Positions 1 to 64,000 of a stretch of DNA of 64,000 nt are shown in pieces (the stretch's first letter is position 1; each line of letters begins with the position of its first letter). The notes under the pieces were generated by a model. That model made no database searches. It saw only the letters and a program-made list of their open reading frames with translations, and was not told the DNA's origin. This DNA is from Muricea muricata. Lineage: Eukaryota; Cnidaria; Anthozoa; Malacalcyonacea; Plexauridae. The position numbers and the translations under genes were made by a program. Location: positions 8,003,013-8,067,012 of the forward strand of contig OY979723.1 in the NCBI GenBank assembly GCA_963855995.1, given 5' to 3'.

Positions 1-50
1 TTTTGTAATACTATTTCAGGTATAGTGCTATTGATTCATGATTATGGTTT

Positions 51-217
51 TTAAAGCATCAGTTCGTTCACCCTCTCAACTATGCTAATGATGTCTTTAA
101 TGCATTTCTTTTCTTCATCATTAAATTCCTCAGGAATCTGCGATTGGATGGCATCATGATCAATATCCGGGTGCGCACCCTTCTTCCTGAACTCTCTGGA
201 AACGTCCACAAAGAAAA
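51..217 (-). CDS. orphan reading frame, possible 3' exon
   Basis: An open frame on the minus strand ends at a TAA (51-53) and runs upstream to a stop at about 218-220. It encodes about 55 charged, mostly acidic residues, including the segments REFRKKGAHPDIDHDAIQ and IPEEFNDEEKKCIKDI. The composition looks like real protein rather than random translation. It lies in a different frame from the LINE that abuts it on the right and replaces the part of the LINE that should encode the reverse-transcriptase catalytic core. I do not recognise the family. It could be the last exon of a host gene or a piece of another mobile element. No clean splice acceptor was identified. Confidence 0.25.
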
Positions 218-2457
218 TTGCTCAACCAGCGCAGAAGTTTACCTCTAATACCGAAATTGTAGAGCTTCAGTAATAGGAGATCATGGTTTACCTTGTCGAA
301 AGCTTTTGCAAAGTCAAGATAGACAACATCAACTTGTCCTCGTTTTTCAAGTACGTCGAGAAGCTCGTTACAGATGTACAGCATCGGCGAGGTAGTAGAT
401 CTCCCTCGAAGAAAACCGTATTGAAGCTCGTAGATTTGTTGATGAACGTGATCAATAAGACAGTTATAAATACAACGTTCGAAGACTTTCGAGACGAGAG
501 ACAGTAGAGATATTGGTCTGTAGTTGGAAACGTCATGGACAGAACTTTTCTTCGGAATTGGGCTAATGTTAGCTAGTTTCCATTCGGACGGCACAACTCC
601 TGAAGACAAACTCTTGTTAAAGAGATCACATAGGGATGGACTAATGTTAGCTGCGCAGCTCTTCAGCAGCAACGCTGGAATGGAATCAGGACCAGTCGCT
701 TTGTTTTCGTCGAGCTTACTAATTGCAAGGTTGACTTCCTCTACGGTTAGCAGAATGTCTGAGATGGTGGACGGATTGCAGGCATCCTCGTTGAAAGCAA
801 GGGGAAAGAAATTTTCGTTGACAGCATCGGAAGGTTTAAATACTGAATAGAAGTATCGGTTTAACAAATTTGCGATATCGACAGGGTTATCGGCAGTAGC
901 TGATTTCGAATCTTGAGTCCAGGTTATTTTGCTAGGAATATTTGAGTGATTCGTGGAAGATTTGAACACCGACCAGAACTTTTTACTGTTGGATTGTAGC
1001 AAAAGTGGGATTTTTTGGAAGAATTGGATTCGCTTGCTTCTCACCAATGACTTAGCCGCACGACGAAGCTCGCGGAATTTTTCCCACAACCTTGAGCATG
1101 ACATTTTTTTTTCCTTTTTCCGACAGGAATCCTTTTTTGAAAGAAGACCTCTCACTTCGCTGTCGATCCAGGGAGGAGTGCCACGCCGCTTAAACGATTT
1201 CATTGGAATGTATTTAACAGAAAGACCAAGGAAGAGATTTTTCCAACGTTGCCAATCGACGTTAATGTTGGTGGACTTGCTTGGTGATAGATTACAATTG
1301 TTCAGGGCGCTTTGGAGGCCATGCCAGTCAGCGTGTTGAAAATCAAACACAGTTCTTTTGTCATCCCCGGCTAATTTTACATGCATTAGGAAGTCAAAGA
1401 ATATCAAGTTATGGTCACTTGAAAGATCTACTGATCTTGCAGAAATACATGACAGATTAACAATGTTATCTGGAGTAGTCGTCAGGAAGAGGTCTAGGAT
1501 GTTGTTTTTCCTGGTTGGGAACATGTTAACTTGTTCAAGGAAGAAATCAAACGTGAGTTCTCTAAATTTGGAAGACCCGGCCAAGGTATTTCTTTCTGGC
1601 GTGATTGCCACTTCATTGGAGTTCCAAGTTAGATCAGGAAAATTAAAATCACCGGCAACAAGAACTTTATCATAGTGAGATGTTTCCTCTAAGAATGTCG
1701 TGAACAACTCTAGCCATTCATTTAAGTCGGAATTAGGTGGTCGATAACAAACACAAACCAGAGTCTTTTTGGAATTTGACTGTGTTAGTTCGAGTGCCAG
1801 TATTTCTAGACGATCCGACCAGTTTAGAGACTTTGACCTTGAAGTTAATTTGTTGAAAGCAATTCTTTCACGAAGAGCAATTAGGACTCCGCCTCCACGT
1901 TTGTCGGCATTCCGATCTTTCCTGATGACATGATAACCTTTTGGAAGAATCTCGTTATTTGTAATATTGTTGGTAAGCCATGTTTCCGTCACCATGGTTA
2001 TATCAAGTTTCTCTGAGTAGACTAGATCTTGGAAAGTCTTTAAGTTGTTGGTTAATGTCCCATCAGGTAATGTACTGTTACTTCTAATACTTTGCGCATT
2101 GAATGACAGACATCGGAAATGGTGATTGTTGGTTGGACCAGGGTTAGTAGCGATGTCGCCTGATAGTAAAATCAACAGGAGTAGGTGCAGATAATTATTT
2201 TTTACTTCAAACTGCAGACCGTAGCGATATGTAGGATTAATTTGACATCTTCTTATCACAGCATCACGCGTTGCTGACCAAATAAAACTTAGCCTATTGG
2301 GAATTGATAGCAGCTCTGAAGAAATGATGATATTATAAGACTTTGAGGTAGCATAAGGATTAAATTGCACAAATTGAATTCTTGTTGACAGCCAGAAAAT
2401 AACCACAAGTAATAAAGGCCAGCCAGTTGCTGAATTAGATGAATTTTGGCAGATCAT
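160..2457 (-). CDS. CR1-like LINE polyprotein: 2A-like peptide, APE endonuclease, truncated reverse transcriptase
   Basis: This long minus-strand frame (765 codons) is the 5' part of a CR1-group non-LTR retrotransposon ORF2. After a hydrophobic N-terminus comes a 2A-like motif (residues about 101-108). An APE-type endonuclease follows from about residue 114, with LSFNAQSIR, TETWL, AGDFNFPDLTW and SSDHN. The reverse transcriptase begins near residue 560, with ENKATGPDSIP, NYRPISLLS and YLDFAKAFDKVNHD. The frame stops before the catalytic YADD block: the element ends within about residues 745-755 and the last codons are out-of-context sequence. LINEs normally lose their 5' end, so loss of the 3' end points to a later deletion or recombination. 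The copy cannot make active reverse transcriptase. The N-terminal region before the 2A motif is unrecognised. Confidence 0.88.
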   Translation of the reverse strand: MICQNSSNSATGWPLLLVVIFWLSTRIQFVQFNPYATSKSYNIIISSELLSIPNRLSFIWSATRDAVIRRCQINPTYRYGLQFEVKNNYLHLLLLILLSGDIATNPGPTNNHHFRCLSFNAQSIRSNSTLPDGTLTNNLKTFQDLVYSEKLDITMVTETWLTNNITNNEILPKGYHVIRKDRNADKRGGGVLIALRERIAFNKLTSRSKSLNWSDRLEILALELTQSNSKKTLVCVCYRPPNSDLNEWLELFTTFLEETSHYDKVLVAGDFNFPDLTWNSNEVAITPERNTLAGSSKFRELTFDFFLEQVNMFPTRKNNILDLFLTTTPDNIVNLSCISARSVDLSSDHNLIFFDFLMHVKLAGDDKRTVFDFQHADWHGLQSALNNCNLSPSKSTNINVDWQRWKNLFLGLSVKYIPMKSFKRRGTPPWIDSEVRGLLSKKDSCRKKEKKMSCSRLWEKFRELRRAAKSLVRSKRIQFFQKIPLLLQSNSKKFWSVFKSSTNHSNIPSKITWTQDSKSATADNPVDIANLLNRYFYSVFKPSDAVNENFFPLAFNEDACNPSTISDILLTVEEVNLAISKLDENKATGPDSIPALLLKSCAANISPSLCDLFNKSLSSGVVPSEWKLANISPIPKKSSVHDVSNYRPISLLSLVSKVFERCIYNCLIDHVHQQIYELQYGFLRGRSTTSPMLYICNELLDVLEKRGQVDVVYLDFAKAFDKVNHDLLLLKLYNFGIRGKLLRWLSNFLCGRFQRVQEEGCAPGY
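2134..2157 (-). other. 2A-like ribosome-skipping motif in LINE ORF
   Basis: The codons read GDIATNPGP, preceded by a leucine-rich run. The known 2A consensus is D-(V/I)-E-x-N-P-G-P, where the ribosome skips the last Gly-Pro bond. Here the Glu is Ala, a variant whose activity cannot be judged from sequence. 2A-like peptides upstream of the endonuclease are known from CR1-like elements of echinoderms, cnidarians and lancelets. The likely role is release of an N-terminal peptide from the endonuclease-RT protein. Confidence 0.75.
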
Positions 2458-3355
2458 TGAATGCTGATTTGTTCTTTATAGTGAAGTTTGTTCCGTAGTA
2501 GGGTTTAATTGTTCTAATTGACGCACCGTTATGACGCACGCACTGACGTGATGTTTTTAGTTTATTTGCACTTGCTTGATTGCGCGTTGATCCTGACGTT
2601 GATCAACCGTCTCTGAACGTGCTTGTACAGTTTAACTAATTTAAATTTCTCCTCACACGAAATTAAATACACAGAAAAACTTGTTATACTCAAAAATTTT
2701 TTCAAACCTTTTAAACGTTGTTGATAACAAACTCCTTATTTGGTAATTTCCACAAAAATATATCATCAGGTTGCTCGTTAAGGTTAGTTTTTTCATGAAA
2801 TTCGCGGAGCACGGAAATAGTTGACCGTGCAGATTGAAGTCCGCTGACCAAAATCTTATAATAAAATAAAATCTTACTAATATTTCGAAACATACATGTA
2901 TTAATTATACAAAAGTCTTACTGATACTTTCAAACATGCCGATATTAAAATTGCGATCACGACTACATAATTTGGCTCTTATATACTTAATTACCGTTAT
3001 AGTACAACATACGCGGAGTCTTCTATTGCATTAATCCCATTTCAGATATATGTTACAAAAAGGGAAAATCTTCATTTTCCTTGCTGTTTATTAATTTTAC
3101 AAAATAGCTACATAAATTATGACTAAATACCCAAAGTTCTCTGTACTTTACATATATTTTTCAAGAATTTAAGAATATTCTGGTGTATAAATTTTGCGTG
3201 AATAAGTAGGGTAAGTACGTTCACTTGTAAATTGCATTGTCTTTTGAATATGGGAAAAGGATACATATCTCCTAAAAGCTTAGGGCTAATTAAAAAAGTA
3301 GGAAGTCGCTTAAGACATGATTTGCAAATGCGGAAATACGATGATGAATTTTGTT
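2458..3355. other. no gene seen
   Basis: AT-rich sequence between the LINE and the next gene. The first 100-200 bases may be 5' untranslated sequence of the LINE. The short open frames on either strand show no recognisable motif. Confidence 0.5.
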
Positions 3356-4612
3356 TCAAGGGTTCCGCTTTTTCCATTTTTCGAAAATTTCTAGAACATC
3401 CGAGCCGGCTTTCCATAATTTTTTATCAAGGAAATCGGGTAGATGCAACTGGGCAATATGTATTGGTAGTGGATCAACTTTTTCATTTTGTTTTTTTGCG
3501 GGCATATTCTTCAATTCACGTATGGCAGTACTGTGATCTTCGCTCCACTCTTTGCCCTCAGTCAACAATTTCCAGCGGTTTGCACTTCTCCTTGTGAATT
3601 CGTTTTTCGTCTTGTTCTTTGCCAACTTTTTATCTACGTCATCAAAGGTTGTTTGTGCTGGGTTTTGAAGAAGGGAGCTAGCAATTTGCATTTCACTTTG
3701 TTTTACAAGCTGACCCAGTCGAAGACGATTTGTTTCTTTAATCACGTCGATGATATCAGCTAAACCAGACGTGGGAATACTTCTTTTGGCGAAGTATTCA
3801 ACCAAATGTCTTTTTGCCTGTTCAATTTCGATATCTTGCAGATAGTAGACATCACGATAGCACTCCATCTTAATCGCGTGTATTAAATCAATGTGCTCTT
3901 TCGAAAAGTTTCGTTTCACAGCATCAAAAATGCATTTCTCTGATGCTAGCATCCCAAACTTCATTAAACTGTTAACTTTCTCAAAAAGACTTACGAAATC
4001 TTGGCATTGTTTCTTGTAATGAGGTAGCTGGTCTATCATTGCCTTTGTAAGTAGTGCTAGATCAAATTTTTTATGATGGGCTTCTTTGTTCCTGCTGGCT
4101 ATGAGCTGGTTCTTCGACGTCACATGTCCATCTTGCCATTGCATGCCACACAGATCTTGTAAAATCTTCCAGTTTCTCTTGCTCGTCTTGTCTTTCGCGC
4201 ACTCGTTTATCTGACCGAAGCCATCAGATTTAGCGATTTTTGTATCGACTGGGAAAACAAAAGTAGCTACATGCACTTCGATCATTTTCATTGCTTCTCC
4301 AGTTTCAACAGCGTCCACATTCGCGCGACGCAACCTCTCTATCTCTTGTTCTAAGTTAAATACACGTTCTTTTAACTCTTTGATTTCGTTGCGATCTTTT
4401 TCGTGATTTTCCAGGACTTTCTCAGATGCTTTAGCTATTTCCTCTATTTCTTGTTTTATGTTTGGGTAGTCAATACTGTCAAGTGCTTGTTTTAATTTTC
4501 GTATTTTTTCTACAAGATCTCTTTCGTCGTCGTTATCATTTTCGTTTTTTGACGTTTTTTTACCAATGCTTTTCTTAACTGCACCACTATAACTGCTAGC
4601 TTTACAGGCCAT
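3356..4612 (-). CDS. hypothetical coiled-coil protein, single exon
   Basis: This is an uninterrupted 418-codon frame on the minus strand. The in-frame ATG at 4612 sits in a good Kozak context (AAACATGG); an upstream in-frame ATG at 4621 adds three residues. The N-terminus is Ser/Lys-rich and contains NENDNDDER. Residues about 30-100 are heptad-like (VEKIRKLKQAL, NEIKELKERVFNLEQEIERL) and predict a long coiled coil. The rest is helical and charged, ending in EIFEKWKKRNP. No catalytic motif, signal peptide or membrane segment is visible, and I do not recognise the family. It lacks introns while surrounded by repeats, so it may be a mobile-element gene or a retrocopy. A TATA-like CTATATAG lies just upstream. 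Confidence 0.6.
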   Translation of the reverse strand: MACKASSYSGAVKKSIGKKTSKNENDNDDERDLVEKIRKLKQALDSIDYPNIKQEIEEIAKASEKVLENHEKDRNEIKELKERVFNLEQEIERLRRANVDAVETGEAMKMIEVHVATFVFPVDTKIAKSDGFGQINECAKDKTSKRNWKILQDLCGMQWQDGHVTSKNQLIASRNKEAHHKKFDLALLTKAMIDQLPHYKKQCQDFVSLFEKVNSLMKFGMLASEKCIFDAVKRNFSKEHIDLIHAIKMECYRDVYYLQDIEIEQAKRHLVEYFAKRSIPTSGLADIIDVIKETNRLRLGQLVKQSEMQIASSLLQNPAQTTFDDVDKKLAKNKTKNEFTRRSANRWKLLTEGKEWSEDHSTAIRELKNMPAKKQNEKVDPLPIHIAQLHLPDFLDKKLWKAGSDVLEIFEKWKKRNP

Positions 4613-4639
4613 GTTTATCATTCAGGCTCATAAACATCA

Positions 4640-4650
4640 ATCTATATAGA
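4640..4650 (-). promoter_or_regulatory. TATA-like box upstream of coiled-coil gene
   Basis: The minus strand reads TCTATATAGA about 30 bases before the ATG at 4612. The spacing is short for a TATA box plus leader, so transcription would start at or next to the start codon. Supported only by position and sequence. Confidence 0.3.
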
Positions 4651-5196
4651 GAAAAAGAATATACTTTATTTTACAGTTACTGTTTTTCCAAGGTTTCACA
4701 ACTGAAAAGTTCTTTACTAGGAGACACGGTTTGCACTAGTGTGTATACAGGGGGAGGATTGCAATTCTTAGTGAAATATTTTGAATAACATATGCCTTTA
4801 TAACCGATGCGCGTTTGAACACGAAATTCAGCAATATTATTAAAGTCTTGGCCGAAAAAAGTTTCAATATGCAATGTTACAATAGAGTTGACGTTCGCCG
4901 GCATGCATGAGAATCCGCACAATGTGTGAAAGGATTAGTGGCGAAGGTGCTAGTCACCATAGTAATATATCAAACTTTGATAAATTGATGACAAGTAGTT
5001 TTTAACACTTTCTATAATTATATGTAATAGTATCTGTGTAGTGGAACTTTGTTTAAACATTAAATATTAATTTGCTGATTTGATTTTTAATAATTTCCAA
5101 ACTTATAATTACATATTAACAAATAATTACTTCACACGTCACACATAGTTATTATAAACAGAGTCAACGCGGCAAATTTGAATAATACGCGCCAAC
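4651..5196. other. intergenic; one weak small frame
   Basis: An 81-codon minus-strand frame (4677-4922) contains several Cys residues and the segment VTLHIETFFGQDFNNIAEF. Nothing supports it beyond being open, and it may be a fragment of an upstream exon of the coiled-coil gene. The rest is AT-rich. A TATTATAAAC box lies near 5150-5160, about 40 bases before the ATG at 5197. Confidence 0.3.
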
Positions 5197-5480
5197 ATGT
5201 CATTCGAGGTAGACAACTCCAGAATGCTCAAACGGGTATATGCGCACAACTTAGGCAGGAACAAAAATTGGTATGCTTACAATAAATCGCTTCTTGGTTA
5301 CCAAGAAACCGTAACCATGAGGCAAGCAAGACATTCAAGTGTTTTCCGACCGAGGTTAAGAGGGTCAAACTTGAGGAATTGCGAGACGATGAAGGCAGGC
5401 AGGTGTCTTGGCGCATTTTTACGCCGGACGAAAAATGGACATACAAGACGTGTTTGTCATATCTACGCTTGGAATTGTAG
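5197..5480 (+). pseudogene. possible small gene with a frameshift
   Basis: The frame opens with ATG at 5197 (MSFEVDNSRMLKRVY) and looks protein-like for about 45 codons. Beyond about 5330 the original frame becomes implausible, while a second forward frame becomes protein-like (VKRVKLEELRDDEG, FTPDEKWTYKTC) and ends at a TAG near 5480. The simplest reading is one small charged protein broken by a frameshift. The alternative is two exons with an unseen intron. No family recognised. A TATA-like box sits about 40 bases upstream. Confidence 0.28.
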
Positions 5481-5518
5481 TTTTGTCTTTGCGACATCAC
5501 TAGCATTACATTATTCAT

Positions 5519-6006
5519 TCTGTTATAATGTTTATTATACAGCATAATGTTAGCAGAAACTCTTGTGTCAGAAAGATGCAGTCATCTTTTTCTGACAGGT
5601 TAAGAAGATGTAGTCATCTTTGTTTAATCAGTCGAAGCTCAATGTTAGTCTTTATAATAAAGCACATTTATTTCACGAATTACGGACAAGCAATGTAGGT
5701 GCCACTGTATAAGCATGGCACAGTCACTATCTAGCTATTATCGTATTACCACACTGCAATTATTCATATTAGCTATTGATATAATGTTTATTATAAAGCA
5801 AAATGTTAGCAGAAACTCTTGTGTCAGAAAGATGCAGTCATCTTTTGCTGACAGGTTAAGAAGATGTAGTCATCTTTGCTTAATCAGTCGAAGCTCAATG
5901 TTAGTCTTAATAATAAAGCGCATTTATTTCACGGACATGCAATGTAGGTGCCACTGTATAAGCATGCACAGTCACTATCTAGCTATTATCGTATTACCAC
6001 TGCATT
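5519..6006. repeat. direct tandem repeat, two copies, period about 256 bp
   Basis: Copy 1 (about 5519-5757) and copy 2 (about 5776-6006) share long blocks, including GTGTCAGAAAGATGCAGTC, AGAAGATGTAGTCATCTTTG and TGTAGGTGCCACTGTATAAG, with small indels. Each copy also carries an internal near-repeat (GATGCAGTCATCTTT and GATGTAGTCATCTTT). No coding potential is visible. The block ends at the GC-rich double hairpin. Confidence 0.8.
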
Positions 6007-6065
6007 ATCCCCGACCCAACGGCGCGAAGCGCCGTTCCGGGCGTAAGCCCGGGGCGAGGGTTACT
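6006..6065. repeat. GC-rich double-hairpin element, copy 1
   Basis: Two adjacent perfect hairpins, CGGCGCGAAGCGCCG and CCGGGCGTAAGCCCGG, are framed by TATCCCCGA on the left and GGCGAGGGTTACTAATT on the right. Its GC content contrasts sharply with the surroundings. A related copy lies at 63,344-63,409 in inverted orientation, with the same frame but different stem sequences. Function unknown. Confidence 0.75.
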
Positions 6066-7309
6066 AATTTCGTATTAGCGGAGTTCAAAGTCGTTGCTCG
6101 TGATAGGTAGTAAAAGTGGTATGTCCTCACTGATCTCTGCAATATGGCGGACTATCATGAATGGCTAACGCTGATTGGCCGGATTTAAAATTTATTGTTG
6201 ATTGATTAATCACGAATTCAACTGACAGCAAATATCTAAATTTGCTTTTTGCTCTACAATATTTTGTGTTTTTGCAAAAAGATTTGGCAACTTTCACAAC
6301 CAACGAAGGGTGGTCATTTATGATCTCAAGAGTATGGCGGAATATCAGGAGTAGCAAATACTTAAGGCATCCAAAAAGGCGAGAACTGAGACGAAAACGA
6401 CTGCAACAAGACTCTTGAAGAGAGATTAACTCTGGGAAATACACAGAAGCGCCAAGAATTGACTACGGCGTGAAACACAAGGCAAGTTTGTTGATAATGC
6501 GTATTTATACTCGTGTTTTAATGCTTTATAAAGGCTGGCGTATCCGTACTCCTCCAGTCTATTCACTGTTTAAATTCCAGAGTAAGTTTATGTTTTGTAT
6601 TAAAATGCAAGACTGTCTTATTACTGTATTTCAAAATATAGACGAACTTTACATGTAAAAGAATATGAGCGAAGATACAACAATGGCTTGAAACGGTTTT
6701 ATTTCAAACTCAAAGTTTATGTAGATAAAAATTTAGTTTCATAGATATTGCAAAACGTCTAATATATGTAATTAATAGGTCGTATTTTATACCAAATTTA
6801 AGCTTACATTAGATTCAAAAATTCCGCTACCTTATATTTTCAGCCGTTGTCTTGTATTCTTCGCTTTTCTTAGCTTTTCACTCCTTTGTATTCAATTTGC
6901 CTTAGTTTTTCGCCCATTTGTGTAACGTTTGACCGCGGTGTTGAGTTTAATAAGGTGATGTATTTTCTCAGCATGGAGACGAGGCTATGATTTGAATTGC
7001 ATTATCTTTCAGCTTTGTTTAAGTAGAAATCATCAAATATGGTGATGGTCATAGTATGAAGTTTCTATGTTCAAGGAAAATCGAACTGAAATAAGAGTAA
7101 CCATGCAATGATATAGATATATACCAATGTTTGTTGTTCGCATTTCCGTTTGTTCAAAATGCGAATCTATTGGGTTTCCTCCTGCTTCGCTGAGATATTC
7201 GTGACTGACTACGCTCACAGCATGTAAGCGTATTAGACTACCTTTGTCATAGTAATAATACAGTGTGTCATACATCACAAGAAACAAAAGTGAACAAGGA
7301 AACATCGAC
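6066..7309. other. no gene seen
   Basis: AT-rich sequence with only short, featureless open frames on both strands. No conserved motif, repeat unit or RNA gene recognised. Confidence 0.5.
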
Positions 7310-8525
7310 AATATTAGCCATACTGAGAACTTTCAAGAAACCATTAATACCAAGAACTCGAGGCTTTAAGATGACAAGCCTAAATATTGCTAGGCTTTTA
7401 AAACATATCTACGAATTAGAAATTATATTGCGTAATAATGATATTGATGTACTCGCAATTAATGAAACTAGAATGAAAAGCTCTATACCAATGGACTTAA
7501 TATCCTTATTGGGCTATGATTGGGTTTCAAAAGATAGAAATAAATCTGGTGGTGTTTTTGGCTTTTTCATACGCGACACTATTAACCTCTAGGTAAGACC
7601 TGACTTTAGTGACTCTGACATAGAAATTTTGTTAATTAAAATTATTAAAAACAAGAGCAAACCATTTTTAATTACAACATCGTATAGGCCTCCTAATCAC
7701 CCTATAGAAAGATTGTATAAATTTGAGAATTGCATTAAATTAGTTGACAATAAAAATGAAGAGAGCATGATTTTAGGAGATGTTAATTCGGATATCCTAA
7801 GCAATAATTCTTCACATTTAGCTTCTTGGCATTTGGAAATTCCATGCAACCAAGAAAGAGCCTGAGTTATCGAATATCGCGATTTTAAACACCTTAATGA
7901 AACTAATTCTCTCCGCTCTGAATTAGAATCACTATCAAACCTAAATTTAGATCATATGTATAGATCCCAATAGTTCATGGGAAATTTGAAAAAATAGATC
8001 TATACACATTGTCAAAACGCACGCACCCTAAAAAACGTAGAATGTCTAGTAAACGTGTACCCTAGCTGGTTAACTGGCGAGTTAATAAATAATAAACGTC
8101 AAAAAGAATATTTAAAGCAAAAGGCTACATTATCTAAATCGTGAAAAAAAACCGTGGAAAACAGTCAATGAGATAATGAACAAGTCAAAAAAAGGTAGTA
8201 AAATACCTCTGATTATCGATTCAAATACAAAAACTATTTACCCAACGGACATTCCAAATCAGTTTAATAAGTATTTCACTAAATTAGGAGGGAAATTATC
8301 CAGTGATATCCCCCCAGCCACTTCAACTCGTGACAGATACTTCACTGATTGAGTGTCCAATAAATACACTGACACTCGAAGTATTGCGATTATTTTCTTG
8401 TGTGACTACATCGAAAGCAGCAGGCCTTGATCAAATTTCCGCTAAAGGTTTAAAAATTGTGGCACCTGTAATTACGCCATCACTTACTTTAATCTTCAAC
8501 CAATCAATTCGTACTTGGCTATTCC
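7310..8525 (+). pseudogene. degenerate CR1/RTE-like LINE fragment (endonuclease and reverse transcriptase)
   Basis: Forward-strand fragments carry endonuclease motifs: LNIARLLKHIYELEI and LAINETRMKSSIP near 7380-7490, DWVSKDRNKSGGV near 7520, SYRPPNHPIERL near 7680 and LGDVNSDIL near 7780. From about 8380 the reverse-transcriptase block SKAAGLDQISAKGLK appears, followed by LIFNQSIRTWLFP. Stops and frameshifts break the frame repeatedly. The sequence ends abruptly near 8525, where it runs in frame into BEL/Pao sequence. The copy is dead. It probably belongs to the same broad group as the minus-strand relic at 14.9-16.1 kb. Confidence 0.8.
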
Positions 8526-9908
8526 CGTTTGGGAAACTACTCCAAACGTTGGAGGCTGGGGACTACTCCAAAATTGAAACCACTTCAAAACCTAGGGTTG
8601 CGTTCCCCAGAGAGCTTGTCACTGAGCTCACGAAATGTTGCTGGACTATCATGTCTCCTGGTTACGAAGTAAGTCTGCTCCTAACCCGAGTGCACCGTGA
8701 CGACTACGACCAACTGTTTGGACTAGACGTTTTGGGGCTACAAAACACGGCAACCAGTGACCAAGAAAATGTTTAAAACGAATTTAAAGAACAACCGTCG
8801 AGAAGCGAAGAGGGCTGGTACGGGACAAGCTTACCATGGAAAGGCAACCACCCTCTCTTCCTAGTAAAAAATCGGGCAGTTTGAATGGGCTCGATACTTT
8901 GGTACGAAAGTTAGAAAAACAAGGGAAGTTAGAACAATATAACCAAATCATACAAGATCACCTCGACGAACAGTAGAACGCGTGAAAGACGACGCTGTGG
9001 GGAAGGAATTTTACATGCCTCCCAAGCCTGTTATCCGAGAGTCAGCAGAGACCCCGAAACTCAGGATCGTGTACGATGCGTTTCCGCGAAAGAACGAAAG
9101 CAGCCCTTCTCTGAACGAGTGTCTTGAGACAAGACTTTCCCTGCAGCGTGAAGACCGTGATATTATGCGGTGATCAGACGACTAAAGAGATACTGACACT
9201 CCGGTTTACGAGAGCCCTGTTCGACTTGTATCTCTCCCCTTTCCTCCTTAGTGGTGTGATCCAGCACACCTATATAAATATAAACAACAGCACCCAAACG
9301 TGGTCGAAGAAATAAAAAAAGTACGTTGGTCAGCGGTGGAGAGACTGTCGAAAGGGTGAAAGAATTAAAGAAAACTTCCACTGAGATTTTTATCACGCAA
9401 CATTTCATTTACATAAGCGTCATTCCTATGCTCCTGCGTTGGAATTTGAACAAACCCAGCTGTCGTCATCAACAGAGGGTACGTTCGCAAAGCAACAGTT
9501 GGGAGTATCTTCTGGCCAAGCTACGTTGCTCGATCATTCGTGGGCAAAGAACGTGCATGACATCATCAAGATAGAGATACCCTCCAGAAAAGTAGTGCCA
9601 ACGAAACGAGGGATTCTAGGCATATTTGCACAGATTTATGATGCTCTCGGGCTGATTTATCTGTGACACTACACGGAAAATTTCTCTTTCGAGATTGCTG
9701 TAACGCGAAGCTGGATGGAACCAAATCTACCGCCTGATTTGCAAACGAGATGGTTCATCTGGGAAGAAAACCTTTCGAATCACGTGAGTGCAAGAATCTA
9801 GGTGGAATAACGAGAAACGATTGAAGATATTGATCTAAACACCTTTGGAAATGCGAGTGGGCAGGGAGTCGCAGCGACGATTGTAGCAGCTAAACATGTT
9901 GTTTATCA
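8526..9908 (+). pseudogene. BEL/Pao LTR retrotransposon relic, left part (pol)
   Basis: Forward fragments match BEL/Pao pol: DYDQLFGLDVLGL and SLPWKGNHP (linker before reverse transcriptase), then MPPKPVIRESAETPKLRIVY and SLNECL (start of the Pao reverse transcriptase, 9010-9125). Next come KRGILGIFAQIYDALGLI (9605-9660) and TFGNASGQGVAATIV (9840-9885, RNase H region). The frame is broken by stops and shifts, and the polymerase core is lost between about 9180 and 9440. The 5' LTR and gag are absent. The element is split by the Mutator-like transposon and resumes at about 13,008. Confidence 0.85.
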
Positions 9909-12900
9909 GTTGCTAAAGTTTTTTTTACATTAGAATAGGTTTTATATGAAAAATTGGCCGTTTTAGAAAAGGCCCTGGGAAATCTTTAATTGTTTATACC
10001 TAGTAACCATGGAAACGGATTGCAAAAATCGCTTTAAAAACGCTGTTGTACTTGCGATTTCAATGTGAAAATGTTTTTTAGGCTACTATACCAAGAGGGT
10101 GTACTATGGATAAAAGGGGCACGTAGGGGCATGCTAAATATTGCATAATCACAAATTTACATAATCAACTTTCAAGAGCACGAGAAAATCGAGAGAATAT
10201 TCTTTTGAAATTCGCATATTTTTTGCTATATTTTGCTTCTGTTTCCATTTGTAATAATGCTAAAGGGTTCAAGGGAAGGAATAAAGCGTAGTGCTAAAAG
10301 AAAATCGCAGAAAAAACCCTATTTTAAAGGGAAAATATTTTCTGCTATGTGCGAAGATGGCGACCACGTTGTGAAGGAAAATCGTGCTTATGAGATTGTA
10401 GATGGCGATGAAGAACAAAGCGATATAATATCAACATCGGCAAGGAAACTGGAGAATGCTAGCAAAACAAGAACGTTTATACAAGAGCCTCAAACTCCAG
10501 AATTTGAAGTCAAAGTACACACAAGAAACTCCTCTACTAATTTGCCAGATCAGGAAGGTTATCGTGTTGTTTTTATTGAAAACATTCGCAAAACTGTAGA
10601 AAGCATGCACAAGTGTAAAAATGGAAAGATTGTATCTTGTGAGGACACTTCTAAACGAGCTGGATTGAGCAGTACATATTATTTTGAGTGCACAGAATGT
10701 AAGCAGAGGGTTGACATGGATACATCAAAGACTGTTGAGGGAAAGGGACGTTCATTTGATGTCAATCGGAGAACCAATTTTGCCATGGGTGAGTTGGGTT
10801 TAGGCAGAGAAGCTCTCGCAACCATTTGTGAGATTTTGAACATGCCACCTCCTGTGAGTGATAGTGTTTACCAAAAGCACAATCGATCTGTGAATCTCGC
10901 ATCAAAGAAAGTTTTGGATGAAAAGTTGAGTGAAGCTGGTCACCGTGTAAGAGCAAGCTTAGACAAGGATAAAGCAGAATTACTTGACATTGCTGTCTCA
11001 TTTGATGGCACATGGAGCAAGCGAGGATTTACAGCTAACTATGGGGTAAGAATTGTTATTTCTGCAGACACAGGGGAGGTGTTGGATTACGTTGTTCTAT
11101 CAAAAGTTTGTGAAGTTTGCAAAGCTGCTGAGAAGCTCAAATCCAACCCGGTAAAGTATGAACAATGGAAAAATGAACATGTGGCAAGTGGACTGTGTCA
11201 AAAAAATTTTGGTGGCTCTAGTCCTGCAATGGAGAAGGAAGCAGCCAAAATCTTGTGGAACAGATCGGTTGAAAAACATCAATTTAGATACATTGATATG
11301 GTATGTGATGGCGACAGCAAAGCATATGGAGAAGTATGGGACACATATGGAGTTTGCAAAACTTGTGCAAAATATGAGAATATGGACAAACAATCACTAG
11401 AATATAAAAATTGGTTGAAATCAAAGAATTATGCTACATGGGAAAATGATCACCACAATGGTAAAACGAAGTGTAGTCGAGTAAACAAGCTTGATTGTGT
11501 TGGACACGTCCAGAAGCGGATGGGAAAGAATCTAATTGCACTGACAGGGAAAACAAAGCTTGCCGATGGAAAAACTGTTGGAGGCAAAGCTGGGAGACTC
11601 ACTAGGCCAACATTTGACAAGCTTCAGAAATACTATGGGAATGCTATCAGATCCTCTGTTGACAAAAAAGCTAAAACAAGCCAAGAAATTGACAAAGCAG
11701 TGAAACGGATGCAGGGTGCCATCAAAGCAGTACTGTACCACAGTGTCAAGATTGTTGATGGTAAAAAGAGACATCAGTACTGCCTTCAAGGAGAAAACTC
11801 ATGGTGTTCTTACCAAAGAGACAAAGCGAATGGATCTGATCCTGCTTTTGAAAACAAACTACACCATCTTGATCCTGTCTTTCTCGAGTTCCTTACCCCA
11901 CTCTTCGATTGGCTCAGTGATGCAAAGCTGTTGAAGAGATGTTTACAAGGGTTGTCACAGAATGCAAATGAATCAGTCAATTCTTTAATATGGAACAGAT
12001 GTCCAAAACACCACAATAGAGGGCTCAGTTCTGTGGAGACAGCTGCAGCATCCGCAGTAATGCAATTTATTGTTGGTGCGACTGCCCGGCATGATGTAAT
12101 GAGAGAAATGGAGATTCCTGCTGGCTGTTTTACTGAAGCTGGGAGTGAGAGGAAGAACAACAAAAGAGTAAAGCAAGCAAATACAAGAGCACAAAAGAGA
12201 TTCAAGGAAGCAAGGCAGAAAATACGACAGGCTAAATTGGTGGAGGAGGCAAGACTGAAAGCTCGGGAAGGCATAACATATGAGAGCGCAGCATTTAATG
12301 AGGATAATATCCAGGGTTCAAGAAAAAGGAAGAGGCAGACTGGCAAGGAAACTGGTAAAAAGGGGAAAAGCAACTTAAAGAAATAGAACCTAAAACTGAC
12401 TGAGTAACATAGAAAGAACAAGTTAGTATGAAACCAAAACTTTAACAGTGTTTTTCTCGAAAACTGATTTTTGGCCGCACGTGAACTGCCCCCCCCCCCC
12501 ACCTTTTCTCATTACTGTTTCAATGAAATTGGCCCATTTTTGGCACATATGTAGCTAAATGTATCTAGTATGGTCCTATTACCCATTTTTTAAATATCTA
12601 TTTTCTATAAAGGTTTATGTGAAAAAGATTGTTTCCAAGATGGTTTTGCTGTTACCATGGCAACCGTGGTGAATAACAAAAAAATGGCTAATAGGACCAT
12701 AGTTCACAATCTATACTACCACAAGGTGCAATTTTACTTGAATGCATAACATATTAAAGAAAATTTTATGGGGGGGGGGGGGCAACTGGGCCCTCAAAAA
12801 TCTAACTTTCCATACACTACGCCTTTCTTTGGTGTCAAATTTCAGTTCGATGTATCGAACTGGAAATTTTTTATCTCAGATTGTAGCTGAAGTTCTGTAG

Positions 12901-13007
12901 TTTCTAAAAATATATAGGTTGACCATATTTCAATCAAAAACTTGCCCAATATCGACTGTTAAAGAGTTGTTAATTTAGAGTAAAAATTGGGGTGAAGCTA
13001 CCCCTTA
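9909..13007 (+). mobile_element. Mutator-like DNA transposon inserted in BEL/Pao relic
   Basis: BEL/Pao coding similarity stops near 9908 and resumes near 13,008, leaving about 3.1 kb of unrelated sequence with an intact transposase frame. Junctions are inferred from where BEL similarity ends. I could not find a convincing TIR pair or a 9-bp TSD. Internal features are a C-run at about 12,488, a G-run at about 12,771, and an inverted pair (TATGGTCCTATTA and TAATAGGACCATA) downstream of the gene. The intact gene makes this one of the youngest insertions in the left third. Confidence 0.75.
10257..12386 (+). CDS. Mutator-like transposase (metazoan MULE type)
   Basis: The product is an intact 709-residue transposase. 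I chose the first ATG (10,257); the frame is open a little further upstream without an ATG. The N-terminus is basic (KRSAKRKSQKK). A Cys cluster at about residues 120-150 (CKNGKIVSCE, FECTEC) may bind zinc. The DDE catalytic domain shows AVSFDGTWSKRG (first Asp near residue 250) and MVCDGDSKAYGEVW (second Asp near 351). CVGHVQKRMG and the Cys-rich QKNFGG and VCKTCAKYEN segments match the Mutator-like transposase domain common in cnidarian and other invertebrate genomes. The C-terminus is Lys/Arg-rich, consistent with a nuclear DNA-binding protein. The third acidic residue was not pinned down. No stops or frameshifts, so possibly active. Confidence 0.88.
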   Translation: MLKGSREGIKRSAKRKSQKKPYFKGKIFSAMCEDGDHVVKENRAYEIVDGDEEQSDIISTSARKLENASKTRTFIQEPQTPEFEVKVHTRNSSTNLPDQEGYRVVFIENIRKTVESMHKCKNGKIVSCEDTSKRAGLSSTYYFECTECKQRVDMDTSKTVEGKGRSFDVNRRTNFAMGELGLGREALATICEILNMPPPVSDSVYQKHNRSVNLASKKVLDEKLSEAGHRVRASLDKDKAELLDIAVSFDGTWSKRGFTANYGVRIVISADTGEVLDYVVLSKVCEVCKAAEKLKSNPVKYEQWKNEHVASGLCQKNFGGSSPAMEKEAAKILWNRSVEKHQFRYIDMVCDGDSKAYGEVWDTYGVCKTCAKYENMDKQSLEYKNWLKSKNYATWENDHHNGKTKCSRVNKLDCVGHVQKRMGKNLIALTGKTKLADGKTVGGKAGRLTRPTFDKLQKYYGNAIRSSVDKKAKTSQEIDKAVKRMQGAIKAVLYHSVKIVDGKKRHQYCLQGENSWCSYQRDKANGSDPAFENKLHHLDPVFLEFLTPLFDWLSDAKLLKRCLQGLSQNANESVNSLIWNRCPKHHNRGLSSVETAAASAVMQFIVGATARHDVMREMEIPAGCFTEAGSERKNNKRVKQANTRAQKRFKEARQKIRQAKLVEEARLKAREGITYESAAFNEDNIQGSRKRKRQTGKETGKKGKSNLKK

Positions 13008-14650
13008 AGCATACCTCGTTTGGAGTTAATGTCCACCCACATGGCAAGCAACCTGGTCGATAATGTCCAACAAGCGTTAGAAGGTTTTCCCGTTAAGTGA
13101 GTATTGGCTGGCTCCAATGAATACTTGGAAACGGGGAGTTCAAGCAGTTCGTGGGAAATCGCGCCCGTAAGATCCCAGAAAAGACTATATTCAATGGAGA
13201 CACGTTCCTTGCCAAGAAAACCCACCTGACCTCGGAAGTAGATAAGGAGACGTTGATATCGCAAATTCTCTGTGGTGGGAAGGTCTAGACCGGTTAGTAA
13301 CCGAGAAGAATTGGCCACAAGAGATTGTGCAGAGCCCTGGCAAAAAAAGCTTAGCAGAAACCAAACTGACGTGTTCAATCAATTACGAAGAAGTGGAGTT
13401 TGTCGAAAACTCGGAGAAGCTGCGCATGTCGCGGTTTATTCGCAACGTTGGGAAACGCAATGACAGCAGAAAAGGTCCGCTGGCGACGGAAGAGATCCAA
13501 GAACGAGAAACATGGTGGATAAACAGAGTCCAAAGTCGGACCTAAGATTCACCGAAATTTGAAGAAGACCGTGCGAGATTAAACCTCAGGCCCACTGGTG
13601 GCATTCTTAAATGTCATGGAAGAATGCAAGAAGAACTACTCTACCTTCCAGACAACGACTTATTCACGGAGAAACTGGGTGGAACGATCTCACAATGGAA
13701 CCATCCTTTGGGAAGTATGCCTGACGATGATAAAGGTGCGAGTAACCTACTGGATTCCGAGATTGAGAAGACTAGCTAAGATAAAGCTGTGTTTCGGCTA
13801 CAGAAGATTCCAGGCTATACCCATTCCAATCCCACAACCAAGAAAATTATCGAAAGATCAATCCGAAGGAGACCTACCCTTCCAGGGGGTAGGAATTTAT
13901 TATGCTGGTCCAATTAGATATTGAAAACGAGTGAAGAAGGAAACCAAAGCTTACGTAATCGTGCACGCATTCTCTCTGTCCCGCACGTTGTATCTCGAGT
14001 TAACAAAGACGTTGAGCACGGACGAATTCCTAACAACGTTCAAAAGATTCATCGCAAGAAAAGGAAGACCAAAAAGTTTACTCAGACAGCGCTAAGACAT
14101 TAGCTGCCGGAGCAAAGTGGTTGAAAGAAATCATGGATGATGAAAAGTTCAATTAATCTGAGTGAGACTCCTTGTTGGGGCGGTCGGTACGTGAGGTTAG
14201 TCGGAGTGGCGAAACAAGCTTTGTACAAAACCATTGGCAACGGATTCTTAATCTAGACGGAGTTGGAAGATGTTATTTTGGACGTCGAAGTAATGTTAAA
14301 CAATCGTCCTCTTAGTTACGTGGGGGATGGCGTACAGTTATCCATCCTCACCGACTTCGGACTCGAGATCGAAGACAACGCAACTGAAAGGTGACGTCCC
14401 CAAATTCCGACTAAAGAGAAATGCTGCTGCAGTAGCCGAACGTCGCATTAAAGATATAGCCGAAAAAGATTCACGAACACTCAGATAAGCAAAACTTTTT
14501 ATCTTAAATAATCAGCGAGAATTATCAATATGGTGGGCAAAGTATAAACTTTGCAGTATAAACTTTGTGTTTGTTTATTACGGACAGTTACGTAACATTT
14601 ATTAATTTAGGCAAACGAAGCACGATCTTCGGAAACGAATAGGGGAGGGT
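13008..14650 (+). pseudogene. BEL/Pao LTR retrotransposon relic, right part (RNase H to integrase)
   Basis: This continues the relic from 9908. SIPRLELMSTHMASNLVD at about 13,010-13,065 is the Pao-family RNase H region. Downstream, degraded integrase similarity appears near 13,880-14,110 (GIYYAGPI, then RFIARKGRPK in another frame), with further scraps to about 14,400. Several stops and frameshifts break every frame. The purine-rich AATAGGGGAGGG just before 14,650 is in the right place for a polypurine tract. The element is non-functional. Confidence 0.8.
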
Positions 14651-14895
14651 GTTGAGAATTGTTGGTAATAATGTAATTATGATAATTTATCTAGTCAATC
14701 AAATCAAATCAATGCATACGTCACAAGGAATAAGTAAATCGAGTAATAAGAGACAAGCAGTTGGATCTGGTTATTGAGTAGAATGAACGCTGGTTTGCAA
14801 CGCTGGTAGAATGCTGGTTTCCATGGAGGGCGTCTTAATATATAATTATTTACAAAATATTCACCTATTATTGAAGTATATTATTCTGGTGTGAC
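14651..14895 (+). repeat. putative BEL/Pao 3' LTR, truncated
   Basis: Sequence directly after the purine tract begins TGTTGAGAATTGTTGG, a plausible LTR start. It is AT-rich and non-coding up to the start of LINE similarity near 14,895. There is no 5' LTR in the window to compare with, so both LTR identity and its right end are inferred from position. Confidence 0.4.
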
Positions 14896-14899
14896 TTGT

Positions 14900-16135
14900 A
14901 TTATATTTATAAATGAGTGGACAGAACTGGCTAATTTGGCATTCGGTGGAGGACTGTTCCACAGTTTTGCCCCACAAGAGAACTCCCTGTTTGCTTTTGG
15001 GAGAGCTAAGTCGGTTTGGCTATTCCTAAGATCATATTAATTAGTTTGCCAGATGTTTCTCTTATTAGCGATTCTTTTAGGTTAGGTCCCGTATAATCAT
15101 TCAGAATTTTATATATCAAAAGTGATTTACTTATATGCCGCCTCTCCTTCAGTTAATTCCAGCTTAAAGAACGGAAAACATCAGCAGATTTAGTATCGAA
15201 GCTAACCCCGGCGGTTTTGAAGTTTATCTTTAAGAGTCTTATTACATACTCCCCATAGAGGTGAGCAGTAATCAAAGTAAGGCTGAATTAAAGCACTATA
15301 TGTTGTTTGCAAGGTATAGGCGGGAACATGTGGTTTAATACTTTCCTTAATCCAATATATACCCACCTCAACCTTTTTACAAATCATTCCAATATTGTCA
15401 TTTCACCCAAGGCATTCGTCCAGTTTCACTCCAAGACAGCTAAATGACCGCACACGTTGAACTGGCTGATTTTTTATCATTATAGAAGAATCACAATTAA
15501 TTGTTTTAAGATTTTGCCTCGATCCTATATACATTAATTTCGTTTAAGTTGGATGATGCTGCAATTTATTTCTATTTCATTGAGTTCTGTTAGGTCACTC
15601 GCGGCCGAATTTGAGTATCATCTGCATATAAGCAAGGCGTTGTTTTATCAAGACAGTCTGCCAGATCAGTAATGTACAGCAGAAATAATAAGGGGCCCAA
15701 AATTGATCCCTGTGGTACGCCACAGGTGATCTTTTTTGGTAATGATGTGGTGCCGTTTACAGTACAAACTTGCTCTCTATTTGTTAAATAGGAGGAAAAC
15801 CATTCTAATTCCTTATCTGTTGTTCCAAATTGAGATTTCATTTTCTGTAATAAAATGGTATGGTTAATTGAATCAAAGGCTTTACGAATATCGAGAAAGA
15901 CTATCCCGTTCAATTTATCATCATCCAATATTTTCATAAAAGGTATCACACATCTGTAAAAGTGCGGTAAAAGTTGAATTTTTAGATCTGAAGCCTGATT
16001 GATATTTAGAAAGAAATAAGTTATCATTTAGAAACTTGTAGATCTGGTTAAATAAGTACAGATCTCTCAAGAATCTTACTGACAACAGGTAGTATCGAGA
16101 TTGGACGATAGTTTTCGCACCTTTGCCTATCATTA
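14900..16135 (-). pseudogene. LINE relic (reverse transcriptase, 3' half), CR1/RTE-like
   Basis: Minus-strand pieces, read from right to left: IYKFLNDNLFLSKYQSGFR (about 16,000-16,100), VFLDIRKAFDSINHTIL (about 15,850-15,900), ITCGVPQGSILGPLLFLLY (about 15,680-15,730) and CLYADDTQI, which carries the catalytic YADD. Then come AYTLQTTYSALIQPYFDYCS (about 15,270-15,330) and the C-terminal ANREFSCGAKLWNSPPPNAK (about 14,925-14,990). The pieces are in order but separated by frameshifts and stops. The endonuclease part is missing, which is typical 5' truncation. Confidence 0.85.
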
Positions 16136-17829
16136 GATTTGTAAATTGGCACTACAAATTTACAATTTACCAAAGTAAATTGGCACTACCAATTTACTTT
16201 GAGTAGAATGAACCATAAATTTTAATAAGTTATAAAACTATATTGTGAGTGTGTTGATTCAAAATTAAGCCTCTTCACTTCACATATAGTAGAATCACTT
16301 GACATTTTGTCGAGTCTTTTCACGTTTAGATAAATTATTTCTAATTTAGGCGGATGATTTCAATTCGTATCGAAACATTTCACATTGAATTGAACGGTTC
16401 CGCTTGGGCCCGCTGAATCCTTTCGCATTTACTTGAACGATTTCGAAAAGCAAATTGAATTAGATCAATGTCGAATAAACTTTAGACGGATCACTTTACA
16501 ACTTGTCCAATCATATGATGAACCGTACGTGTTTATGTCCATTAATTTCACAAGAGTCATATTTTCGATGATTAACCATTATGACTAACCAATATGATAC
16601 TGGAATGAATGAGCTTTAACACTTGATATGTGGCAGAGTTTATAGAGGGAGATGGTTAGGAGACCTTTTGTGTTAGGTTATTGTGTACCTTGCGCAGGGT
16701 CATGGTTGAACAAGCTTTTGTTCTTCTATTGTACTACCCATGTCAAACTACATTGCACGCTGAAAGAGAATGGTAACTAAGTGTTCGCTTTGCTTTCCAG
16801 AACTATATTTCTCTGCAAATATTACCAACAAAGAAATACTTTTACCAGTTTTTGATGTGGAATATTTCTGGCTTATTGCTAGTGAAACGTTATTTCTTAT
16901 TTACAAAAAAATTGTGCAGGGTGAAAAACATATTCAACCTCCATGTGTGTTTATTGCTTTTCTTCTTTGAAGTTTGCTGGCTTTCCTAACCATCTCCGTG
17001 TATCAACTATGTATATAGTAATAAAGGTGCTTCAGTGCATCAAGCGGAAAAAAAACAAACGCTCAAACCTAGCAGTCGCCATTTATCCCCGATTCTCGAA
17101 GTATAAAGCCTTGCATATGTATGCATGTATTTTTACGATACAACTTGTCGTATATGATTTCTATTTTGGAGTATAGAAATAACCACCATCACGACACTGT
17201 TATCAGTTTCTTTAATAATATTTCTATGCAAACCATTGCCCTATGCAAACCGTACGTGAAACACTTGATCATGTCAAGATTCACTAGTAAACTGTTCGGT
17301 ATAGTGTGGAAACCAATTTGTTCAATTTTTTCGTAGAAATGCAACGATATTTAAAGGACAGAACTAAACCCATAACGCGAAATTGCTGTCTATCATGAAT
17401 CTTGGACACACGGGGAAATTAAGGTATTGTATTTATCTATTTCACTTGAAATTCAGAGTATGATTTGTTCGTACAAACTTTCCAGTTAGCAGTGAAAATT
17501 ATACGTATTGTTGTATGCTTGCATAGATGCCTCAGCCTCGTCCTGACCAGTCGTTTAAAAAAAGCATTAAGTGAAAGTATTAATGCCTGGAAAAACTCAA
17601 CGCTAACTCAAAAAAGTTACGTGTTCACAAAAAAAAGAACATTAGCAGCCTTATGTGTGCATTCAGCAAAGAATTTGGACCCTCGTTTAATTATTCCAAT
17701 CAATGCATGGAAATTCGCAACGATATTTCAAAGTTTCCAAGAATGTAGTAACCGCAACATTGTTAAATCTTTAGTGACGGGCCATTATTAATTCCAGTCC
17801 TGCAGGACTGCTGTGTGCTCACTAATTTG
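16136..17829. other. no gene seen
   Basis: AT-rich sequence. A small repeat at 16,150-16,200 contains GTAAATTGGCACTAC twice and forms a weak hairpin. The open frames are short and featureless. Confidence 0.5.
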
Positions 17830-18230
17830 ACGACCCATATCCAGTGTGAAGAAAAGGGGGGGGGGGGGAAATCAAGTGCTTTTGTCATTTTCCCCCTCAA
17901 AACAATGTCAGAAAAATGCAGACCTGGTCGACGAGATGGGGAAAACTGGGGAAGAACATTATCTTTGTCAGGATCGTCATAACTTCTATCATCTTGAGCC
18001 ACACCACTTGGGGTTGAGCTACTACCAAGGTTTTTGCTTTTATACCTTGCCTCTTTTTATTTTTTTGCTGCCTAATACGGCGATTGCTAGGTCCTTTACT
18101 ACCCCGTCCTGTATTTCTACCTTGACCTCGCCCTGGTTTTCCTTTTGTCTTCTTGAGAAAAGGCGCATATTCTTCATCACTATGGCTAGACACATCAGTT
18201 TCCTTGTTGTCCACAGTAAAATTGTCCTCA
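17830..18230 (-). pseudogene. piggyBac-like transposase relic, second exon
   Basis: The minus strand begins after an acceptor-like TTGTTATAG at about 18,250 and encodes an acidic stretch (SSHSDEEYAPFLKKTKGK) and an RG-rich basic stretch (GRGQGRNTGRGSKG). After a frameshift near 18,000, another frame reads DKDNVLPQFSPSRRPGLHF and LRGKMTKALDF, resembling the piggyBac start with PFTP-like and RG(T/K)M-x-A-x-x-FF motifs. The expected FF-x-LFF is lost in a run of C/G bases near 17,855-17,868. The DDD catalytic core is absent, so this is an N-terminal fragment only. Confidence 0.6.
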
Positions 18231-18736
18231 AGTAGATTACCTCCATCACTATAACAATAGTAATGTACTATTCCACACTGAGTTCAATATGAAACAAGGC
18301 TTACAATTATAAGACTATAAAAACTGAATGAAGCAAAACTTTCAGTGGCAAATTTAGCTCATTTATATACAATAAAAAAATCAAACCTAAAATAATGCAC
18401 AGTAAAGTTTATTGTTATTAGCAATATCATTCAAGTGTCTTTCAATATCTTGCGATATACACATAAAAGTCTACACTAATATAAAAGTAATTTGTAACGC
18501 TGTCAACTTTCCTAGGATCAAACAATAAAATATGACAGTTATATACCCTTGCAAAATTGAATTTGAAATTACATAGAAATATCTAAACATTCCGCGGAGA
18601 ACGGAAACAATGAACATTCTAAAATTTAAATACGATTTGTAATATAATATAATGATAAAAATGATTTAGGCCGAGCTCTAGGCAAACGCATTTTGCAACA
18701 TAGCACAATATTACATGTGCACGAAATGTAATTACC

Positions 18737-18905
18737 TTATTTCTCTCTCTGAATCACTCTCCTTTGTCAATTGTTCATCGAGTTCTTGCACTTCATCAGT
18801 TGATAATCCTTGTCTTTCACTGTCAATATCACTGTTCCCTTCACTATCACTTTGAAGACATAAATCTATAGCTTGTTCGAGCACTAAAAGTCGTACTAGT
18901 CGACG
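18737..18905 (-). pseudogene. piggyBac-like relic, putative first exon
   Basis: The minus-strand frame reads VLEQAIDLCLQSDSEGNSD and then an acidic segment (TDEVQELDEQLTKESDSE). It ends at a GT donor (AATAAG|GTAATT) at about 18,736. Splicing from here to the acceptor near 18,231 keeps the frame, so the intron of about 500 bp appears genuine. The acidic N-terminus suits a piggyBac-type transposase. No obvious ATG lies in this frame immediately upstream. Confidence 0.45.
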
Positions 18906-19125
18906 ACATCTTGAATTTTACAGACAGACGAAATTATTACTTGATAAATTATGTTAAACAGCTGTACTTTGATTATATTCGAGTAAAATGTATTTATGTC
19001 GAATGTGTAAAGCATTTTTAGGTATGGGAGGGGTGGTTGAAAAGCGCTTAGTCATCATTAATCATGGAAACGTCTCTTTCAGGACGCAATAATCGACTAT
19101 GACTCAATCTTTCAGATCACTCCGG
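18906..19125. other. no gene seen
   Basis: Non-coding AT-rich sequence leading to the lone Polinton terminus at 19,126. Confidence 0.5.
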
Positions 19126-19345
19126 AGTAGATTACCCCCCCCCCGTATAGCGTTCAAAGGGATGCCGACAATGACGTCATAGCGCATGAACAGCACGTCA
19201 ACAGCACATGCACATAGAATTGACGTCATAGCACGTGAGCAGCACAAGCACATACAATTGCCGTCATAGCACGTGAACAGCACATGTACATTGGTTTGGG
19301 GTCATAGCGCGTGATCAACTCGTGAACAGTACAAATTTGATAATC
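19126..19345 (+). repeat. solo Polinton terminus (TIR relic)
   Basis: It begins AGTAGATTACCCCCCCC and continues with TATAGCGTTCAAAGGGATGC and then the same CACGTG/TGACGTCA-rich units as the termini of the large Polinton at 20,730 and 43,922. Similarity ends after GAACAGTACAAATTT. The six bases before it, CTCCGG, would be half of a TSD, but no matching right end is in the window. This is the remains of a separate Polinton insertion about 1.6 kb to the left. Confidence 0.8.
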
Positions 19346-19984
19346 GATTGTTATGGAAACAAGCACAAAATGTTAGACGGAGACATCCTAAGAGATTATG
19401 GATCAGGGTCCAATTGACCCTGATACAGAGTTATCATTTTTATTGCGGTTTTCAATAAAGTTGGGGATATTTGTATGACAAAAAGTATTGAATTTCTTAG
19501 AAAACATAAATACCATCAGATTCTAAAAAGGCGTACTACTTTATCGTTTAGGAAAAGCCTATGTAGAAAATGATTTACACTTTTCTGATTTGTGTGTTTA
19601 AAGAAGATACGAAAACCAAGATAATTTAGTGCTCGTGCAGTATTTCCCCATCAATCTCCCAAAGTTTATCAAATTCCAAACTATTAGCAACATTGTAAAG
19701 ACAAAATCAAGTGGGTAACTAGGAGCCAAGACAAGCCATGGGATGTAATTGCTCCTTATTAGAGTGATATTTCACATTGACAATGCCAAATCTATTGTGA
19801 AATCAACAGAACAAGATATTTCAGAGGAAATGATTTCAGACATCAAGTACCAAAATTATATAGTTACTTGTTTAAATTACTTGATTTAAAAAAAAATACT
19901 TGTTGTGATGCAGAGCGGTAATGTTAGCTATATAAAATGACAAATAACAATTCAGTGCCAACTGGACTCATACTTTTGGCACCT
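19346..19984. other. no gene seen
   Basis: AT-rich sequence without recognisable features up to the TA microsatellite. Confidence 0.5.
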
Positions 19985-20729
<745 letters not shown>

Positions 20730-21757
20730 AGTAGATTACCCCCCCCCCCCATATAGCGTTCAAAGAAATGCCGACAATGACGTCATAGCGCATGAACAGC
20801 ACGTGGACAGCACATGTGCCTAGAATTGACGTCATAGCACGTGAACAGCACATGCACATTGGTTTGGGGTCATAGCGCGTGATCAGCACGTGAACAGTAC
20901 AAATTTGGTTTCTAGGGCGATCCCAAGCAGAGAGCGTATATCAGAAAAGAGGGAAATGCAGTATAGGTTTAAAAAATATTTATTTCAACTTTTAAGTTTT
21001 ACAAACTAGTGATTATATTTCAGTTGATATAAACATATGAGATAATCTATGAGATTTTTAAAAGTAAAAGTTTTTTCGATACTAGTGGATAGAGTATGTA
21101 AAGTTAAGTATGATAGTTTAAAAGTTTGTTCAAAAATGTTCCGACATTTTGCTGGTGGTTCTTCGTACTTGAGGATTTTAAATGCTTCCACGATTAGGAT
21201 CCAGATATGTTCTTTCCCGATACGTGATTTTGCTTCTTCGCAACAGTTCCACCAACTACATAATTCCCCAGAATTTGTGTCTTTTCGTTCTATTTCTTTA
21301 ATTTTTCTTGCGATCAATTCTACAGATATGGCAGCAGTCAGTTCCTTTGGGGTAAATTGTTCTTCGAGGTTAAAAATGTTATCAGAATACATCTGCTTAA
21401 AGGAATGTGTCATTGTAGCTAGTGTCCGTACGGCTTGGAGAGCAAGTGTATTATGATAGAGTATCTTGCAATACATGTATTGAGTCAGTAGAGCGTTGCG
21501 CGTAGGAGTGAAGGTTAGGTATTTTTAGAGCGTACGTTCGCTACGCTGCTGTTTAGGCATTGTCTTGCAGGGTGCCGGATATTGTAAGAGCGAACGTACG
21601 GTAGTGTTTAAACGCTGTACGTTTGCTATGCTGCTGTTTAGACATTGTTTTAAGCGCACGTACGCGTGGCAAGGTCAATTCAGGCAATGATATACAGTAT
21701 GCTAATGCTTAGGCATTGTCAAAATGCCTCAAGGCATATTCTAATTGCGTTATACGG
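20730..21757 (+). repeat. left TIR of outer Polinton
   Basis: About 1,028 bp matching, inverted, 42,859-43,922. The outermost 200 bp hold minisatellite units rich in TGACGTCA and CACGTG. The inner part holds a complete gene (21,006-21,413) and a segment with alternating GTACG-rich repeats (CTGCTGTTTAGGCATTGTCT and CTGCTGTTTAGACATTGTTT). The two arms differ by scattered substitutions and by one minisatellite unit of about 36 bp. Confidence 0.92.
21006..21413 (-). CDS. TIR-embedded Polinton accessory protein (VEA-x-KILKY family), left copy
   Basis: The product is 135 residues. I chose the internal ATG at 21,413 because its MTHSFKQMYSDNIF start aligns with MAHLLKQMYVDEID of the homologue at 30,645; the frame is open 21 codons further upstream. 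The core motif is HIWILIVEAFKILKYEEPPA, preceded by a short Cys/Trp patch (LCSWWNCCEE), and the protein is probably all-helical. Related proteins occur at 21,857, 30,645 and 43,203. The gene points toward the near end of the element and exists twice because it lies in the TIR. Function unknown. The two copies differ at a few residues, including SRI against PHT before GKEHIW. Confidence 0.7.
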   Translation of the reverse strand: MTHSFKQMYSDNIFNLEEQFTPKELTAAISVELIARKIKEIERKDTNSGELCSWWNCCEEAKSRIGKEHIWILIVEAFKILKYEEPPAKCRNIFEQTFKLSYLTLHTLSTSIEKTFTFKNLIDYLICLYQLKYNH

Positions 21758-21856
21758 CAGGCATCGCCCACGCGTACCTTGACTAATTTTTTATTGCATT
21801 GAAGTTTTTTTAGCCGGACTGTTTTTACTGCATTTAAGCGTACAATATCTGAGGAA
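21758..21856. other. spacer inside left TIR boundary
   Basis: This is the first unique sequence inside the left TIR and contains the leader of the 157-codon gene. Inverted similarity to the right arm fades around 21,757. Confidence 0.5.
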
Positions 21857-22330
21857 ATGAATTTTTCGAAAGGATTCACGCATAAAAACAAAGTGTTTAC
21901 AGATGAGGTTTCTTCTGTAGACTATCAGAAACTTTGTAGACTATTAGAAACGATAACAGCTTGGGCTGTTTCTGACGAAATTGAAAAGCTTTCTAGGGAG
22001 AAATGTTGTGGATGTGAGTATGACCATCCCAGTCAGCGTCGACATGATTGCCTGATGTTAACCGTTGAAGAAAAATGGTCAACGTACGGTTTGGGAGCGA
22101 TGGAGAGAGTCAACAGCAAGCAGATGGTATGGCATCTATTTTTGGAGGCATTGAGAATTTTAAAACTAAAATATTACAACAGTATTGTCGACCATTTAAA
22201 TGATCTTCGGCGCGATTCTGATTCTGCATTGTTGTATTCCTTAATGGAACTTCATCTCGATACGAATAATACAGAATTTAACTCTGTTTTGAACTATCTT
22301 TCCTACTGGAGAGAAGGCAGAGGGTACTAA
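21857..22330 (+). CDS. Polinton accessory protein, Cys/His-rich member of VEA-x-KILKY family
   Basis: The product is 157 residues, beginning MNFSKGFTHKNKVF. A zinc-ligand-like patch CCGCEYDHPSQRRHDCLM lies at about residues 50-67, a motif seen in uncharacterised Polinton proteins. It is followed by KQMVWHLFLEALRILKL, the equivalent of VEAFKILKY in the TIR gene. It therefore looks like a diverged paralogue in which the central patch has a fuller Cys/His set. The rest is helical and acidic. It is the first gene inside the left TIR and is co-directional with the GRF, Bcl-2-like and ATPase genes that follow. Function unknown; a regulator or host-interaction role is possible but only a guess. Confidence 0.7.
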   Translation: MNFSKGFTHKNKVFTDEVSSVDYQKLCRLLETITAWAVSDEIEKLSREKCCGCEYDHPSQRRHDCLMLTVEEKWSTYGLGAMERVNSKQMVWHLFLEALRILKLKYYNSIVDHLNDLRRDSDSALLYSLMELHLDTNNTEFNSVLNYLSYWREGRGY

Positions 22331-22372
22331 ATTAAACATTTACGAACACGTGATCGGAAGCGACGTTTAAAA

Positions 22373-22382
22373 ACTATATAAG
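22373..22382 (+). promoter_or_regulatory. TATA box of GRF zinc-finger gene
   Basis: CTATATAAG lies 50 bases before the ATG at 22,424. If it is a true TATA box, transcription would begin after the ATG at 22,388. This favours the 22,424 start (MMKCLHG) for the next gene. Confidence 0.5.
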
Positions 22383-22423
22383 AGTGCATGATCGATAAAA
22401 ATTTAGTTACATTAATATACTGT

Positions 22424-23008
22424 ATGATGAAGTGCTTACACGGCGAACCAGCTGCTCATTCAACGACTGAAAAAGGCTCATTTTGGTTCTGTGGTCAGAG
22501 TCAAACATGTCACTTTTTCTGCACGGAAGACGATGGATATTTGTATGAAAAAGCCATAGCTGCCTGGAAATGCACGAATCAACCGCATCCAGTATGTGGT
22601 GGTCATAATAAACTTGCGAAGATGCGCGTCGTCAAAGACATGATGAAAGAGAGTTACGGAAGGCCATTTTTTGTGTGTTCTGAAAGAAACAGTCCATGTA
22701 CCTTCTGGCAGTGGGGTGATGTACAGCCATTAACTCGTCCGATGTGTCGACATGGGTTTTCGTGTGCGGTTCTCAAAGTAAAAAAAGACGGCGTCAACAA
22801 GGGTCGTGTGTTTTTCAGCTGCCCAAACGGAAAGGAAAACTCGTGCGGTTATTTCGAATGGGCTCCGGAGGAGGAAGAGGGATCAATACAGCCGGTCAAC
22901 TCATTCGTACCCGAACCGTGGAAATACAAAACCAAAGAGCAAGAGAACTATTTTAAGAACTGCTTTGACAATTTGGTGCATAGTTTTCAGGACATGAATA
23001 TTAACTAG
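22424..23008 (+). CDS. triple GRF-type zinc-finger protein
   Basis: The product is 194 residues from the preferred ATG (206 from an upstream in-frame ATG at 22,388). Three successive GRF-type zinc fingers are visible. Finger 1 is CLHGEP...FWFC...CHFFC, finger 2 is CGGHNKLAKMRVVKD...FFVCSE...CTFWQWGD, and finger 3 is CRHGFSCAVLKVKK...FFSCPN...CGYFEWAPEE. GRF fingers in host proteins such as TOP3A, APE2 and NEIL3 bind single-stranded DNA, so a role in replicating or protecting the linear element DNA is likely. The C-terminus is acidic then basic (FVPEPWKYKTKEQ). An AATAAA follows at about 23,042. Similar proteins occur in other Polintons; the exact role here is inferred. Confidence 0.85.
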   Translation: MMKCLHGEPAAHSTTEKGSFWFCGQSQTCHFFCTEDDGYLYEKAIAAWKCTNQPHPVCGGHNKLAKMRVVKDMMKESYGRPFFVCSERNSPCTFWQWGDVQPLTRPMCRHGFSCAVLKVKKDGVNKGRVFFSCPNGKENSCGYFEWAPEEEEGSIQPVNSFVPEPWKYKTKEQENYFKNCFDNLVHSFQDMNIN

Positions 23009-23101
23009 CTTCTTTAATGCTTGTATTAATTACTATACTTTAAATAAATATGTTTTACCTTTTTGTATTCATTCTCGTTTTGGTCTGTCTTTGAGGGGGA
23101 A

Positions 23102-23452
23102 ATGGAAATAATTTTGGACGAGCTTCAAAAAAATAACGTAGATATTGATATGCGAACGTTATCGCATCATGTGAACTATTTACTTGACAAGCATGGAGAC
23201 ATATATCAGTCAATAGTTTCACGCTGTCCTGATCTTGTGACTATTTTTTACGAAATCGACGTAGTCAATTTTGGTCGTGCCATGGCTTATTTAACACTGG
23301 TCTATTTAACGAAAGTTTCTGGAGATGAGGCACGTGTAGCTGTACAGTTAGTTGCTAAACGTTTGAGGAACTTTGATTTTGCTAAGTTCAAGATCGAAGA
23401 AAGTTTTTTTGACAAAATAATGTCTATTTTTCAACGCTTGTTTTCGTCATAA
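23102..23452 (+). CDS. Bcl-2-like protein of Polinton
   Basis: The product is 116 residues from the ATG at 23,102 (the frame is open upstream without an ATG). The segment IDVVNFGRAMAYLTLVYL (about residues 54-71) closely resembles the BH1 motif of Bcl-2 proteins (x-x-NWGR-(I/V)-x-A-F). It is preceded by helices equivalent to alpha 2-4 and followed by a helix and an FFDKIMSIF segment in the BH2 position. The usual BH2 Gly-Gly-Trp is missing and there is no C-terminal membrane anchor. Bcl-2-like genes are reported from adintoviruses and adenoviruses, where they block apoptosis of the infected cell. The same role is inferred here. Short length and weak BH2 keep this below certainty. Confidence 0.62.
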   Translation: MEIILDELQKNNVDIDMRTLSHHVNYLLDKHGDIYQSIVSRCPDLVTIFYEIDVVNFGRAMAYLTLVYLTKVSGDEARVAVQLVAKRLRNFDFAKFKIEESFFDKIMSIFQRLFSS

Positions 23453-23504
23453 AACTTAGAGGTTTGCGAAATAAAATTCAGTACATGTCTTCCTTGTGAG
23501 CCCG

Positions 23505-24149
23505 ATGGATGTGAGATTTAGGACGCCTGCTAATTTTTATATCTGCGGTGCAAGTCAAAGCGGAAAGTCTTTCTTTCTTCGTTCCATGTTACGTAACCTT
23601 GAATATTTATTTTCATCGGTACCCTCTAAGATAATATATTCGTATGGCGTATATCAGAAAGAATTTGCCGAGCTATCAGAAACTGTACCGAACATACAGT
23701 TTGTGGAGGGATTTCCAAACGATTTATATGATATGACAGATGCTCACGATAGCTCAATGGTAATTTTGGACGATTTAATGTCCCAGTGCTCAAACGATCA
23801 ACGCGTGGTTGACCTTTTTACTCGTGGCTCTCATCATCGTGGGATAACGGTTTTATTTCTTACTCAAAACCTATTTCCGCCTGGTAAACTTTCGCGAGCG
23901 CTCAGTTTAAATGCGCATTACATGATGATATTTCGAAATCCGCGTGATTCACTTGGAATTACAACATTGGCTCGTCAAATGTACCCAAAGAATGTCGACT
24001 ATTTGCTTGAATCATATAACGATGCTACGAAAAGACCATACGGCTATCTTTTGCTGGATCTCCATCAATTAACGCCCGCGGATATGAGATTGCGAACAAA
24101 CATTTTGCCCAACGAGAGACATATTGTTTACGTTATGCGAAACGCATAA
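23505..24149 (+). CDS. FtsK/HerA-type (A32-like) DNA-packaging ATPase
   Basis: The product is 214 residues starting at the ATG at 23,505 (MDVRFRTPANFYICGASQSG). Walker A is GASQSGKS (residues 15-22) and Walker B is MVILDD (85-90). VLFLTQNLFPPG follows as the sensor-like strand, and MMIFRNPRDSLG is a recognised conserved block of this family. In Polintons and related dsDNA viruses this enzyme drives genome translocation into the capsid. The frame is intact and of normal size. It lies about 50 bp after the Bcl-2-like gene, on the same strand. Confidence 0.93.
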   Translation: MDVRFRTPANFYICGASQSGKSFFLRSMLRNLEYLFSSVPSKIIYSYGVYQKEFAELSETVPNIQFVEGFPNDLYDMTDAHDSSMVILDDLMSQCSNDQRVVDLFTRGSHHRGITVLFLTQNLFPPGKLSRALSLNAHYMMIFRNPRDSLGITTLARQMYPKNVDYLLESYNDATKRPYGYLLLDLHQLTPADMRLRTNILPNERHIVYVMRNA

Positions 24150-24267
24150 GTGACTTTCTATGTAATGTAATTATTATTATTTAAATCCTTTACGCAACCC
24201 AACAAAATGTAAAAGTTATAACATCCAGAATATAAAAATATAAAAAACCCCATTGCTATGTTTGTTA

Positions 24268-25275
24268 TTATACACTAGTTGTCAAGTAAATATCTGTGCT
24301 TGAGCCTGAGGAGCTCATAGACGTAACCGTAAGGCTCATGTGAACTGTTTCGTTTTGCTCTATTTCATGACTGTTCTGGCGGCAGCGGGTATATAGTTTA
24401 AACTTTACACAGACCATCAGGACCAAAATTGTAGAAATGCTTATCGACAGATATATCAGGAGGTCGTAAGAGCGAGGTTGTGATCTAGCAAGGGAAACAG
24501 TCGGTTTGTTATAAAAGCGTGTAGATGTTGCCAGTGTTGAAGGGATTGCAGGAAGAACGGAGTTGTGGGTTGGTTTGCTGTAGGTCTTGGTAGCGACTGT
24601 TGAGGTTAAGGATGTATAAAGACTTGTAGGTGTTGGCGGGGTTCCAAGTGGTTTTACGGTCGAGAGTCGTGGTGTTGATATTGCTGGAGAACTTCTGGTG
24701 GCAAGTGTAAGCGGGGTACTAAGTACTTTTGCGGTCGAGGATCGTGGAGCAGGTATTGTCGAGAGCCGTGGAATATTTTTTATGGAGGAGTGACTGAGTA
24801 TCGTTAGGATGGTAGCTTTAGGAAAGGAGGATTTTGGAGCAAGGCAGCTTGTAATGATGGATATTGGCGGAGCTTTGGAGGGCGAGGATGGCAGGGTATT
24901 TTGAATAGGGCTAGGACTGGGTTTCAATGAAGTGCTGAGGATCGGACAATCGCTTATAATCGTGACGCCAACAAGGTTTATTCTGCCACATACGTTAGGG
25001 TTATGGCGAAGGTCAACAATCTTTAAATTCGGGTAAATGGTTAATACTGTATTTCCAATTGTGGAAATGTTGTTTTGTCGCAAATCTAAAACTTTCACAT
25101 CACGACGGCCATCCTGCAAAATTGGTACATGACGTAAACCTTGATCAACACAGTCCAAAATGCCCAAGGGTCGGAAGAAAGTACAAGGTCTTTCGTCTCC
25201 ATTGGTTATTATAAGGGTCAGCGAAGAAAATACAATAAAAAAACGTACAAATGCAACCATGATTGGATTTATCAA
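24268..25275 (-). CDS. type I membrane protein: signal peptide, leucine-rich repeat, mucin-like stalk, TM
   Basis: The product is 335 residues. The N-terminus is a signal peptide (FVRFFIVFSSLTLIIT). A small LRR module follows: an N-terminal Cys cap (PCTFFRPLGILDCV), repeats VKVLDLRQNNISTIGN and LKIVDLRHNPNVCG, and a closing Cys (ISDCPI). Residues about 115-265 are Ser/Thr/Pro-rich and would be heavily O-glycosylated. A transmembrane segment (LLIYLSISISTILVLMVCV) sits near 270-290, followed by a 43-residue Ser/Thr-rich tail. The architecture resembles host cell-surface LRR receptors. In a virus-like element it could be a captured host decoy, adhesion or surface protein. It is transcribed opposite to its neighbours and has no core-gene homologue in Polintons that I know of. 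Confidence 0.75.
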   Translation of the reverse strand: MINPIMVAFVRFFIVFSSLTLIITNGDERPCTFFRPLGILDCVDQGLRHVPILQDGRRDVKVLDLRQNNISTIGNTVLTIYPNLKIVDLRHNPNVCGRINLVGVTIISDCPILSTSLKPSPSPIQNTLPSSPSKAPPISIITSCLAPKSSFPKATILTILSHSSIKNIPRLSTIPAPRSSTAKVLSTPLTLATRSSPAISTPRLSTVKPLGTPPTPTSLYTSLTSTVATKTYSKPTHNSVLPAIPSTLATSTRFYNKPTVSLARSQPRSYDLLIYLSISISTILVLMVCVKFKLYTRCRQNSHEIEQNETVHMSLTVTSMSSSGSSTDIYLTTSV

Positions 25276-25403
25276 TGACTATTCACCTGCTTTTGTGTAA
25301 ATTACGTCTGCACATACAGAGAACTATTCCTAAATGTTTTCAAATTGCATAAAGGGGGTGAGGCGTCAGATAAGGCGTTTGTTTACTTTTATCCATTAAC
25401 GAG

Positions 25404-25411
25404 TTATAAAA
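25404..25411 (+). promoter_or_regulatory. TATA box of basic virion-protein gene
   Basis: TTATAAAA lies 35-42 bases before the ATG at 25,446. Spacing suits a TATA box with a very short leader, as in compact viral genomes. Confidence 0.5.
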
Positions 25412-25445
25412 TCATGCTTTTCACGCAATTCAGTTTATTTATCTC

Positions 25446-25784
25446 ATGATGTCAAAGAGGATGAGAGGTAGTTTGCCTTACTTGCAAATACTTGCAAAGT
25501 GTAAACCTAAAGTACGAAAAGTTCTTATAGAACATGGGCCAAGCAACCTTGTATTGAGCATTTGTGAATGTTGTCACAACGTCTTAAAAGGGACAGTTCC
25601 CCTGACGAAGAGGCAGAAACAACATTTGTCACGATACAAGAAACACCTTAGAGACTTGGCAAACAAAAAGGTTTCACGCGTAAAGAAACAACGCTTGTTG
25701 ACTCAGCAGAAAGGTGGGGGAAATTTGTTAGCAGCGCTTTTACCACCTGTTTTAACTGTGTTAACTAACTTGTTAACAGAATGA
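25446..25784 (+). CDS. conserved Polinton basic protein with hydrophobic C-terminus
   Basis: The product is 112 residues. The N-terminal half has paired Cys (ICECCHNVLKG). The middle is strongly basic (LTKRQKQHLSRYKKHLRDL), and the C-terminus is GGGNLLAALLPPVLTVLTNL, an amphipathic or hydrophobic tail. Proteins with this layout recur in animal Polintons and adintoviruses. They are thought to be virion core or membrane-active proteins by analogy with adenovirus pX and pVI, which is an inference. Its stop overlaps the next start (ATGA at 25,781-25,784), so the two are probably expressed from one transcript. Confidence 0.75.
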   Translation: MMSKRMRGSLPYLQILAKCKPKVRKVLIEHGPSNLVLSICECCHNVLKGTVPLTKRQKQHLSRYKKHLRDLANKKVSRVKKQRLLTQQKGGGNLLAALLPPVLTVLTNLLTE

Positions 25785-26524
25785 AAAGTGTTAAAAAAAT
25801 GATTCTTGTACCCGAGGACGTGTTCAACAGATTTGAACAAAAGCAAAAAATGGAGACCTCCCCGATTGTTAGTAACATGATGCAAAAAGATGCCGACATG
25901 TCAAAACTTCTTTATCGTGAAGATCTAAATGATGATGAAAAAAAGAAACTGTATGACGCAAATTTGGAACGTTATCTAGATTTGAAGCATCAGAAAGACA
26001 ATACGACCCCCACATTTCGGATATTACCCAATAGTGAGATAGAAAATAAAGAGCTGGCTTTGCCCGAAGAAAAAGCACAACTTTCAGATTCGGTTATTGT
26101 GGAAAATATTCCTAAAACAATGCGTACAAGAGCCGTTGCACTTTTAAACCGTTTGAAAGCAAGGCCCGATGTTATTTCTTGGGATGAAACGGGTAGGGTC
26201 AGCCTTGATGGTGTGGACATCCCCCACTCTAATATTTCAGATTTGATCAGCGACGCTGTCAGAGGAAGAAAAAAATTTAATCCTGTCGGGTCAAGGCAAT
26301 TTTTTCGAGCACTAAGAAAAATTAATATGCCTCGAGACATAGTACGAAATGAAGACCGATGGAAAGAGGCTCAAATTGACAGTGGATCTGGGGAGGATGT
26401 GCCTGATAGCAGCAGTAGCAGCCCTCGAATTGGCAGTCCATTAAAATATTTTCAAACCTTGGTAAAAAGACATAAAGATACGGAAAAGCAAGAAAAAACT
26501 CCAAAACGCTGGCTTAATTATTAA
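25781..26524 (+). CDS. conserved Polinton protein of unknown function (MKSVKKMILVPED family)
   Basis: The product is 247 residues. The N-terminus MKSVKKMILVPEDVFNRFEQ, the ETSPIVSNMM block, LNDDEKKKLYDANLERYL, and the C-terminal ALLNRLKARPDVISWDETG and SNISDLISDAVRGRKKFNP blocks recur in Polinton-encoded proteins of many invertebrates. It ends in a Ser-rich linker and a basic tail. No enzymatic motif is visible. Position next to the basic protein and facing the protease and capsid cluster suggests a virion structural or assembly role. It overlaps the upstream stop by 4 bp and is followed by AATAAA near 26,560. Confidence 0.78.
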   Translation: MKSVKKMILVPEDVFNRFEQKQKMETSPIVSNMMQKDADMSKLLYREDLNDDEKKKLYDANLERYLDLKHQKDNTTPTFRILPNSEIENKELALPEEKAQLSDSVIVENIPKTMRTRAVALLNRLKARPDVISWDETGRVSLDGVDIPHSNISDLISDAVRGRKKFNPVGSRQFFRALRKINMPRDIVRNEDRWKEAQIDSGSGEDVPDSSSSSPRIGSPLKYFQTLVKRHKDTEKQEKTPKRWLNY

Positions 26525-26680
26525 CATTCTAAATATGTATAGTACTTCTTAACGGCAATAAATCAAATTGAAATTGTAATTTTCCGTCGTCATTTTTATG
26601 TGGGAGGGGTACCCGCTAATACGTAATAATAATAAAAACTGATATATAGTAAAAAATATTTATTCACGACATGCTAAATA

Positions 26681-27211
26681 TTACAAAATGCGTTTTTTAC
26701 TAATCTGGTTATGGTTTACATGCAAGCGATTATCAATTACTTTAAAATGATTTTTGACAAATTGAGACACCATGGCGTCATTTATTAACGTATTATTATT
26801 AAAAACATGCGCAATTTTGTTCAGGCTATGTCCCCGTGACCTTTGATATAAATAAAACAAACAATATTCCCCACAAACAGCTGACCAATCGCTTTGCAGC
26901 TTACGGCTATTAAATCCCCATTCGTTACAATGTTTATTTAAAAAGTTAGTAAACGAAGTCCCGTAAAATTCTGGCGGTTTTCCCAACGAGTCAAAAAAGG
27001 ACCCCTTCTTTAAGGACCCTTTCTGTTCAATTGAGATAAACATCGCGATCCAGTGTTCACCTGGTTTATCGCTCGGGTCTGTATTCGCAACGATCCCACA
27101 CGGGTATTTTTCGATTGTTTGAGGCAGCTTATCACTAGGAAAGACACCACAAAACGTTTTGCTTGTCATGGGGTCCTGTTTCAATGCACGAGTGATCTGA
27201 GTAGTGTTCAT
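26681..27211 (-). CDS. adenovirus-type (C5, adenain-like) cysteine protease
   Basis: The product is 176 residues. Catalytic features are GEHWIAMFI (His53), FFDSLG (Asp74), Gln106 upstream of the nucleophile, and VCGEYC with Cys117 as the nucleophile; order and spacing match adenain and the Polinton PRO gene. In adenoviruses this protease matures capsid and core proteins. The frame is intact. The ATG at 27,211 directly follows the stop of the major capsid gene (27,212-27,214), as in other Polintons where capsid and protease are adjacent. On the minus strand an AATAAA lies just beyond the stop. Confidence 0.93.
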   Translation of the reverse strand: MNTTQITRALKQDPMTSKTFCGVFPSDKLPQTIEKYPCGIVANTDPSDKPGEHWIAMFISIEQKGSLKKGSFFDSLGKPPEFYGTSFTNFLNKHCNEWGFNSRKLQSDWSAVCGEYCLFYLYQRSRGHSLNKIAHVFNNNTLINDAMVSQFVKNHFKVIDNRLHVNHNQISKKRIL

Positions 27212-27487
27212 CTAGCCAGAGTAGTCGTAAACAACGTTTCTTTCGGAATCGATTTGAATTAGGTTCTCAAATTCCCCGTAGCATACAAGACTCACGGCAG
27301 ATCCTGGGGCGGCAGAGAACTTAATGTCAACTGTTAGACTTCCTTTCTGCACGACGTTAAAATGGGGTGACGATCCACACACATATCAGCTGTCAGGTCG
27401 AAGGCATAAATGGAATAACCGTTAGGGAACTCGTCTCGACTTATATCGTTTCCGGTGTTAAAATACATTTTTCCCGTGCCAGAAAAC
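27212..27487 (-). pseudogene. major capsid protein gene, C-terminal fragment
   Basis: This is the 3' end of the major capsid gene, severed from the rest at 35,266-36,313 by insertion of the inner Polinton. Two frames are involved: a first block (GKMYFNTGNDISRDEFPNGY) and, after a frameshift near 27,380, a second block (SLVCYGEFENLIQIDSERN) ending at the TAG at 27,212. Such acidic or aromatic C-termini are typical of the family. The frameshift may be a slip in a TGTGTG run. Confidence 0.85.
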
Positions 27488-27493
27488 AGTGTA

Positions 27494-30400
27494 AGTAGGT
27501 AACCCCCCCCATCCAGCGGCGGAAGTAATTAGTATGCAAGCACATTATTCAGCAAAGGAAGTAATTAGTATGCAGTAGTAGAATAGTCACAGGTATGGTC
27601 CCAGAAGTGACCAGAGCTCTTACCCCTAGAAAGTAGTTCTTAGGTCGGCCGTGTGGACCAGTGCGCGCGCATGTTGACAGAAACCTGTTTAAAACGGGTT
27701 TGGTCCATTGTGTTTGAGATATTACGTCATATCGTTCCACTTTTGCGCCAAAATGGTACAATTGTGTGCTAGCAGTCACGCATCGGGCGCTTGCTTAAAT
27801 ATGTTCAAGTAACGTCGACTACGGAAACTTGTATTCAGCAAGGACATTATTTGGACTTTCTGCATCACCATTCCTATATACAAGGCGTTATTGGAAAGCA
27901 CTTGCATTTTTAGCTATTATTTTAAACTGTTGTTTTAAATATTCCTGCTATTGCACGCTGTCCTTTTCCTGTATACTTTGTTCATTCCGTACATTTTACC
28001 AAACAGTTACATATAGCAAGTTAATATCGTTTACTCCGTCCCGAACGGTTTATATGTTGTTTAGGTCGTGGTATAGAAACGGCTTAAAATGGCCATGATG
28101 CAGTCGGTTAAATCAAAATTGACCCTTAATTGACAATTCCCTACTTTTCTATTCTTTTTGTACCAAGACAATCTATTGATTTATTATGGTTTCCTAGCAC
28201 AATGCTAAAGGAAATAATCCTATAGTATAGGGGAAATACGTTTCATGCACTGGTGTGTACTTTGCCGCCGTTTTTGACACATTTCCCTGTTGACATTGCA
28301 CTGACGTTCTGTCTAACGAGAAGGAATAAGTTTTATTGAAAATTGGACTATACTCATATCATCAAAGTCTATACAGATAATCATAGTTTTCTAGTCAAGG
28401 CAATTGGGATAATTAAGAGAGGATATAATTTCCATCTCATGCAATGTTGTGTATTTTGTCACAAATTTTGACACTGTTGAATTTTTAATTACACTGTGCC
28501 AACGTTGTTTGTATTGAGGGGAAATTGGTCAGACTGTACTATTGGTCGGTGAAAAGGGGGAAATTGGTTTTTATGTAGAGAAAGTTGGTAACTTGATTTA
28601 AACTGTGTCAGACTAATACATCGGGCAACGTAATTCTTTGCCCAAACTTCAAATGGCATGAGGCGGAACTGCTACTTTGTTCAGTCCTACGTATACCGTT
28701 TTGTTGTGTCATTGTATGTACACAATTAAGTGTGTGTTACATCATGCCCTAACTAATTGAAATAATTGAATTTTTATTACACTGCACTAACGTTCTTTGT
28801 AATGAGGGGAACTTATAAAAGTTTAAAGTTCGTAGGGCAGGTTTAAAACAAAATTGACCCTTACTTAACATTCTGCTATACTCATACAATATCATTTCTG
28901 AGTCAAAGGCAATAGAGGCGACTGAGAGGATATAATCCCGATAACCCCATGCAATGTTATTTATTTTGTCACTGAGTTTGACACATTGAATTTTTAATTA
29001 CACCGCACCAACATTTGTAATGAGGGGAAATTAACATTTTTTTATGACACTGCACTATTGCTCGTGAAATGGGGAAATTATAGCTGTATATAGTGAAAGT
29101 TGGTATTTAATTTGAACTGCGTCAAGCAATCCGCTAATTTGCACATCTTACCGTCTGTTTTGTTGTGTGTATATAATATGTCCTAGCAAATCGATGCATA
29201 TTGTTTTATAAAGGTTTAAGGCTAGTAGGGCATATTTAAAAGAAAATTGACCCTAATTTGACATCCTGCTACTCATATCTGATGTCATCGCATTAGTGTA
29301 CTCAGATCGCAGATTTATCGTAGCTTCTTGAGACAATTTAATACGGACAATAGAGGTAATTTCTCATTACAGTAGGCAATGTTTGTGATACTGAACTGCC
29401 ACATGGCAATAAGGACAATCCTGACACATTTCATTCTTTCGCAATGTTCTGCGTAATGAGGGGAAAGTTAATCAGTTTTGTTCAATGTTGGTGCTTTGAA
29501 CTGCTATCAAACTAATAAATAATTTATTACGGGACAGTTTTACTTGTCTCGCATCAAGAGACGCCCGGAACATTTTAAGGGACACACGGGAGTGACGGGA
29601 CTTTCTTACGGGACACATTGCGGGACACCTTTAGGCGTCCCGATGTCCCGTACTAACCAATGGCCTGGCTACTATTACTGGAAATATTTTAACATCTACA
29701 AAATTAAGAGACCCTATTCGGGCCACTTTTACGCGTCTCGCTTTAAAAGGACACGCGGAAACCTCTTACGGGACATAAGGGACTTTTTTACGAGACATAA
29801 GACATTTTTACATGTAGGCATCCCGATGTCCCTCACGTCCCGTCCATCTACATAATAGCATGCTTATCATTACTGGAAATACCTTAACATATAGGGACGT
29901 AAGGGACTTCATTACGGAACAGTTCTACGCGTCCCGCTTCAAAGGACGTCCGGGACATTGTTACGGGACGCTCTTACGGGACACAAGGGACTTTATCACG
30001 GGACATTTTTAGGCGTCCCGCTGTCCCTTGCGTCCCGTTCCAACTAACATGTCATATGAACCCAAAGGAGTTCATTACGAACCCTTTTTACGCAACTTGC
30101 CTCATCAAGGGGCCGGTGAAAACACCTGCGAGATATTTGTGAGCAGTTAGTAACGTAAAGGGAGAGTTTTCGAATTATAGGGGGAAAAGCAACTAAACAA
30201 ACGCTCAAATGTTTTATTTTTAACACATTTATTAGTAATAACTCAATTCATAAGGCGTGTGGAGATATTGTCATCATCATCATCATCCTCATTGCTTTCA
30301 GGAAAGTACTGTCTGTCTTCTAACAGAAGTTCCAAAAGAAATTTCCTTTTTTTAATAGCAGCAGTCAAAGCTTCGTCAGGATCGAAATCATCTTCGTCAA

Positions 30401-30531
30401 CGAATGCATCTTTGGTTTTCATTATTTTCCGATGCACTGGATCCCTTTTCATTTGCGTCATCCATTTCAGGCGATCCAAATAAATATTTCCTAGTTTCTT
30501 TCGAAGGTCTGGTAAAATTTCTGAAAAGGCT
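27494..30531 (+). repeat. left arm of inner element (3.04-kb TIR)
   Basis: The arm is itself repetitive. From about 28,110 to 29,520, degenerate units of roughly 300-400 bp repeat, each with an AAATTGACCCT block, a TTTTAATTACAC block and an ATGAGGGGAAA block. From about 29,540 to 30,040 are many copies of GGGAC/GTCCC words such as TTACGGGACA and GGCGTCCCG. The innermost 290 bp copy the 3' end of the zinc-finger gene. No independent gene is supported; the open frames here are repeat artefacts. One substitution against the right arm was noted near 27,631. Confidence 0.92.
30243..30531 (-). pseudogene. duplicated 3' end of the acidic zinc-finger gene, in the TIR
   Basis: It is identical in coding content to the last part of the gene at 31,728-32,510, including YLDRLKWMTQMKRDP and the poly-Asp DNISTRLMN terminus, but inverted. 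Homology stops at exactly 30,531, in mid-codon sequence, which defines the inner TIR boundary. The fragment lacks the zinc finger and the acidic region and is not expected to be functional. Confidence 0.9.
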
Positions 30532-30644
30532 CAGGTTTGTCCGGCTTATTTCACTTAAAACATTCGAGAATTCAATGACTACGTTAGTCTATTTAGCGAG
30601 TGTGCTTGTGAACAGTTGGTCTAAAAAACGCAAAGAAAATTATA

Positions 30645-31100
30645 ATGGCACACCTGCTTAAACAAATGTATGTAGATGAAATTGACTTTGATGCCCTGAC
30701 TGTTGAAAAACTCATTGATCTTGTGTTCACGGAAATGGTCTATCGTAAGATTCAACAATTGGAAGAAGAAACATTGGCCAAACGTGATCAAACTGATGGT
30801 AATCAATGGACAAGGTTCAGAGAATGCTTTAAGATGCTTGACAACGAAGAGCGGTGGATAAGTTATGCCGAACGAGCTCTTGAACTGTTGAACCATGATG
30901 TTATGTGGCGAGGAGTCGTGGAAGCGTGCAAGATTTTAAAGTATCCAGAACCATCAGCAATCCACAGAGGTTACTTTGAAGCGCTGTTTGATATGTCATG
31001 TTTCGTTTGGTTCCAGATATATTCTGAATCTGAAAGAACTGCATTTATTAACAATCTAATTGACTATGTCTTATGTGTGTGCAAATTAAAATGTAACTAG
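30645..31100 (+). CDS. VEA-x-KILKY family protein of inner element
   Basis: The product is 151 residues from the ATG at 30,645 (MAHLLKQMYVDEIDFD). Motifs are LVFTEMVYRKIQQLEEE, then a region without the Cys/Trp patch of its relative (NQWTRFRECFKML), then the core VMWRGVVEACKILKYPEP, then a helical C-terminus ending NLIDYVLCVCKLKCN. The last block aligns with NLIDYLICLYQLKYN of the outer TIR gene. The family is otherwise unrecognised. Being one of only three full genes kept in the element, it is likely to be useful for the element's spread or regulation. No promoter motif was identified. Confidence 0.78.
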   Translation: MAHLLKQMYVDEIDFDALTVEKLIDLVFTEMVYRKIQQLEEETLAKRDQTDGNQWTRFRECFKMLDNEERWISYAERALELLNHDVMWRGVVEACKILKYPEPSAIHRGYFEALFDMSCFVWFQIYSESERTAFINNLIDYVLCVCKLKCN

Positions 31101-31193
31101 ACAGTGTATGTACCAAAGAAATAAGTTATAGTTTTAAAAAGTACTGTTTTGCTGTTTTTCTTCATTTCATTCAGTTTGCTTGTAAGAGGTAAC

Positions 31194-31442
31194 ATGGGCA
31201 CTTGTCATAGTAAGAGTGATAAAATCAAAAGAGACAAAAATCATAACAGACAGAAAATGTTTAAATTTGGTGTAAGTTTTGGCCGTAACGATTTAAATTT
31301 GGAAGGTCACCTGCAGATGGGATATAACAGTAAGACAATTAAAAACTATGGCCCCATTGACAAACAGTTAAACCCGCCAGGAAGTACAATTTCAGCAGTA
31401 ACTGAGCCCAACGATCAGGCAACAGAGACATCAGAAAACTAA
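31194..31442 (+). CDS. small putatively N-myristoylated protein (MGTCHSK)
   Basis: The product is 82 residues from the ATG at 31,194. The N-terminus MGTCHSKS fits the N-myristoylation pattern (Gly2, Ser6, Lys7), and Cys4 could be palmitoylated. Thus membrane association is likely. The central block HNRQKMFKFGVSFGRNDLNL and the next block EGHLQMGYNSKTIKNY are nearly identical to the outer Polinton protein at 40,714-40,971. The C-terminus is variable and polar. Function unknown; a matrix-like or host-membrane role is a guess. The gene is followed after about 50 bp by an integrase-like ATG, the same order as in the outer element. Confidence 0.75.
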   Translation: MGTCHSKSDKIKRDKNHNRQKMFKFGVSFGRNDLNLEGHLQMGYNSKTIKNYGPIDKQLNPPGSTISAVTEPNDQATETSEN

Positions 31443-31493
31443 TTTTTTTTTATGACGCGGATTCACGCTTTCTTTGTTTCATTTAAAAAGAAG

Positions 31494-31565
31494 ACATGGC
31501 CCAAGCAACAGTTGACAAGTGCTTGGAAAGTGTTTATTATGATCCAAAAGGTCGAGGGAGCTGAC
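31494..31565 (+). pseudogene. 5' stub of a Polinton integrase gene
   Basis: The ATG at 31,494 opens a 23-codon frame (MAQATVDKCLESVYYDPKGR) that ends in TGA. Its LESVYYDPK matches the LSSVYYNTK start of the outer integrase at 40,677. Both follow the stop of the myristoylated-protein gene by 36-51 bases. The match is short, but conserved gene order supports it. It indicates that the inner element arose from a fuller Polinton by internal deletion. Confidence 0.5.
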
Positions 31566-31727
31566 AGGTTATATCGTGATGCATTTTTAGGCATTGCGAC
31601 GTCCCGTACTAACCAATACCATGGCTACTATTGCCGGAAATACTTTGACATTTTATAAGCATGTGAGGGTTTTGTCGCGGGACACTTTTTATGTATGTAC
31701 TATAAACGATAAAACGCAGTTTGTAAC

Positions 31728-32510
31728 ATGCCACGGAGGCGTAGGGATTGTCCTATTTGCAGTAAGAAGAATCTCGCCAAATTATCAAACCATTTAGCAG
31801 ATATCCATCGACTCTCAGGAGAAGAAAGACAACATTATCTTTCTAAAGCCAAATCGCTTAGTGATCAAAGAGAATCTGAAGAAATGTTGAATGGAAAAAG
31901 AGTGCGGAGTGAATCGAATGATGAAATGTCGACAGCATCAAGTAGTGACGAAAGGACTTCGAAAGAAACGTTGAGTGAAAAAAGAATGCGAAATGAATCC
32001 GATGACGAAACATCGACAGCATCTGATGAAGATATCTTCAGTTCATCAGGCGAGGGAGACGCTGAAAGTTCCGAAGAAATAAACGACTCTGACGAAAGCG
32101 AAGAAGAGAACCCATGGGAAGTATTAATACACGAAGCAGCGATGGAACTTCGTACAAAGCACAATGAAATTGTACAAAGTTTTCAAAATGGTGGTTTTAG
32201 TGAAATTGACGCAAAGAAACAAGCCTTTTCAGAAATTTTACCAGACCTTCGAAAGAAACTAGGAAATATTTATTTGGATCGCCTGAAATGGATGACGCAA
32301 ATGAAAAGGGATCCAGTGCATCGGAAAATAATGAAAACCAAAGATGCATTCGTTGACGAAGATGATTTCGATCCTGACGAAGCTTTGACTGCTGCTATTA
32401 AAAAAAGGAAATTTCTTTTGGAACTTCTGTTAGAAGACAGACAGTACTTTCCTGAAAGCAATGAGGATGATGATGATGATGACAATATCTCCACACGCCT
32501 TATGAATTGA
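31728..32510 (+). CDS. zinc-finger protein with acidic region
   Basis: The product is 260 residues. The N-terminus is MPRRRRDCPICSKKNL with a C-x2-C...H-x4-H finger completed by AKLSNHLADIH. Residues about 45-130 are Ser/Glu/Asp-rich (SSSGEGDAESSEEINDS), followed by a helical domain (NPWEVLIHEAAMELRTK) and a basic-hydrophobic region (RLKWMTQMKRDPVHRK). It ends in a poly-Asp patch. A related but broken gene is at 42,396 in the outer element. The layout suggests a nuclear DNA-binding regulator or terminal-repeat-binding protein; that role is inferred. Its 3' end extends into the right TIR arm, so the final 96 codons or so are present twice. AATAAA occurs just after the stop. Confidence 0.78.
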   Translation: MPRRRRDCPICSKKNLAKLSNHLADIHRLSGEERQHYLSKAKSLSDQRESEEMLNGKRVRSESNDEMSTASSSDERTSKETLSEKRMRNESDDETSTASDEDIFSSSGEGDAESSEEINDSDESEEENPWEVLIHEAAMELRTKHNEIVQSFQNGGFSEIDAKKQAFSEILPDLRKKLGNIYLDRLKWMTQMKRDPVHRKIMKTKDAFVDEDDFDPDEALTAAIKKRKFLLELLLEDRQYFPESNEDDDDDDNISTRLMN

Positions 32511-35259
32511 GTTATTACTAATAAATGTGTTAAAAATAAAACATTTGAGCGTTTGTTTAGTTGCTTTTCCCCCTATAATTCGAAAACTCTCCCTTTACGT
32601 TACTAACTGCTCACAAATATCTCGCAGGTGTTTTCACCGGCCCCTTGATGAGGCAAGTTGCGTAAAAAGGGTTCGTAATGAACTCCTTTGGGTTCATATG
32701 ACATGTTAGTTGGAACGGGACGCAAGGGACAGCGGGACGCCTAAAAATGTCCCGTGATAAAGTCCCTTGTGTCCCGTAAGAGCGTCCCGTAACAATGTCC
32801 CGGACGTCCTTTGAAGCGGGACGCGTAGAACTGTTCCGTAATGAAGTCCCTTACGTCCCTATATGTTAAGGTATTTCCAGTAATGATAAGCATGCTATTA
32901 TGTAGATGGACGGGACGTGAGGGACATCGGGATGCCTACATGTAAAAATGTCTTATGTCTCGTAAAAAAGTCCCTTATGTCCCGTAAGAGGTTTCCGCGT
33001 GTCCTTTTAAAGCGAGACGCGTAAAAGTGGCCCGAATAGGGTCTCTTAATTTTGTAGATGTTAAAATATTTCCAGTAATAGTAGCCAGGCCATTGGTTAG
33101 TACGGGACATCGGGACGCCTAAAGGTGTCCCGCAATGTGTCCCGTAAGAAAGTCCCGTCACTCCCGTGTGTCCCTTAAAATGTTCCGGGCGTCTCTTGAT
33201 GCGAGACAAGTAAAACTGTCCCGTAATAAATTATTTATTAGTTTGATAGCAGTTCAAAGCACCAACATTGAACAAAACTGATTAACTTTCCCCTCATTAC
33301 GCAGAACATTGCGAAAGAATGAAATGTGTCAGGATTGTCCTTATTGCCATGTGGCAGTTCAGTATCACAAACATTGCCTACTGTAATGAGAAATTACCTC
33401 TATTGTCCGTATTAAATTGTCTCAAGAAGCTACGATAAATCTGCGATCTGAGTACACTAATGCGATGACATCAGATATGAGTAGCAGGATGTCAAATTAG
33501 GGTCAATTTTCTTTTAAATATGCCCTACTAGCCTTAAACCTTTATAAAACAATATGCATCGATTTGCTAGGACATATTATATACACACAACAAAACAGAC
33601 GGTAAGATGTGCAAATTAGCGGATTGCTTGACGCAGTTCAAATTAAATACCAACTTTCACTATATACAGCTATAATTTCCCCATTTCACGAGCAATAGTG
33701 CAGTGTCATAAAAAAATGTTAATTTCCCCTCATTACAAATGTTGGTGCGGTGTAATTAAAAATTCAATGTGTCAAACTCAGTGACAAAATAAATAACATT
33801 GCATGGGGTTATCGGGATTATATCCTCTCAGTCGCCTCTATTGCCTTTGACTCAGAAATGATATTGTATGAGTATAGCAGAATGTTAAGTAAGGGTCAAT
33901 TTTGTTTTAAACCTGCCCTACGAACTTTAAACTTTTATAAGTTCCCCTCATTACAAAGAACGTTAGTGCAGTGTAATAAAAATTCAATTATTTCAATTAG
34001 TTAGGGCATGATGTAACACACACTTAATTGTGTACATACAATGACACAACAAAACGGTATACGTAGGACTGAACAAAGTAGCAGTTCCGCCTCATGCCAT
34101 TTGAAGTTTGGGCAAAGAATTACGTTGCCCGATGTATTAGTCTGACACAGTTTAAATCAAGTTACCAACTTTCTCTACATAAAAACCAATTTCCCCCTTT
34201 TCACCGACCAATAGTACAGTCTGACCAATTTCCCCTCAATACAAACAACGTTGGCACAGTGTAATTAAAAATTCAACAGTGTCAAAATTTGTGACAAAAT
34301 ACACAACATTGCATGAGATGGAAATTATATCCTCTCTTAATTATCCCAATTGCCTTGACTAGAAAACTATGATTATCTGTATAGACTTTGATGATATGAG
34401 TATAGTCCAATTTTCAATAAAACTTATTCCTTCTCGTTAGACAGAACGTCAGTGCAATGTCAACAGGGAAATGTGTCAAAAACGGCGGCAAAGTACACAC
34501 CAGTGCATGAAACGTATTTCCCCTATACTATAGGATTATTTCCTTTAGCATTGTGCTAGGAAACCATAATAAATCAATAGATTGTCTTGGTACAAAAAGA
34601 ATAGAAAAGTAGGGAATTGTCAATTAAGGGTCAATTTTGATTTAACCGACTGCATCATGGCCATTTTAAGCCGTTTCTATACCACGACCTAAACAACATA
34701 TAAACCGTTCGGGACGGAGTAAACGATATTAACTTGCTATATGTAACTGTTTGGTAAAATGTACGGAATGAACAAAGTATACAGGAAAAGGACAGCGTGC
34801 AATAGCAGGAATATTTAAAACAACAGTTTAAAATAATAGCTAAAAATGCAAGTGCTTTCCAATAACGCCTTGTATATAGGAATGGTGATGCAGAAAGTCC
34901 AAATAATGTCCTTGCTGAATACAAGTTTCCGTAGTCGACGTTACTTGAACATATTTAAGCAAGCGCCCGATGCGTGACTGCTAGCACACAATTGTACCAT
35001 TTTGGCGCAAAAGTGGAACGATATGACGTAATATCTCAAACACAATGGACCAAACCCGTTTTAAACAGGTTTCTGTCAACATGCGCGCGCACTGGTCCAC
35101 ACGGCCGACCTAAGAACTAATTTCTAGGGGTAAGAGCTCTGGTCACTTCTGGGACCATACCTGTGACTATTCTACTACTGCATACTAATTACTTCCTTTG
35201 CTGAATAATGTGCTTGCATACTAATTACTTCCGCCGCTGGATGGGGGGGGTTACCTACT
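32222..35259 (-). repeat. right arm of inner element (3.04-kb TIR)
   Basis: Inverted copy of 27,494-30,531, collinear over its whole length. It begins inside the zinc-finger gene and ends TTACCTACT next to the TSD AGTGTA. Open frames in this arm mirror those of the left arm exactly, showing very high identity and hence recent formation or continuing homogenisation. Confidence 0.92.
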
Positions 35260-35265
35260 AGTGTA

Positions 35266-36313
35266 CAAAAAGCTTCGATAAACCTGGGGTTGGCACCGAA
35301 GGATAGCTGCAACGGCTTAAATGGCATATCTTCCCCATTTACAGATATCCCAACCGATGACACGTCAAAATGTTGAAAGTTGTACGGATTTTTCTCGTAT
35401 GCACCGTTAAACGCAGTACTTTCTACCAGGCAGATGACAAGCGATTTCGGTACAAGTCCGTTGAAAACGTTATCTTTTCTGAGAGAGGGATTTCCTGCTG
35501 GAATTATAAAACTTTTGCACTCGACTCGACGAATGGGATAATTGCAGGACCCTTTTTCAAAGCAACTTCGTGAGCCAGCGAAATGCTAGGGCTTACTTTT
35601 ACTTTTCGTAATTTGAGATAAGCATCGACCAGCTTTACTTTGTGATCGGCGTCGTCCACAGAGCTCATCAAACAAAATTCGTTACCATTACGATTCAAAA
35701 TGACTTTTAAATCGATAAAACTTAGTAAAAGACGTTCGGTCATAAATATGTCACAAAATACTGGCCCAGCCATTTCAATAACTCCACTTTCTTTACTAAA
35801 TTCGTATCTTGTTTTAAGACCCAAGTTAGCATTGTTCACTGCCAACGTGGGATCGGCAACATCCATTTTTCCAGCTGTGTCTTTGTAGAACATCGAAGCT
35901 GTTAGTTGAGATTGCTTTGCCGCTGGACCGTAATTTAGAAGGGTTTCGAGGTAAGCACGATATGCGTAAGTTCCCATAGCTTGAGTTACTTGCTTTTCTT
36001 TTAGAAACACGTCGACTTGTTTGAACAGACTGTGCAGAAAATTGTTCACAATACCAACCTTTTCGTCTACGTCTAGATCTGCTCCATTCGCTTTTGTTAC
36101 CTTTGCCCTCACCACAAGAATCGTTTTAGACAAATCGATATAGTCTTCAGTGCCCGGAGACAAGAATGTGATTGGACCACCGTCCCATACACTGGACACA
36201 GGCTGATGATCCATCCAGTACCCTTTCTCCAAACTGACTTGTGTTGGGGGCACAGAAAATAGATCTAGTTCGCTTTTGCTGCATTCCTGCGATTTGGAGT
36301 GTACAAAATTCAT
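35266..36313 (-). pseudogene. major capsid protein gene (double jelly-roll), N-terminal and middle part
   Basis: The frame opens at the ATG at 36,313 (MNFVHSKSQECSKSELDLF) and stays open for 269 codons. It carries Polinton major-capsid blocks: PPTQVSLEKGYWMDHQPVSS, VGIVNNFLHSLFKQVDVFL, YRAYLETLLNYGPAAKQSQL. A stop follows a frameshift near 35,505-35,515, and coding similarity resumes in another frame (PLQLSFGANPRFIEAF) until the inner element cuts it at 35,265. The distal end is at 27,212-27,487. In intact relatives this protein builds the icosahedral shell. With two frameshifts and a 7.8-kb insertion, no capsid protein can be made. The start lies 2 bp after the stop of the upstream gene. Confidence 0.88.
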
Positions 36314-36315
36314 GT

Positions 36316-36771
36316 TTAACCAAATATGTCTTGAGGAGATGTTTTCCGTTTCTTGGCCTGCTTGTTTCTGCCAGCAGGCTGTGATGCCTTTCTCTTTTTA
36401 CCTGTGTTCCCAACCTTTTTCGCTCCACGTTTTCCATTTCCTGTTTGGGCATAAGTGTTTGCTCGTTGTATAGCTTTCTCTTTCGCCACGTCAACCGCCT
36501 CCCCAATGCGTGCTTTTGCGGCTTCCTTCGCATTTTTACCGGCTAATACATCGCCCACAAAATTTGCCCCACTATTCAATGCTATGTTGCCAAGGGCGTT
36601 TGCTCCCCTTTTGATCATCGGCATAACCGCTCTTGCAACGCTACGAAATAGGCCACCAAGACCAAATCCCACCCCATGTCCAATTTGCCATGGACTGCCT
36701 CTGAACACAGACATACCATGACCTTGTTGTTGATTGAGATCGTAGTTTACGTACGGATTGTTCTGAGTCAT
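36316..36771 (-). CDS. Polinton basic virion-type protein (Gly-rich, pX/pVII-like)
   Basis: The product is 151 residues. The N-terminus is MTQNNPYVNYDLNQQQGHG, then a conserved block (FRGSPWQIGHGVGFGLG, LFRSVARAVMPMIKRG) and GANFVGDVLAGKNAKEAA. The C-terminus is rich in Lys/Arg with nuclear-localisation-like runs (GKKRKA, NKQAKKRKT). Such proteins lie next to the capsid gene in most animal Polintons. They are regarded as adenovirus core-like or minor virion proteins, by analogy rather than proof. It is packed between minor and major capsid genes with 2-bp gaps on both sides, implying shared transcription or downstream re-initiation. Confidence 0.8.
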   Translation of the reverse strand: MTQNNPYVNYDLNQQQGHGMSVFRGSPWQIGHGVGFGLGGLFRSVARAVMPMIKRGANALGNIALNSGANFVGDVLAGKNAKEAAKARIGEAVDVAKEKAIQRANTYAQTGNGKRGAKKVGNTGKKRKASQPAGRNKQAKKRKTSPQDIFG

Positions 36772-36773
36772 TT

Positions 36774-37532
36774 TTACAGAAAGTAAGGTGAACTTTTTTG
36801 CTTAAAGTGTAGTGTAATGATCACCTTCCCGCGCTCAAATGGCACTGGATCTCCCGTGTCATTCCTTAAAAGAACCTCCACGTTCTCGAATGATTTGGTT
36901 TGGACAGGTACATACTGGATGTTGGTAAACGTTTTAGCAATGACGTCACCAAACTTTCCCTCAGCAGGAATGCTTTTCAGTAATTGCGCACTTGTATCTC
37001 CGACGACCTGCGGCTCAACAATATCGCAATACACATAAATCGTCGATACAACCGTTAAGTCAGTTACGTAAGGACTAACAGTCGTTTTTGTGATGATTTT
37101 TAAATCAGTATCCCCAAACCCTAAGATAATAGACATTCGACCGATTAAGCCGAGTTGGTACCCCTTTTTTAACTGAACTGTCACTTTTCCGTTGAGAGTG
37201 TTATACGTTAACTTAATGTTATCGTTAACATTCCTGGCTAATGCTTTATTAACAGCTTTAACAAGATCTTGCATTGATTGGTAGTAACCATAATCGATAA
37301 TGGCCTGTTGAAACACGCCACTTGTGCCCATGTAAAAAATATGCGTGTCGGACCCGTCCTGTAACGTGTACCATGTATTTGGATAGGACACAGAGTACAG
37401 GCCAACTTCCCAGTTTCCCTCCAAATCAATAGTTTGTGGTAATTTTACACGATAACTGGTCGTTTTGTTATCGGGAAAAACTCCCAGAGATGAATTACTG
37501 GGGAGCGTAAGGTAAAAATGTGTTCCGCTCAT
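36774..37532 (-). CDS. minor capsid protein (single jelly-roll, penton-like)
   Basis: The product is 252 residues, intact. Signature blocks are FYLTLPSNSSLGVFPDNKTT near the N-terminus and IDLEGNWEVGLYSVSYPNTW, common to Polinton minor capsid proteins. IYVYCDIVEPQVVGDTSAQ and the C-terminal NDTGDPVPFERGKVIITLHF complete the family pattern. By analogy with adenovirus penton and homologues in virophages it would occupy the fivefold vertices. It is co-directional with integrase upstream and with the basic protein and major capsid gene downstream. Confidence 0.9.
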   Translation of the reverse strand: MSGTHFYLTLPSNSSLGVFPDNKTTSYRVKLPQTIDLEGNWEVGLYSVSYPNTWYTLQDGSDTHIFYMGTSGVFQQAIIDYGYYQSMQDLVKAVNKALARNVNDNIKLTYNTLNGKVTVQLKKGYQLGLIGRMSIILGFGDTDLKIITKTTVSPYVTDLTVVSTIYVYCDIVEPQVVGDTSAQLLKSIPAEGKFGDVIAKTFTNIQYVPVQTKSFENVEVLLRNDTGDPVPFERGKVIITLHFKQKSSPYFL

Positions 37533-37581
37533 GTTGAAAGTAATAGTACAATTGAAAAACGCACACAGTACACATTAGTTT

Positions 37582-38106
37582 TTAAACCTTATGTATTTTA
37601 GAAGCAGATACCCAGGAATTAAATTTGTTTGGATAGCCTGACCATTTTACTAAATATTGTACATTTCCTCCCCTGCCACGCTTTTTCAGGATCTTTTCTA
37701 CTTCGTAAACGTCATCCTGCTTGATTACTTTTTGCAATTCCTTGTCGAAAAACGTCCCCTTTAACTCTTCGTTGTCGTAATCTTTAAGTTTATACACTGG
37801 AGGATCGCGAGGCACTTGCTTACTAATGGTAAAAATTTCTTTAGAGAAATTTGGCAAGTACCCTTTTTCAAACTTGCGTTTTATCTTACTAATTCTTACT
37901 TGATCACCGATCTTAAACTTATACTTTACATTTTTGGGAGAACTATGATCATACAGAGTATGCCAAATTTTCTTTTCGTTTTTTGTAGTAACATCAGCTG
38001 GCTTAATTTTAATACTATGGTGAACGCTAAAATTATAAGAATATACTAAATCAGGCAGTATGTCAATGTATCTCATCGTTTTGTTAGCTGTAAAATATCG
38101 CCACAT
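37582..38106 (-). pseudogene. Polinton integrase, C-terminal part with chromodomain
   Basis: This is the 3' half of the integrase gene. It contains the end of the catalytic-core region (ILPDLVYSYNFSVHHSIKI), an SH3-like DNA-binding stretch (FKIGDQVRISKIKRKFEKG) and a C-terminal chromodomain (YEVEKILKKRGRGGNVQYLV, WSGYPNKFNSWV). Chromodomains occur in Polinton integrases and may direct insertion to modified histones. The gene is split from its 5' half (40,140-40,677) by a 2-kb AACGTT-repeat element, so no full enzyme is made. The ATG at 38,106 is internal, not a true start. Confidence 0.9.
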
Positions 38107-38115
38107 TTTTGTTTT

Positions 38116-40134
38116 TCCCAGCTAGCACAATCACGTTGAGGCAACGTTGTATCAACGTTCGCCGAACGTTTATACAACGTCGTGCTCAACGTTGTGTCAA
38201 CGTTTTTTTGTGAACTCGTAGGAACGTTGTGACAACGTTGGGGCTAACGTTAGATGACGACGTTATTACAACGTTCAAGCAACGTTTAGCCGACGTTCAC
38301 ACAACCTTAAACCGACTTTCAAAATATCTACGTTAGAATACGACGTAATTACAACGTTCAGACAACGTTCAGCCGACGTTCACACAACCTTAGACCAACG
38401 TTCAAAATACGACGTAATTACAACGTTGAGACAACGTTCAGCCGACGTTCACACGACGTTAGACCAACGTTCAAAATACGACGTAATTACAACGTTGAGA
38501 CAACGTTGAGACAACGTTGAGACAACGTTCAGCCGACGTTCACACGACCTTAGACCAACGTTCAAAATGCGATGTATAATTATACAACGTTCAGCTGACG
38601 CGTCGAATATAATTCAAACAACAGATAATGAGATCACTGTTCTCATAGTTATATGTTGCTGGAATTGCATTCAACCCGACTGAAATGCGACGTATATAAA
38701 GACATTAAGGCAATGAGGGAAATGTGGAATGTTACCGCTCATTCTGTTTTATTAATATATTCGACACAGTCCTGCGCGGAGGATAAATTAAAGAGACCTT
38801 ATAAAATCACTGAAACAAAGTCGTCAATTTTGAATCTTTTAATGTTTTTACAGAGCATTTTGTATGGGATGTAAATTTGACAGTAAAACTATCTATATTG
38901 GGTCTTTATGATAGTCTTAAATATCTCGTGATCAATATAGGATCTTGCTCCCGCATCATAAACTATATGGAAATACAGCTTGCTCTTCATATATGTTCCT
39001 AAAAGACAAAAATTACGACCATATATTATTAGACATCCTTCTTATCGATACTGTCTTAGCATCTTGGGGACTTTATCACTCCATAAAGACACTATAAACG
39101 GTTATGAATGCGGGCATATTAATCAATATAAGTCGGGCTTTAAATTCAGCAGGGAACCAGTCCACCTAATATCATATTTAAAGATTTGATTACCTTGTCG
39201 TCCACGGAGTAATAATAATGTATACTGCTTTGATCAACGTACACTCAACAATGAAATAACCAATCATTCGACCAACGCTATCGATGCTCTAAAATATGCA
39301 ATAAATTAAGTTGCGCGTGAACGGTGAGAAATATATATCACTTATATGTTATTAAATAAGTTACCTTTTCAGCAATTCAACATAATATATAACTGTGACT
39401 AACATAAATCTTAAGAACACAATGTCTACTTACATTTGAGCTGTGAAAAATACTTTTGTAGAGAAAAATATACTGATGTGCAAACGGTTGACGTTTTGAG
39501 AGAAGACTTTGATTGTTAATTTGTATTTTGCGCGCTTGCTTGTCGCTAACATATATGGTAAGAGTTGCCTTATATGTCTTAATACAATTATCTCCAGCAA
39601 ACGTTTGGTAAAAATCAACTTAGCGAACGTTAATCTCAACGTTCAACCAACGTTGAAACAACGTCACTTATACAACGTAAAATTGAACTTAGCAAACGTT
39701 GATCTCAACGTTCAACCAACGTTTATCCAACGTTGCTATATAACCTAAAAATATCACATTTATCATACGTCAATCTCAACGTTCAACCAACGTTGATACA
39801 ACGTTAGCATACAACGTAAAAATATCACATTTATCAAACGTCAATCTCAACGTTCAACCAACGTTGATACAACGTTAGCATACAACGTAAAAATATCCCA
39901 TTTATCAAACGTCAATCTCAACGTTCAACCAACGTTGACACAACGTTACTATACAACGTAAAAATGACACCTTGGCGAACGTTAACATTTAACGTTCAAC
40001 CAACGTTGATACAACGTCTGGGGCTTTTAAGTAAGAAAGACAACGTGGTGGGAACGTTGTGTTAACGTTAGGTCACGACTAACGTAAATACGACGTTCAG
40101 CCAACGTTGGGATAACGTTGTGTGCTAGTTGGGT
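38116..40134. mobile_element. AACGTT-rich inverted-terminal element, non-coding, about 2.0 kb
   Basis: The element interrupts the integrase gene. Its ends are inverted: CCCAGCTAGCACA on the left and the complement of TGTGCTAGTTGGG on the right. Both flanks are satellite-like arrays of units of about 68-70 bp, each with several AACGTT or ACGTTG palindromes. The left array is about 38,130-38,600 with CAGCCGACGTTCACAC, the right about 39,610-40,120 with ATCTCAACGTTCAACCAACG. The middle (38,600-39,600) is AT-rich and non-coding. I could not establish the TSD; TT on both sides is possible. No transposase, so a non-autonomous DNA transposon. Confidence 0.8.
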
Positions 40135-40139
40135 TAGCG

Positions 40140-40677
40140 TACGTATTAAACGTTCCACAATAGAAGCTTTGGTTTCATTATACGTGTTGTACAATTCGAT
40201 GCCTTCGTTTTGCATTAGCGCTCGAAAATAGTGGTTTAGGAACTCCGTTCCTTGATCTGTCATGATTTTTTCAGGTTTGCGTCCAGAAGACAAAATGACC
40301 TTGAAAGCATTGACCAAACTTGGTCCTGTTTTATTTTTCAATGGGACTACCCAAGCATACTTTGAAAAGACATCGATGCATACTAGTAAATATCTATAAC
40401 CATCGTTAAACTTTTGCATGGATTGCATGTCCGCTAAGTCCATCTGCCACTGTTGATCAATACCGCCCACGATAACACGGTTTCTTTTAAAGTTGCGGCG
40501 AACAGGTTTATGTAATGTGTATGCATCTTGTTTCATTAACCATTCTTTAATTTGTTTACGACTTATTTTAAATTTTCCCTCCTTTTTTACGTCATCATAC
40601 AGACGGTTTACTCCACCATAGCCTCCAGAACGTTTGGTGTTGTAATAAACACTAGATAGATAACTATCCATAACCAC
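40140..40677 (-). pseudogene. Polinton integrase, N-terminal and catalytic part
   Basis: The frame opens at the ATG at 40,677 (MVMDSYLSSVYYNTKRSGGY). The retrovirus-type rve core shows QMDLADM (Asp80), IMTDQGTEF (Asp141) and ASIVERL (Glu175), the D,D-x33-E triad. The gene is cut just after Glu175 by the AACGTT element; its remainder is at 37,582-38,106. Integrase inserts linear Polinton DNA and generates the 6-bp TSD. In this copy it is inactive by disruption, not by loss of catalytic residues. It starts 36 bp after the stop of the myristoylated-protein gene, so the two are probably co-transcribed. Confidence 0.93.
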
Positions 40678-40713
40678 GAGCGAAATGAAAAATATCGGTT
40701 AGTTTTTGCTGTC

Positions 40714-40971
40714 TTATTCCTCAACGTTCTCAATGTTATCGCTCTCATTTTGCAAGGTGCTAATTGGCTCACTGTCATCGGATATTAAAGCGTTCATTTC
40801 GTTTTCAACAGGTTTATAATTCTTAACAGTTTTGCTATTATAGCCTATCTGCAAATGTCCCTCGAGATTAAGATCATTCCGGCCAAAACTTATGCCAAAT
40901 CGAAACATTTTCTGTCGGTTATGATTTTTATTAATTTGGGGGTTATGTCGTTTACTATTAAACTGACCCAT
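40714..40971 (-). CDS. small putatively N-myristoylated protein (MGQFNSK)
   Basis: The product is 85 residues. MGQFNSKRH fits the myristoylation pattern (Gly2, Ser6, Lys7). The middle block HNRQKMFRFGISFGRNDLNL followed by EGHLQIGYNSKTVKNYKP is almost identical to the inner-element protein at 31,194. The C-terminus is acidic and Ser/Asn-rich (SESDNIENVEE type composition). Strong conservation of the middle with free variation of the tail suggests selection on the core. The role is unknown; membrane targeting is the only property the sequence supports. It shares a 305-bp divergent promoter region with the gene at 41,276. Confidence 0.75.
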   Translation of the reverse strand: MGQFNSKRHNPQINKNHNRQKMFRFGISFGRNDLNLEGHLQIGYNSKTVKNYKPVENEMNALISDDSEPISTLQNESDNIENVEE

Positions 40972-41275
40972 TTCACTACAGCTTCTATCGGCTAATGAAC
41001 CTTGTTTAACATTGCATGGGTATGTATAGTTATTGGGGTGGAAAAGTTATCAAGTTATTTTTAATTAAAAATAAATGTCACAAGCAGAAGTTTCGTTTAA
41101 GTGGGAGGCAGAGCAGTACTGGTCTGTTTCAAGAGAAATTAATGAGGCAGAACATAAATATTGGCTCACCAATAACTTGCTCCTGGTGTGAGGAACTTTC
41201 CAAAGGAAACGCAACCGAACCCGCTCGAGGGTATAAAAAGTGGGAACTTTTAGGTGAGCGAGCACTCACTGCAAG
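40972..41275. promoter_or_regulatory. divergent promoter region
   Basis: This 304-bp gap lies between the outward-facing genes at 40,971 (minus) and 41,276 (plus). It has a clear TATA box on the plus side at 41,232-41,239. No clear TATA was found on the minus side. Confidence 0.45.
41232..41239 (+). promoter_or_regulatory. TATA box of the YKGG-protein gene
   Basis: GGGTATAAAAAGTGGG is a textbook TATA box 37-44 bases before the ATG at 41,276, implying a leader of only about 10-20 bases. Confidence 0.65.
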
Positions 41276-41812
41276 ATGGAACAGATAGTTGGAGTTATAG
41301 ATATGGACGGGTTCGTAATAAATAAAACTTTTTATTGTAAAGAACTTGGTGTGCTAAAAGTTGGTAAAGATGAGGGAGATTCGTACCTCTTTGACATTGG
41401 TATCCGCTGGCAAGATTTAACAAGTAAACAACAAAAACATTGTATGTTTCTCACAAGAAACATACATAAGCTACCCTTCGGCGTTTCTCGGGGAACAAAT
41501 GCCATTCAACTTAGCAACTTAAACACTATTGTGAAATGTTTTTACGATGGTGTTAAGTTAAATAACCTCAGTAGCATCGCGTACAAAGGCGGACATTTTG
41601 AGCGAGATTTGCTGCAACACCTACAGATCCCCTCAGTTAATTTGGAAGATTTCGGGTGCCCGAAAGCCGAGTTTTTGTTTGATGGATTGGTTTGGCTAGA
41701 GACGTGTGGTCACCATCTTGGAACGCACGCGTACCAGCACTGTCCGAAGGTCGAAGTTGAGGCGTTTGGAAAGTGGCTACGCGAACAACAAAGAAGCGTT
41801 CTCTCACAATAG
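41276..41812 (+). CDS. Polinton protein with exonuclease-like motifs (YKGGHFERDLL family)
   Basis: The product is 178 residues, intact. The N-terminus VIDMDGFVINKTFYCKELG resembles the first acidic motif of DEDD exonucleases. SSIAYKGGHFERDLL places another Asp as in Exo II. Cys/His residues follow (FGCPKAE, LETCGHHLG, YQHCPKVEVEAFGKWL), giving a possible zinc site. Closely similar proteins occur in Polintons of cnidarians and other animals and are, as far as I know, uncharacterised. A DEDDh-like 3'-5' exonuclease or a Maelstrom-like nuclease fold are both possible and neither is proven. It has its own TATA box and is divergent from the myristoylated-protein gene. Confidence 0.7.
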   Translation: MEQIVGVIDMDGFVINKTFYCKELGVLKVGKDEGDSYLFDIGIRWQDLTSKQQKHCMFLTRNIHKLPFGVSRGTNAIQLSNLNTIVKCFYDGVKLNNLSSIAYKGGHFERDLLQHLQIPSVNLEDFGCPKAEFLFDGLVWLETCGHHLGTHAYQHCPKVEVEAFGKWLREQQRSVLSQ

Positions 41813-42395
41813 CCAACTCAGAGAGAGCAACAAAAAAAAAACGGTTCTTTTAAGAACCCCAAATGTTAAAAGAATATAAACAGATCGAATGTTTGATGTT
41901 TTCTTTTTTACTTAAGAACACTTTGTTAGCATTGACCAGTGTTTCCATACTCCTTTTATAATATCTCGTGCTGTATAGTGAAAAGATTCCACGTAAATAC
42001 AAGAAAAAATTACAAACAAAATTAACACTATTATGTATAAGCAAGGAAGTCAAAACGCAACATAGCTATAAACCGTTATTAATAAAAATGTAGCAACGAT
42101 TATTCGACTTAATAACTTCATTCAGCTATTCTAAACGAATCAGTCTAATACATGTAATAACAGTTTACAAGTCAACTGAGCCAGGTAAATCAACTTCCCG
42201 GCCTAGCACGAACAACTGACCTCATGTATAATTTTAAAGGGTAAGCCTGAAGGGTGAGAATACGTTAGCCCTGCATGAATCGGGCCATCGGGCCGTAAAG
42301 TGCCTTATAGGGCCAAAACGGGCTAGAATGGGCTATATAAAATATCTATCACACGTAAACGCGAGTCAGTAATACTAGGAACTCGTGGAATAAAC
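41813..42395. other. intergenic region with TATA box at 42,334
   Basis: Non-coding, 583 bp. It carries GC-richer words (GGGCCATCGGGCC, GGGCTAGAATGGGC) and TATATAA at 42,334-42,340, 55 bases before the zinc-finger ATG. A run of A at 41,831 follows the YKGG gene. No polymerase sequence is present. Confidence 0.5.
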
Positions 42396-42858
42396 ATGGG
42401 ACGTACACGTAGAAACTGTCCTGTTTTTGGCTGTGGAAGTACAAATCTTGCTAGATTAGCTAATCATCTTGACCAAGTACATGGAATGGATACGAAAGAA
42501 CGGGCTAAGTGGTTAAAGTGGAGCAAACTCGGTATTTGTGCACCCCAACAGAGGGAACAACCAGAGGAATTCAACATGGAGAAAAGCTTGGAAAAACTAT
42601 TAAAGCGATAACAAGAAATGGAAAGAAAATTTAATGCTTACTTACAAGCCGTCGAAGTAAAGAAGGATCACAGTAGCAAAGGAGAACATTATGTCTCTGG
42701 GAAGGACAGAAATAAATGGATAAAATATTAAATCACATATTGAACTACAAAGCATGTCTCTAAGTGCCAGCAAAAAGGGAAGCGATGTGTTTATGAAAGT
42801 GTTAGATGTCAAGACCGTTGAACACTGGGGAAAAGCACGTAAGCTTAGTGCAATCGTG
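42396..42858 (+). pseudogene. zinc-finger protein relic (homologue of inner-element gene)
   Basis: The frame opens MGRTRRNCPVFGCG with a C-x4-C...H-x4-H finger (NLARLANHLDQVHG), then KERAKWLKWSKLG, and stops after 71 codons at 42,611. Beyond the stop the next codons still read like protein (EMERKFNAYLQAVEVKK, then another stop near 42,727). Another frame then gives VFMKVLDVKTVEHWGKARKL up to the TIR. This is therefore a zinc-finger gene broken by at least two stops and a shift. Its finger aligns with the intact inner-element protein (31,728). Its position beside the right TIR parallels the position of that gene beside its own TIR. Confidence 0.65.
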
Positions 42859-43922
42859 CTGTATGACGCAATTAGAATATGCCTTGAGGCATTTTGACAA
42901 TGCCTAAGCATTAGCATACTGTATATCGTTGCATGAATTGACCTTGCCACGCGTACGTGCGCTTAAAACAATGTCTAAACAGCAGCATAGCAAACGTACA
43001 GCGTTTAAACACTACCGTACGTTCGCTCTAACAATATCCGGCACCCTGCAAGACAATGCCTAAACTGCAGCGTAGCGAACGTACGCTCTAAAAATATCTA
43101 ACCTTCACTCCTACGCGCAACGCTCTACTGACTCAATACATGTATTGCAAGATACTCTATCATAATACACTTGCTCTCCAAGCCGTACGGACACTAGCTA
43201 CAATGACACATTCCTTTAAGCAGATGTATTCTGATAACATTTTTAACCTCGAAGAACAATTTACCCCAAAGGAACTGACTGCTGCGATAACTGTAGAATT
43301 GATCGCAAGAAAAATTAAAGAAATAGAACGAAAAGACACAAACACTGGGGAATTATGTAGTTGGTGGAACTGTTGCGAAGAAGCAAAACCGCATACCGGG
43401 AAAGAACATATCTGGATCCTAATCGTGGAAGCATTTAAAATCCTCAAGTACGAAGAACCACCAGCAAAATGTCGGAACATTTTTGAACAAACTTTTAAAC
43501 TATCATACTTAACTTTACATACTCTATCCACTAGTATCGAAAAAACTTTTACTTTTAAAAATCTCATAGATTATCTCATATGTTTATATCAACTGAAATA
43601 TAATCACTAGTCTATAAAACTTAAAAGTTGAAATAAATATTTTTTAAACCTATACTGCATTTCCCTCTTTTCTGATATACGCTCTCTGCTTGGGATCGCC
43701 CTAGAAACCAAATTTGTACTGTTCACGTGCTAATCACGCGCTATGACCCCAAACCAATGTGCATGTGCTGTTCACGTGCCACGACGTCAATTCTATGCAC
43801 ACGTGCTGTCCACGTGCTATGACGTCAATTCTATGTGCATGTGCTGTTCACGTGCTGTTCATGCGCTATGACGTCATTGTCGGCATTTCTTTGAACGCTA
43901 TATGGGGGGGGGGTAATCTACT
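42859..43922 (-). repeat. right TIR of outer Polinton
   Basis: About 1,064 bp, the inverted counterpart of 20,730-21,757, ending GGGTAATCTACT next to the TSD CTTGCA. It carries one more subterminal minisatellite unit than the left arm and the second copy of the TIR gene. Confidence 0.92.
43203..43610 (+). CDS. TIR-embedded Polinton accessory protein (VEA-x-KILKY family), right copy
   Basis: The product is 135 residues, the counterpart of 21,006-21,413, with the same start logic and the same core HIWILIVEAFKILKYEEPPA. Differences from the left copy include AAIT for AAIS, NTGE for NSGE, and AKPHTGKE for AKSRIGKE. Both copies remain open, so the gene may have been under constraint, or the TIRs were homogenised until recently. 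It reads toward the right end of the element. AATAAA occurs shortly after the stop (about 43,631). Confidence 0.7.
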   Translation: MTHSFKQMYSDNIFNLEEQFTPKELTAAITVELIARKIKEIERKDTNTGELCSWWNCCEEAKPHTGKEHIWILIVEAFKILKYEEPPAKCRNIFEQTFKLSYLTLHTLSTSIEKTFTFKNLIDYLICLYQLKYNH

Positions 43923-43928
43923 CTTGCA

Positions 43929-44380
<452 letters not shown>

Positions 44381-45887
44381 TCCTACAAAGAGCCTACAAA
44401 GGCATCACTGAGGCGCCGACAAGTTGCGATACATGAAATATTATCATGCTTGTTGAAGGCATAGTAATTTGAACTGATAATTATAATATATAATGGCAAA
44501 CGCATGTTGATGTCAACCACCTTACATTTGCGAAAACTAAAGAACGTCAACTCATAGTGTGGCCTGAAATCAATGGCTACTTCTTTCGTCTTAACAATAA
44601 AACCTGTGAGAAAAAAACCTGCTTACGATAAATTCATTTACCTTTCTGGCTTGAACGATTATATAATTGGCCACAAAAACATCCACATCCCAGTTCTTTA
44701 AAATGAAAGCGGACTAACGGTAGTGTAAAACTTGATAGCAGATATGCCATTTACAAAGTATTTGTTGTTTTATGAACATTCCTGGAAGTATGACCATAGT
44801 TTCCAATCAAAACTCAGCGGGAGGAAATTTTGGAAAATAGAATTACAATTATTACTGAAATAAAACGATAAAATTTCCGATGCTGTAGATAAGGAAAATA
44901 TGAATATTCCAACCCCACTGTACATAAACACGATATGCACATATAAACACTTGTTAGCTTGGTACCTTATTCTCATCGAGAAAAATTTTGGAGACAATAA
45001 AACATCTACCATGATATACTTTGTTTTACCGCTTTATCGACATTTGGCCTAAAAGAATGTATTATTATTCAAATAGCTTTTTATAATTGTATGAACACAA
45101 AAAGTTCATCAAGCGTTGCCATATACGTCGAAATAATTTCACCCCGCGCTATAATCGAAAGTGTATGGAAAAATGTGCAAGTAAGAAATCTTAACCATGA
45201 AAAGAATGTCTTGTTTCCAACACAAACACAGCATGTGAAAAAATTCTAGTTTCGATACTTGATTTGAAATCAAGTTAAGTTAACAATTCGGTAAAATCGA
45301 AAAGAATGTACAAAAAATTGTTTTCACATAGGATATGACTAGTTTCCTGCGCAGGCATCTCTGATGGTATTGATATTTCATATACGGCTTGGATTAGCTA
45401 TGTGGGATAGACGCCTGCCATAAATCGACACACAACTTTGCACTGCGGACACTTCCTTGCGCATGCAAACATTACTGTTAGGAGGAGGGAAAGTAAAAAT
45501 TAATAAAAGCAATTTGTCGTTTGGTATTTTTTCTGGGGGTGTGAAGAGGCCGTTTTGTTATGAAAATAGGAAATCCGAAAACCGAAAGAGAGAAAGTTAT
45601 TATCAACAAAACACCGGGTCCGACGTTGACACTGGTCTTACAATGACAACTTTCAAATGCTAAACCGTAATTGAGAAGAATGGTGATACACGACAGCTGT
45701 CATAACAGCTTCAAGTTCAAATAACCTATACGTTTTTTTGCCAGCAAATATTGAATTAAAGCACCCACACGAGCCTGTTCGCAGGCTAGACATGTTCCTA
45801 TGCCAAGGTTGCAATGTTTGTCAGCCAGGAGAGCCAAGCAATTAATCAAAGTACTAAAATTGTTTTGCAATTTAACAATATAGTACA
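44381..45887. other. no gene seen
   Basis: AT-rich sequence; short open frames on both strands show no recognisable motif. Confidence 0.5.
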
Positions 45888-47025
45888 GCCGTTAACGACC
45901 AAATTGTTCACTTTTATGATAGAAGCTTGAAAATTTGTCGCATTACTAATATTGCTGAGATAATCATTTCTAGATATGGTTCCAAGCCAAATTCAATCTT
46001 GGTCGATGTCAACGAATATGACATGCGCAGTACACGTACGCCAATTGTAAAAAAGAGAGAAATCGAATGATGTATTATTTTGACTAAGCGTTTGTATAAA
46101 CTTGGTAAAGAGGATTAAATGCTAAATCACACTTATGATTGTAATAGTATATTTCCTAAGATATCATAGATTCAAAATTTTTGAAATTGCTGATTCAGCA
46201 TTTTTTGTCTTTTAAAAACTTCTCAGCGTTTGATAATTACGTATTTCTTTTTCGTATATTGTTGATCTTAAGCCCGTAAGGGAAGCGTATACGTAGAAAG
46301 AGTGCTTTGAAACGTGCAACAACGTAAATTTACTAGAAACCGTTGCGCAGGTCAAAATTTATATTTCTGATTAAGGACTAACCAGAAAGCATTCGTCATA
46401 AAAGTGCAATCTTCTTTAAACATTCACATATATAATTTTTGGAGATTTAAAGGGAACAATCTCAGCTTCATTTGGCTAAAGCTAAATGTCTCATTAATAT
46501 TGCAATATTCAGTGGTTGTATCATTATAGTGAATATTATAGATTGGAACTGGAATATTGATTCAAGATATAATGGGAAAATTGACATTGCTCTACTTCAT
46601 AGCTATTTTCCTAGGTATACACTTCTATCACAATCAATAATATCGAAAGAAGAAATAGGTCACTATCAACTGCTGAGGGATTTTGCTCGGACAGAAAATG
46701 CTGAATCAGCAATTTCAAAAATATTTGATCTGCGATATCTCAGAAACTACACTTTTACAACCTGATAAGTAACATAGCGTTTGATCCTCTTTAGATACTC
46801 CATAAGAGTATTTAGTCAAAATAAGACATTATTTTATTTTCCAATTTTTATCTACTGACGCACGCACTGCGCATGCCCTATTCCATGACATTGACCGAGA
46901 TTGAATTAAGCTTGGGTCCATATCAAAAATTGTTTATGACATGTTTAATAACAATCATGCAAAGTTTAACGCTTTTATGACTAAAGTGAACAATTCAGCT
47001 CTTTTTTGGTCGTTAGCAGCGCTAG
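45888..47025. mobile_element. long inverted-repeat MITE
   Basis: The left arm (about 45,888-46,215) and right arm (about 46,690-47,025) are inverted, diverged copies. Paired landmarks are TTAACGACCAA with TTGGTCGTTAG, TGACATGCGCAGTAC with CACTGCGCATGCCC, and TTGCTGATTCAGCATTTT with AAAATGCTGAATCAGCAA. The loop (about 46,216-46,690) is non-coding. Exact ends and TSD were not established. Confidence 0.65.
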
Positions 47026-47699
47026 ACTAATACGGTAACTTCATTAATAGCCAAGCATCAATGCTTTATCTCTATTCTTTCTGTCTCAGGAAATTACTGT
47101 TTTTGTTGAGCACGACTTCGGGTATTGCAAAAATTACTGAGCAATCCTTTAGACTCTTTTCAATGCCCTGTGTAGCCGGCCAATGTTTCCTTGTACTCCG
47201 AATGCCGTCGGCATACTTTAATTCCCATACTCCTTAGTTTGATCTTTTGGTCACGCATTTATAATGTAAATGGCTGCATAACAAGAATTTTGCTTTTTGT
47301 TGACTTGGATACTACGATTTCCTGGATTCTTTACTATACGTGCACATCGTTAGATCCAAGTGCTGAAATGCTTTCTAAGAGAAAGTAAACAACTAATCTA
47401 CAGCGGATTTTCCTGATCCCGTCGTTTGAGAGCGCCTCATTCTGGTGTTCCCTCCAAACTATCCAACCCAACCGACCCAACGTTCATGCATAGTTTAATA
47501 TTTCTCTGCCTTTGCTCGCTCATTGCAAATATATAATATTAATGAGTGTGCTCCCCCATACTAGTTTTATTGTGTACGACGTCACCGGACAGAATTCAAT
47601 CTGGTGGAAGTTAGTAGGTGCCGAGTTATACAAGTCTCGATTGCTAACTATTTCAAGTTCAAAACTTATCTCATAATAAACTGAATAGACCTTATAAAA
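47026..47699. other. no gene seen
   Basis: AT-rich sequence without recognisable features. Confidence 0.5.
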
Positions 47700-47870
47700 C
47701 CCATTCGAGCGAGACTGTTGGCAAGTCTATGACAAAACGAAAGTACCAGCTAGCGATGATACGCTCAGTGTTAGAGTATAGCTGTGTTGTTTGGCAAAAT
47801 TCTTTACCTTCGTATATTGCAAACCAGTTAGAACGCTTCTTTGCGAACACTGTGACTATTTTTAATGAGA
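47700..47870 (+). pseudogene. LINE fragment (post-RT C-terminal region)
   Basis: One forward frame reads MTKRKYQLAMIRSVLEYSCV followed by VWQNSLPSYIANQLERF. This matches the conserved segment after the reverse-transcriptase core of CR1/RTE-type LINEs (the RPxLEYxxPVWxNxLP pattern). It is too short for family assignment. Confidence 0.65.
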
Positions 47871-49595
47871 TTAACAACTTTTAAATACAGGTTTTATGCA
47901 ATTTTAAAGTAATGTTTTGATACATTTTAACTCTTTAATCCTTATTTTTGTTAATACATAGTAGTTAAATACTTAGTTTAAATTCACCGAAATCAAAATT
48001 TATGCGATGGGTGAATATTCTTAAACATGAATAGCTATAATAATAATAAAATTATTCTTGGAGAGTAAATATATATGACAAATATACTGTATGTGGAAAA
48101 CAAAGAAATTTGAGAATAGGCGAACAACGAACTTACGACATAACATTTCATTTTGACGATTGAGAATTAAGAGCAACAAAACATCGTTTTTAAAAGTAAC
48201 CTTTTTACGACTTCATTCTAAAAACTATTTACCGACATATGTAGAGCCCTACGGGGATTCACATAATTATAGTGATTCCTGTTTATATACGTATTCACAT
48301 ACTAATGATAGGGTGGTGTTTTTTGAGTAAAACTTTTTCAAGTTAAGCCGCTGCCACGCTTAACTCGAAATCAATAAGGAATTTTAGTGATCGTTTTTAG
48401 TCCCGATATTTGAATGATAAGAACAAGTACACGAGAACGATGAGCGTGTGCATGGGGACAATCTGACTCCTGGGGAGGAGTCATGTCATGATCAGTCTGA
48501 CTTCGAGTTTGACAGTTTAGAGTCCCCTAGAGTAGGCAGTTTCAGCTTCATTATTGCAACAACAATAGACTGCTAATTAAATTGGATACTACGTACGAGG
48601 CATTGCTTTTGATTGTGAGATCGATTCTCCCATGCAAGGTTAGCTGTTTGCGGCTGTCTCAGAAATGTGCAAATATTCAGATGCTGGCAGGAAAACCGTA
48701 CAAAGATCGAAAATTGGAAAGATTCACGTCAAGTAATTTTTTTGCAAAATTCCTATTTTTGGCCAAATGTTCTGATACAGAGGCATCACATGTTACAATC
48801 CATTGTAGAACGAATAACATGATCACTTGTACTGTACAGCAAATGTGTGTGCTAGTCAAATTGAACAGTTGTGCTCAACTGCAAAAATGATTTACCCAAA
48901 TGGGAAGATTAGTGTTTCAGGCTTAACCAAAGAAATGGTGTCTCTATCGATAAACTGGTAGAGGTAAATAGTAAAATCAAAGAAATGTGTGCATTAAATA
49001 AGTATTCTTTCAAACATCATATTAATATAGATCACTTTTGTTTAAAAATAGTAAGATTCCTTTGAATGGTGAAGGATCCGCTTCACTAGCGGTTAGCTTT
49101 ATAAATTTTAAACGAGGTACAGTAGAAAACAATTATCAAAGATCAATCAGTCAAAAATTTGGATGGAAGAAACATTACGTCAATTTGGAGCTGTACTGGC
49201 GAAGGCGAGAGGGGGGACTCCTTAGCTTTTAGTTCTTTTTTCTCTGAGTCTGAAACTTTAGATTCAGTGCAAAGAAATATGTACACAACTTAGTTTGATA
49301 ATGAGCTGCGTTCATCAAACTTAACTTGTGAATCGATCAATATTTCCAAGAGGCAACTTGCAAATAATATAACCTTGCATTGCAGTATAACTTTGATAAG
49401 TCAACATGGTTGTATTGGTGGCAGGGGTGAATCACCGCTGCTTTGTATTGCTAACACTAAAGGCTTTAAGATGGCATGTATAAACATAAACTAGAAGTAC
49501 ATGCATGCGTGCAAAACCCCTCGCCTTAATATATCAAAGATGCAACTATATCTTCGGAACATGAAGTATTTTCAATATTGTTGTCATAGCAACAC
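47871..49595. other. no gene seen
   Basis: AT-rich sequence; open frames such as 48,582-48,890 lack motifs and look random. The sequence ends at the P-element TSD AGCAACAC (49,588-49,595). Confidence 0.5.
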
Positions 49596-50203
49596 CACTG
49601 ACCTGAATGATATGGACCGCGCACGTCATACAAATGACTGAAACCAAAATGACGCCATCGCCGCCATGTTTTGGTGCTAAAATGTTCGATTTTCGAAGTT
49701 TTACCATGCCAATTTCGACGCCAAAAAATACGCCGTTACATTTTGAAATCCTAGCAGTTTTTCATGTCAACAAAACCAGGACACATTCAAGAAACTTTTT
49801 AAAGCTTACAACGTTTGAACAAATCCTGTATATCGAAAAGATCGCATGATAAAGACGAAGATTCGACCAATTCCTGCATTCGAATTTTCCTGTTGAGGCG
49901 AGCTGATTTCCAGCAATCGCTGGGCTGGCCGTTCTCATCTCCCGAATGGAAAAGTACACACTTTATATTAAATGTTTGAAACCAAATCGGCTTTGGTCGG
50001 CAAGTTTTTCAGCAGAGATCGCTCAGGTAAGTGTCGTGATTTTTCCCCCCAAAAATGTAGTCAGTATATACCTAGATCGTCGAGTAAATACTTCAATTTT
50101 TGAAGATGGGATTTGGCCTAAAATAACTCGTAACTAGTTTTAGGTTCCCTCTTTTTACAGTTTGGGTGAGTTTGCCATATTGCAGGCAATGAAGAGTCTT
50201 TAA
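49596..50203 (+). repeat. left TIR of P element
   Basis: 608 bp, inverted counterpart of the right TIR. It contains an 80-codon open frame (49,607-49,849) that is mirrored at 56,220-56,462; it is a repeat artefact rather than a gene. Confidence 0.88.
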
Positions 50204-51539
50204 AATCTTGCGAAAAACGACGCTATTGTTTGATTCGTGTGATCTATTTTTTAGGCTTACTCTGTGTTTAATACGCGAGATATACGTTTTAAAAAGGAAA
50301 TACTACAATCTTTTTAAAATTTTGTATGTCAGTTAACAGTATAGTGAAGTTGGTTTAAAATTTTTTTTGTGCGAGTGAGCGTTCATATTTTACCATGCAT
50401 ACGTTCTAGAACGAAGGAATAATGTGCAAGGCAGGCCGCAAGTCTAACACAACGCAAGGTGAACCGGCTAAAGACTTGTTTAAAGGCAACAAAATTCTTC
50501 GATAATTTTCTTTTTTCTTTTTAAATAATCTTATTTTTATATATATTCAAGAGCTAGAAGTAAAGGCTATAATTTATAAATAAACCAACAATAACATTTA
50601 ATATTGTTGTCTTGTGTACGTTTATTTATTCCATGACTATAGAGATTTATTCATCGATATGGCTGTGCGTAATAATCGTTCCAAATTAGCAATAGCCAAT
50701 CGGCATCAAGAACGATAAAATTTCACTCGGTGAAAAATCATCGTTCACGGCCTTTGATTGGACGAACGATGTTTTTTCACCAGTGAAAATTTATCGTTCA
50801 GTGTTCTGATTGGCTGACCCGAACGTGCAACACCTGCTCGCAGGCTCGTGTAAACATGGAGTCTGATTTTACAAGTATTTTTTTAACTCACCGAAAAGAG
50901 AGATTTAAGACAATTTCACTGATAAAACAACCACCAAAAATCATAACGACGACATTCGTGGCCTCATTAACTTGAAATAAACCTCATGGTTTCATTTTCA
51001 GCAAGAAAACAAAGCAATAAATGGTAAGAAATTCCATTTTAATATTTTGGTTGAGTATTTCTTTTTGTCAGTAAGATATATCCGTATCTTTATACACTCA
51101 TCTTTATACTCATATAAAACAAATTACTTCATGGTTGGTTCGTTTGTACGATTTTTATTATTCACTCGTTGTGAAGGATCGCTAAACTCACTCGTTCGCT
51201 GCGCTCACTCGTTCGTTTAACGATCCTTCACAACTCGTGAATAAAAATCGTACGCACTCACCAACCATGAAGTAATCTCTATTTATTTAACATCTGTAGC
51301 TTGAATTGTGAGCGTATACACCTATGTATGAGTCAAGTAGACAACTTGTCTTGCCATTGTTACAAAATATTGCAAAGTACAGACAAAAAGTCTATTAACG
51401 ACAAGGTCTTACACTCTAAAGGTCAAAGGAGATATCCACTAAGCGTTCAAGCGAGTTTTTACTATAACTATACTTTTATCACATTACTCCAATACGGGAA
51501 TATATAATACAGTATAAAGTACGATGTAATCAATGTGAT
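50204..51539. other. P-element leader region with two hairpins
   Basis: Non-coding sequence before the first transposase exon. A hairpin at about 50,713-50,802 pairs AACGATAAAATTTCACTCGG with its near-complement around TTCGTCCAATC. A larger hairpin spans about 51,127-51,272, with long arms (CTTCATGGTTGGT and ACCAACCATGAAG outermost; TTGTGAAGGATCG inner) and a loop rich in CGCTGCGCTCACTCG. They may be small palindromic insertions. Confidence 0.5.
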
Positions 51540-51613
51540 ATGCCATCGTGTGTTGCCTATGGGTGTAAAAATACCGAGCGTTCAAAAAAGATTTCCCAAA
51601 AAACCTTTCACAG
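51540..51613 (+). pseudogene. P transposase exon 1 (THAP domain, first half)
   Basis: The ATG at 51,540 opens MPSCVAYGCKNTERSKK, the canonical THAP zinc-finger start (M-P-x-C-x-A-x-x-C). The exon ends FH plus two bases at a GT donor (CACAG|GTAGGA). THAP domains bind the transposon ends. Joining to exon 2 at 52,575 keeps the frame. Confidence 0.85.
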
Positions 51614-51757
51614 GTAGGAAGCATTACAAAATATAATTATGCAAAAAATGTGAATATTGCACAAGAAAATACTGCAGATGATACCACATAGGCACATATC
51701 AATATACCATTATCCATACCACAATTGTGGTGCTGTCATAGCTAAAATACTACCACA

Positions 51758-52248
51758 CAGGGGTGGATCCAGTAGTGTTTTTTTAAGGGGGTGCCGGTGA
51801 GTCGAACAGGCAAGGTGTAAACCCCCTAGGGCAAATTTTGAAAATTATAATTATAATTTGACTTGGAAAAAAGGAAAAACCTTTGAAATTATACCATATT
51901 TTATGAGCTAAGCATCTTGTGTCATTTACTCATTTTTATGTAAGTCTAGCCATTCATACATTTTTGAAAAGTTGAAATGGCGACAAATGTTGATTTTCAA
52001 TATAGTTTAAAGTTTTGTTTAATGAGAACTCTCGATGAGTAGCCTTATTCGAGTGTTTTTGATTGGTGTTTAACCGTCTTTTAATTTCTCTTTTCAATGT
52101 TGAATACTTATAATGATGGACGTTTACTGCAATTATAGATTATAGTAATACTAATTTTTGCACCCCCCCCCCCCCCCCTTGTACCCCTGTTAACGAAGGC
52201 CAACAGGGGTGTGCACCCCTGTCCACCCCTCCCCTAAATCCACCCCTG
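51758..52248. mobile_element. hAT-type MITE in P-element intron
   Basis: 491 bp. The ends read CAGGGGTGGAT inward and are flanked by the 8-bp TSD CTACCACA (51,750-51,757 and 52,249-52,256), both typical of hAT. A C-run lies at 52,164-52,179. No coding sequence. Confidence 0.88.
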
Positions 52249-52574
52249 CTACCACAAAGCTAAAAAAAATATGATTTAGCATTATTACATCGCATACAGA
52301 ATAAGTGAACATACAAATCAAAATGCATAAAACTACCACTTATCAAGATGATAAAAAATACAAATACATGGGCCTTAAAACTTCAAATTCTGCAATACTG
52401 TTTAGGTACTGAGCTGCAAATGTTACTGCATTTTGATTTAGACATCTGCTAGCTAGGTTGGCCACATATTGAAGTTTGTTAAGAAAATTGGGTAATACAA
52501 ATTAAAAATAATTGTATAAATTGCATTGCAGAACACAATTTACAAAAAGGCATACGTTCTTAAACTTATTGAAG

Positions 52575-53215
52575 GTTTCCAAAAAATGCTAAAAAGCAAC
52601 AACAATGGCTCTGGAACTTGAGGTTGAAAGATTACCAACCCTCTCCAAATGACAGGCTGTGCTCAGATCACTTTAAAGGAGCAGTGTCATATTTTACGCA
52701 TATGCTTCTGCGCATAATAAACTTGAAAGCGTTGGGCCAACGTTTTCAAGTTCGGAATCCAAGATGGCGTCCTCAAAGGAGGGCGATCATGGTCTGAAAT
52801 TCGATATTTCCGGATGATAAAAAAGCAACTGAATGACAAAGGTCGAAGGAAATTATGCGACAATAAACGCAAAAGAATTTATTTGGTATACAATGTATTT
52901 AAAGCATGGAGAATGCAAAAATCGAGGCGGGATGTAACCTTTGAAATTGCAGTGATTTCGCCGCACATCTGTTGTCTCTTGAATACAGAAGAAGGTAAAA
53001 ATAATACAATCTATGTGCTTTAATCGAACTGAATCTACAAGAAATTCGTAAAATAGCGAGAAAATAAAGAAATAAAATATGCGTGAAATGTGACACTGCT
53101 CCTTTAATGAGTCATTCTTTAACCGGACAACAACAAGAGTACACCTACATCAAGATGCAGCGCCCACCATCTTTCATTTTCCTAAGCATTTGCAAACAGT
53201 ACAATTAAATTTTAT
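52575..53215 (+). pseudogene. P transposase exon 2 (THAP domain, second half), interrupted
   Basis: After the acceptor TTGAAG (52,574) the frame reads FPKNAKKQQQWLWNLRLKDY and CSDHFK, carrying the second zinc-ligand pair (C...H) of the THAP domain. A TTAA-flanked MITE (52,677-53,103) interrupts it within the HF codons. The frame continues after the MITE with NESFFNRTTTRVHLH and PTIFHFP, as expected for a THAP domain end. The downstream splice donor was not identified with confidence. Confidence 0.8.
52677..53103. mobile_element. TTAA-type MITE in P transposase exon
   Basis: 427 bp. The ends read AGGAGCAGTGTCA inward and are flanked by TTAA (52,673-52,676 and 53,104-53,107), as in Kolobok or piggyBac-type elements. 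Its removal restores continuity of THAP coding. Confidence 0.85.
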
Positions 53216-53305
53216 GACCACACATTAATTTCTTCCTGTGTAATTTTGTACCACCTAATTAAAGGTAAGAAATAAAGTATGAAATAAACATGTTGTTCTG
53301 CTTAG

Positions 53306-54115
53306 GAAACAAAGGAAAGAAAAGCACCTAAAGGATGCAGTGAGCCAAAAACAAGTGCCATCACCAGTACACCCCCACAGCCTGAAGTAGGTCTTACTCT
53401 TGATAACAGTAACACATTCCATGCATCACCAGTAAGCTTACTTAAACGAAAAAACAACATTTTGTCACAGCAGAATACTGTGTTTAGAAAAAAGCTAAAA
53501 ATAGCCCAACAAAAAAACAGGAGATTATCATAAAGGTTCAATACATTAAATGATGTTGTGCAAACCCTCTCTAAAAGTGGTCTAATCTCCCCAGAATGTG
53601 AGGATTCATCGCACAATACTCTATCTGGTGTCCCTACACAACTCATTAAAAGGTTGACTAACAAAAAGAACACACCTTACCCACCAGAACTGAGATCATT
53701 TGCAATGACTTTGCAATATTACTCTGCAAAGGCATATGAATATGTTCGCAACACATTTAATTTTGCCCTGCCTCATCAAGCACAGATCAGGAAATGGTAG
53801 AGCAAAGTACCAGCTGGCCCAGGCTTTACTCAACCAGCATTTGATGCGTTAAAGACCCATGCTGAAAAAGTAAAGAGTGAAAACAAGCAGGCACTGTGTG
53901 CTCTAATGCTTGATGAAATGGCTATTCGAAAACATGTGTTGTGGAATGGAAAGCCATTTTTGGGATATGTTGATCTTGGCTGTGATGTCAGTGATGATGA
54001 TTCTTCACCTGTGGCAAAAAATGCACTGGTTCTCATGGTTGTTGCCCTTAATGAATCATGGAAGGTTCCTTGTGGATACTTTTTGGTTGACTCATTAACA
54101 GGAAAAGAGCGTTAA
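53306..54115 (+). pseudogene. P transposase exon 3 (RNase H-like part), two stops, C-terminus deleted
   Basis: The exon begins after the acceptor CTGCTTAG (53,305). A linker is followed by THAP9/P-transposase blocks: YPPELRSFAMTLQYYSAKAY, EYVRNTFNFALPHQAQIRKW, GFTQPAFDALK, ALMLDEMAIRKHVLWNGKPF with the first catalytic Asp, and NESWKVPCGYFLVDSLTGKER. In-frame stops occur at 53,531-53,533 (TAA) and 53,798-53,800 (TAG). Coding ends exactly where the right TIR begins, so the remaining catalytic residues and the C-terminus are missing. The product cannot be active, but the N-terminal THAP part could in principle act as a repressor were it expressed. Confidence 0.88.
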
Positions 54116-56473
54116 GACTTTTCATTGCCTGCAATATGGCAAACTCACCCAAACTGTAAAAAGAGGGAACCTAAAACTAGTTACGAGTTATTTTAGGCCA
54201 AATCCCATCTTCAAAAATTGAAGTATTTACTCGACGATCTAGGTATATATTAACTACATTTTTGGGGGGAAAAATCACGACACTTACCTGAGCGATCTCT
54301 GCTGAAAAACTTGCCGACCAAAGCCGATTTGGTTTCAAACATTTAATATAAAGTGTGAACAGCTGGGCATTTTGTTGTCGCTGTCTAAAATAGCGCGGGC
54401 GCATTTCTTGAACTTAATCTTTTTTTCTTCGAACAATGAAAACACGTATTTTGAGATAATTTTTTAAAGTCTCTTGTTGATTTCTTCATGGAAAATAAGA
54501 CGTTTCTCAACAAAATAAGTCACAGTGTTTGTATGCAACGATATAACAGCGTAATCGAGTGCAAACGTGCGGAGAAATGCTATTTGGAAATTGGCGACAA
54601 ATGGATATTTTCCACTCATGGTCAGAATTTCAGAGGCAGGGTTTAACTGCATGGAAACAAGCAAGTGTTCTCATTTTACTGTTGGTAGATGCTTAGTAAC
54701 TTTTTATTCCACAGGTATGCTCAGTAAGTTGTTTGTTGTACCTTATCAGGAATCATAAGTGTCTGAAAATACACAATTTGAAGAAAATGACACATATTCC
54801 CCTTGTAGATTCGTAGAGTATAGCCGTTGCCTTTAATTAAAAATTGTGTTTTATGAAAGTTAAATCCTACTTTGTTCTATTAAAGCTTGAACCATTCATA
54901 GGAAAAATGCGCCAGATGTGGCAATCAACAAATGCATTTGCTGTAGTGCAGATGACATGTGATGACAAGCTATTTGAATTGCTCCACTATCGGCTTATTA
55001 TATAGTAAAAATAGCTGCAAAATGATGTTGAAGAGAATCGAGTATTGCTGTTGTGATATAGGAAGTGCTATACTGATTTGTTCAAATTTAGAAGTCTCAT
55101 GGTACTGTTTAACACAGGCATGTTTGCCTTGTGAAATCCTGTAGTGACATGGCATATAAATGCAAATATCTCAAAAGTTTGACTATTGCCTTTCTCTGAA
55201 ATATGGCCTAAAATTATCTTTTCATACCAAGTGTCCTGGTAAAGTTAGTGGGCATGCTGGGAAAAATGCGCACGATATATTTTTTTTACCTAAATCATGT
55301 ACATCCAGTAATCTCATAATATTTTGCTTCCTCTTTCTAGTCACATAATAGCTATATATTCACTCATTGTAAATGAAAATTTGATACAATGTTGCTTGCA
55401 CCCTGATAAAGTAATGAAAGTCTTTTGTACCCCTTTAATTCTATATAAAAGTTGTAGACATGTGTCAAATTTTGCACTTGGCTGTTAGCATGTTACTGCT
55501 AAGGCTTAAATTATGTTGCATTTATTGAAATGATATCATAAAACAATCTAAATATGCTTTTTAATTGCAATTTTCATGAAATAATCCCAAAAGTTGTTAT
55601 ACTGGTATACTGGTGTACAATTGTGCAGTTTTTTATGTGCAGCATATGCATTAATTTGACAAATTAAATTACATTTATTTTTATTATATTTTATGCTTTA
55701 TTTGTAATAACATTGCTTAAATCCTCCAAACCAGTCAACAATGTCTTTCTAGCTTGTATACCTATGTTTTTAATCTGTATCTACTTGGACTGGAAAAATG
55801 ATGGGTAATATTCATTGACTGAATTTTAAAAAAGTACGAGCTTGCCTGTATTCATAGCATAAAAGCAAAATAATGAAGCAAAATAATAAATTTTTAAGTT
55901 AGAACCTTTGTGGTGGATCGGTTAACGTTTTTCACTAAATATTAAAGTATTTTTGTTCATTAAAGTGGTCGTTCTATGAGTATTGAAGCCAGTCAAATCC
56001 AAAAAACACTCTATTCATACGCCGCCATATTGAATTTCACTCCCTCGCCCCAGGGATTGCGCGCTAAATTTGGCGCATGCTCCGTACAAAATGCCCAGCT
56101 GTTTAAAGTGTGTACTTTTCCATTCGGGAGATGAGAACGGCCAGCCCAGCGATTGCTGAAAATCAGCTCGCCTCAACAGGAAAATTCGAATGCAGGAATT
56201 GGTCGAATCTTCGTCTTTATCATGCGATCTTTTCGATATACAGGATTTGTTCAAACGTTGTAAGCTTTAAAAAGTTTCTTGAATGTGTCCTGGTTTTGTT
56301 GACATGAAAAACTGCTAGGATTTCAAAATGTAACGGCGTATTTTTTGGCGTCGAAATTGGCATGGTAAAACTTCGAAAATCGAACATTTTAGCACCAAAA
56401 CATGGCGGCGATGGCGTCATTTTGGTTTCAGTCATTTGTATGACGTGCGCGGTCCATATCATTCAGGTCAGTG
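54114..56473 (-). repeat. right TIR of P element, interrupted
   Basis: Inner part 54,114-54,357 and outer part 56,104-56,473 together match the left TIR in inverted order. The break is a 1,746-bp insertion. Confidence 0.88.
54358..56103. mobile_element. Mutator-type MITE in right TIR of P element
   Basis: 1,746 bp. The ends read AACAGCTGGGCATTTTGT inward and are flanked by a perfect 9-bp TSD TAAAGTGTG (54,349-54,357 and 56,104-56,112), as for Mutator-like elements. The interior is AT-rich with no recognised gene. Confidence 0.85.
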
Positions 56474-58498
56474 AGCAACACGCCCACACGGCAGTTTTTA
56501 AGAGGAGATTTTTTAGCATATTATACCTCAAATTCAAATTGTCCAATCAAAATATCGTATTTCAATCACGTGATGAGGTGATTTCTCACTGAATCTCACT
56601 TTTAAAGTGAGATACCACTGAATCTCACTTTTAAAGTGAGATTCAGTAAATATCTCACGCTGTCATGGCAACGCTTGTACACGCAAGCACAGATTGGCAA
56701 GTTTTCGTAAACAAAAATGGCGGAATGTGCGAAAAGTTTGATGAACTTCACGAAGAATTATAAAGTATTTTGGAGGACAAGGACGTTGAAAACACAAATA
56801 TTTAAAAAATTAAAAGGAATTTTCTGTACTTCTCGTTATAAAAATAAACAAAGAACAGGCTATTTTGTATTTTAGAGCATCATATATTCACGAAGGTATG
56901 TTCAACTTGAAGAACTTCAAAGTTTATTCTTACGGAAGTTTTTGATTTTCGGTATAATATATCATTTATAGACCCTCCGCTCGGGGGATTCAGTGAAATA
57001 TTTCCTTCAGTGATGATATTTCCCTCGGGCTAAAGTCCTCGGGAAATATCATCACTTCAGGAAATATTTCACTGAATCCCCCTCGCTCCGGGTATATAAA
57101 TGATAAAAGTCGCGTATTTTTTGCAAAAACCGCTCAAAACTTAGCGACCAGGCCTTCGCAAAAAAATACTCTGCCGCCATCTTTCGTTTTGTAAGTTTTC
57201 CAAAAATATTTGCGAAGAAAAACAGAATTTTACTAGATTTTTGGTCATGTGATGAGGCAAAACATTGCTAAATATAAAGAAGGATAACGTGGTAAGTGTA
57301 ATATTGTATTTAATGGACGTTATTTGAATTATTATTATGTTCATATGCACACGTATCGGACTCAGGAGTGAGCATATTTTAGCTGCAAAATTATCTGCTC
57401 TTTTAAATTAATAATTAAACTGATTGAAAGCGACTGCTTTCGTCTTGTGGATGATGACCAGCTTTTTCACAACTCGTTAATAACATAAGTACATGGAAAA
57501 CGTTAAAGGATTTTGCATTTTTAAGGAAATTCAAGTATTTTTAAATTTAAATCCCTTTACTTCAATTTACTGATTTTATAGGCGTTCAGTTTTTCCCTCA
57601 TTTACTTCATGCCATACACTATACAATCGGAAATGTCCTTTTTAGGAATGAAAATAAAATTTTCAATCATATGTTTACTTTTGAAAATATCCTAAGTTGT
57701 AAAGTTTTCAATTACACCAGCATCATGGATGCAACAATCTGGTATGAAGGTTGCTGAACCAGGACTGGTCATAAAGCAGGGCCTGACAATCTACTGAGGC
57801 AGGGTGCGCTATTAGTAAAGACACCAGACAGGCTCAAGGAGCCAAGCATGTTGACATTAAAACAAAATTGCCTATATGGTCATAAGGGCCAAATATTTTA
57901 TTTGTAATTGCCTGGGGTTATACTCAGAACCCCCCCCCCCCCCCCCCCATAACCTGAAGTAAATCAACTCCTCTACTAGTGAACAATGAAATTTTTTTTT
58001 ATAAATCTCTGCGATATTACTATTACAATCTTGAAGATATGATTACAGTATCTAAAAACATCAACCTCATTCTGTCAGTGCTGGATGACAAAAACCTGCA
58101 CATTGTGGAGTATTTTGTCTGCTGTATAAAGTTATAAACATTTTTATTATATTCACGCAAGAATAGATTGTATCATAAATAATCTGTGAATTAATAAATG
58201 ATAATTTTCATCTTTCATTTTTTGTTTTCTTTAATTTTCTTAGGAATTCTGATATTTTTGCACATTAATTATGATACACTGTATATGCATGATTTAAATG
58301 TGCCTGGCCTGGCAGAATTCCAAGAATTAGGCCCTACCCACCCATGTGTTTATTTTCAAGGAAATTAACAAGAAAAGTATGCTGAATGACTTTAAAAAGG
58401 ATTGGACACGGGGAATTTTTTAATGAAAGCTGGGTTTGACTGGTTAGCATGACAACTAGCCTACTAAGTTACATCCACCTCTATTACTGTGTAGCTTA
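56474..58498. other. no gene; palindromes present
   Basis: After the TSD the sequence is non-coding. Two adjacent near-perfect palindromes containing TCTCACTTTTAAAGTGAGA lie at 56,593-56,613 and 56,620-56,648. A large hairpin at about 56,957-57,107 has stems of about 60 bases (GGGGGATTCAGTGAAATATT and its complement) around CTCGGGCTAAAGTCCTCGG. A C-run lies near 57,931-57,948. Confidence 0.6.
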
Positions 58499-58702
58499 AA
58501 GGCCCTGACACACGGTGCAATTTTTCGTGCAACTTGCAATGCAATTCTACCCTTGGGTGATGTAAAATTGGCAAATACAAGTTTTTATCACAGTTTGCTA
58601 ATATATTTTTGACATGCCAAACATTTGTCACAAATTTACATCTCTTAAGAGTAGAATTGCGTTGCAAGTTGCAAGAAAAATTGCACCGTGTGACAGGGCC
58701 TT
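58499..58702. mobile_element. short TTAA-flanked inverted-repeat MITE
   Basis: 204 bp. The left end GGCCCTGACACACGGTGCAA is complementary to the right end TTGCACCGTGTGACAGGGCC. Inner stems TGCAACTTGCAA and TTGCAAGTTGCA extend the pairing. TTAA occurs at both sides. Confidence 0.8.
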
Positions 58703-58779
58703 AACACAAGACTGACTTGAAAAAGATTAAACCTTGGTTGCCAGAATAAGCATTTTCTCACTAACTAAGAACAGTTAGG

Positions 58780-58862
58780 AATCTCCTTTGGTAGGAATTG
58801 AACCTGTGGCCCTGCAATTTCTTTGCAGCACTCTTACCACAACCAAGCTACAGAGGCCAGTT
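58780..58862 (-). repeat. tRNA-related SINE head
   Basis: The minus strand carries an A-box-like TAGCTTGGTTGTGG and a B-box-like GGTTCAATTCC at tRNA spacing, with an anticodon-arm-like stem TGCA-AAGAAAT-TGCA between them. Acceptor-stem pairing is poor, so a SINE or tRNA pseudogene is likelier than a working tRNA. Confidence 0.55.
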
Positions 58863-58889
58863 GGTGAGTTGAAACCATAAATTCATTTA

Positions 58890-59520
58890 TAATATAGCAT
58901 TTGTAAATTCTGAACGCTGATTGGCTAAGAGCCGTGTTGATATAACTCTATGTCAACACGGAAAATTTCCCGCCACTCTTCTGTTAAAGTTCTTTGTGCT
59001 ACAATATATTATACAAGAAATATAAAACATTTTTTCCGTATTGATATACAGTTATATCAACACTCGTGAAAATTGGAAAAACTCGAAATTGGGTAAAAAC
59101 ACTCCGTCCTTTGTACACTGCACGAGGCAGCCGGGGCCGAGTAACAACCCCTAAATTGTGACTCATATGCTCTGACGATAGAATTTCTCAAGATTGTTTT
59201 TCTTTTTGGTCTTTATAGTAGAATTCATCGATATTTTCATCAACTTGTTAGCTTTATCCACTTGTGAATACAGTTTTCTTGACGTTTTACTCCTGGCCAT
59301 TTTCAATACTGCACACTTTTCGTGCATTATTGTGATAACGCACTCAAACGACTCGTTGTTGCCAGGTAACCAAAACACACGTGATCGATTTTGACCAATC
59401 GCGTGCGCGGATTTTGAACAGTGAACGAAGATCATATATTAAAACTGTATATCAACACGGAAAATGTTTTATATTTCTTAAGTATAATATAGGTGTGCAG
59501 GCTGTGATCATATAATAGAT
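58890..59520. mobile_element. inverted-repeat MITE
   Basis: Segments at about 58,998-59,060 and 59,440-59,500 are inverted copies: AAGAAATATAAAACATTTTT with AAAATGTTTTATATTTCTTA, plus GATATACAGTT with AACTGTATATC. The words GTGTTGATAT and ATCAACAC recur on both sides. The open frame at 59,163-59,435 lies in the loop and is not supported. Confidence 0.55.
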
Positions 59521-60067
59521 GCTGTCTCACTGAACGTTATATATATTAGAACTGTACGCATTCTGGGTGACTGTGGTTGTGATAAGGTAGATTACTGCAA
59601 TGATCATAGTCATCATATTGCAATCAATAAATCATATTTGAAAGAAATCTGAATAATGAAACAAACCTAATTTGTAAAACAAATTTGGACCAAAAAATTG
59701 TATAAATTGTTTGTAGCATAATCCTTCATTATATCAGCTTTGGATCTGAAGATGCACAGTGCAGTAAATACTTATAAATGTTTGAAATATGGCAATTTTG
59801 GTTGCAGATTTGAAATTAAAATATCTTTTTCGGGTACCACTCAAATTTTAAAACACTTGTACTTTTTGTTAACTGCAATGACTGAAGCATCAGATAAAAT
59901 GAATTTTACTTTGTTCGGAAGATGATCAAGGGCAGGTTCCAAGAATCAAATTGATTTAAAGCAGATAAACATTGTCACGTTCAAATAATCTAATAAAAAA
60001 CTTGCCAAGAACAAAGCTTACATACTGCCACAAGTACATTTTGTGAATACAGTACAATACAATGACC
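59521..60067. other. no gene seen
   Basis: AT-rich sequence before the tandem repeat. Confidence 0.5.
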
Positions 60068-61090
60068 AAATTGATTTGAAAGGAACATGAGTCATGATTG
60101 TTGGTGTGGACAGTACCTGTTAATAGTAGCACTAAGACATAATTTGTTTGGTTTTAAAAATCATAAAAAACGACCTTGGACCGCGCACTCAGATTTTGAC
60201 CAAAACATATTTTTTGTAGACTTAAATACCTGTGCCTTAATGTGAAAAACAATTTAGCTTGTTCAGGTTTAGTTCTGGGGTTCATTTTAACCTGTGAAGT
60301 TTAGGTAGAGCAGTATAAGGACAAACCCAATTTGACCAGATATACTAACATGATATAAACACTCAGGTTCCATTAAAAATCTTTCAAAATCAAATATTCA
60401 TGAGCTTGAGCTTGAGCTTGAGAAAAATAGCTGAAAATATGTTTATATTGTTGAAAGTATCATGACTGAATTAATTTGAAAGGAACATGAACCATGAATG
60501 TTGGTGTGGACAGTACCTTTTAATGGTAGCACCCGGACGTAATTTGGTTGGTTTTAAAAATCATAAAAAACGGCCTTGGACCGCGCACTCAGATTTTGAC
60601 CAAAACATATTTTTGTACACTTAAATACCTGTGGCTTAATGTGAAAAACAATTTAGCTTGTTCAGGTTTAGTTTTAGAGCTCATTTTAACCGGTGAAGTT
60701 CAGGTTGAGCATTACAGAAATAACCCCAATTTGACCAGATACACTAACATGATTATTATAGACACCCAGGATTGCATTAAAATCTTTCAAAATCAAATAT
60801 TCATGAGTTTGAACTTGAGGAAAATAGTTGAAAATATGTTTATATTGTTTAAAATACAATGACTGAATTAATTTGAAAGGAACATGAATCATGAATGCTG
60901 GTGTGGGCAGTACCTGTTAATGGTAACAGATATTGGACAGTTTTGAAAATCATGAAAAAAGGCCTTGGACCGCACACTCAGATTTTGATCAAAACATATT
61001 TTTTATAGACTTACATACCCCTGGCTTAATGTGAAAGACAATTTAGCTTGTTCAGACAGGGTTATGGGGTAATTTTGAACGTTCAACCTT
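60068..61090. repeat. tandem repeat, period about 400 bp, about 2.5 copies
   Basis: Units begin near 60,068, 60,472 and 60,871 with TTTGAAAGGAACATGA and share GGCCTTGGACCGCGCACTCA-like and AATGTGAAAAACAATTTAGC blocks. The third copy is truncated and more diverged. An open frame across unit 2 (60,548-60,862) is incidental. Confidence 0.88.
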
Positions 61091-61521
61091 ATTTTAGGAC
61101 AACATACTATTGTTGTGTATTTGATGATTATGCAAATTTCACAAAAACAGCAAAAAGTAATTTAAAGGCCATATGACGCGCAAATCTCAATTTTTGAACA
61201 GTCAGGACATTCCCAAAGTGTTTAGAAATGAAATACTTTTACAGTATTAGCATATGAGCAAAAGTCAGATTTTCTGAGATACAAATATTATGATGGACAA
61301 TTCTACAACGAAATTTATTAGCATGCAAATATTGTCAATCACTTTGCCATTGACATCCTCCAAACAGTGAATTTATCTGTTTTAATCTTTCAATAATTGT
61401 TCTGTATCGTAAAAAAGTATTTTGTGAACTAGATATCCAAATGAAATAGGGATATAAATGTAATATCTTACGTTTCACGTTCCATACTACCATAAGTAAA
61501 TCAAACTCGTATCTTTATGAG
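61091..61521. other. no gene seen
   Basis: AT-rich sequence between the tandem repeat and the hAT MITE. Confidence 0.5.
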
Positions 61522-62443
61522 TAGGGGCGTAACTTGGGTCTCAAGATTGGGGGGGGGTGAACTAATTTTGCCCGACAAAAGGGCGTGGTTGAAAATGCCA
61601 CGCCTACGCTAAGTAGATATTACTCACAAATAAAAGTACTATTTGTAATTAAATTCTTTCACAAATTTTGTAAGCAATATCATACGCATAAAAAATTTAC
61701 AATCTCAATCCAAACCTAACAATAATTTTGGTTCATAATAGAATAAAACCTTAACTACTAGATGATAAGACTCATGCTATTTATAGGAGTATTTGGGCCT
61801 ACTGCAACAGTCAGTTCAGGATCATAATATTGGAAAGCGCCCATTGTAGTAGCTTGATTAAAAATGCAATTCTACATTTTATACAGCATAAAGTGTAGAG
61901 TACAATAAATTTGACTGATCAGTGATCAATCATACATGTCCAACGCGCTCCAATCAGCGCGTAAGTTTGATCTTTAGCTTTCTGTTTTTCTTAGCTGCCT
62001 ACGCTTTCACAACGTTGTCTATATCTATTTGATCAGTCAGATTCTTTTCGGCTGCTAAAACAATTAAATTTCCCAGACGTTCACCAGACATGGTCGACCT
62101 TAGAAAATTCTGGCCTTTGTAAAAAATGGATAATTGTATACTTTGTAGAAAACGGATATTTGCCTCGATAACTTGATTTGTATTTTGTGCCTTGACCACT
62201 GAGCCTGCGTAATATAGAGTAAGTCTTGATACTTCATTTTGTTAGGCATTATATTGCACCAACTTCGTAATCTAGTATTTTTTTACCTTTTAACTTAAAA
62301 AAATAAAATTTTCTTTACATCACTTGGTTGCTTTCTCCCTGACGAAACACTTATTTTTGCCCGACAAAAGCAAACTGTTCATTTTAATTTTTGAGGGGGG
62401 GGGTGAACCACCCCACCCGTACCCCCCAGGATTTACGCCCCTG
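61522..62443. mobile_element. hAT-type MITE
   Basis: 922 bp. The ends read (C/T)AGGGGCGTAA inward. The flanking 8-mers are TTTATGAG (61,514-61,521) and TTTATGAC (62,444-62,451), a TSD with one mismatch. Subterminal G-runs with GGGTGAAC, and the word TTTTGCCCGACAAAAG, occur near both ends. No coding sequence. Confidence 0.78.
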
Positions 62444-63343
62444 TTTATGACGGCAACATTCACACCAGTAAGACTTGATTTTCATCCATTCATATCAACG
62501 AAAAGCCCAATATTTTTTTACCATGGATTCTTAGTCGTTTGTTCAAAACCTTTCTCATTTTTTCCATCATTTGCTCATGTAAAAAGCACTCAAAAAACCT
62601 TCGAAAGAAACACGCCGCCATTTTGTAAATGCGCATATCAATCCTTGCGATCTGATTGGTTTTGAGCAAACAATACGCGATTCTGTATGAAATCTCCTCT
62701 TAATAATGTGTTCTATGTTTTTTAAATAACTGTGAAAATAATGAAAGAATTTTCAGTTTTAATGAAAAAATACTTAATTTTTTAAATGTCTGTGGTCCGT
62801 ATGTCATCATGCGTAGTGTGAACTTTGGTACGGTGTGAAATACAATTTATTACGCTACACTATTAAAACGCTTTGATGAATATTAATAAACTATTAAATC
62901 TTTGTTTTGCAATAAAAACCATTTCAAGCCATGTATTTTTAATTAAAATAGCTACGGTCGTATTTTTTACCGGTAAATTATTTTCACACTTACAATAAAA
63001 CTATATACAGTCTAGCTTGCTTTTACAAAACAAAGAAACGTGAACTTCGAAATTAAAATGTGGAATCATTACGGCTGCTGAATAGTTTGAATACAGCTAC
63101 CTTTTATGTACGTTTCCGTTCTTGTTTCCTTCCGTTGGAGCGTTTTTTCGTTGGTTTTTTCCGTATTTTTGATTTATTTTAATTGTTTTTTAATGATTTC
63201 GATTTGTTTCTCTACAGATTTCATGACATTCATCTTAAAAAAGCCTCGGAATTCAATGACGTCAGCTAAAAGGTCGAACGTCCAAACCAAACCAAACCAA
63301 ATTAAACCAAACCAACACATAATGGCGGATGACTTTCGCATCT
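62444..63343. other. no gene seen
   Basis: AT-rich sequence. Near 63,280-63,320 there is a run of AAACCAAACCAA-type repeats. Nothing else recognised. Confidence 0.5.
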
Positions 63344-63409
63344 CACAATTAGTAACCCTCGCTCCGGGCTTCGCCCGGGCAGCGCTCCGCGCTGCGGCTC
63401 GGGGATAAT
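63344..63409. repeat. GC-rich double-hairpin element, copy 2
   Basis: Framed by ATTAGTAACCCTCG and CTCGGGGATAATT, with stems CCGGGCTTCGCCCGG and GCAGCGCTCCGCGCTGC. It is the inverted relative of the copy at 6,006-6,065: same frame, different second stem. Confidence 0.75.
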
Positions 63410-64000
63410 TTGTATAAACATATTGATGAGAATCGTTTCATTTTGATGTGCAGTCCTTTGGAAGTGCTAGTCTTTAAAGTGCATATGTCATAATCACCAT
63501 TTTTTTTTCAAAAATTCACCGTGACGAGACGATTTGAATGAAATATACCATTCTTCGAACAGATGAATACTTCCAGAGATATTTGGGTTCAAAGTTGAGC
63601 TTTTGAAATCATGGCCGGGAGAAAAGAGGCTGGGTCGAATTAGCTTTGTAGCGTCATACCGGGAACACGTCTCAATACCGCATATAAAAACAACACAAAA
63701 ATATAGTCATGTTCGAGGCGAAAAATAGCCAAAAATAATTACTTTTGGGGGATATTTGTTTGTATATAAACTTGCACATTCAAGTCGACTGAAAACCCAT
63801 CATTGTACCTTGGAAACTGAAGGAGATAGCTCAAATTTAGAGATTTGAGTCAAATGCAACTTTAGCATTAGTTAGGCGTCATGTGTCACATAACGCGTCT
63901 GTTTACAAAGGAATTCTTCGCTTTGAAGCTGTAAAAGCACATTGGACAAGGTGATATACAGGCATGAATACACAGAACACAAGGATATTAAATCGCTAGC
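63410..64000. other. no gene seen
   Basis: AT-rich sequence to the end of the window. A start such as AAAGTGCATATGTCATAAT near 63,475 could be a MITE end, but its partner is not in view. Confidence 0.4.

What the first reader, a model, noticed from the sequence alone, without database searches (positions are those of the whole stretch)
27494..35259. A 7.8-kb satellite-like Polinton: two 3.04-kb inverted arms around three accessory genes
The ends (AGTAGGTAACCCCC), the 6-bp TSD AGTGTA and the termini shared with the surrounding Polinton show that this inserted as a Polinton. It lacks capsid, ATPase, protease, polymerase and a full integrase. The arms are collinear to the base over 3,038 bp. It kept three open accessory genes, unlike usual non-autonomous deletion products. 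This resembles a satellite or defective-interfering replicon that borrows the replication, integration and perhaps packaging machinery of a full element.
Basis: partly seen in the sequence, partly recalled or inferred. Interest (0 to 1): 0.92.

Follow-up and report, generated by a model that had tools for sequence, protein, structure and literature searches.

The report
Palindromic satellite of animal Polinton transposons
A 7.8-kb virus-like DNA element with two near-identical mirror-image arms and no recognisable enzyme or capsid genes sits in at least four places in one animal genome, and its tips match those of a full-size Polinton there, so it probably spreads by borrowing Polinton machinery.

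Summary
In detail: 27,494-35,259 has 3,038-bp inverted arms differing at 1 base, a 6-bp duplication AGTGTA, and no capsid, ATPase, protease, polymerase or full integrase. It lies in the capsid gene of a broken Polinton (20,730-43,922). In the same 453-Mb genome I examined 14 related elements (this one included); 8 have perfect, mutually different 6-bp duplications, and 4 share this palindrome junction. A less reduced form keeps a contiguous Polinton segment (end of GRF, HPSQ, AD, MG, first 22 integrase codons), so the family is an internal-deletion derivative; eight other Polinton proteins gave no match in 11 copies. Genes mostly stay open, with signs of moderate purifying selection. The first 82 bp match (81/82) the tip of an 18.3-kb Polinton with open integrase and ATPase, while the DNA just inside matches the tip of another Polinton type: the element looks re-capped. 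A second palindromic family, read in part at one locus, carries the terminal repeat of the Polinton type surrounding the window's element (outermost ~24 bp unread). Both carry a zinc-finger gene with a GGGAC array about 200 bp beyond. Best reading: trans-mobilised satellite Polintons. Helper dependence, packaging and interference are inferred.

The parts
27488..27493 (.). left target-site duplication AGTGTA
35260..35265 (.). right target-site duplication AGTGTA
27494..30531 (+). left arm, 3,038 bp
32222..35259 (-). right arm, inverted copy of the left with 1 substitution
27494..27575 (+). 82-bp cap, 81 of 82 identical to the right tip of the P-type Polinton at C4:11782443-11800732
35178..35259 (-). 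same 82-bp cap at the other end
27577..27700 (+). former Q-type Polinton terminus (AGTAGAATAG...), homologous to the end of the Polinton at C1:67053878-67069260
29531..30036 (+). GGGAC/GTCCC array, left arm copy (22 of the arm's 24 words)
32717..33222 (-). GGGAC/GTCCC array, right arm copy, begins about 210 bp after the zinc-finger gene
30243..30531 (-). 3' part of the zinc-finger gene repeated in the left arm
30645..31100 (+). AD gene, 151 aa, predicted all-helical, function unknown
31194..31442 (+). MG gene, 82 aa, starts MGTCHSK (myristoylation-like motif, recalled)
31496..31564 (+). integrase remnant: first 22 codons, then a stop
31561..31651 (+). 91-nt block 75% identical to arm 29605-29695, upstream of the zinc-finger gene
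31728..32510 (+). ZF gene, 260 aa: C2H2-like finger (by eye), acidic linker, helical C-terminal part
20730..43922 (.). surrounding O-type Polinton, duplication CTTGCA on both sides
35266..36313 (-). 5' piece of the surrounding Polinton's major capsid gene, cut by the insertion (also broken elsewhere)
27215..27493 (-). 3' piece of the same capsid gene

Best explanation
It is one copy of a multi-copy family of non-autonomous, satellite-like Polintons. Origin: a Polinton lost everything between integrase codon 22 and a zinc-finger gene near the other end (shown by breakpoints). The product kept ends and accessory genes and no recognisable machinery (shown). Its ends are capped by 82 bp of the terminus of another Polinton type (shown by homology; order of events inferred). 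In the palindromic form one end region, including the 3' part of the zinc-finger gene, was copied onto the other end, probably when a replicating strand folded back on its terminal repeats (junction shown, mechanism inferred). It moves because a Polinton in the same cell supplies protein-primed polymerase and integrase that act on the shared tips (inferred from shared tips and 6-bp duplications). The zinc-finger protein probably binds the GGGAC array beside its gene and helps the element in cis, in replication, partition or control (inferred).
For: Copies: arm search gave 65 matches and core search 51. Of 14 elements examined, 8 have perfect and mutually different 6-bp duplications: AGTGTA, CACTCC, AATGCC, GTCGTA, ATTGAA, ATCATT, GACTTT, CATACA. 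Same palindrome junction in 4. Arms within a copy differ by 1/3038, 1/3022 and 6/2991 in 3 of these 4, less than between palindromic copies (10-71). Eight Polinton proteins (mCP, p150, MCP, PRO, p241, p109, ATPase, PolB piece) gave no match at E <= 0.001 in 11 copies, three of them not held whole; the integrase match stops at codon 21-22 in all 9 copies that have one. Cap 81/82 identical to the tip of an 18.3-kb element with perfect duplication GTCACA, which has open integrase (C4:11789561) and ATPase (C4:11795068). Position 84 is the best of 300 offsets for the Q-type terminus (score 15; shuffle maximum 4.5). Synonymous excess in four pairs, Fisher p 0.0001, 0.006, 0.04 and 0.065. GGGAC array: 24 words against 3.2 in shuffles, 131-263 bp beyond the ZF match in 12 of 12 loci tested and at 195 bp in the second family.
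Against: No helper, DNA intermediate, particle or transposition was observed. PolB and capsid of the cap-matching C4 element were not tested (PolB search did not complete). The other full-size element with these tips and a perfect duplication (C1:25752493-25773014) has no listed ATPase or integrase match (lists capped). One of four palindromic copies (L011) has arms that differ more from each other (26/2890) than from this copy's (16-18). 6 of 14 elements lack a demonstrated perfect duplication. Selection is moderate (dN/dS 0.2-0.8 between satellite copies), one pair is not significant (p 0.065), the pairs are not independent, and constraint could be partly inherited. The GGGAC array could be a repeat hitchhiking with ZF.
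Confidence: 0.76

Rival explanations
1. An ordinary non-autonomous DNA transposon: cut-down Polinton copies moved in trans whose genes are passive passengers, with no satellite-like life of its own.
For: Internal deletion and shared tips are what such derivatives show; some copies have broken or deleted genes (AD in L014, L019, L022; MG broken in L019, L022 and partly deleted in L012, L013). The synonymous excess is weak in one of four pairs.
Against: AD is open in 8 of the 11 examined elements that hold at least 60% of it, MG in 8 of 10; ZF has no stop in the 13 listed full-length loci at 94-100% identity; synonymous excess in three of four pairs at p < 0.05; ZF plus array retained in two families.
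Confidence: 0.17
2. Assembly artefact or a dead one-off: the palindrome is a misassembled hairpin or a single broken copy.
For: Near-perfect 3-kb inverted repeats are prone to assembly error; reads were not available.
Against: Three other loci show the same junction with different flanks and duplications and 0.5-2.2% arm divergence from this copy; a second palindromic family exists.
Confidence: 0.02
3. A segment of a multipartite Polinton-like virus: satellite and helper are co-dependent genome parts, the satellite supplying the ZF function that its helper lacks.
For: A full-length ZF match was found in satellite-type elements but not in the stretches read of five Polintons (L024/25, L026/27, L028/29, L035, L036/37).
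Against: Those Polintons were read only in part; the surrounding Polinton has its own short ZF gene.
Confidence: 0.05

Closest known systems
Polintons/Mavericks
   Same: 6-bp duplications, terminal inverted repeats beginning AGT, accessory genes homologous to those of Polintons in the same genome
   Different: about half the size or less, no match to polymerase, capsid, ATPase or protease, integrase cut to 22 codons; 3-kb arms against 46-1,447 bp in intact vertebrate Mavericks (PMC8097293, passages)
Non-autonomous DNA transposons with autonomous partners
   Same: deletion derivative that keeps cis-acting ends and spreads in several copies
   Different: keeps mostly open genes with signs of constraint; tips from a type other than the gene donor; long palindromes
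Transpovirons (7-kb episomes of Mimiviridae, carried by virophages)
   Same: about 7 kb with terminal inverted repeats, a conserved zinc-finger gene and a non-coding repeat region (PMC7031253, passages)
   Different: no helicase match; integrated with duplications; animal genome; repeats of 380-520 nt there against 3 kb here; sequence relation not tested
Adenovirus defective genomes with inverted terminal duplications (recalled, not read)
   Same: one end copied onto the other in a protein-primed linear genome
   Different: here the product is inherited and multi-copy in a genome

Membership tests
Polinton/Maverick | 6-bp target-site duplication | tested here: met
   AGTGTA; 8 of 14 elements perfect
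Polinton/Maverick | terminal inverted repeats with AGT...ACT ends | tested here: met
Polinton/Maverick | protein-primed DNA polymerase B | tested here: not met
   no tblastn match with one 618-aa PolB piece
Polinton/Maverick | retroviral-type integrase | tested here: not met
   22 codons only
Polinton/Maverick | capsid, ATPase, protease genes | tested here: not met
   no match at E <= 0.001
Non-autonomous DNA transposon | shares cis-acting ends with a full-size element in the same genome | tested here: met
   81 of 82 bp
Non-autonomous DNA transposon | mobilised in trans | not testable with these tools
   inferred from copies and duplications
Satellite virus or satellite DNA | needs a helper for replication | not testable with these tools
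   no replication gene recognised
Satellite virus or satellite DNA | packaged in its own or the helper's particle | not testable with these tools
   no capsid match; particles not examined
Defective-interfering genome | internal-deletion derivative of a complete element | tested here: met
   GRF codon 121 to integrase codon 22 kept in order in the less reduced form
Defective-interfering genome | interferes with the helper | not testable with these tools
   no experiment
Transpoviron | core helicase gene | tested here: not met
   no Pfam helicase match in its three genes

The most novel reading that the evidence does not exclude
Animal Polintons carry their own hyperparasites: palindromic satellite replicons, apparently formed more than once, that exchange their tips to match whichever Polinton is active, that encode a zinc-finger protein with its own GGGAC binding array as a satellite-specific maintenance, replication or helper-competition system, and that may be packaged in the helper's capsids.
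Probability: 0.28. Interest if true: 0.92.

Novelty: new variant of a known kind. Interest (0 to 1): 0.8.

Why it matters
Polintons are thought to be viruses, but particles and dependence relations are hard to observe. Satellites with exchanged tips would show which sequences a helper's polymerase and integrase must recognise (82 bp or fewer), give a natural record of recent helper activity, and extend the helper-satellite ecology known from giant viruses and virophages to animal genomes. The long palindromes record how protein-primed linear genomes may copy one end onto the other.

Tried and rejected
Considered and rejected: deletion product of the surrounding Polinton itself (AD and MG only 37% and 58% identical to its own; different tips). 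Assembly artefact (three further loci with the same junction). Chance repeat. I first took L015 and L018, inverted repeats with other inner junctions, as separate origins of the palindrome; they can as well be Form A copies with a later internal deletion, so I do not count them.
Full report
Observation. The inner element 27494-35259 has two inverted arms of 3,038 bp that differ at one position, around a 1,690-bp core. AGTGTA stands on both sides. It sits inside the major capsid gene of a surrounding Polinton (20730-43922, duplication CTTGCA), whose capsid pieces lie at 35266-36313 and 27215-27493 on the minus strand. The surrounding Polinton's own terminal repeats are 1006/1068 identical, so it is older than the inner insertion if repeats are equal at insertion.

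Genes. Three open genes: AD (151 aa), MG (82 aa, starting MGTCHSK) and ZF (260 aa, which ends 289 bp inside the right arm). Each has a diverged counterpart in the surrounding Polinton (AD 37%, MG 58% identical; ZF over about its first 55 residues). Relatives in a 5.8-billion-protein collection are numerous: ZF 183, AD 150 and MG 314 proteins at E <= 0.001, with AD and MG clusters of over 100 members. Between the AD and MG lists ten contig lengths coincide against 0.16 at shifted lengths.

A multi-copy family. The window lies in a 453-Mb, 74-contig genome. The arm gave 65 matches and the core 51 (several matches per element, and only 40 candidates scored in each). I looked at 14 elements (the window's and 13 in L009-L022). 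Eight have perfect and different 6-bp duplications (W AGTGTA, L009 CACTCC, L010 GTCGTA, L011 AATGCC, L012 ATTGAA, L013 ATCATT, L016/17 GACTTT, L019 CATACA); L020 has 5 of 6 (CGCATA/CGCGTA); L015 has unlike flanks (AATAAC/GGTGAA); in four (L014, L018, L021, L022) one or both tips were not found in the stretch read. L012 is followed by a second tip with the same ATTGAA (L023), probably a tandem product. L032, L034 and further partial matches were not counted.

Two forms. Form A, the palindrome of the window, has the same junction in four elements (W, L009, L010, L011). Form B (L012, L013, L014, L016/17; L020 has its genes but another left end) has about 1.5-kb terminal repeats and, beside the core, about 1.7 kb that Form A lacks. 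Form B carries a fourth gene, HPSQ (121-123 aa). Tblastn with proteins of a Polinton of this genome (L024/L025) shows that Form B and L020 hold, in the Polinton's own order, GRF codons 121-194, HPSQ, AD, MG (only its start in L012 and L013) and integrase codons 1-22. mCP, p150, MCP, protease, p241, p109, ATPase and a 618-aa PolB piece gave no match at E <= 0.001 in the 11 copies tested, of which L010, L014 and L016 were not held whole. The integrase match stops at codon 21-22 in all 9 copies that have one. So the family most likely goes back to one internal deletion. Form A would arise if the ZF-side end replaced the HPSQ-side end. L015 and L018 are inverted repeats with other inner junctions; a later deletion in Form A would explain them too.

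Arms within an element. Substitutions between the two arms of one copy: W 1/3038, L009 1/3022, L010 6/2991, L011 26/2890. Between palindromic copies 10-71: W-L009 14-16, W-L010 64-67, W-L011 16-18. Three of four fit equalisation of arms at replication; L011 does not.

Genes. Judged against the window's frame, AD has no stop or frameshift in 8 of the 11 examined elements that hold at least 60% of it (broken in L014, L019, L022) and MG in 8 of 10 (broken in L019, L022); MG is partly deleted in L012 and L013. The 13 listed full-length ZF matches at 94-100% identity have no stop; the last residues of ZF vary between copies. Over AD, MG and ZF the window's copy differs at synonymous and non-synonymous sites by 15/284 and 24/1195 from L016 (p 0.006), 19/283 and 24/1195 from L014 (p 0.0001), 11/287 and 21/1191 from L010 (p 0.04), 15/284 and 35/1195 from L020 (p 0.065) (four pairs picked by hand among those holding all three genes, not independent). 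L009 and L011 are too close to judge. dN/dS is 0.10-0.17 for AD against Polintons and 0.2-0.8 between satellites with enough change.

Exchanged tips. The Polinton at C1:67053878-67069260 (duplication GGCGAC on both sides; ATPase match open; integrase match with one stop) begins AGTAGAATACCCACAG. Blast aligns the satellite with it from position 121 inward. A direct alignment of its first 45 bases over 300 offsets puts its terminus at satellite position 84 (window 27577), score 15 against a shuffle maximum of 4.5. The 82 bp outside this are the tip of another, P-type element: C4:11782443-11800732 (18.3 kb, duplication GTCACA) and C1:25752493-25773014 (20.5 kb, duplication CAGTAC) carry it at both ends, the former 81 of 82 identical at its right end. 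In L010 the cap is about 0.94 kb on both sides. The C4 element has an open integrase and ATPase; its PolB and capsid were not tested. The C1 element has no ATPase or integrase match in the capped lists. So the satellite's interior descends from one Polinton type and its tips from another. I infer that tip exchange let it use a different helper.

A second family. The ZF search lists at least 12 pairs of back-to-back ZF genes and one convergent pair, 66-73% identical to the window's and less than 1 kb apart. I read part of one, C3:13957100-13967500 without its middle: the arms differ by 1 in 2,999 and 0 in 1,049 aligned bases, and the outermost 1.03 kb read is 94% identical to the terminal repeat of the Polinton that surrounds the window's element, starting at base 25 of that repeat. 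The other pairs were not read.

ZF and the array. The arm holds 24 GGGAC/GTCCC words, 22 of them in 29531-30036; shuffles average 3.2 with a maximum of 13. In 12 of 12 ZF-bearing loci tested 13-26 such words lie within 1.5 kb beyond the ZF match, the first at 131-263 bp; in the second family 15 words, the nearest at 195 bp; beyond the surrounding Polinton's short ZF gene none. I read this as a gene-plus-target cassette; binding is not shown.

Possible helpers are plentiful. The ATPase search gave 151 matches, nine of them (the query's own locus included) identical to the query and open; the integrase search gave 113, of which 22 (query included) are at least 96% identical and open. Such near-identity implies recent activity, though PolB was not searched genome-wide.

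Comparison. Intact vertebrate Mavericks measure 12.7-24.6 kb with repeats of 46-1,447 bp (PMC8097293, passages); this is 7.8 kb with 3,038. Transpovirons are 7-kb elements with terminal repeats and a conserved zinc-finger gene (PMC7031253, passages); the likeness is in way of life, and no sequence relation was tested. Inverted terminal duplications in adenovirus defective genomes are recalled. It fails the gene content that defines a Polinton, so it is filed as a non-autonomous, satellite-like variant.

Limits. No reads, no expression, no particles. Organism unnamed. Counts are lower bounds.

Noticed in passing
window 20730-43922: The surrounding Polinton has matches to integrase, capsid, protease, ATPase and other proteins of a Polinton of this genome but none to a 618-aa PolB piece: it may itself be a capsid-bearing element without polymerase.
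   Followed up: partly
window 38116-40134: The integrase gene of the surrounding Polinton is split by about 2 kb without long open frames.
   Followed up: no
window 21006-21476 and 43140-43610: The AD-type gene lies whole in both terminal repeats of the surrounding Polinton.
   Followed up: partly
window 19126-19339: A third, lone O-type terminus (AGTAGATTACCCC...) with no partner noticed in the window.
   Followed up: no
window 24268-25260: The surrounding Polinton carries a 330-aa open frame with leucine-rich-repeat matches below Pfam's cut-off and a signal-like N-terminus by eye.
   Followed up: no
window 160-2457 and 10257-12386: Retrotransposon piece (endonuclease and reverse transcriptase) and a 709-aa Mutator-like transposase.
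   Followed up: no
L044-L047 (C3:13957100-13967500): Second palindromic family with O-type terminal repeat; 12 further ZF pairs elsewhere were not read.
   Followed up: partly
C2:31589152-31609265 (L021): Looks like a hybrid: satellite sequence at one end, P-type tip at the other, ATPase match with one stop in between.
   Followed up: no
L024 268-5685: Long open frames that look by eye like an LTR retrotransposon with an envelope-like 544-aa frame, beside a Polinton (not searched).
   Followed up: no
L036 81-581: The Q-type Polinton is inserted in a PolB gene of another Polinton, as the window's element is in a capsid gene. Of 13 satellite flanks tested only one (L016) had a Polinton protein match, a weak one.
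   Followed up: partly
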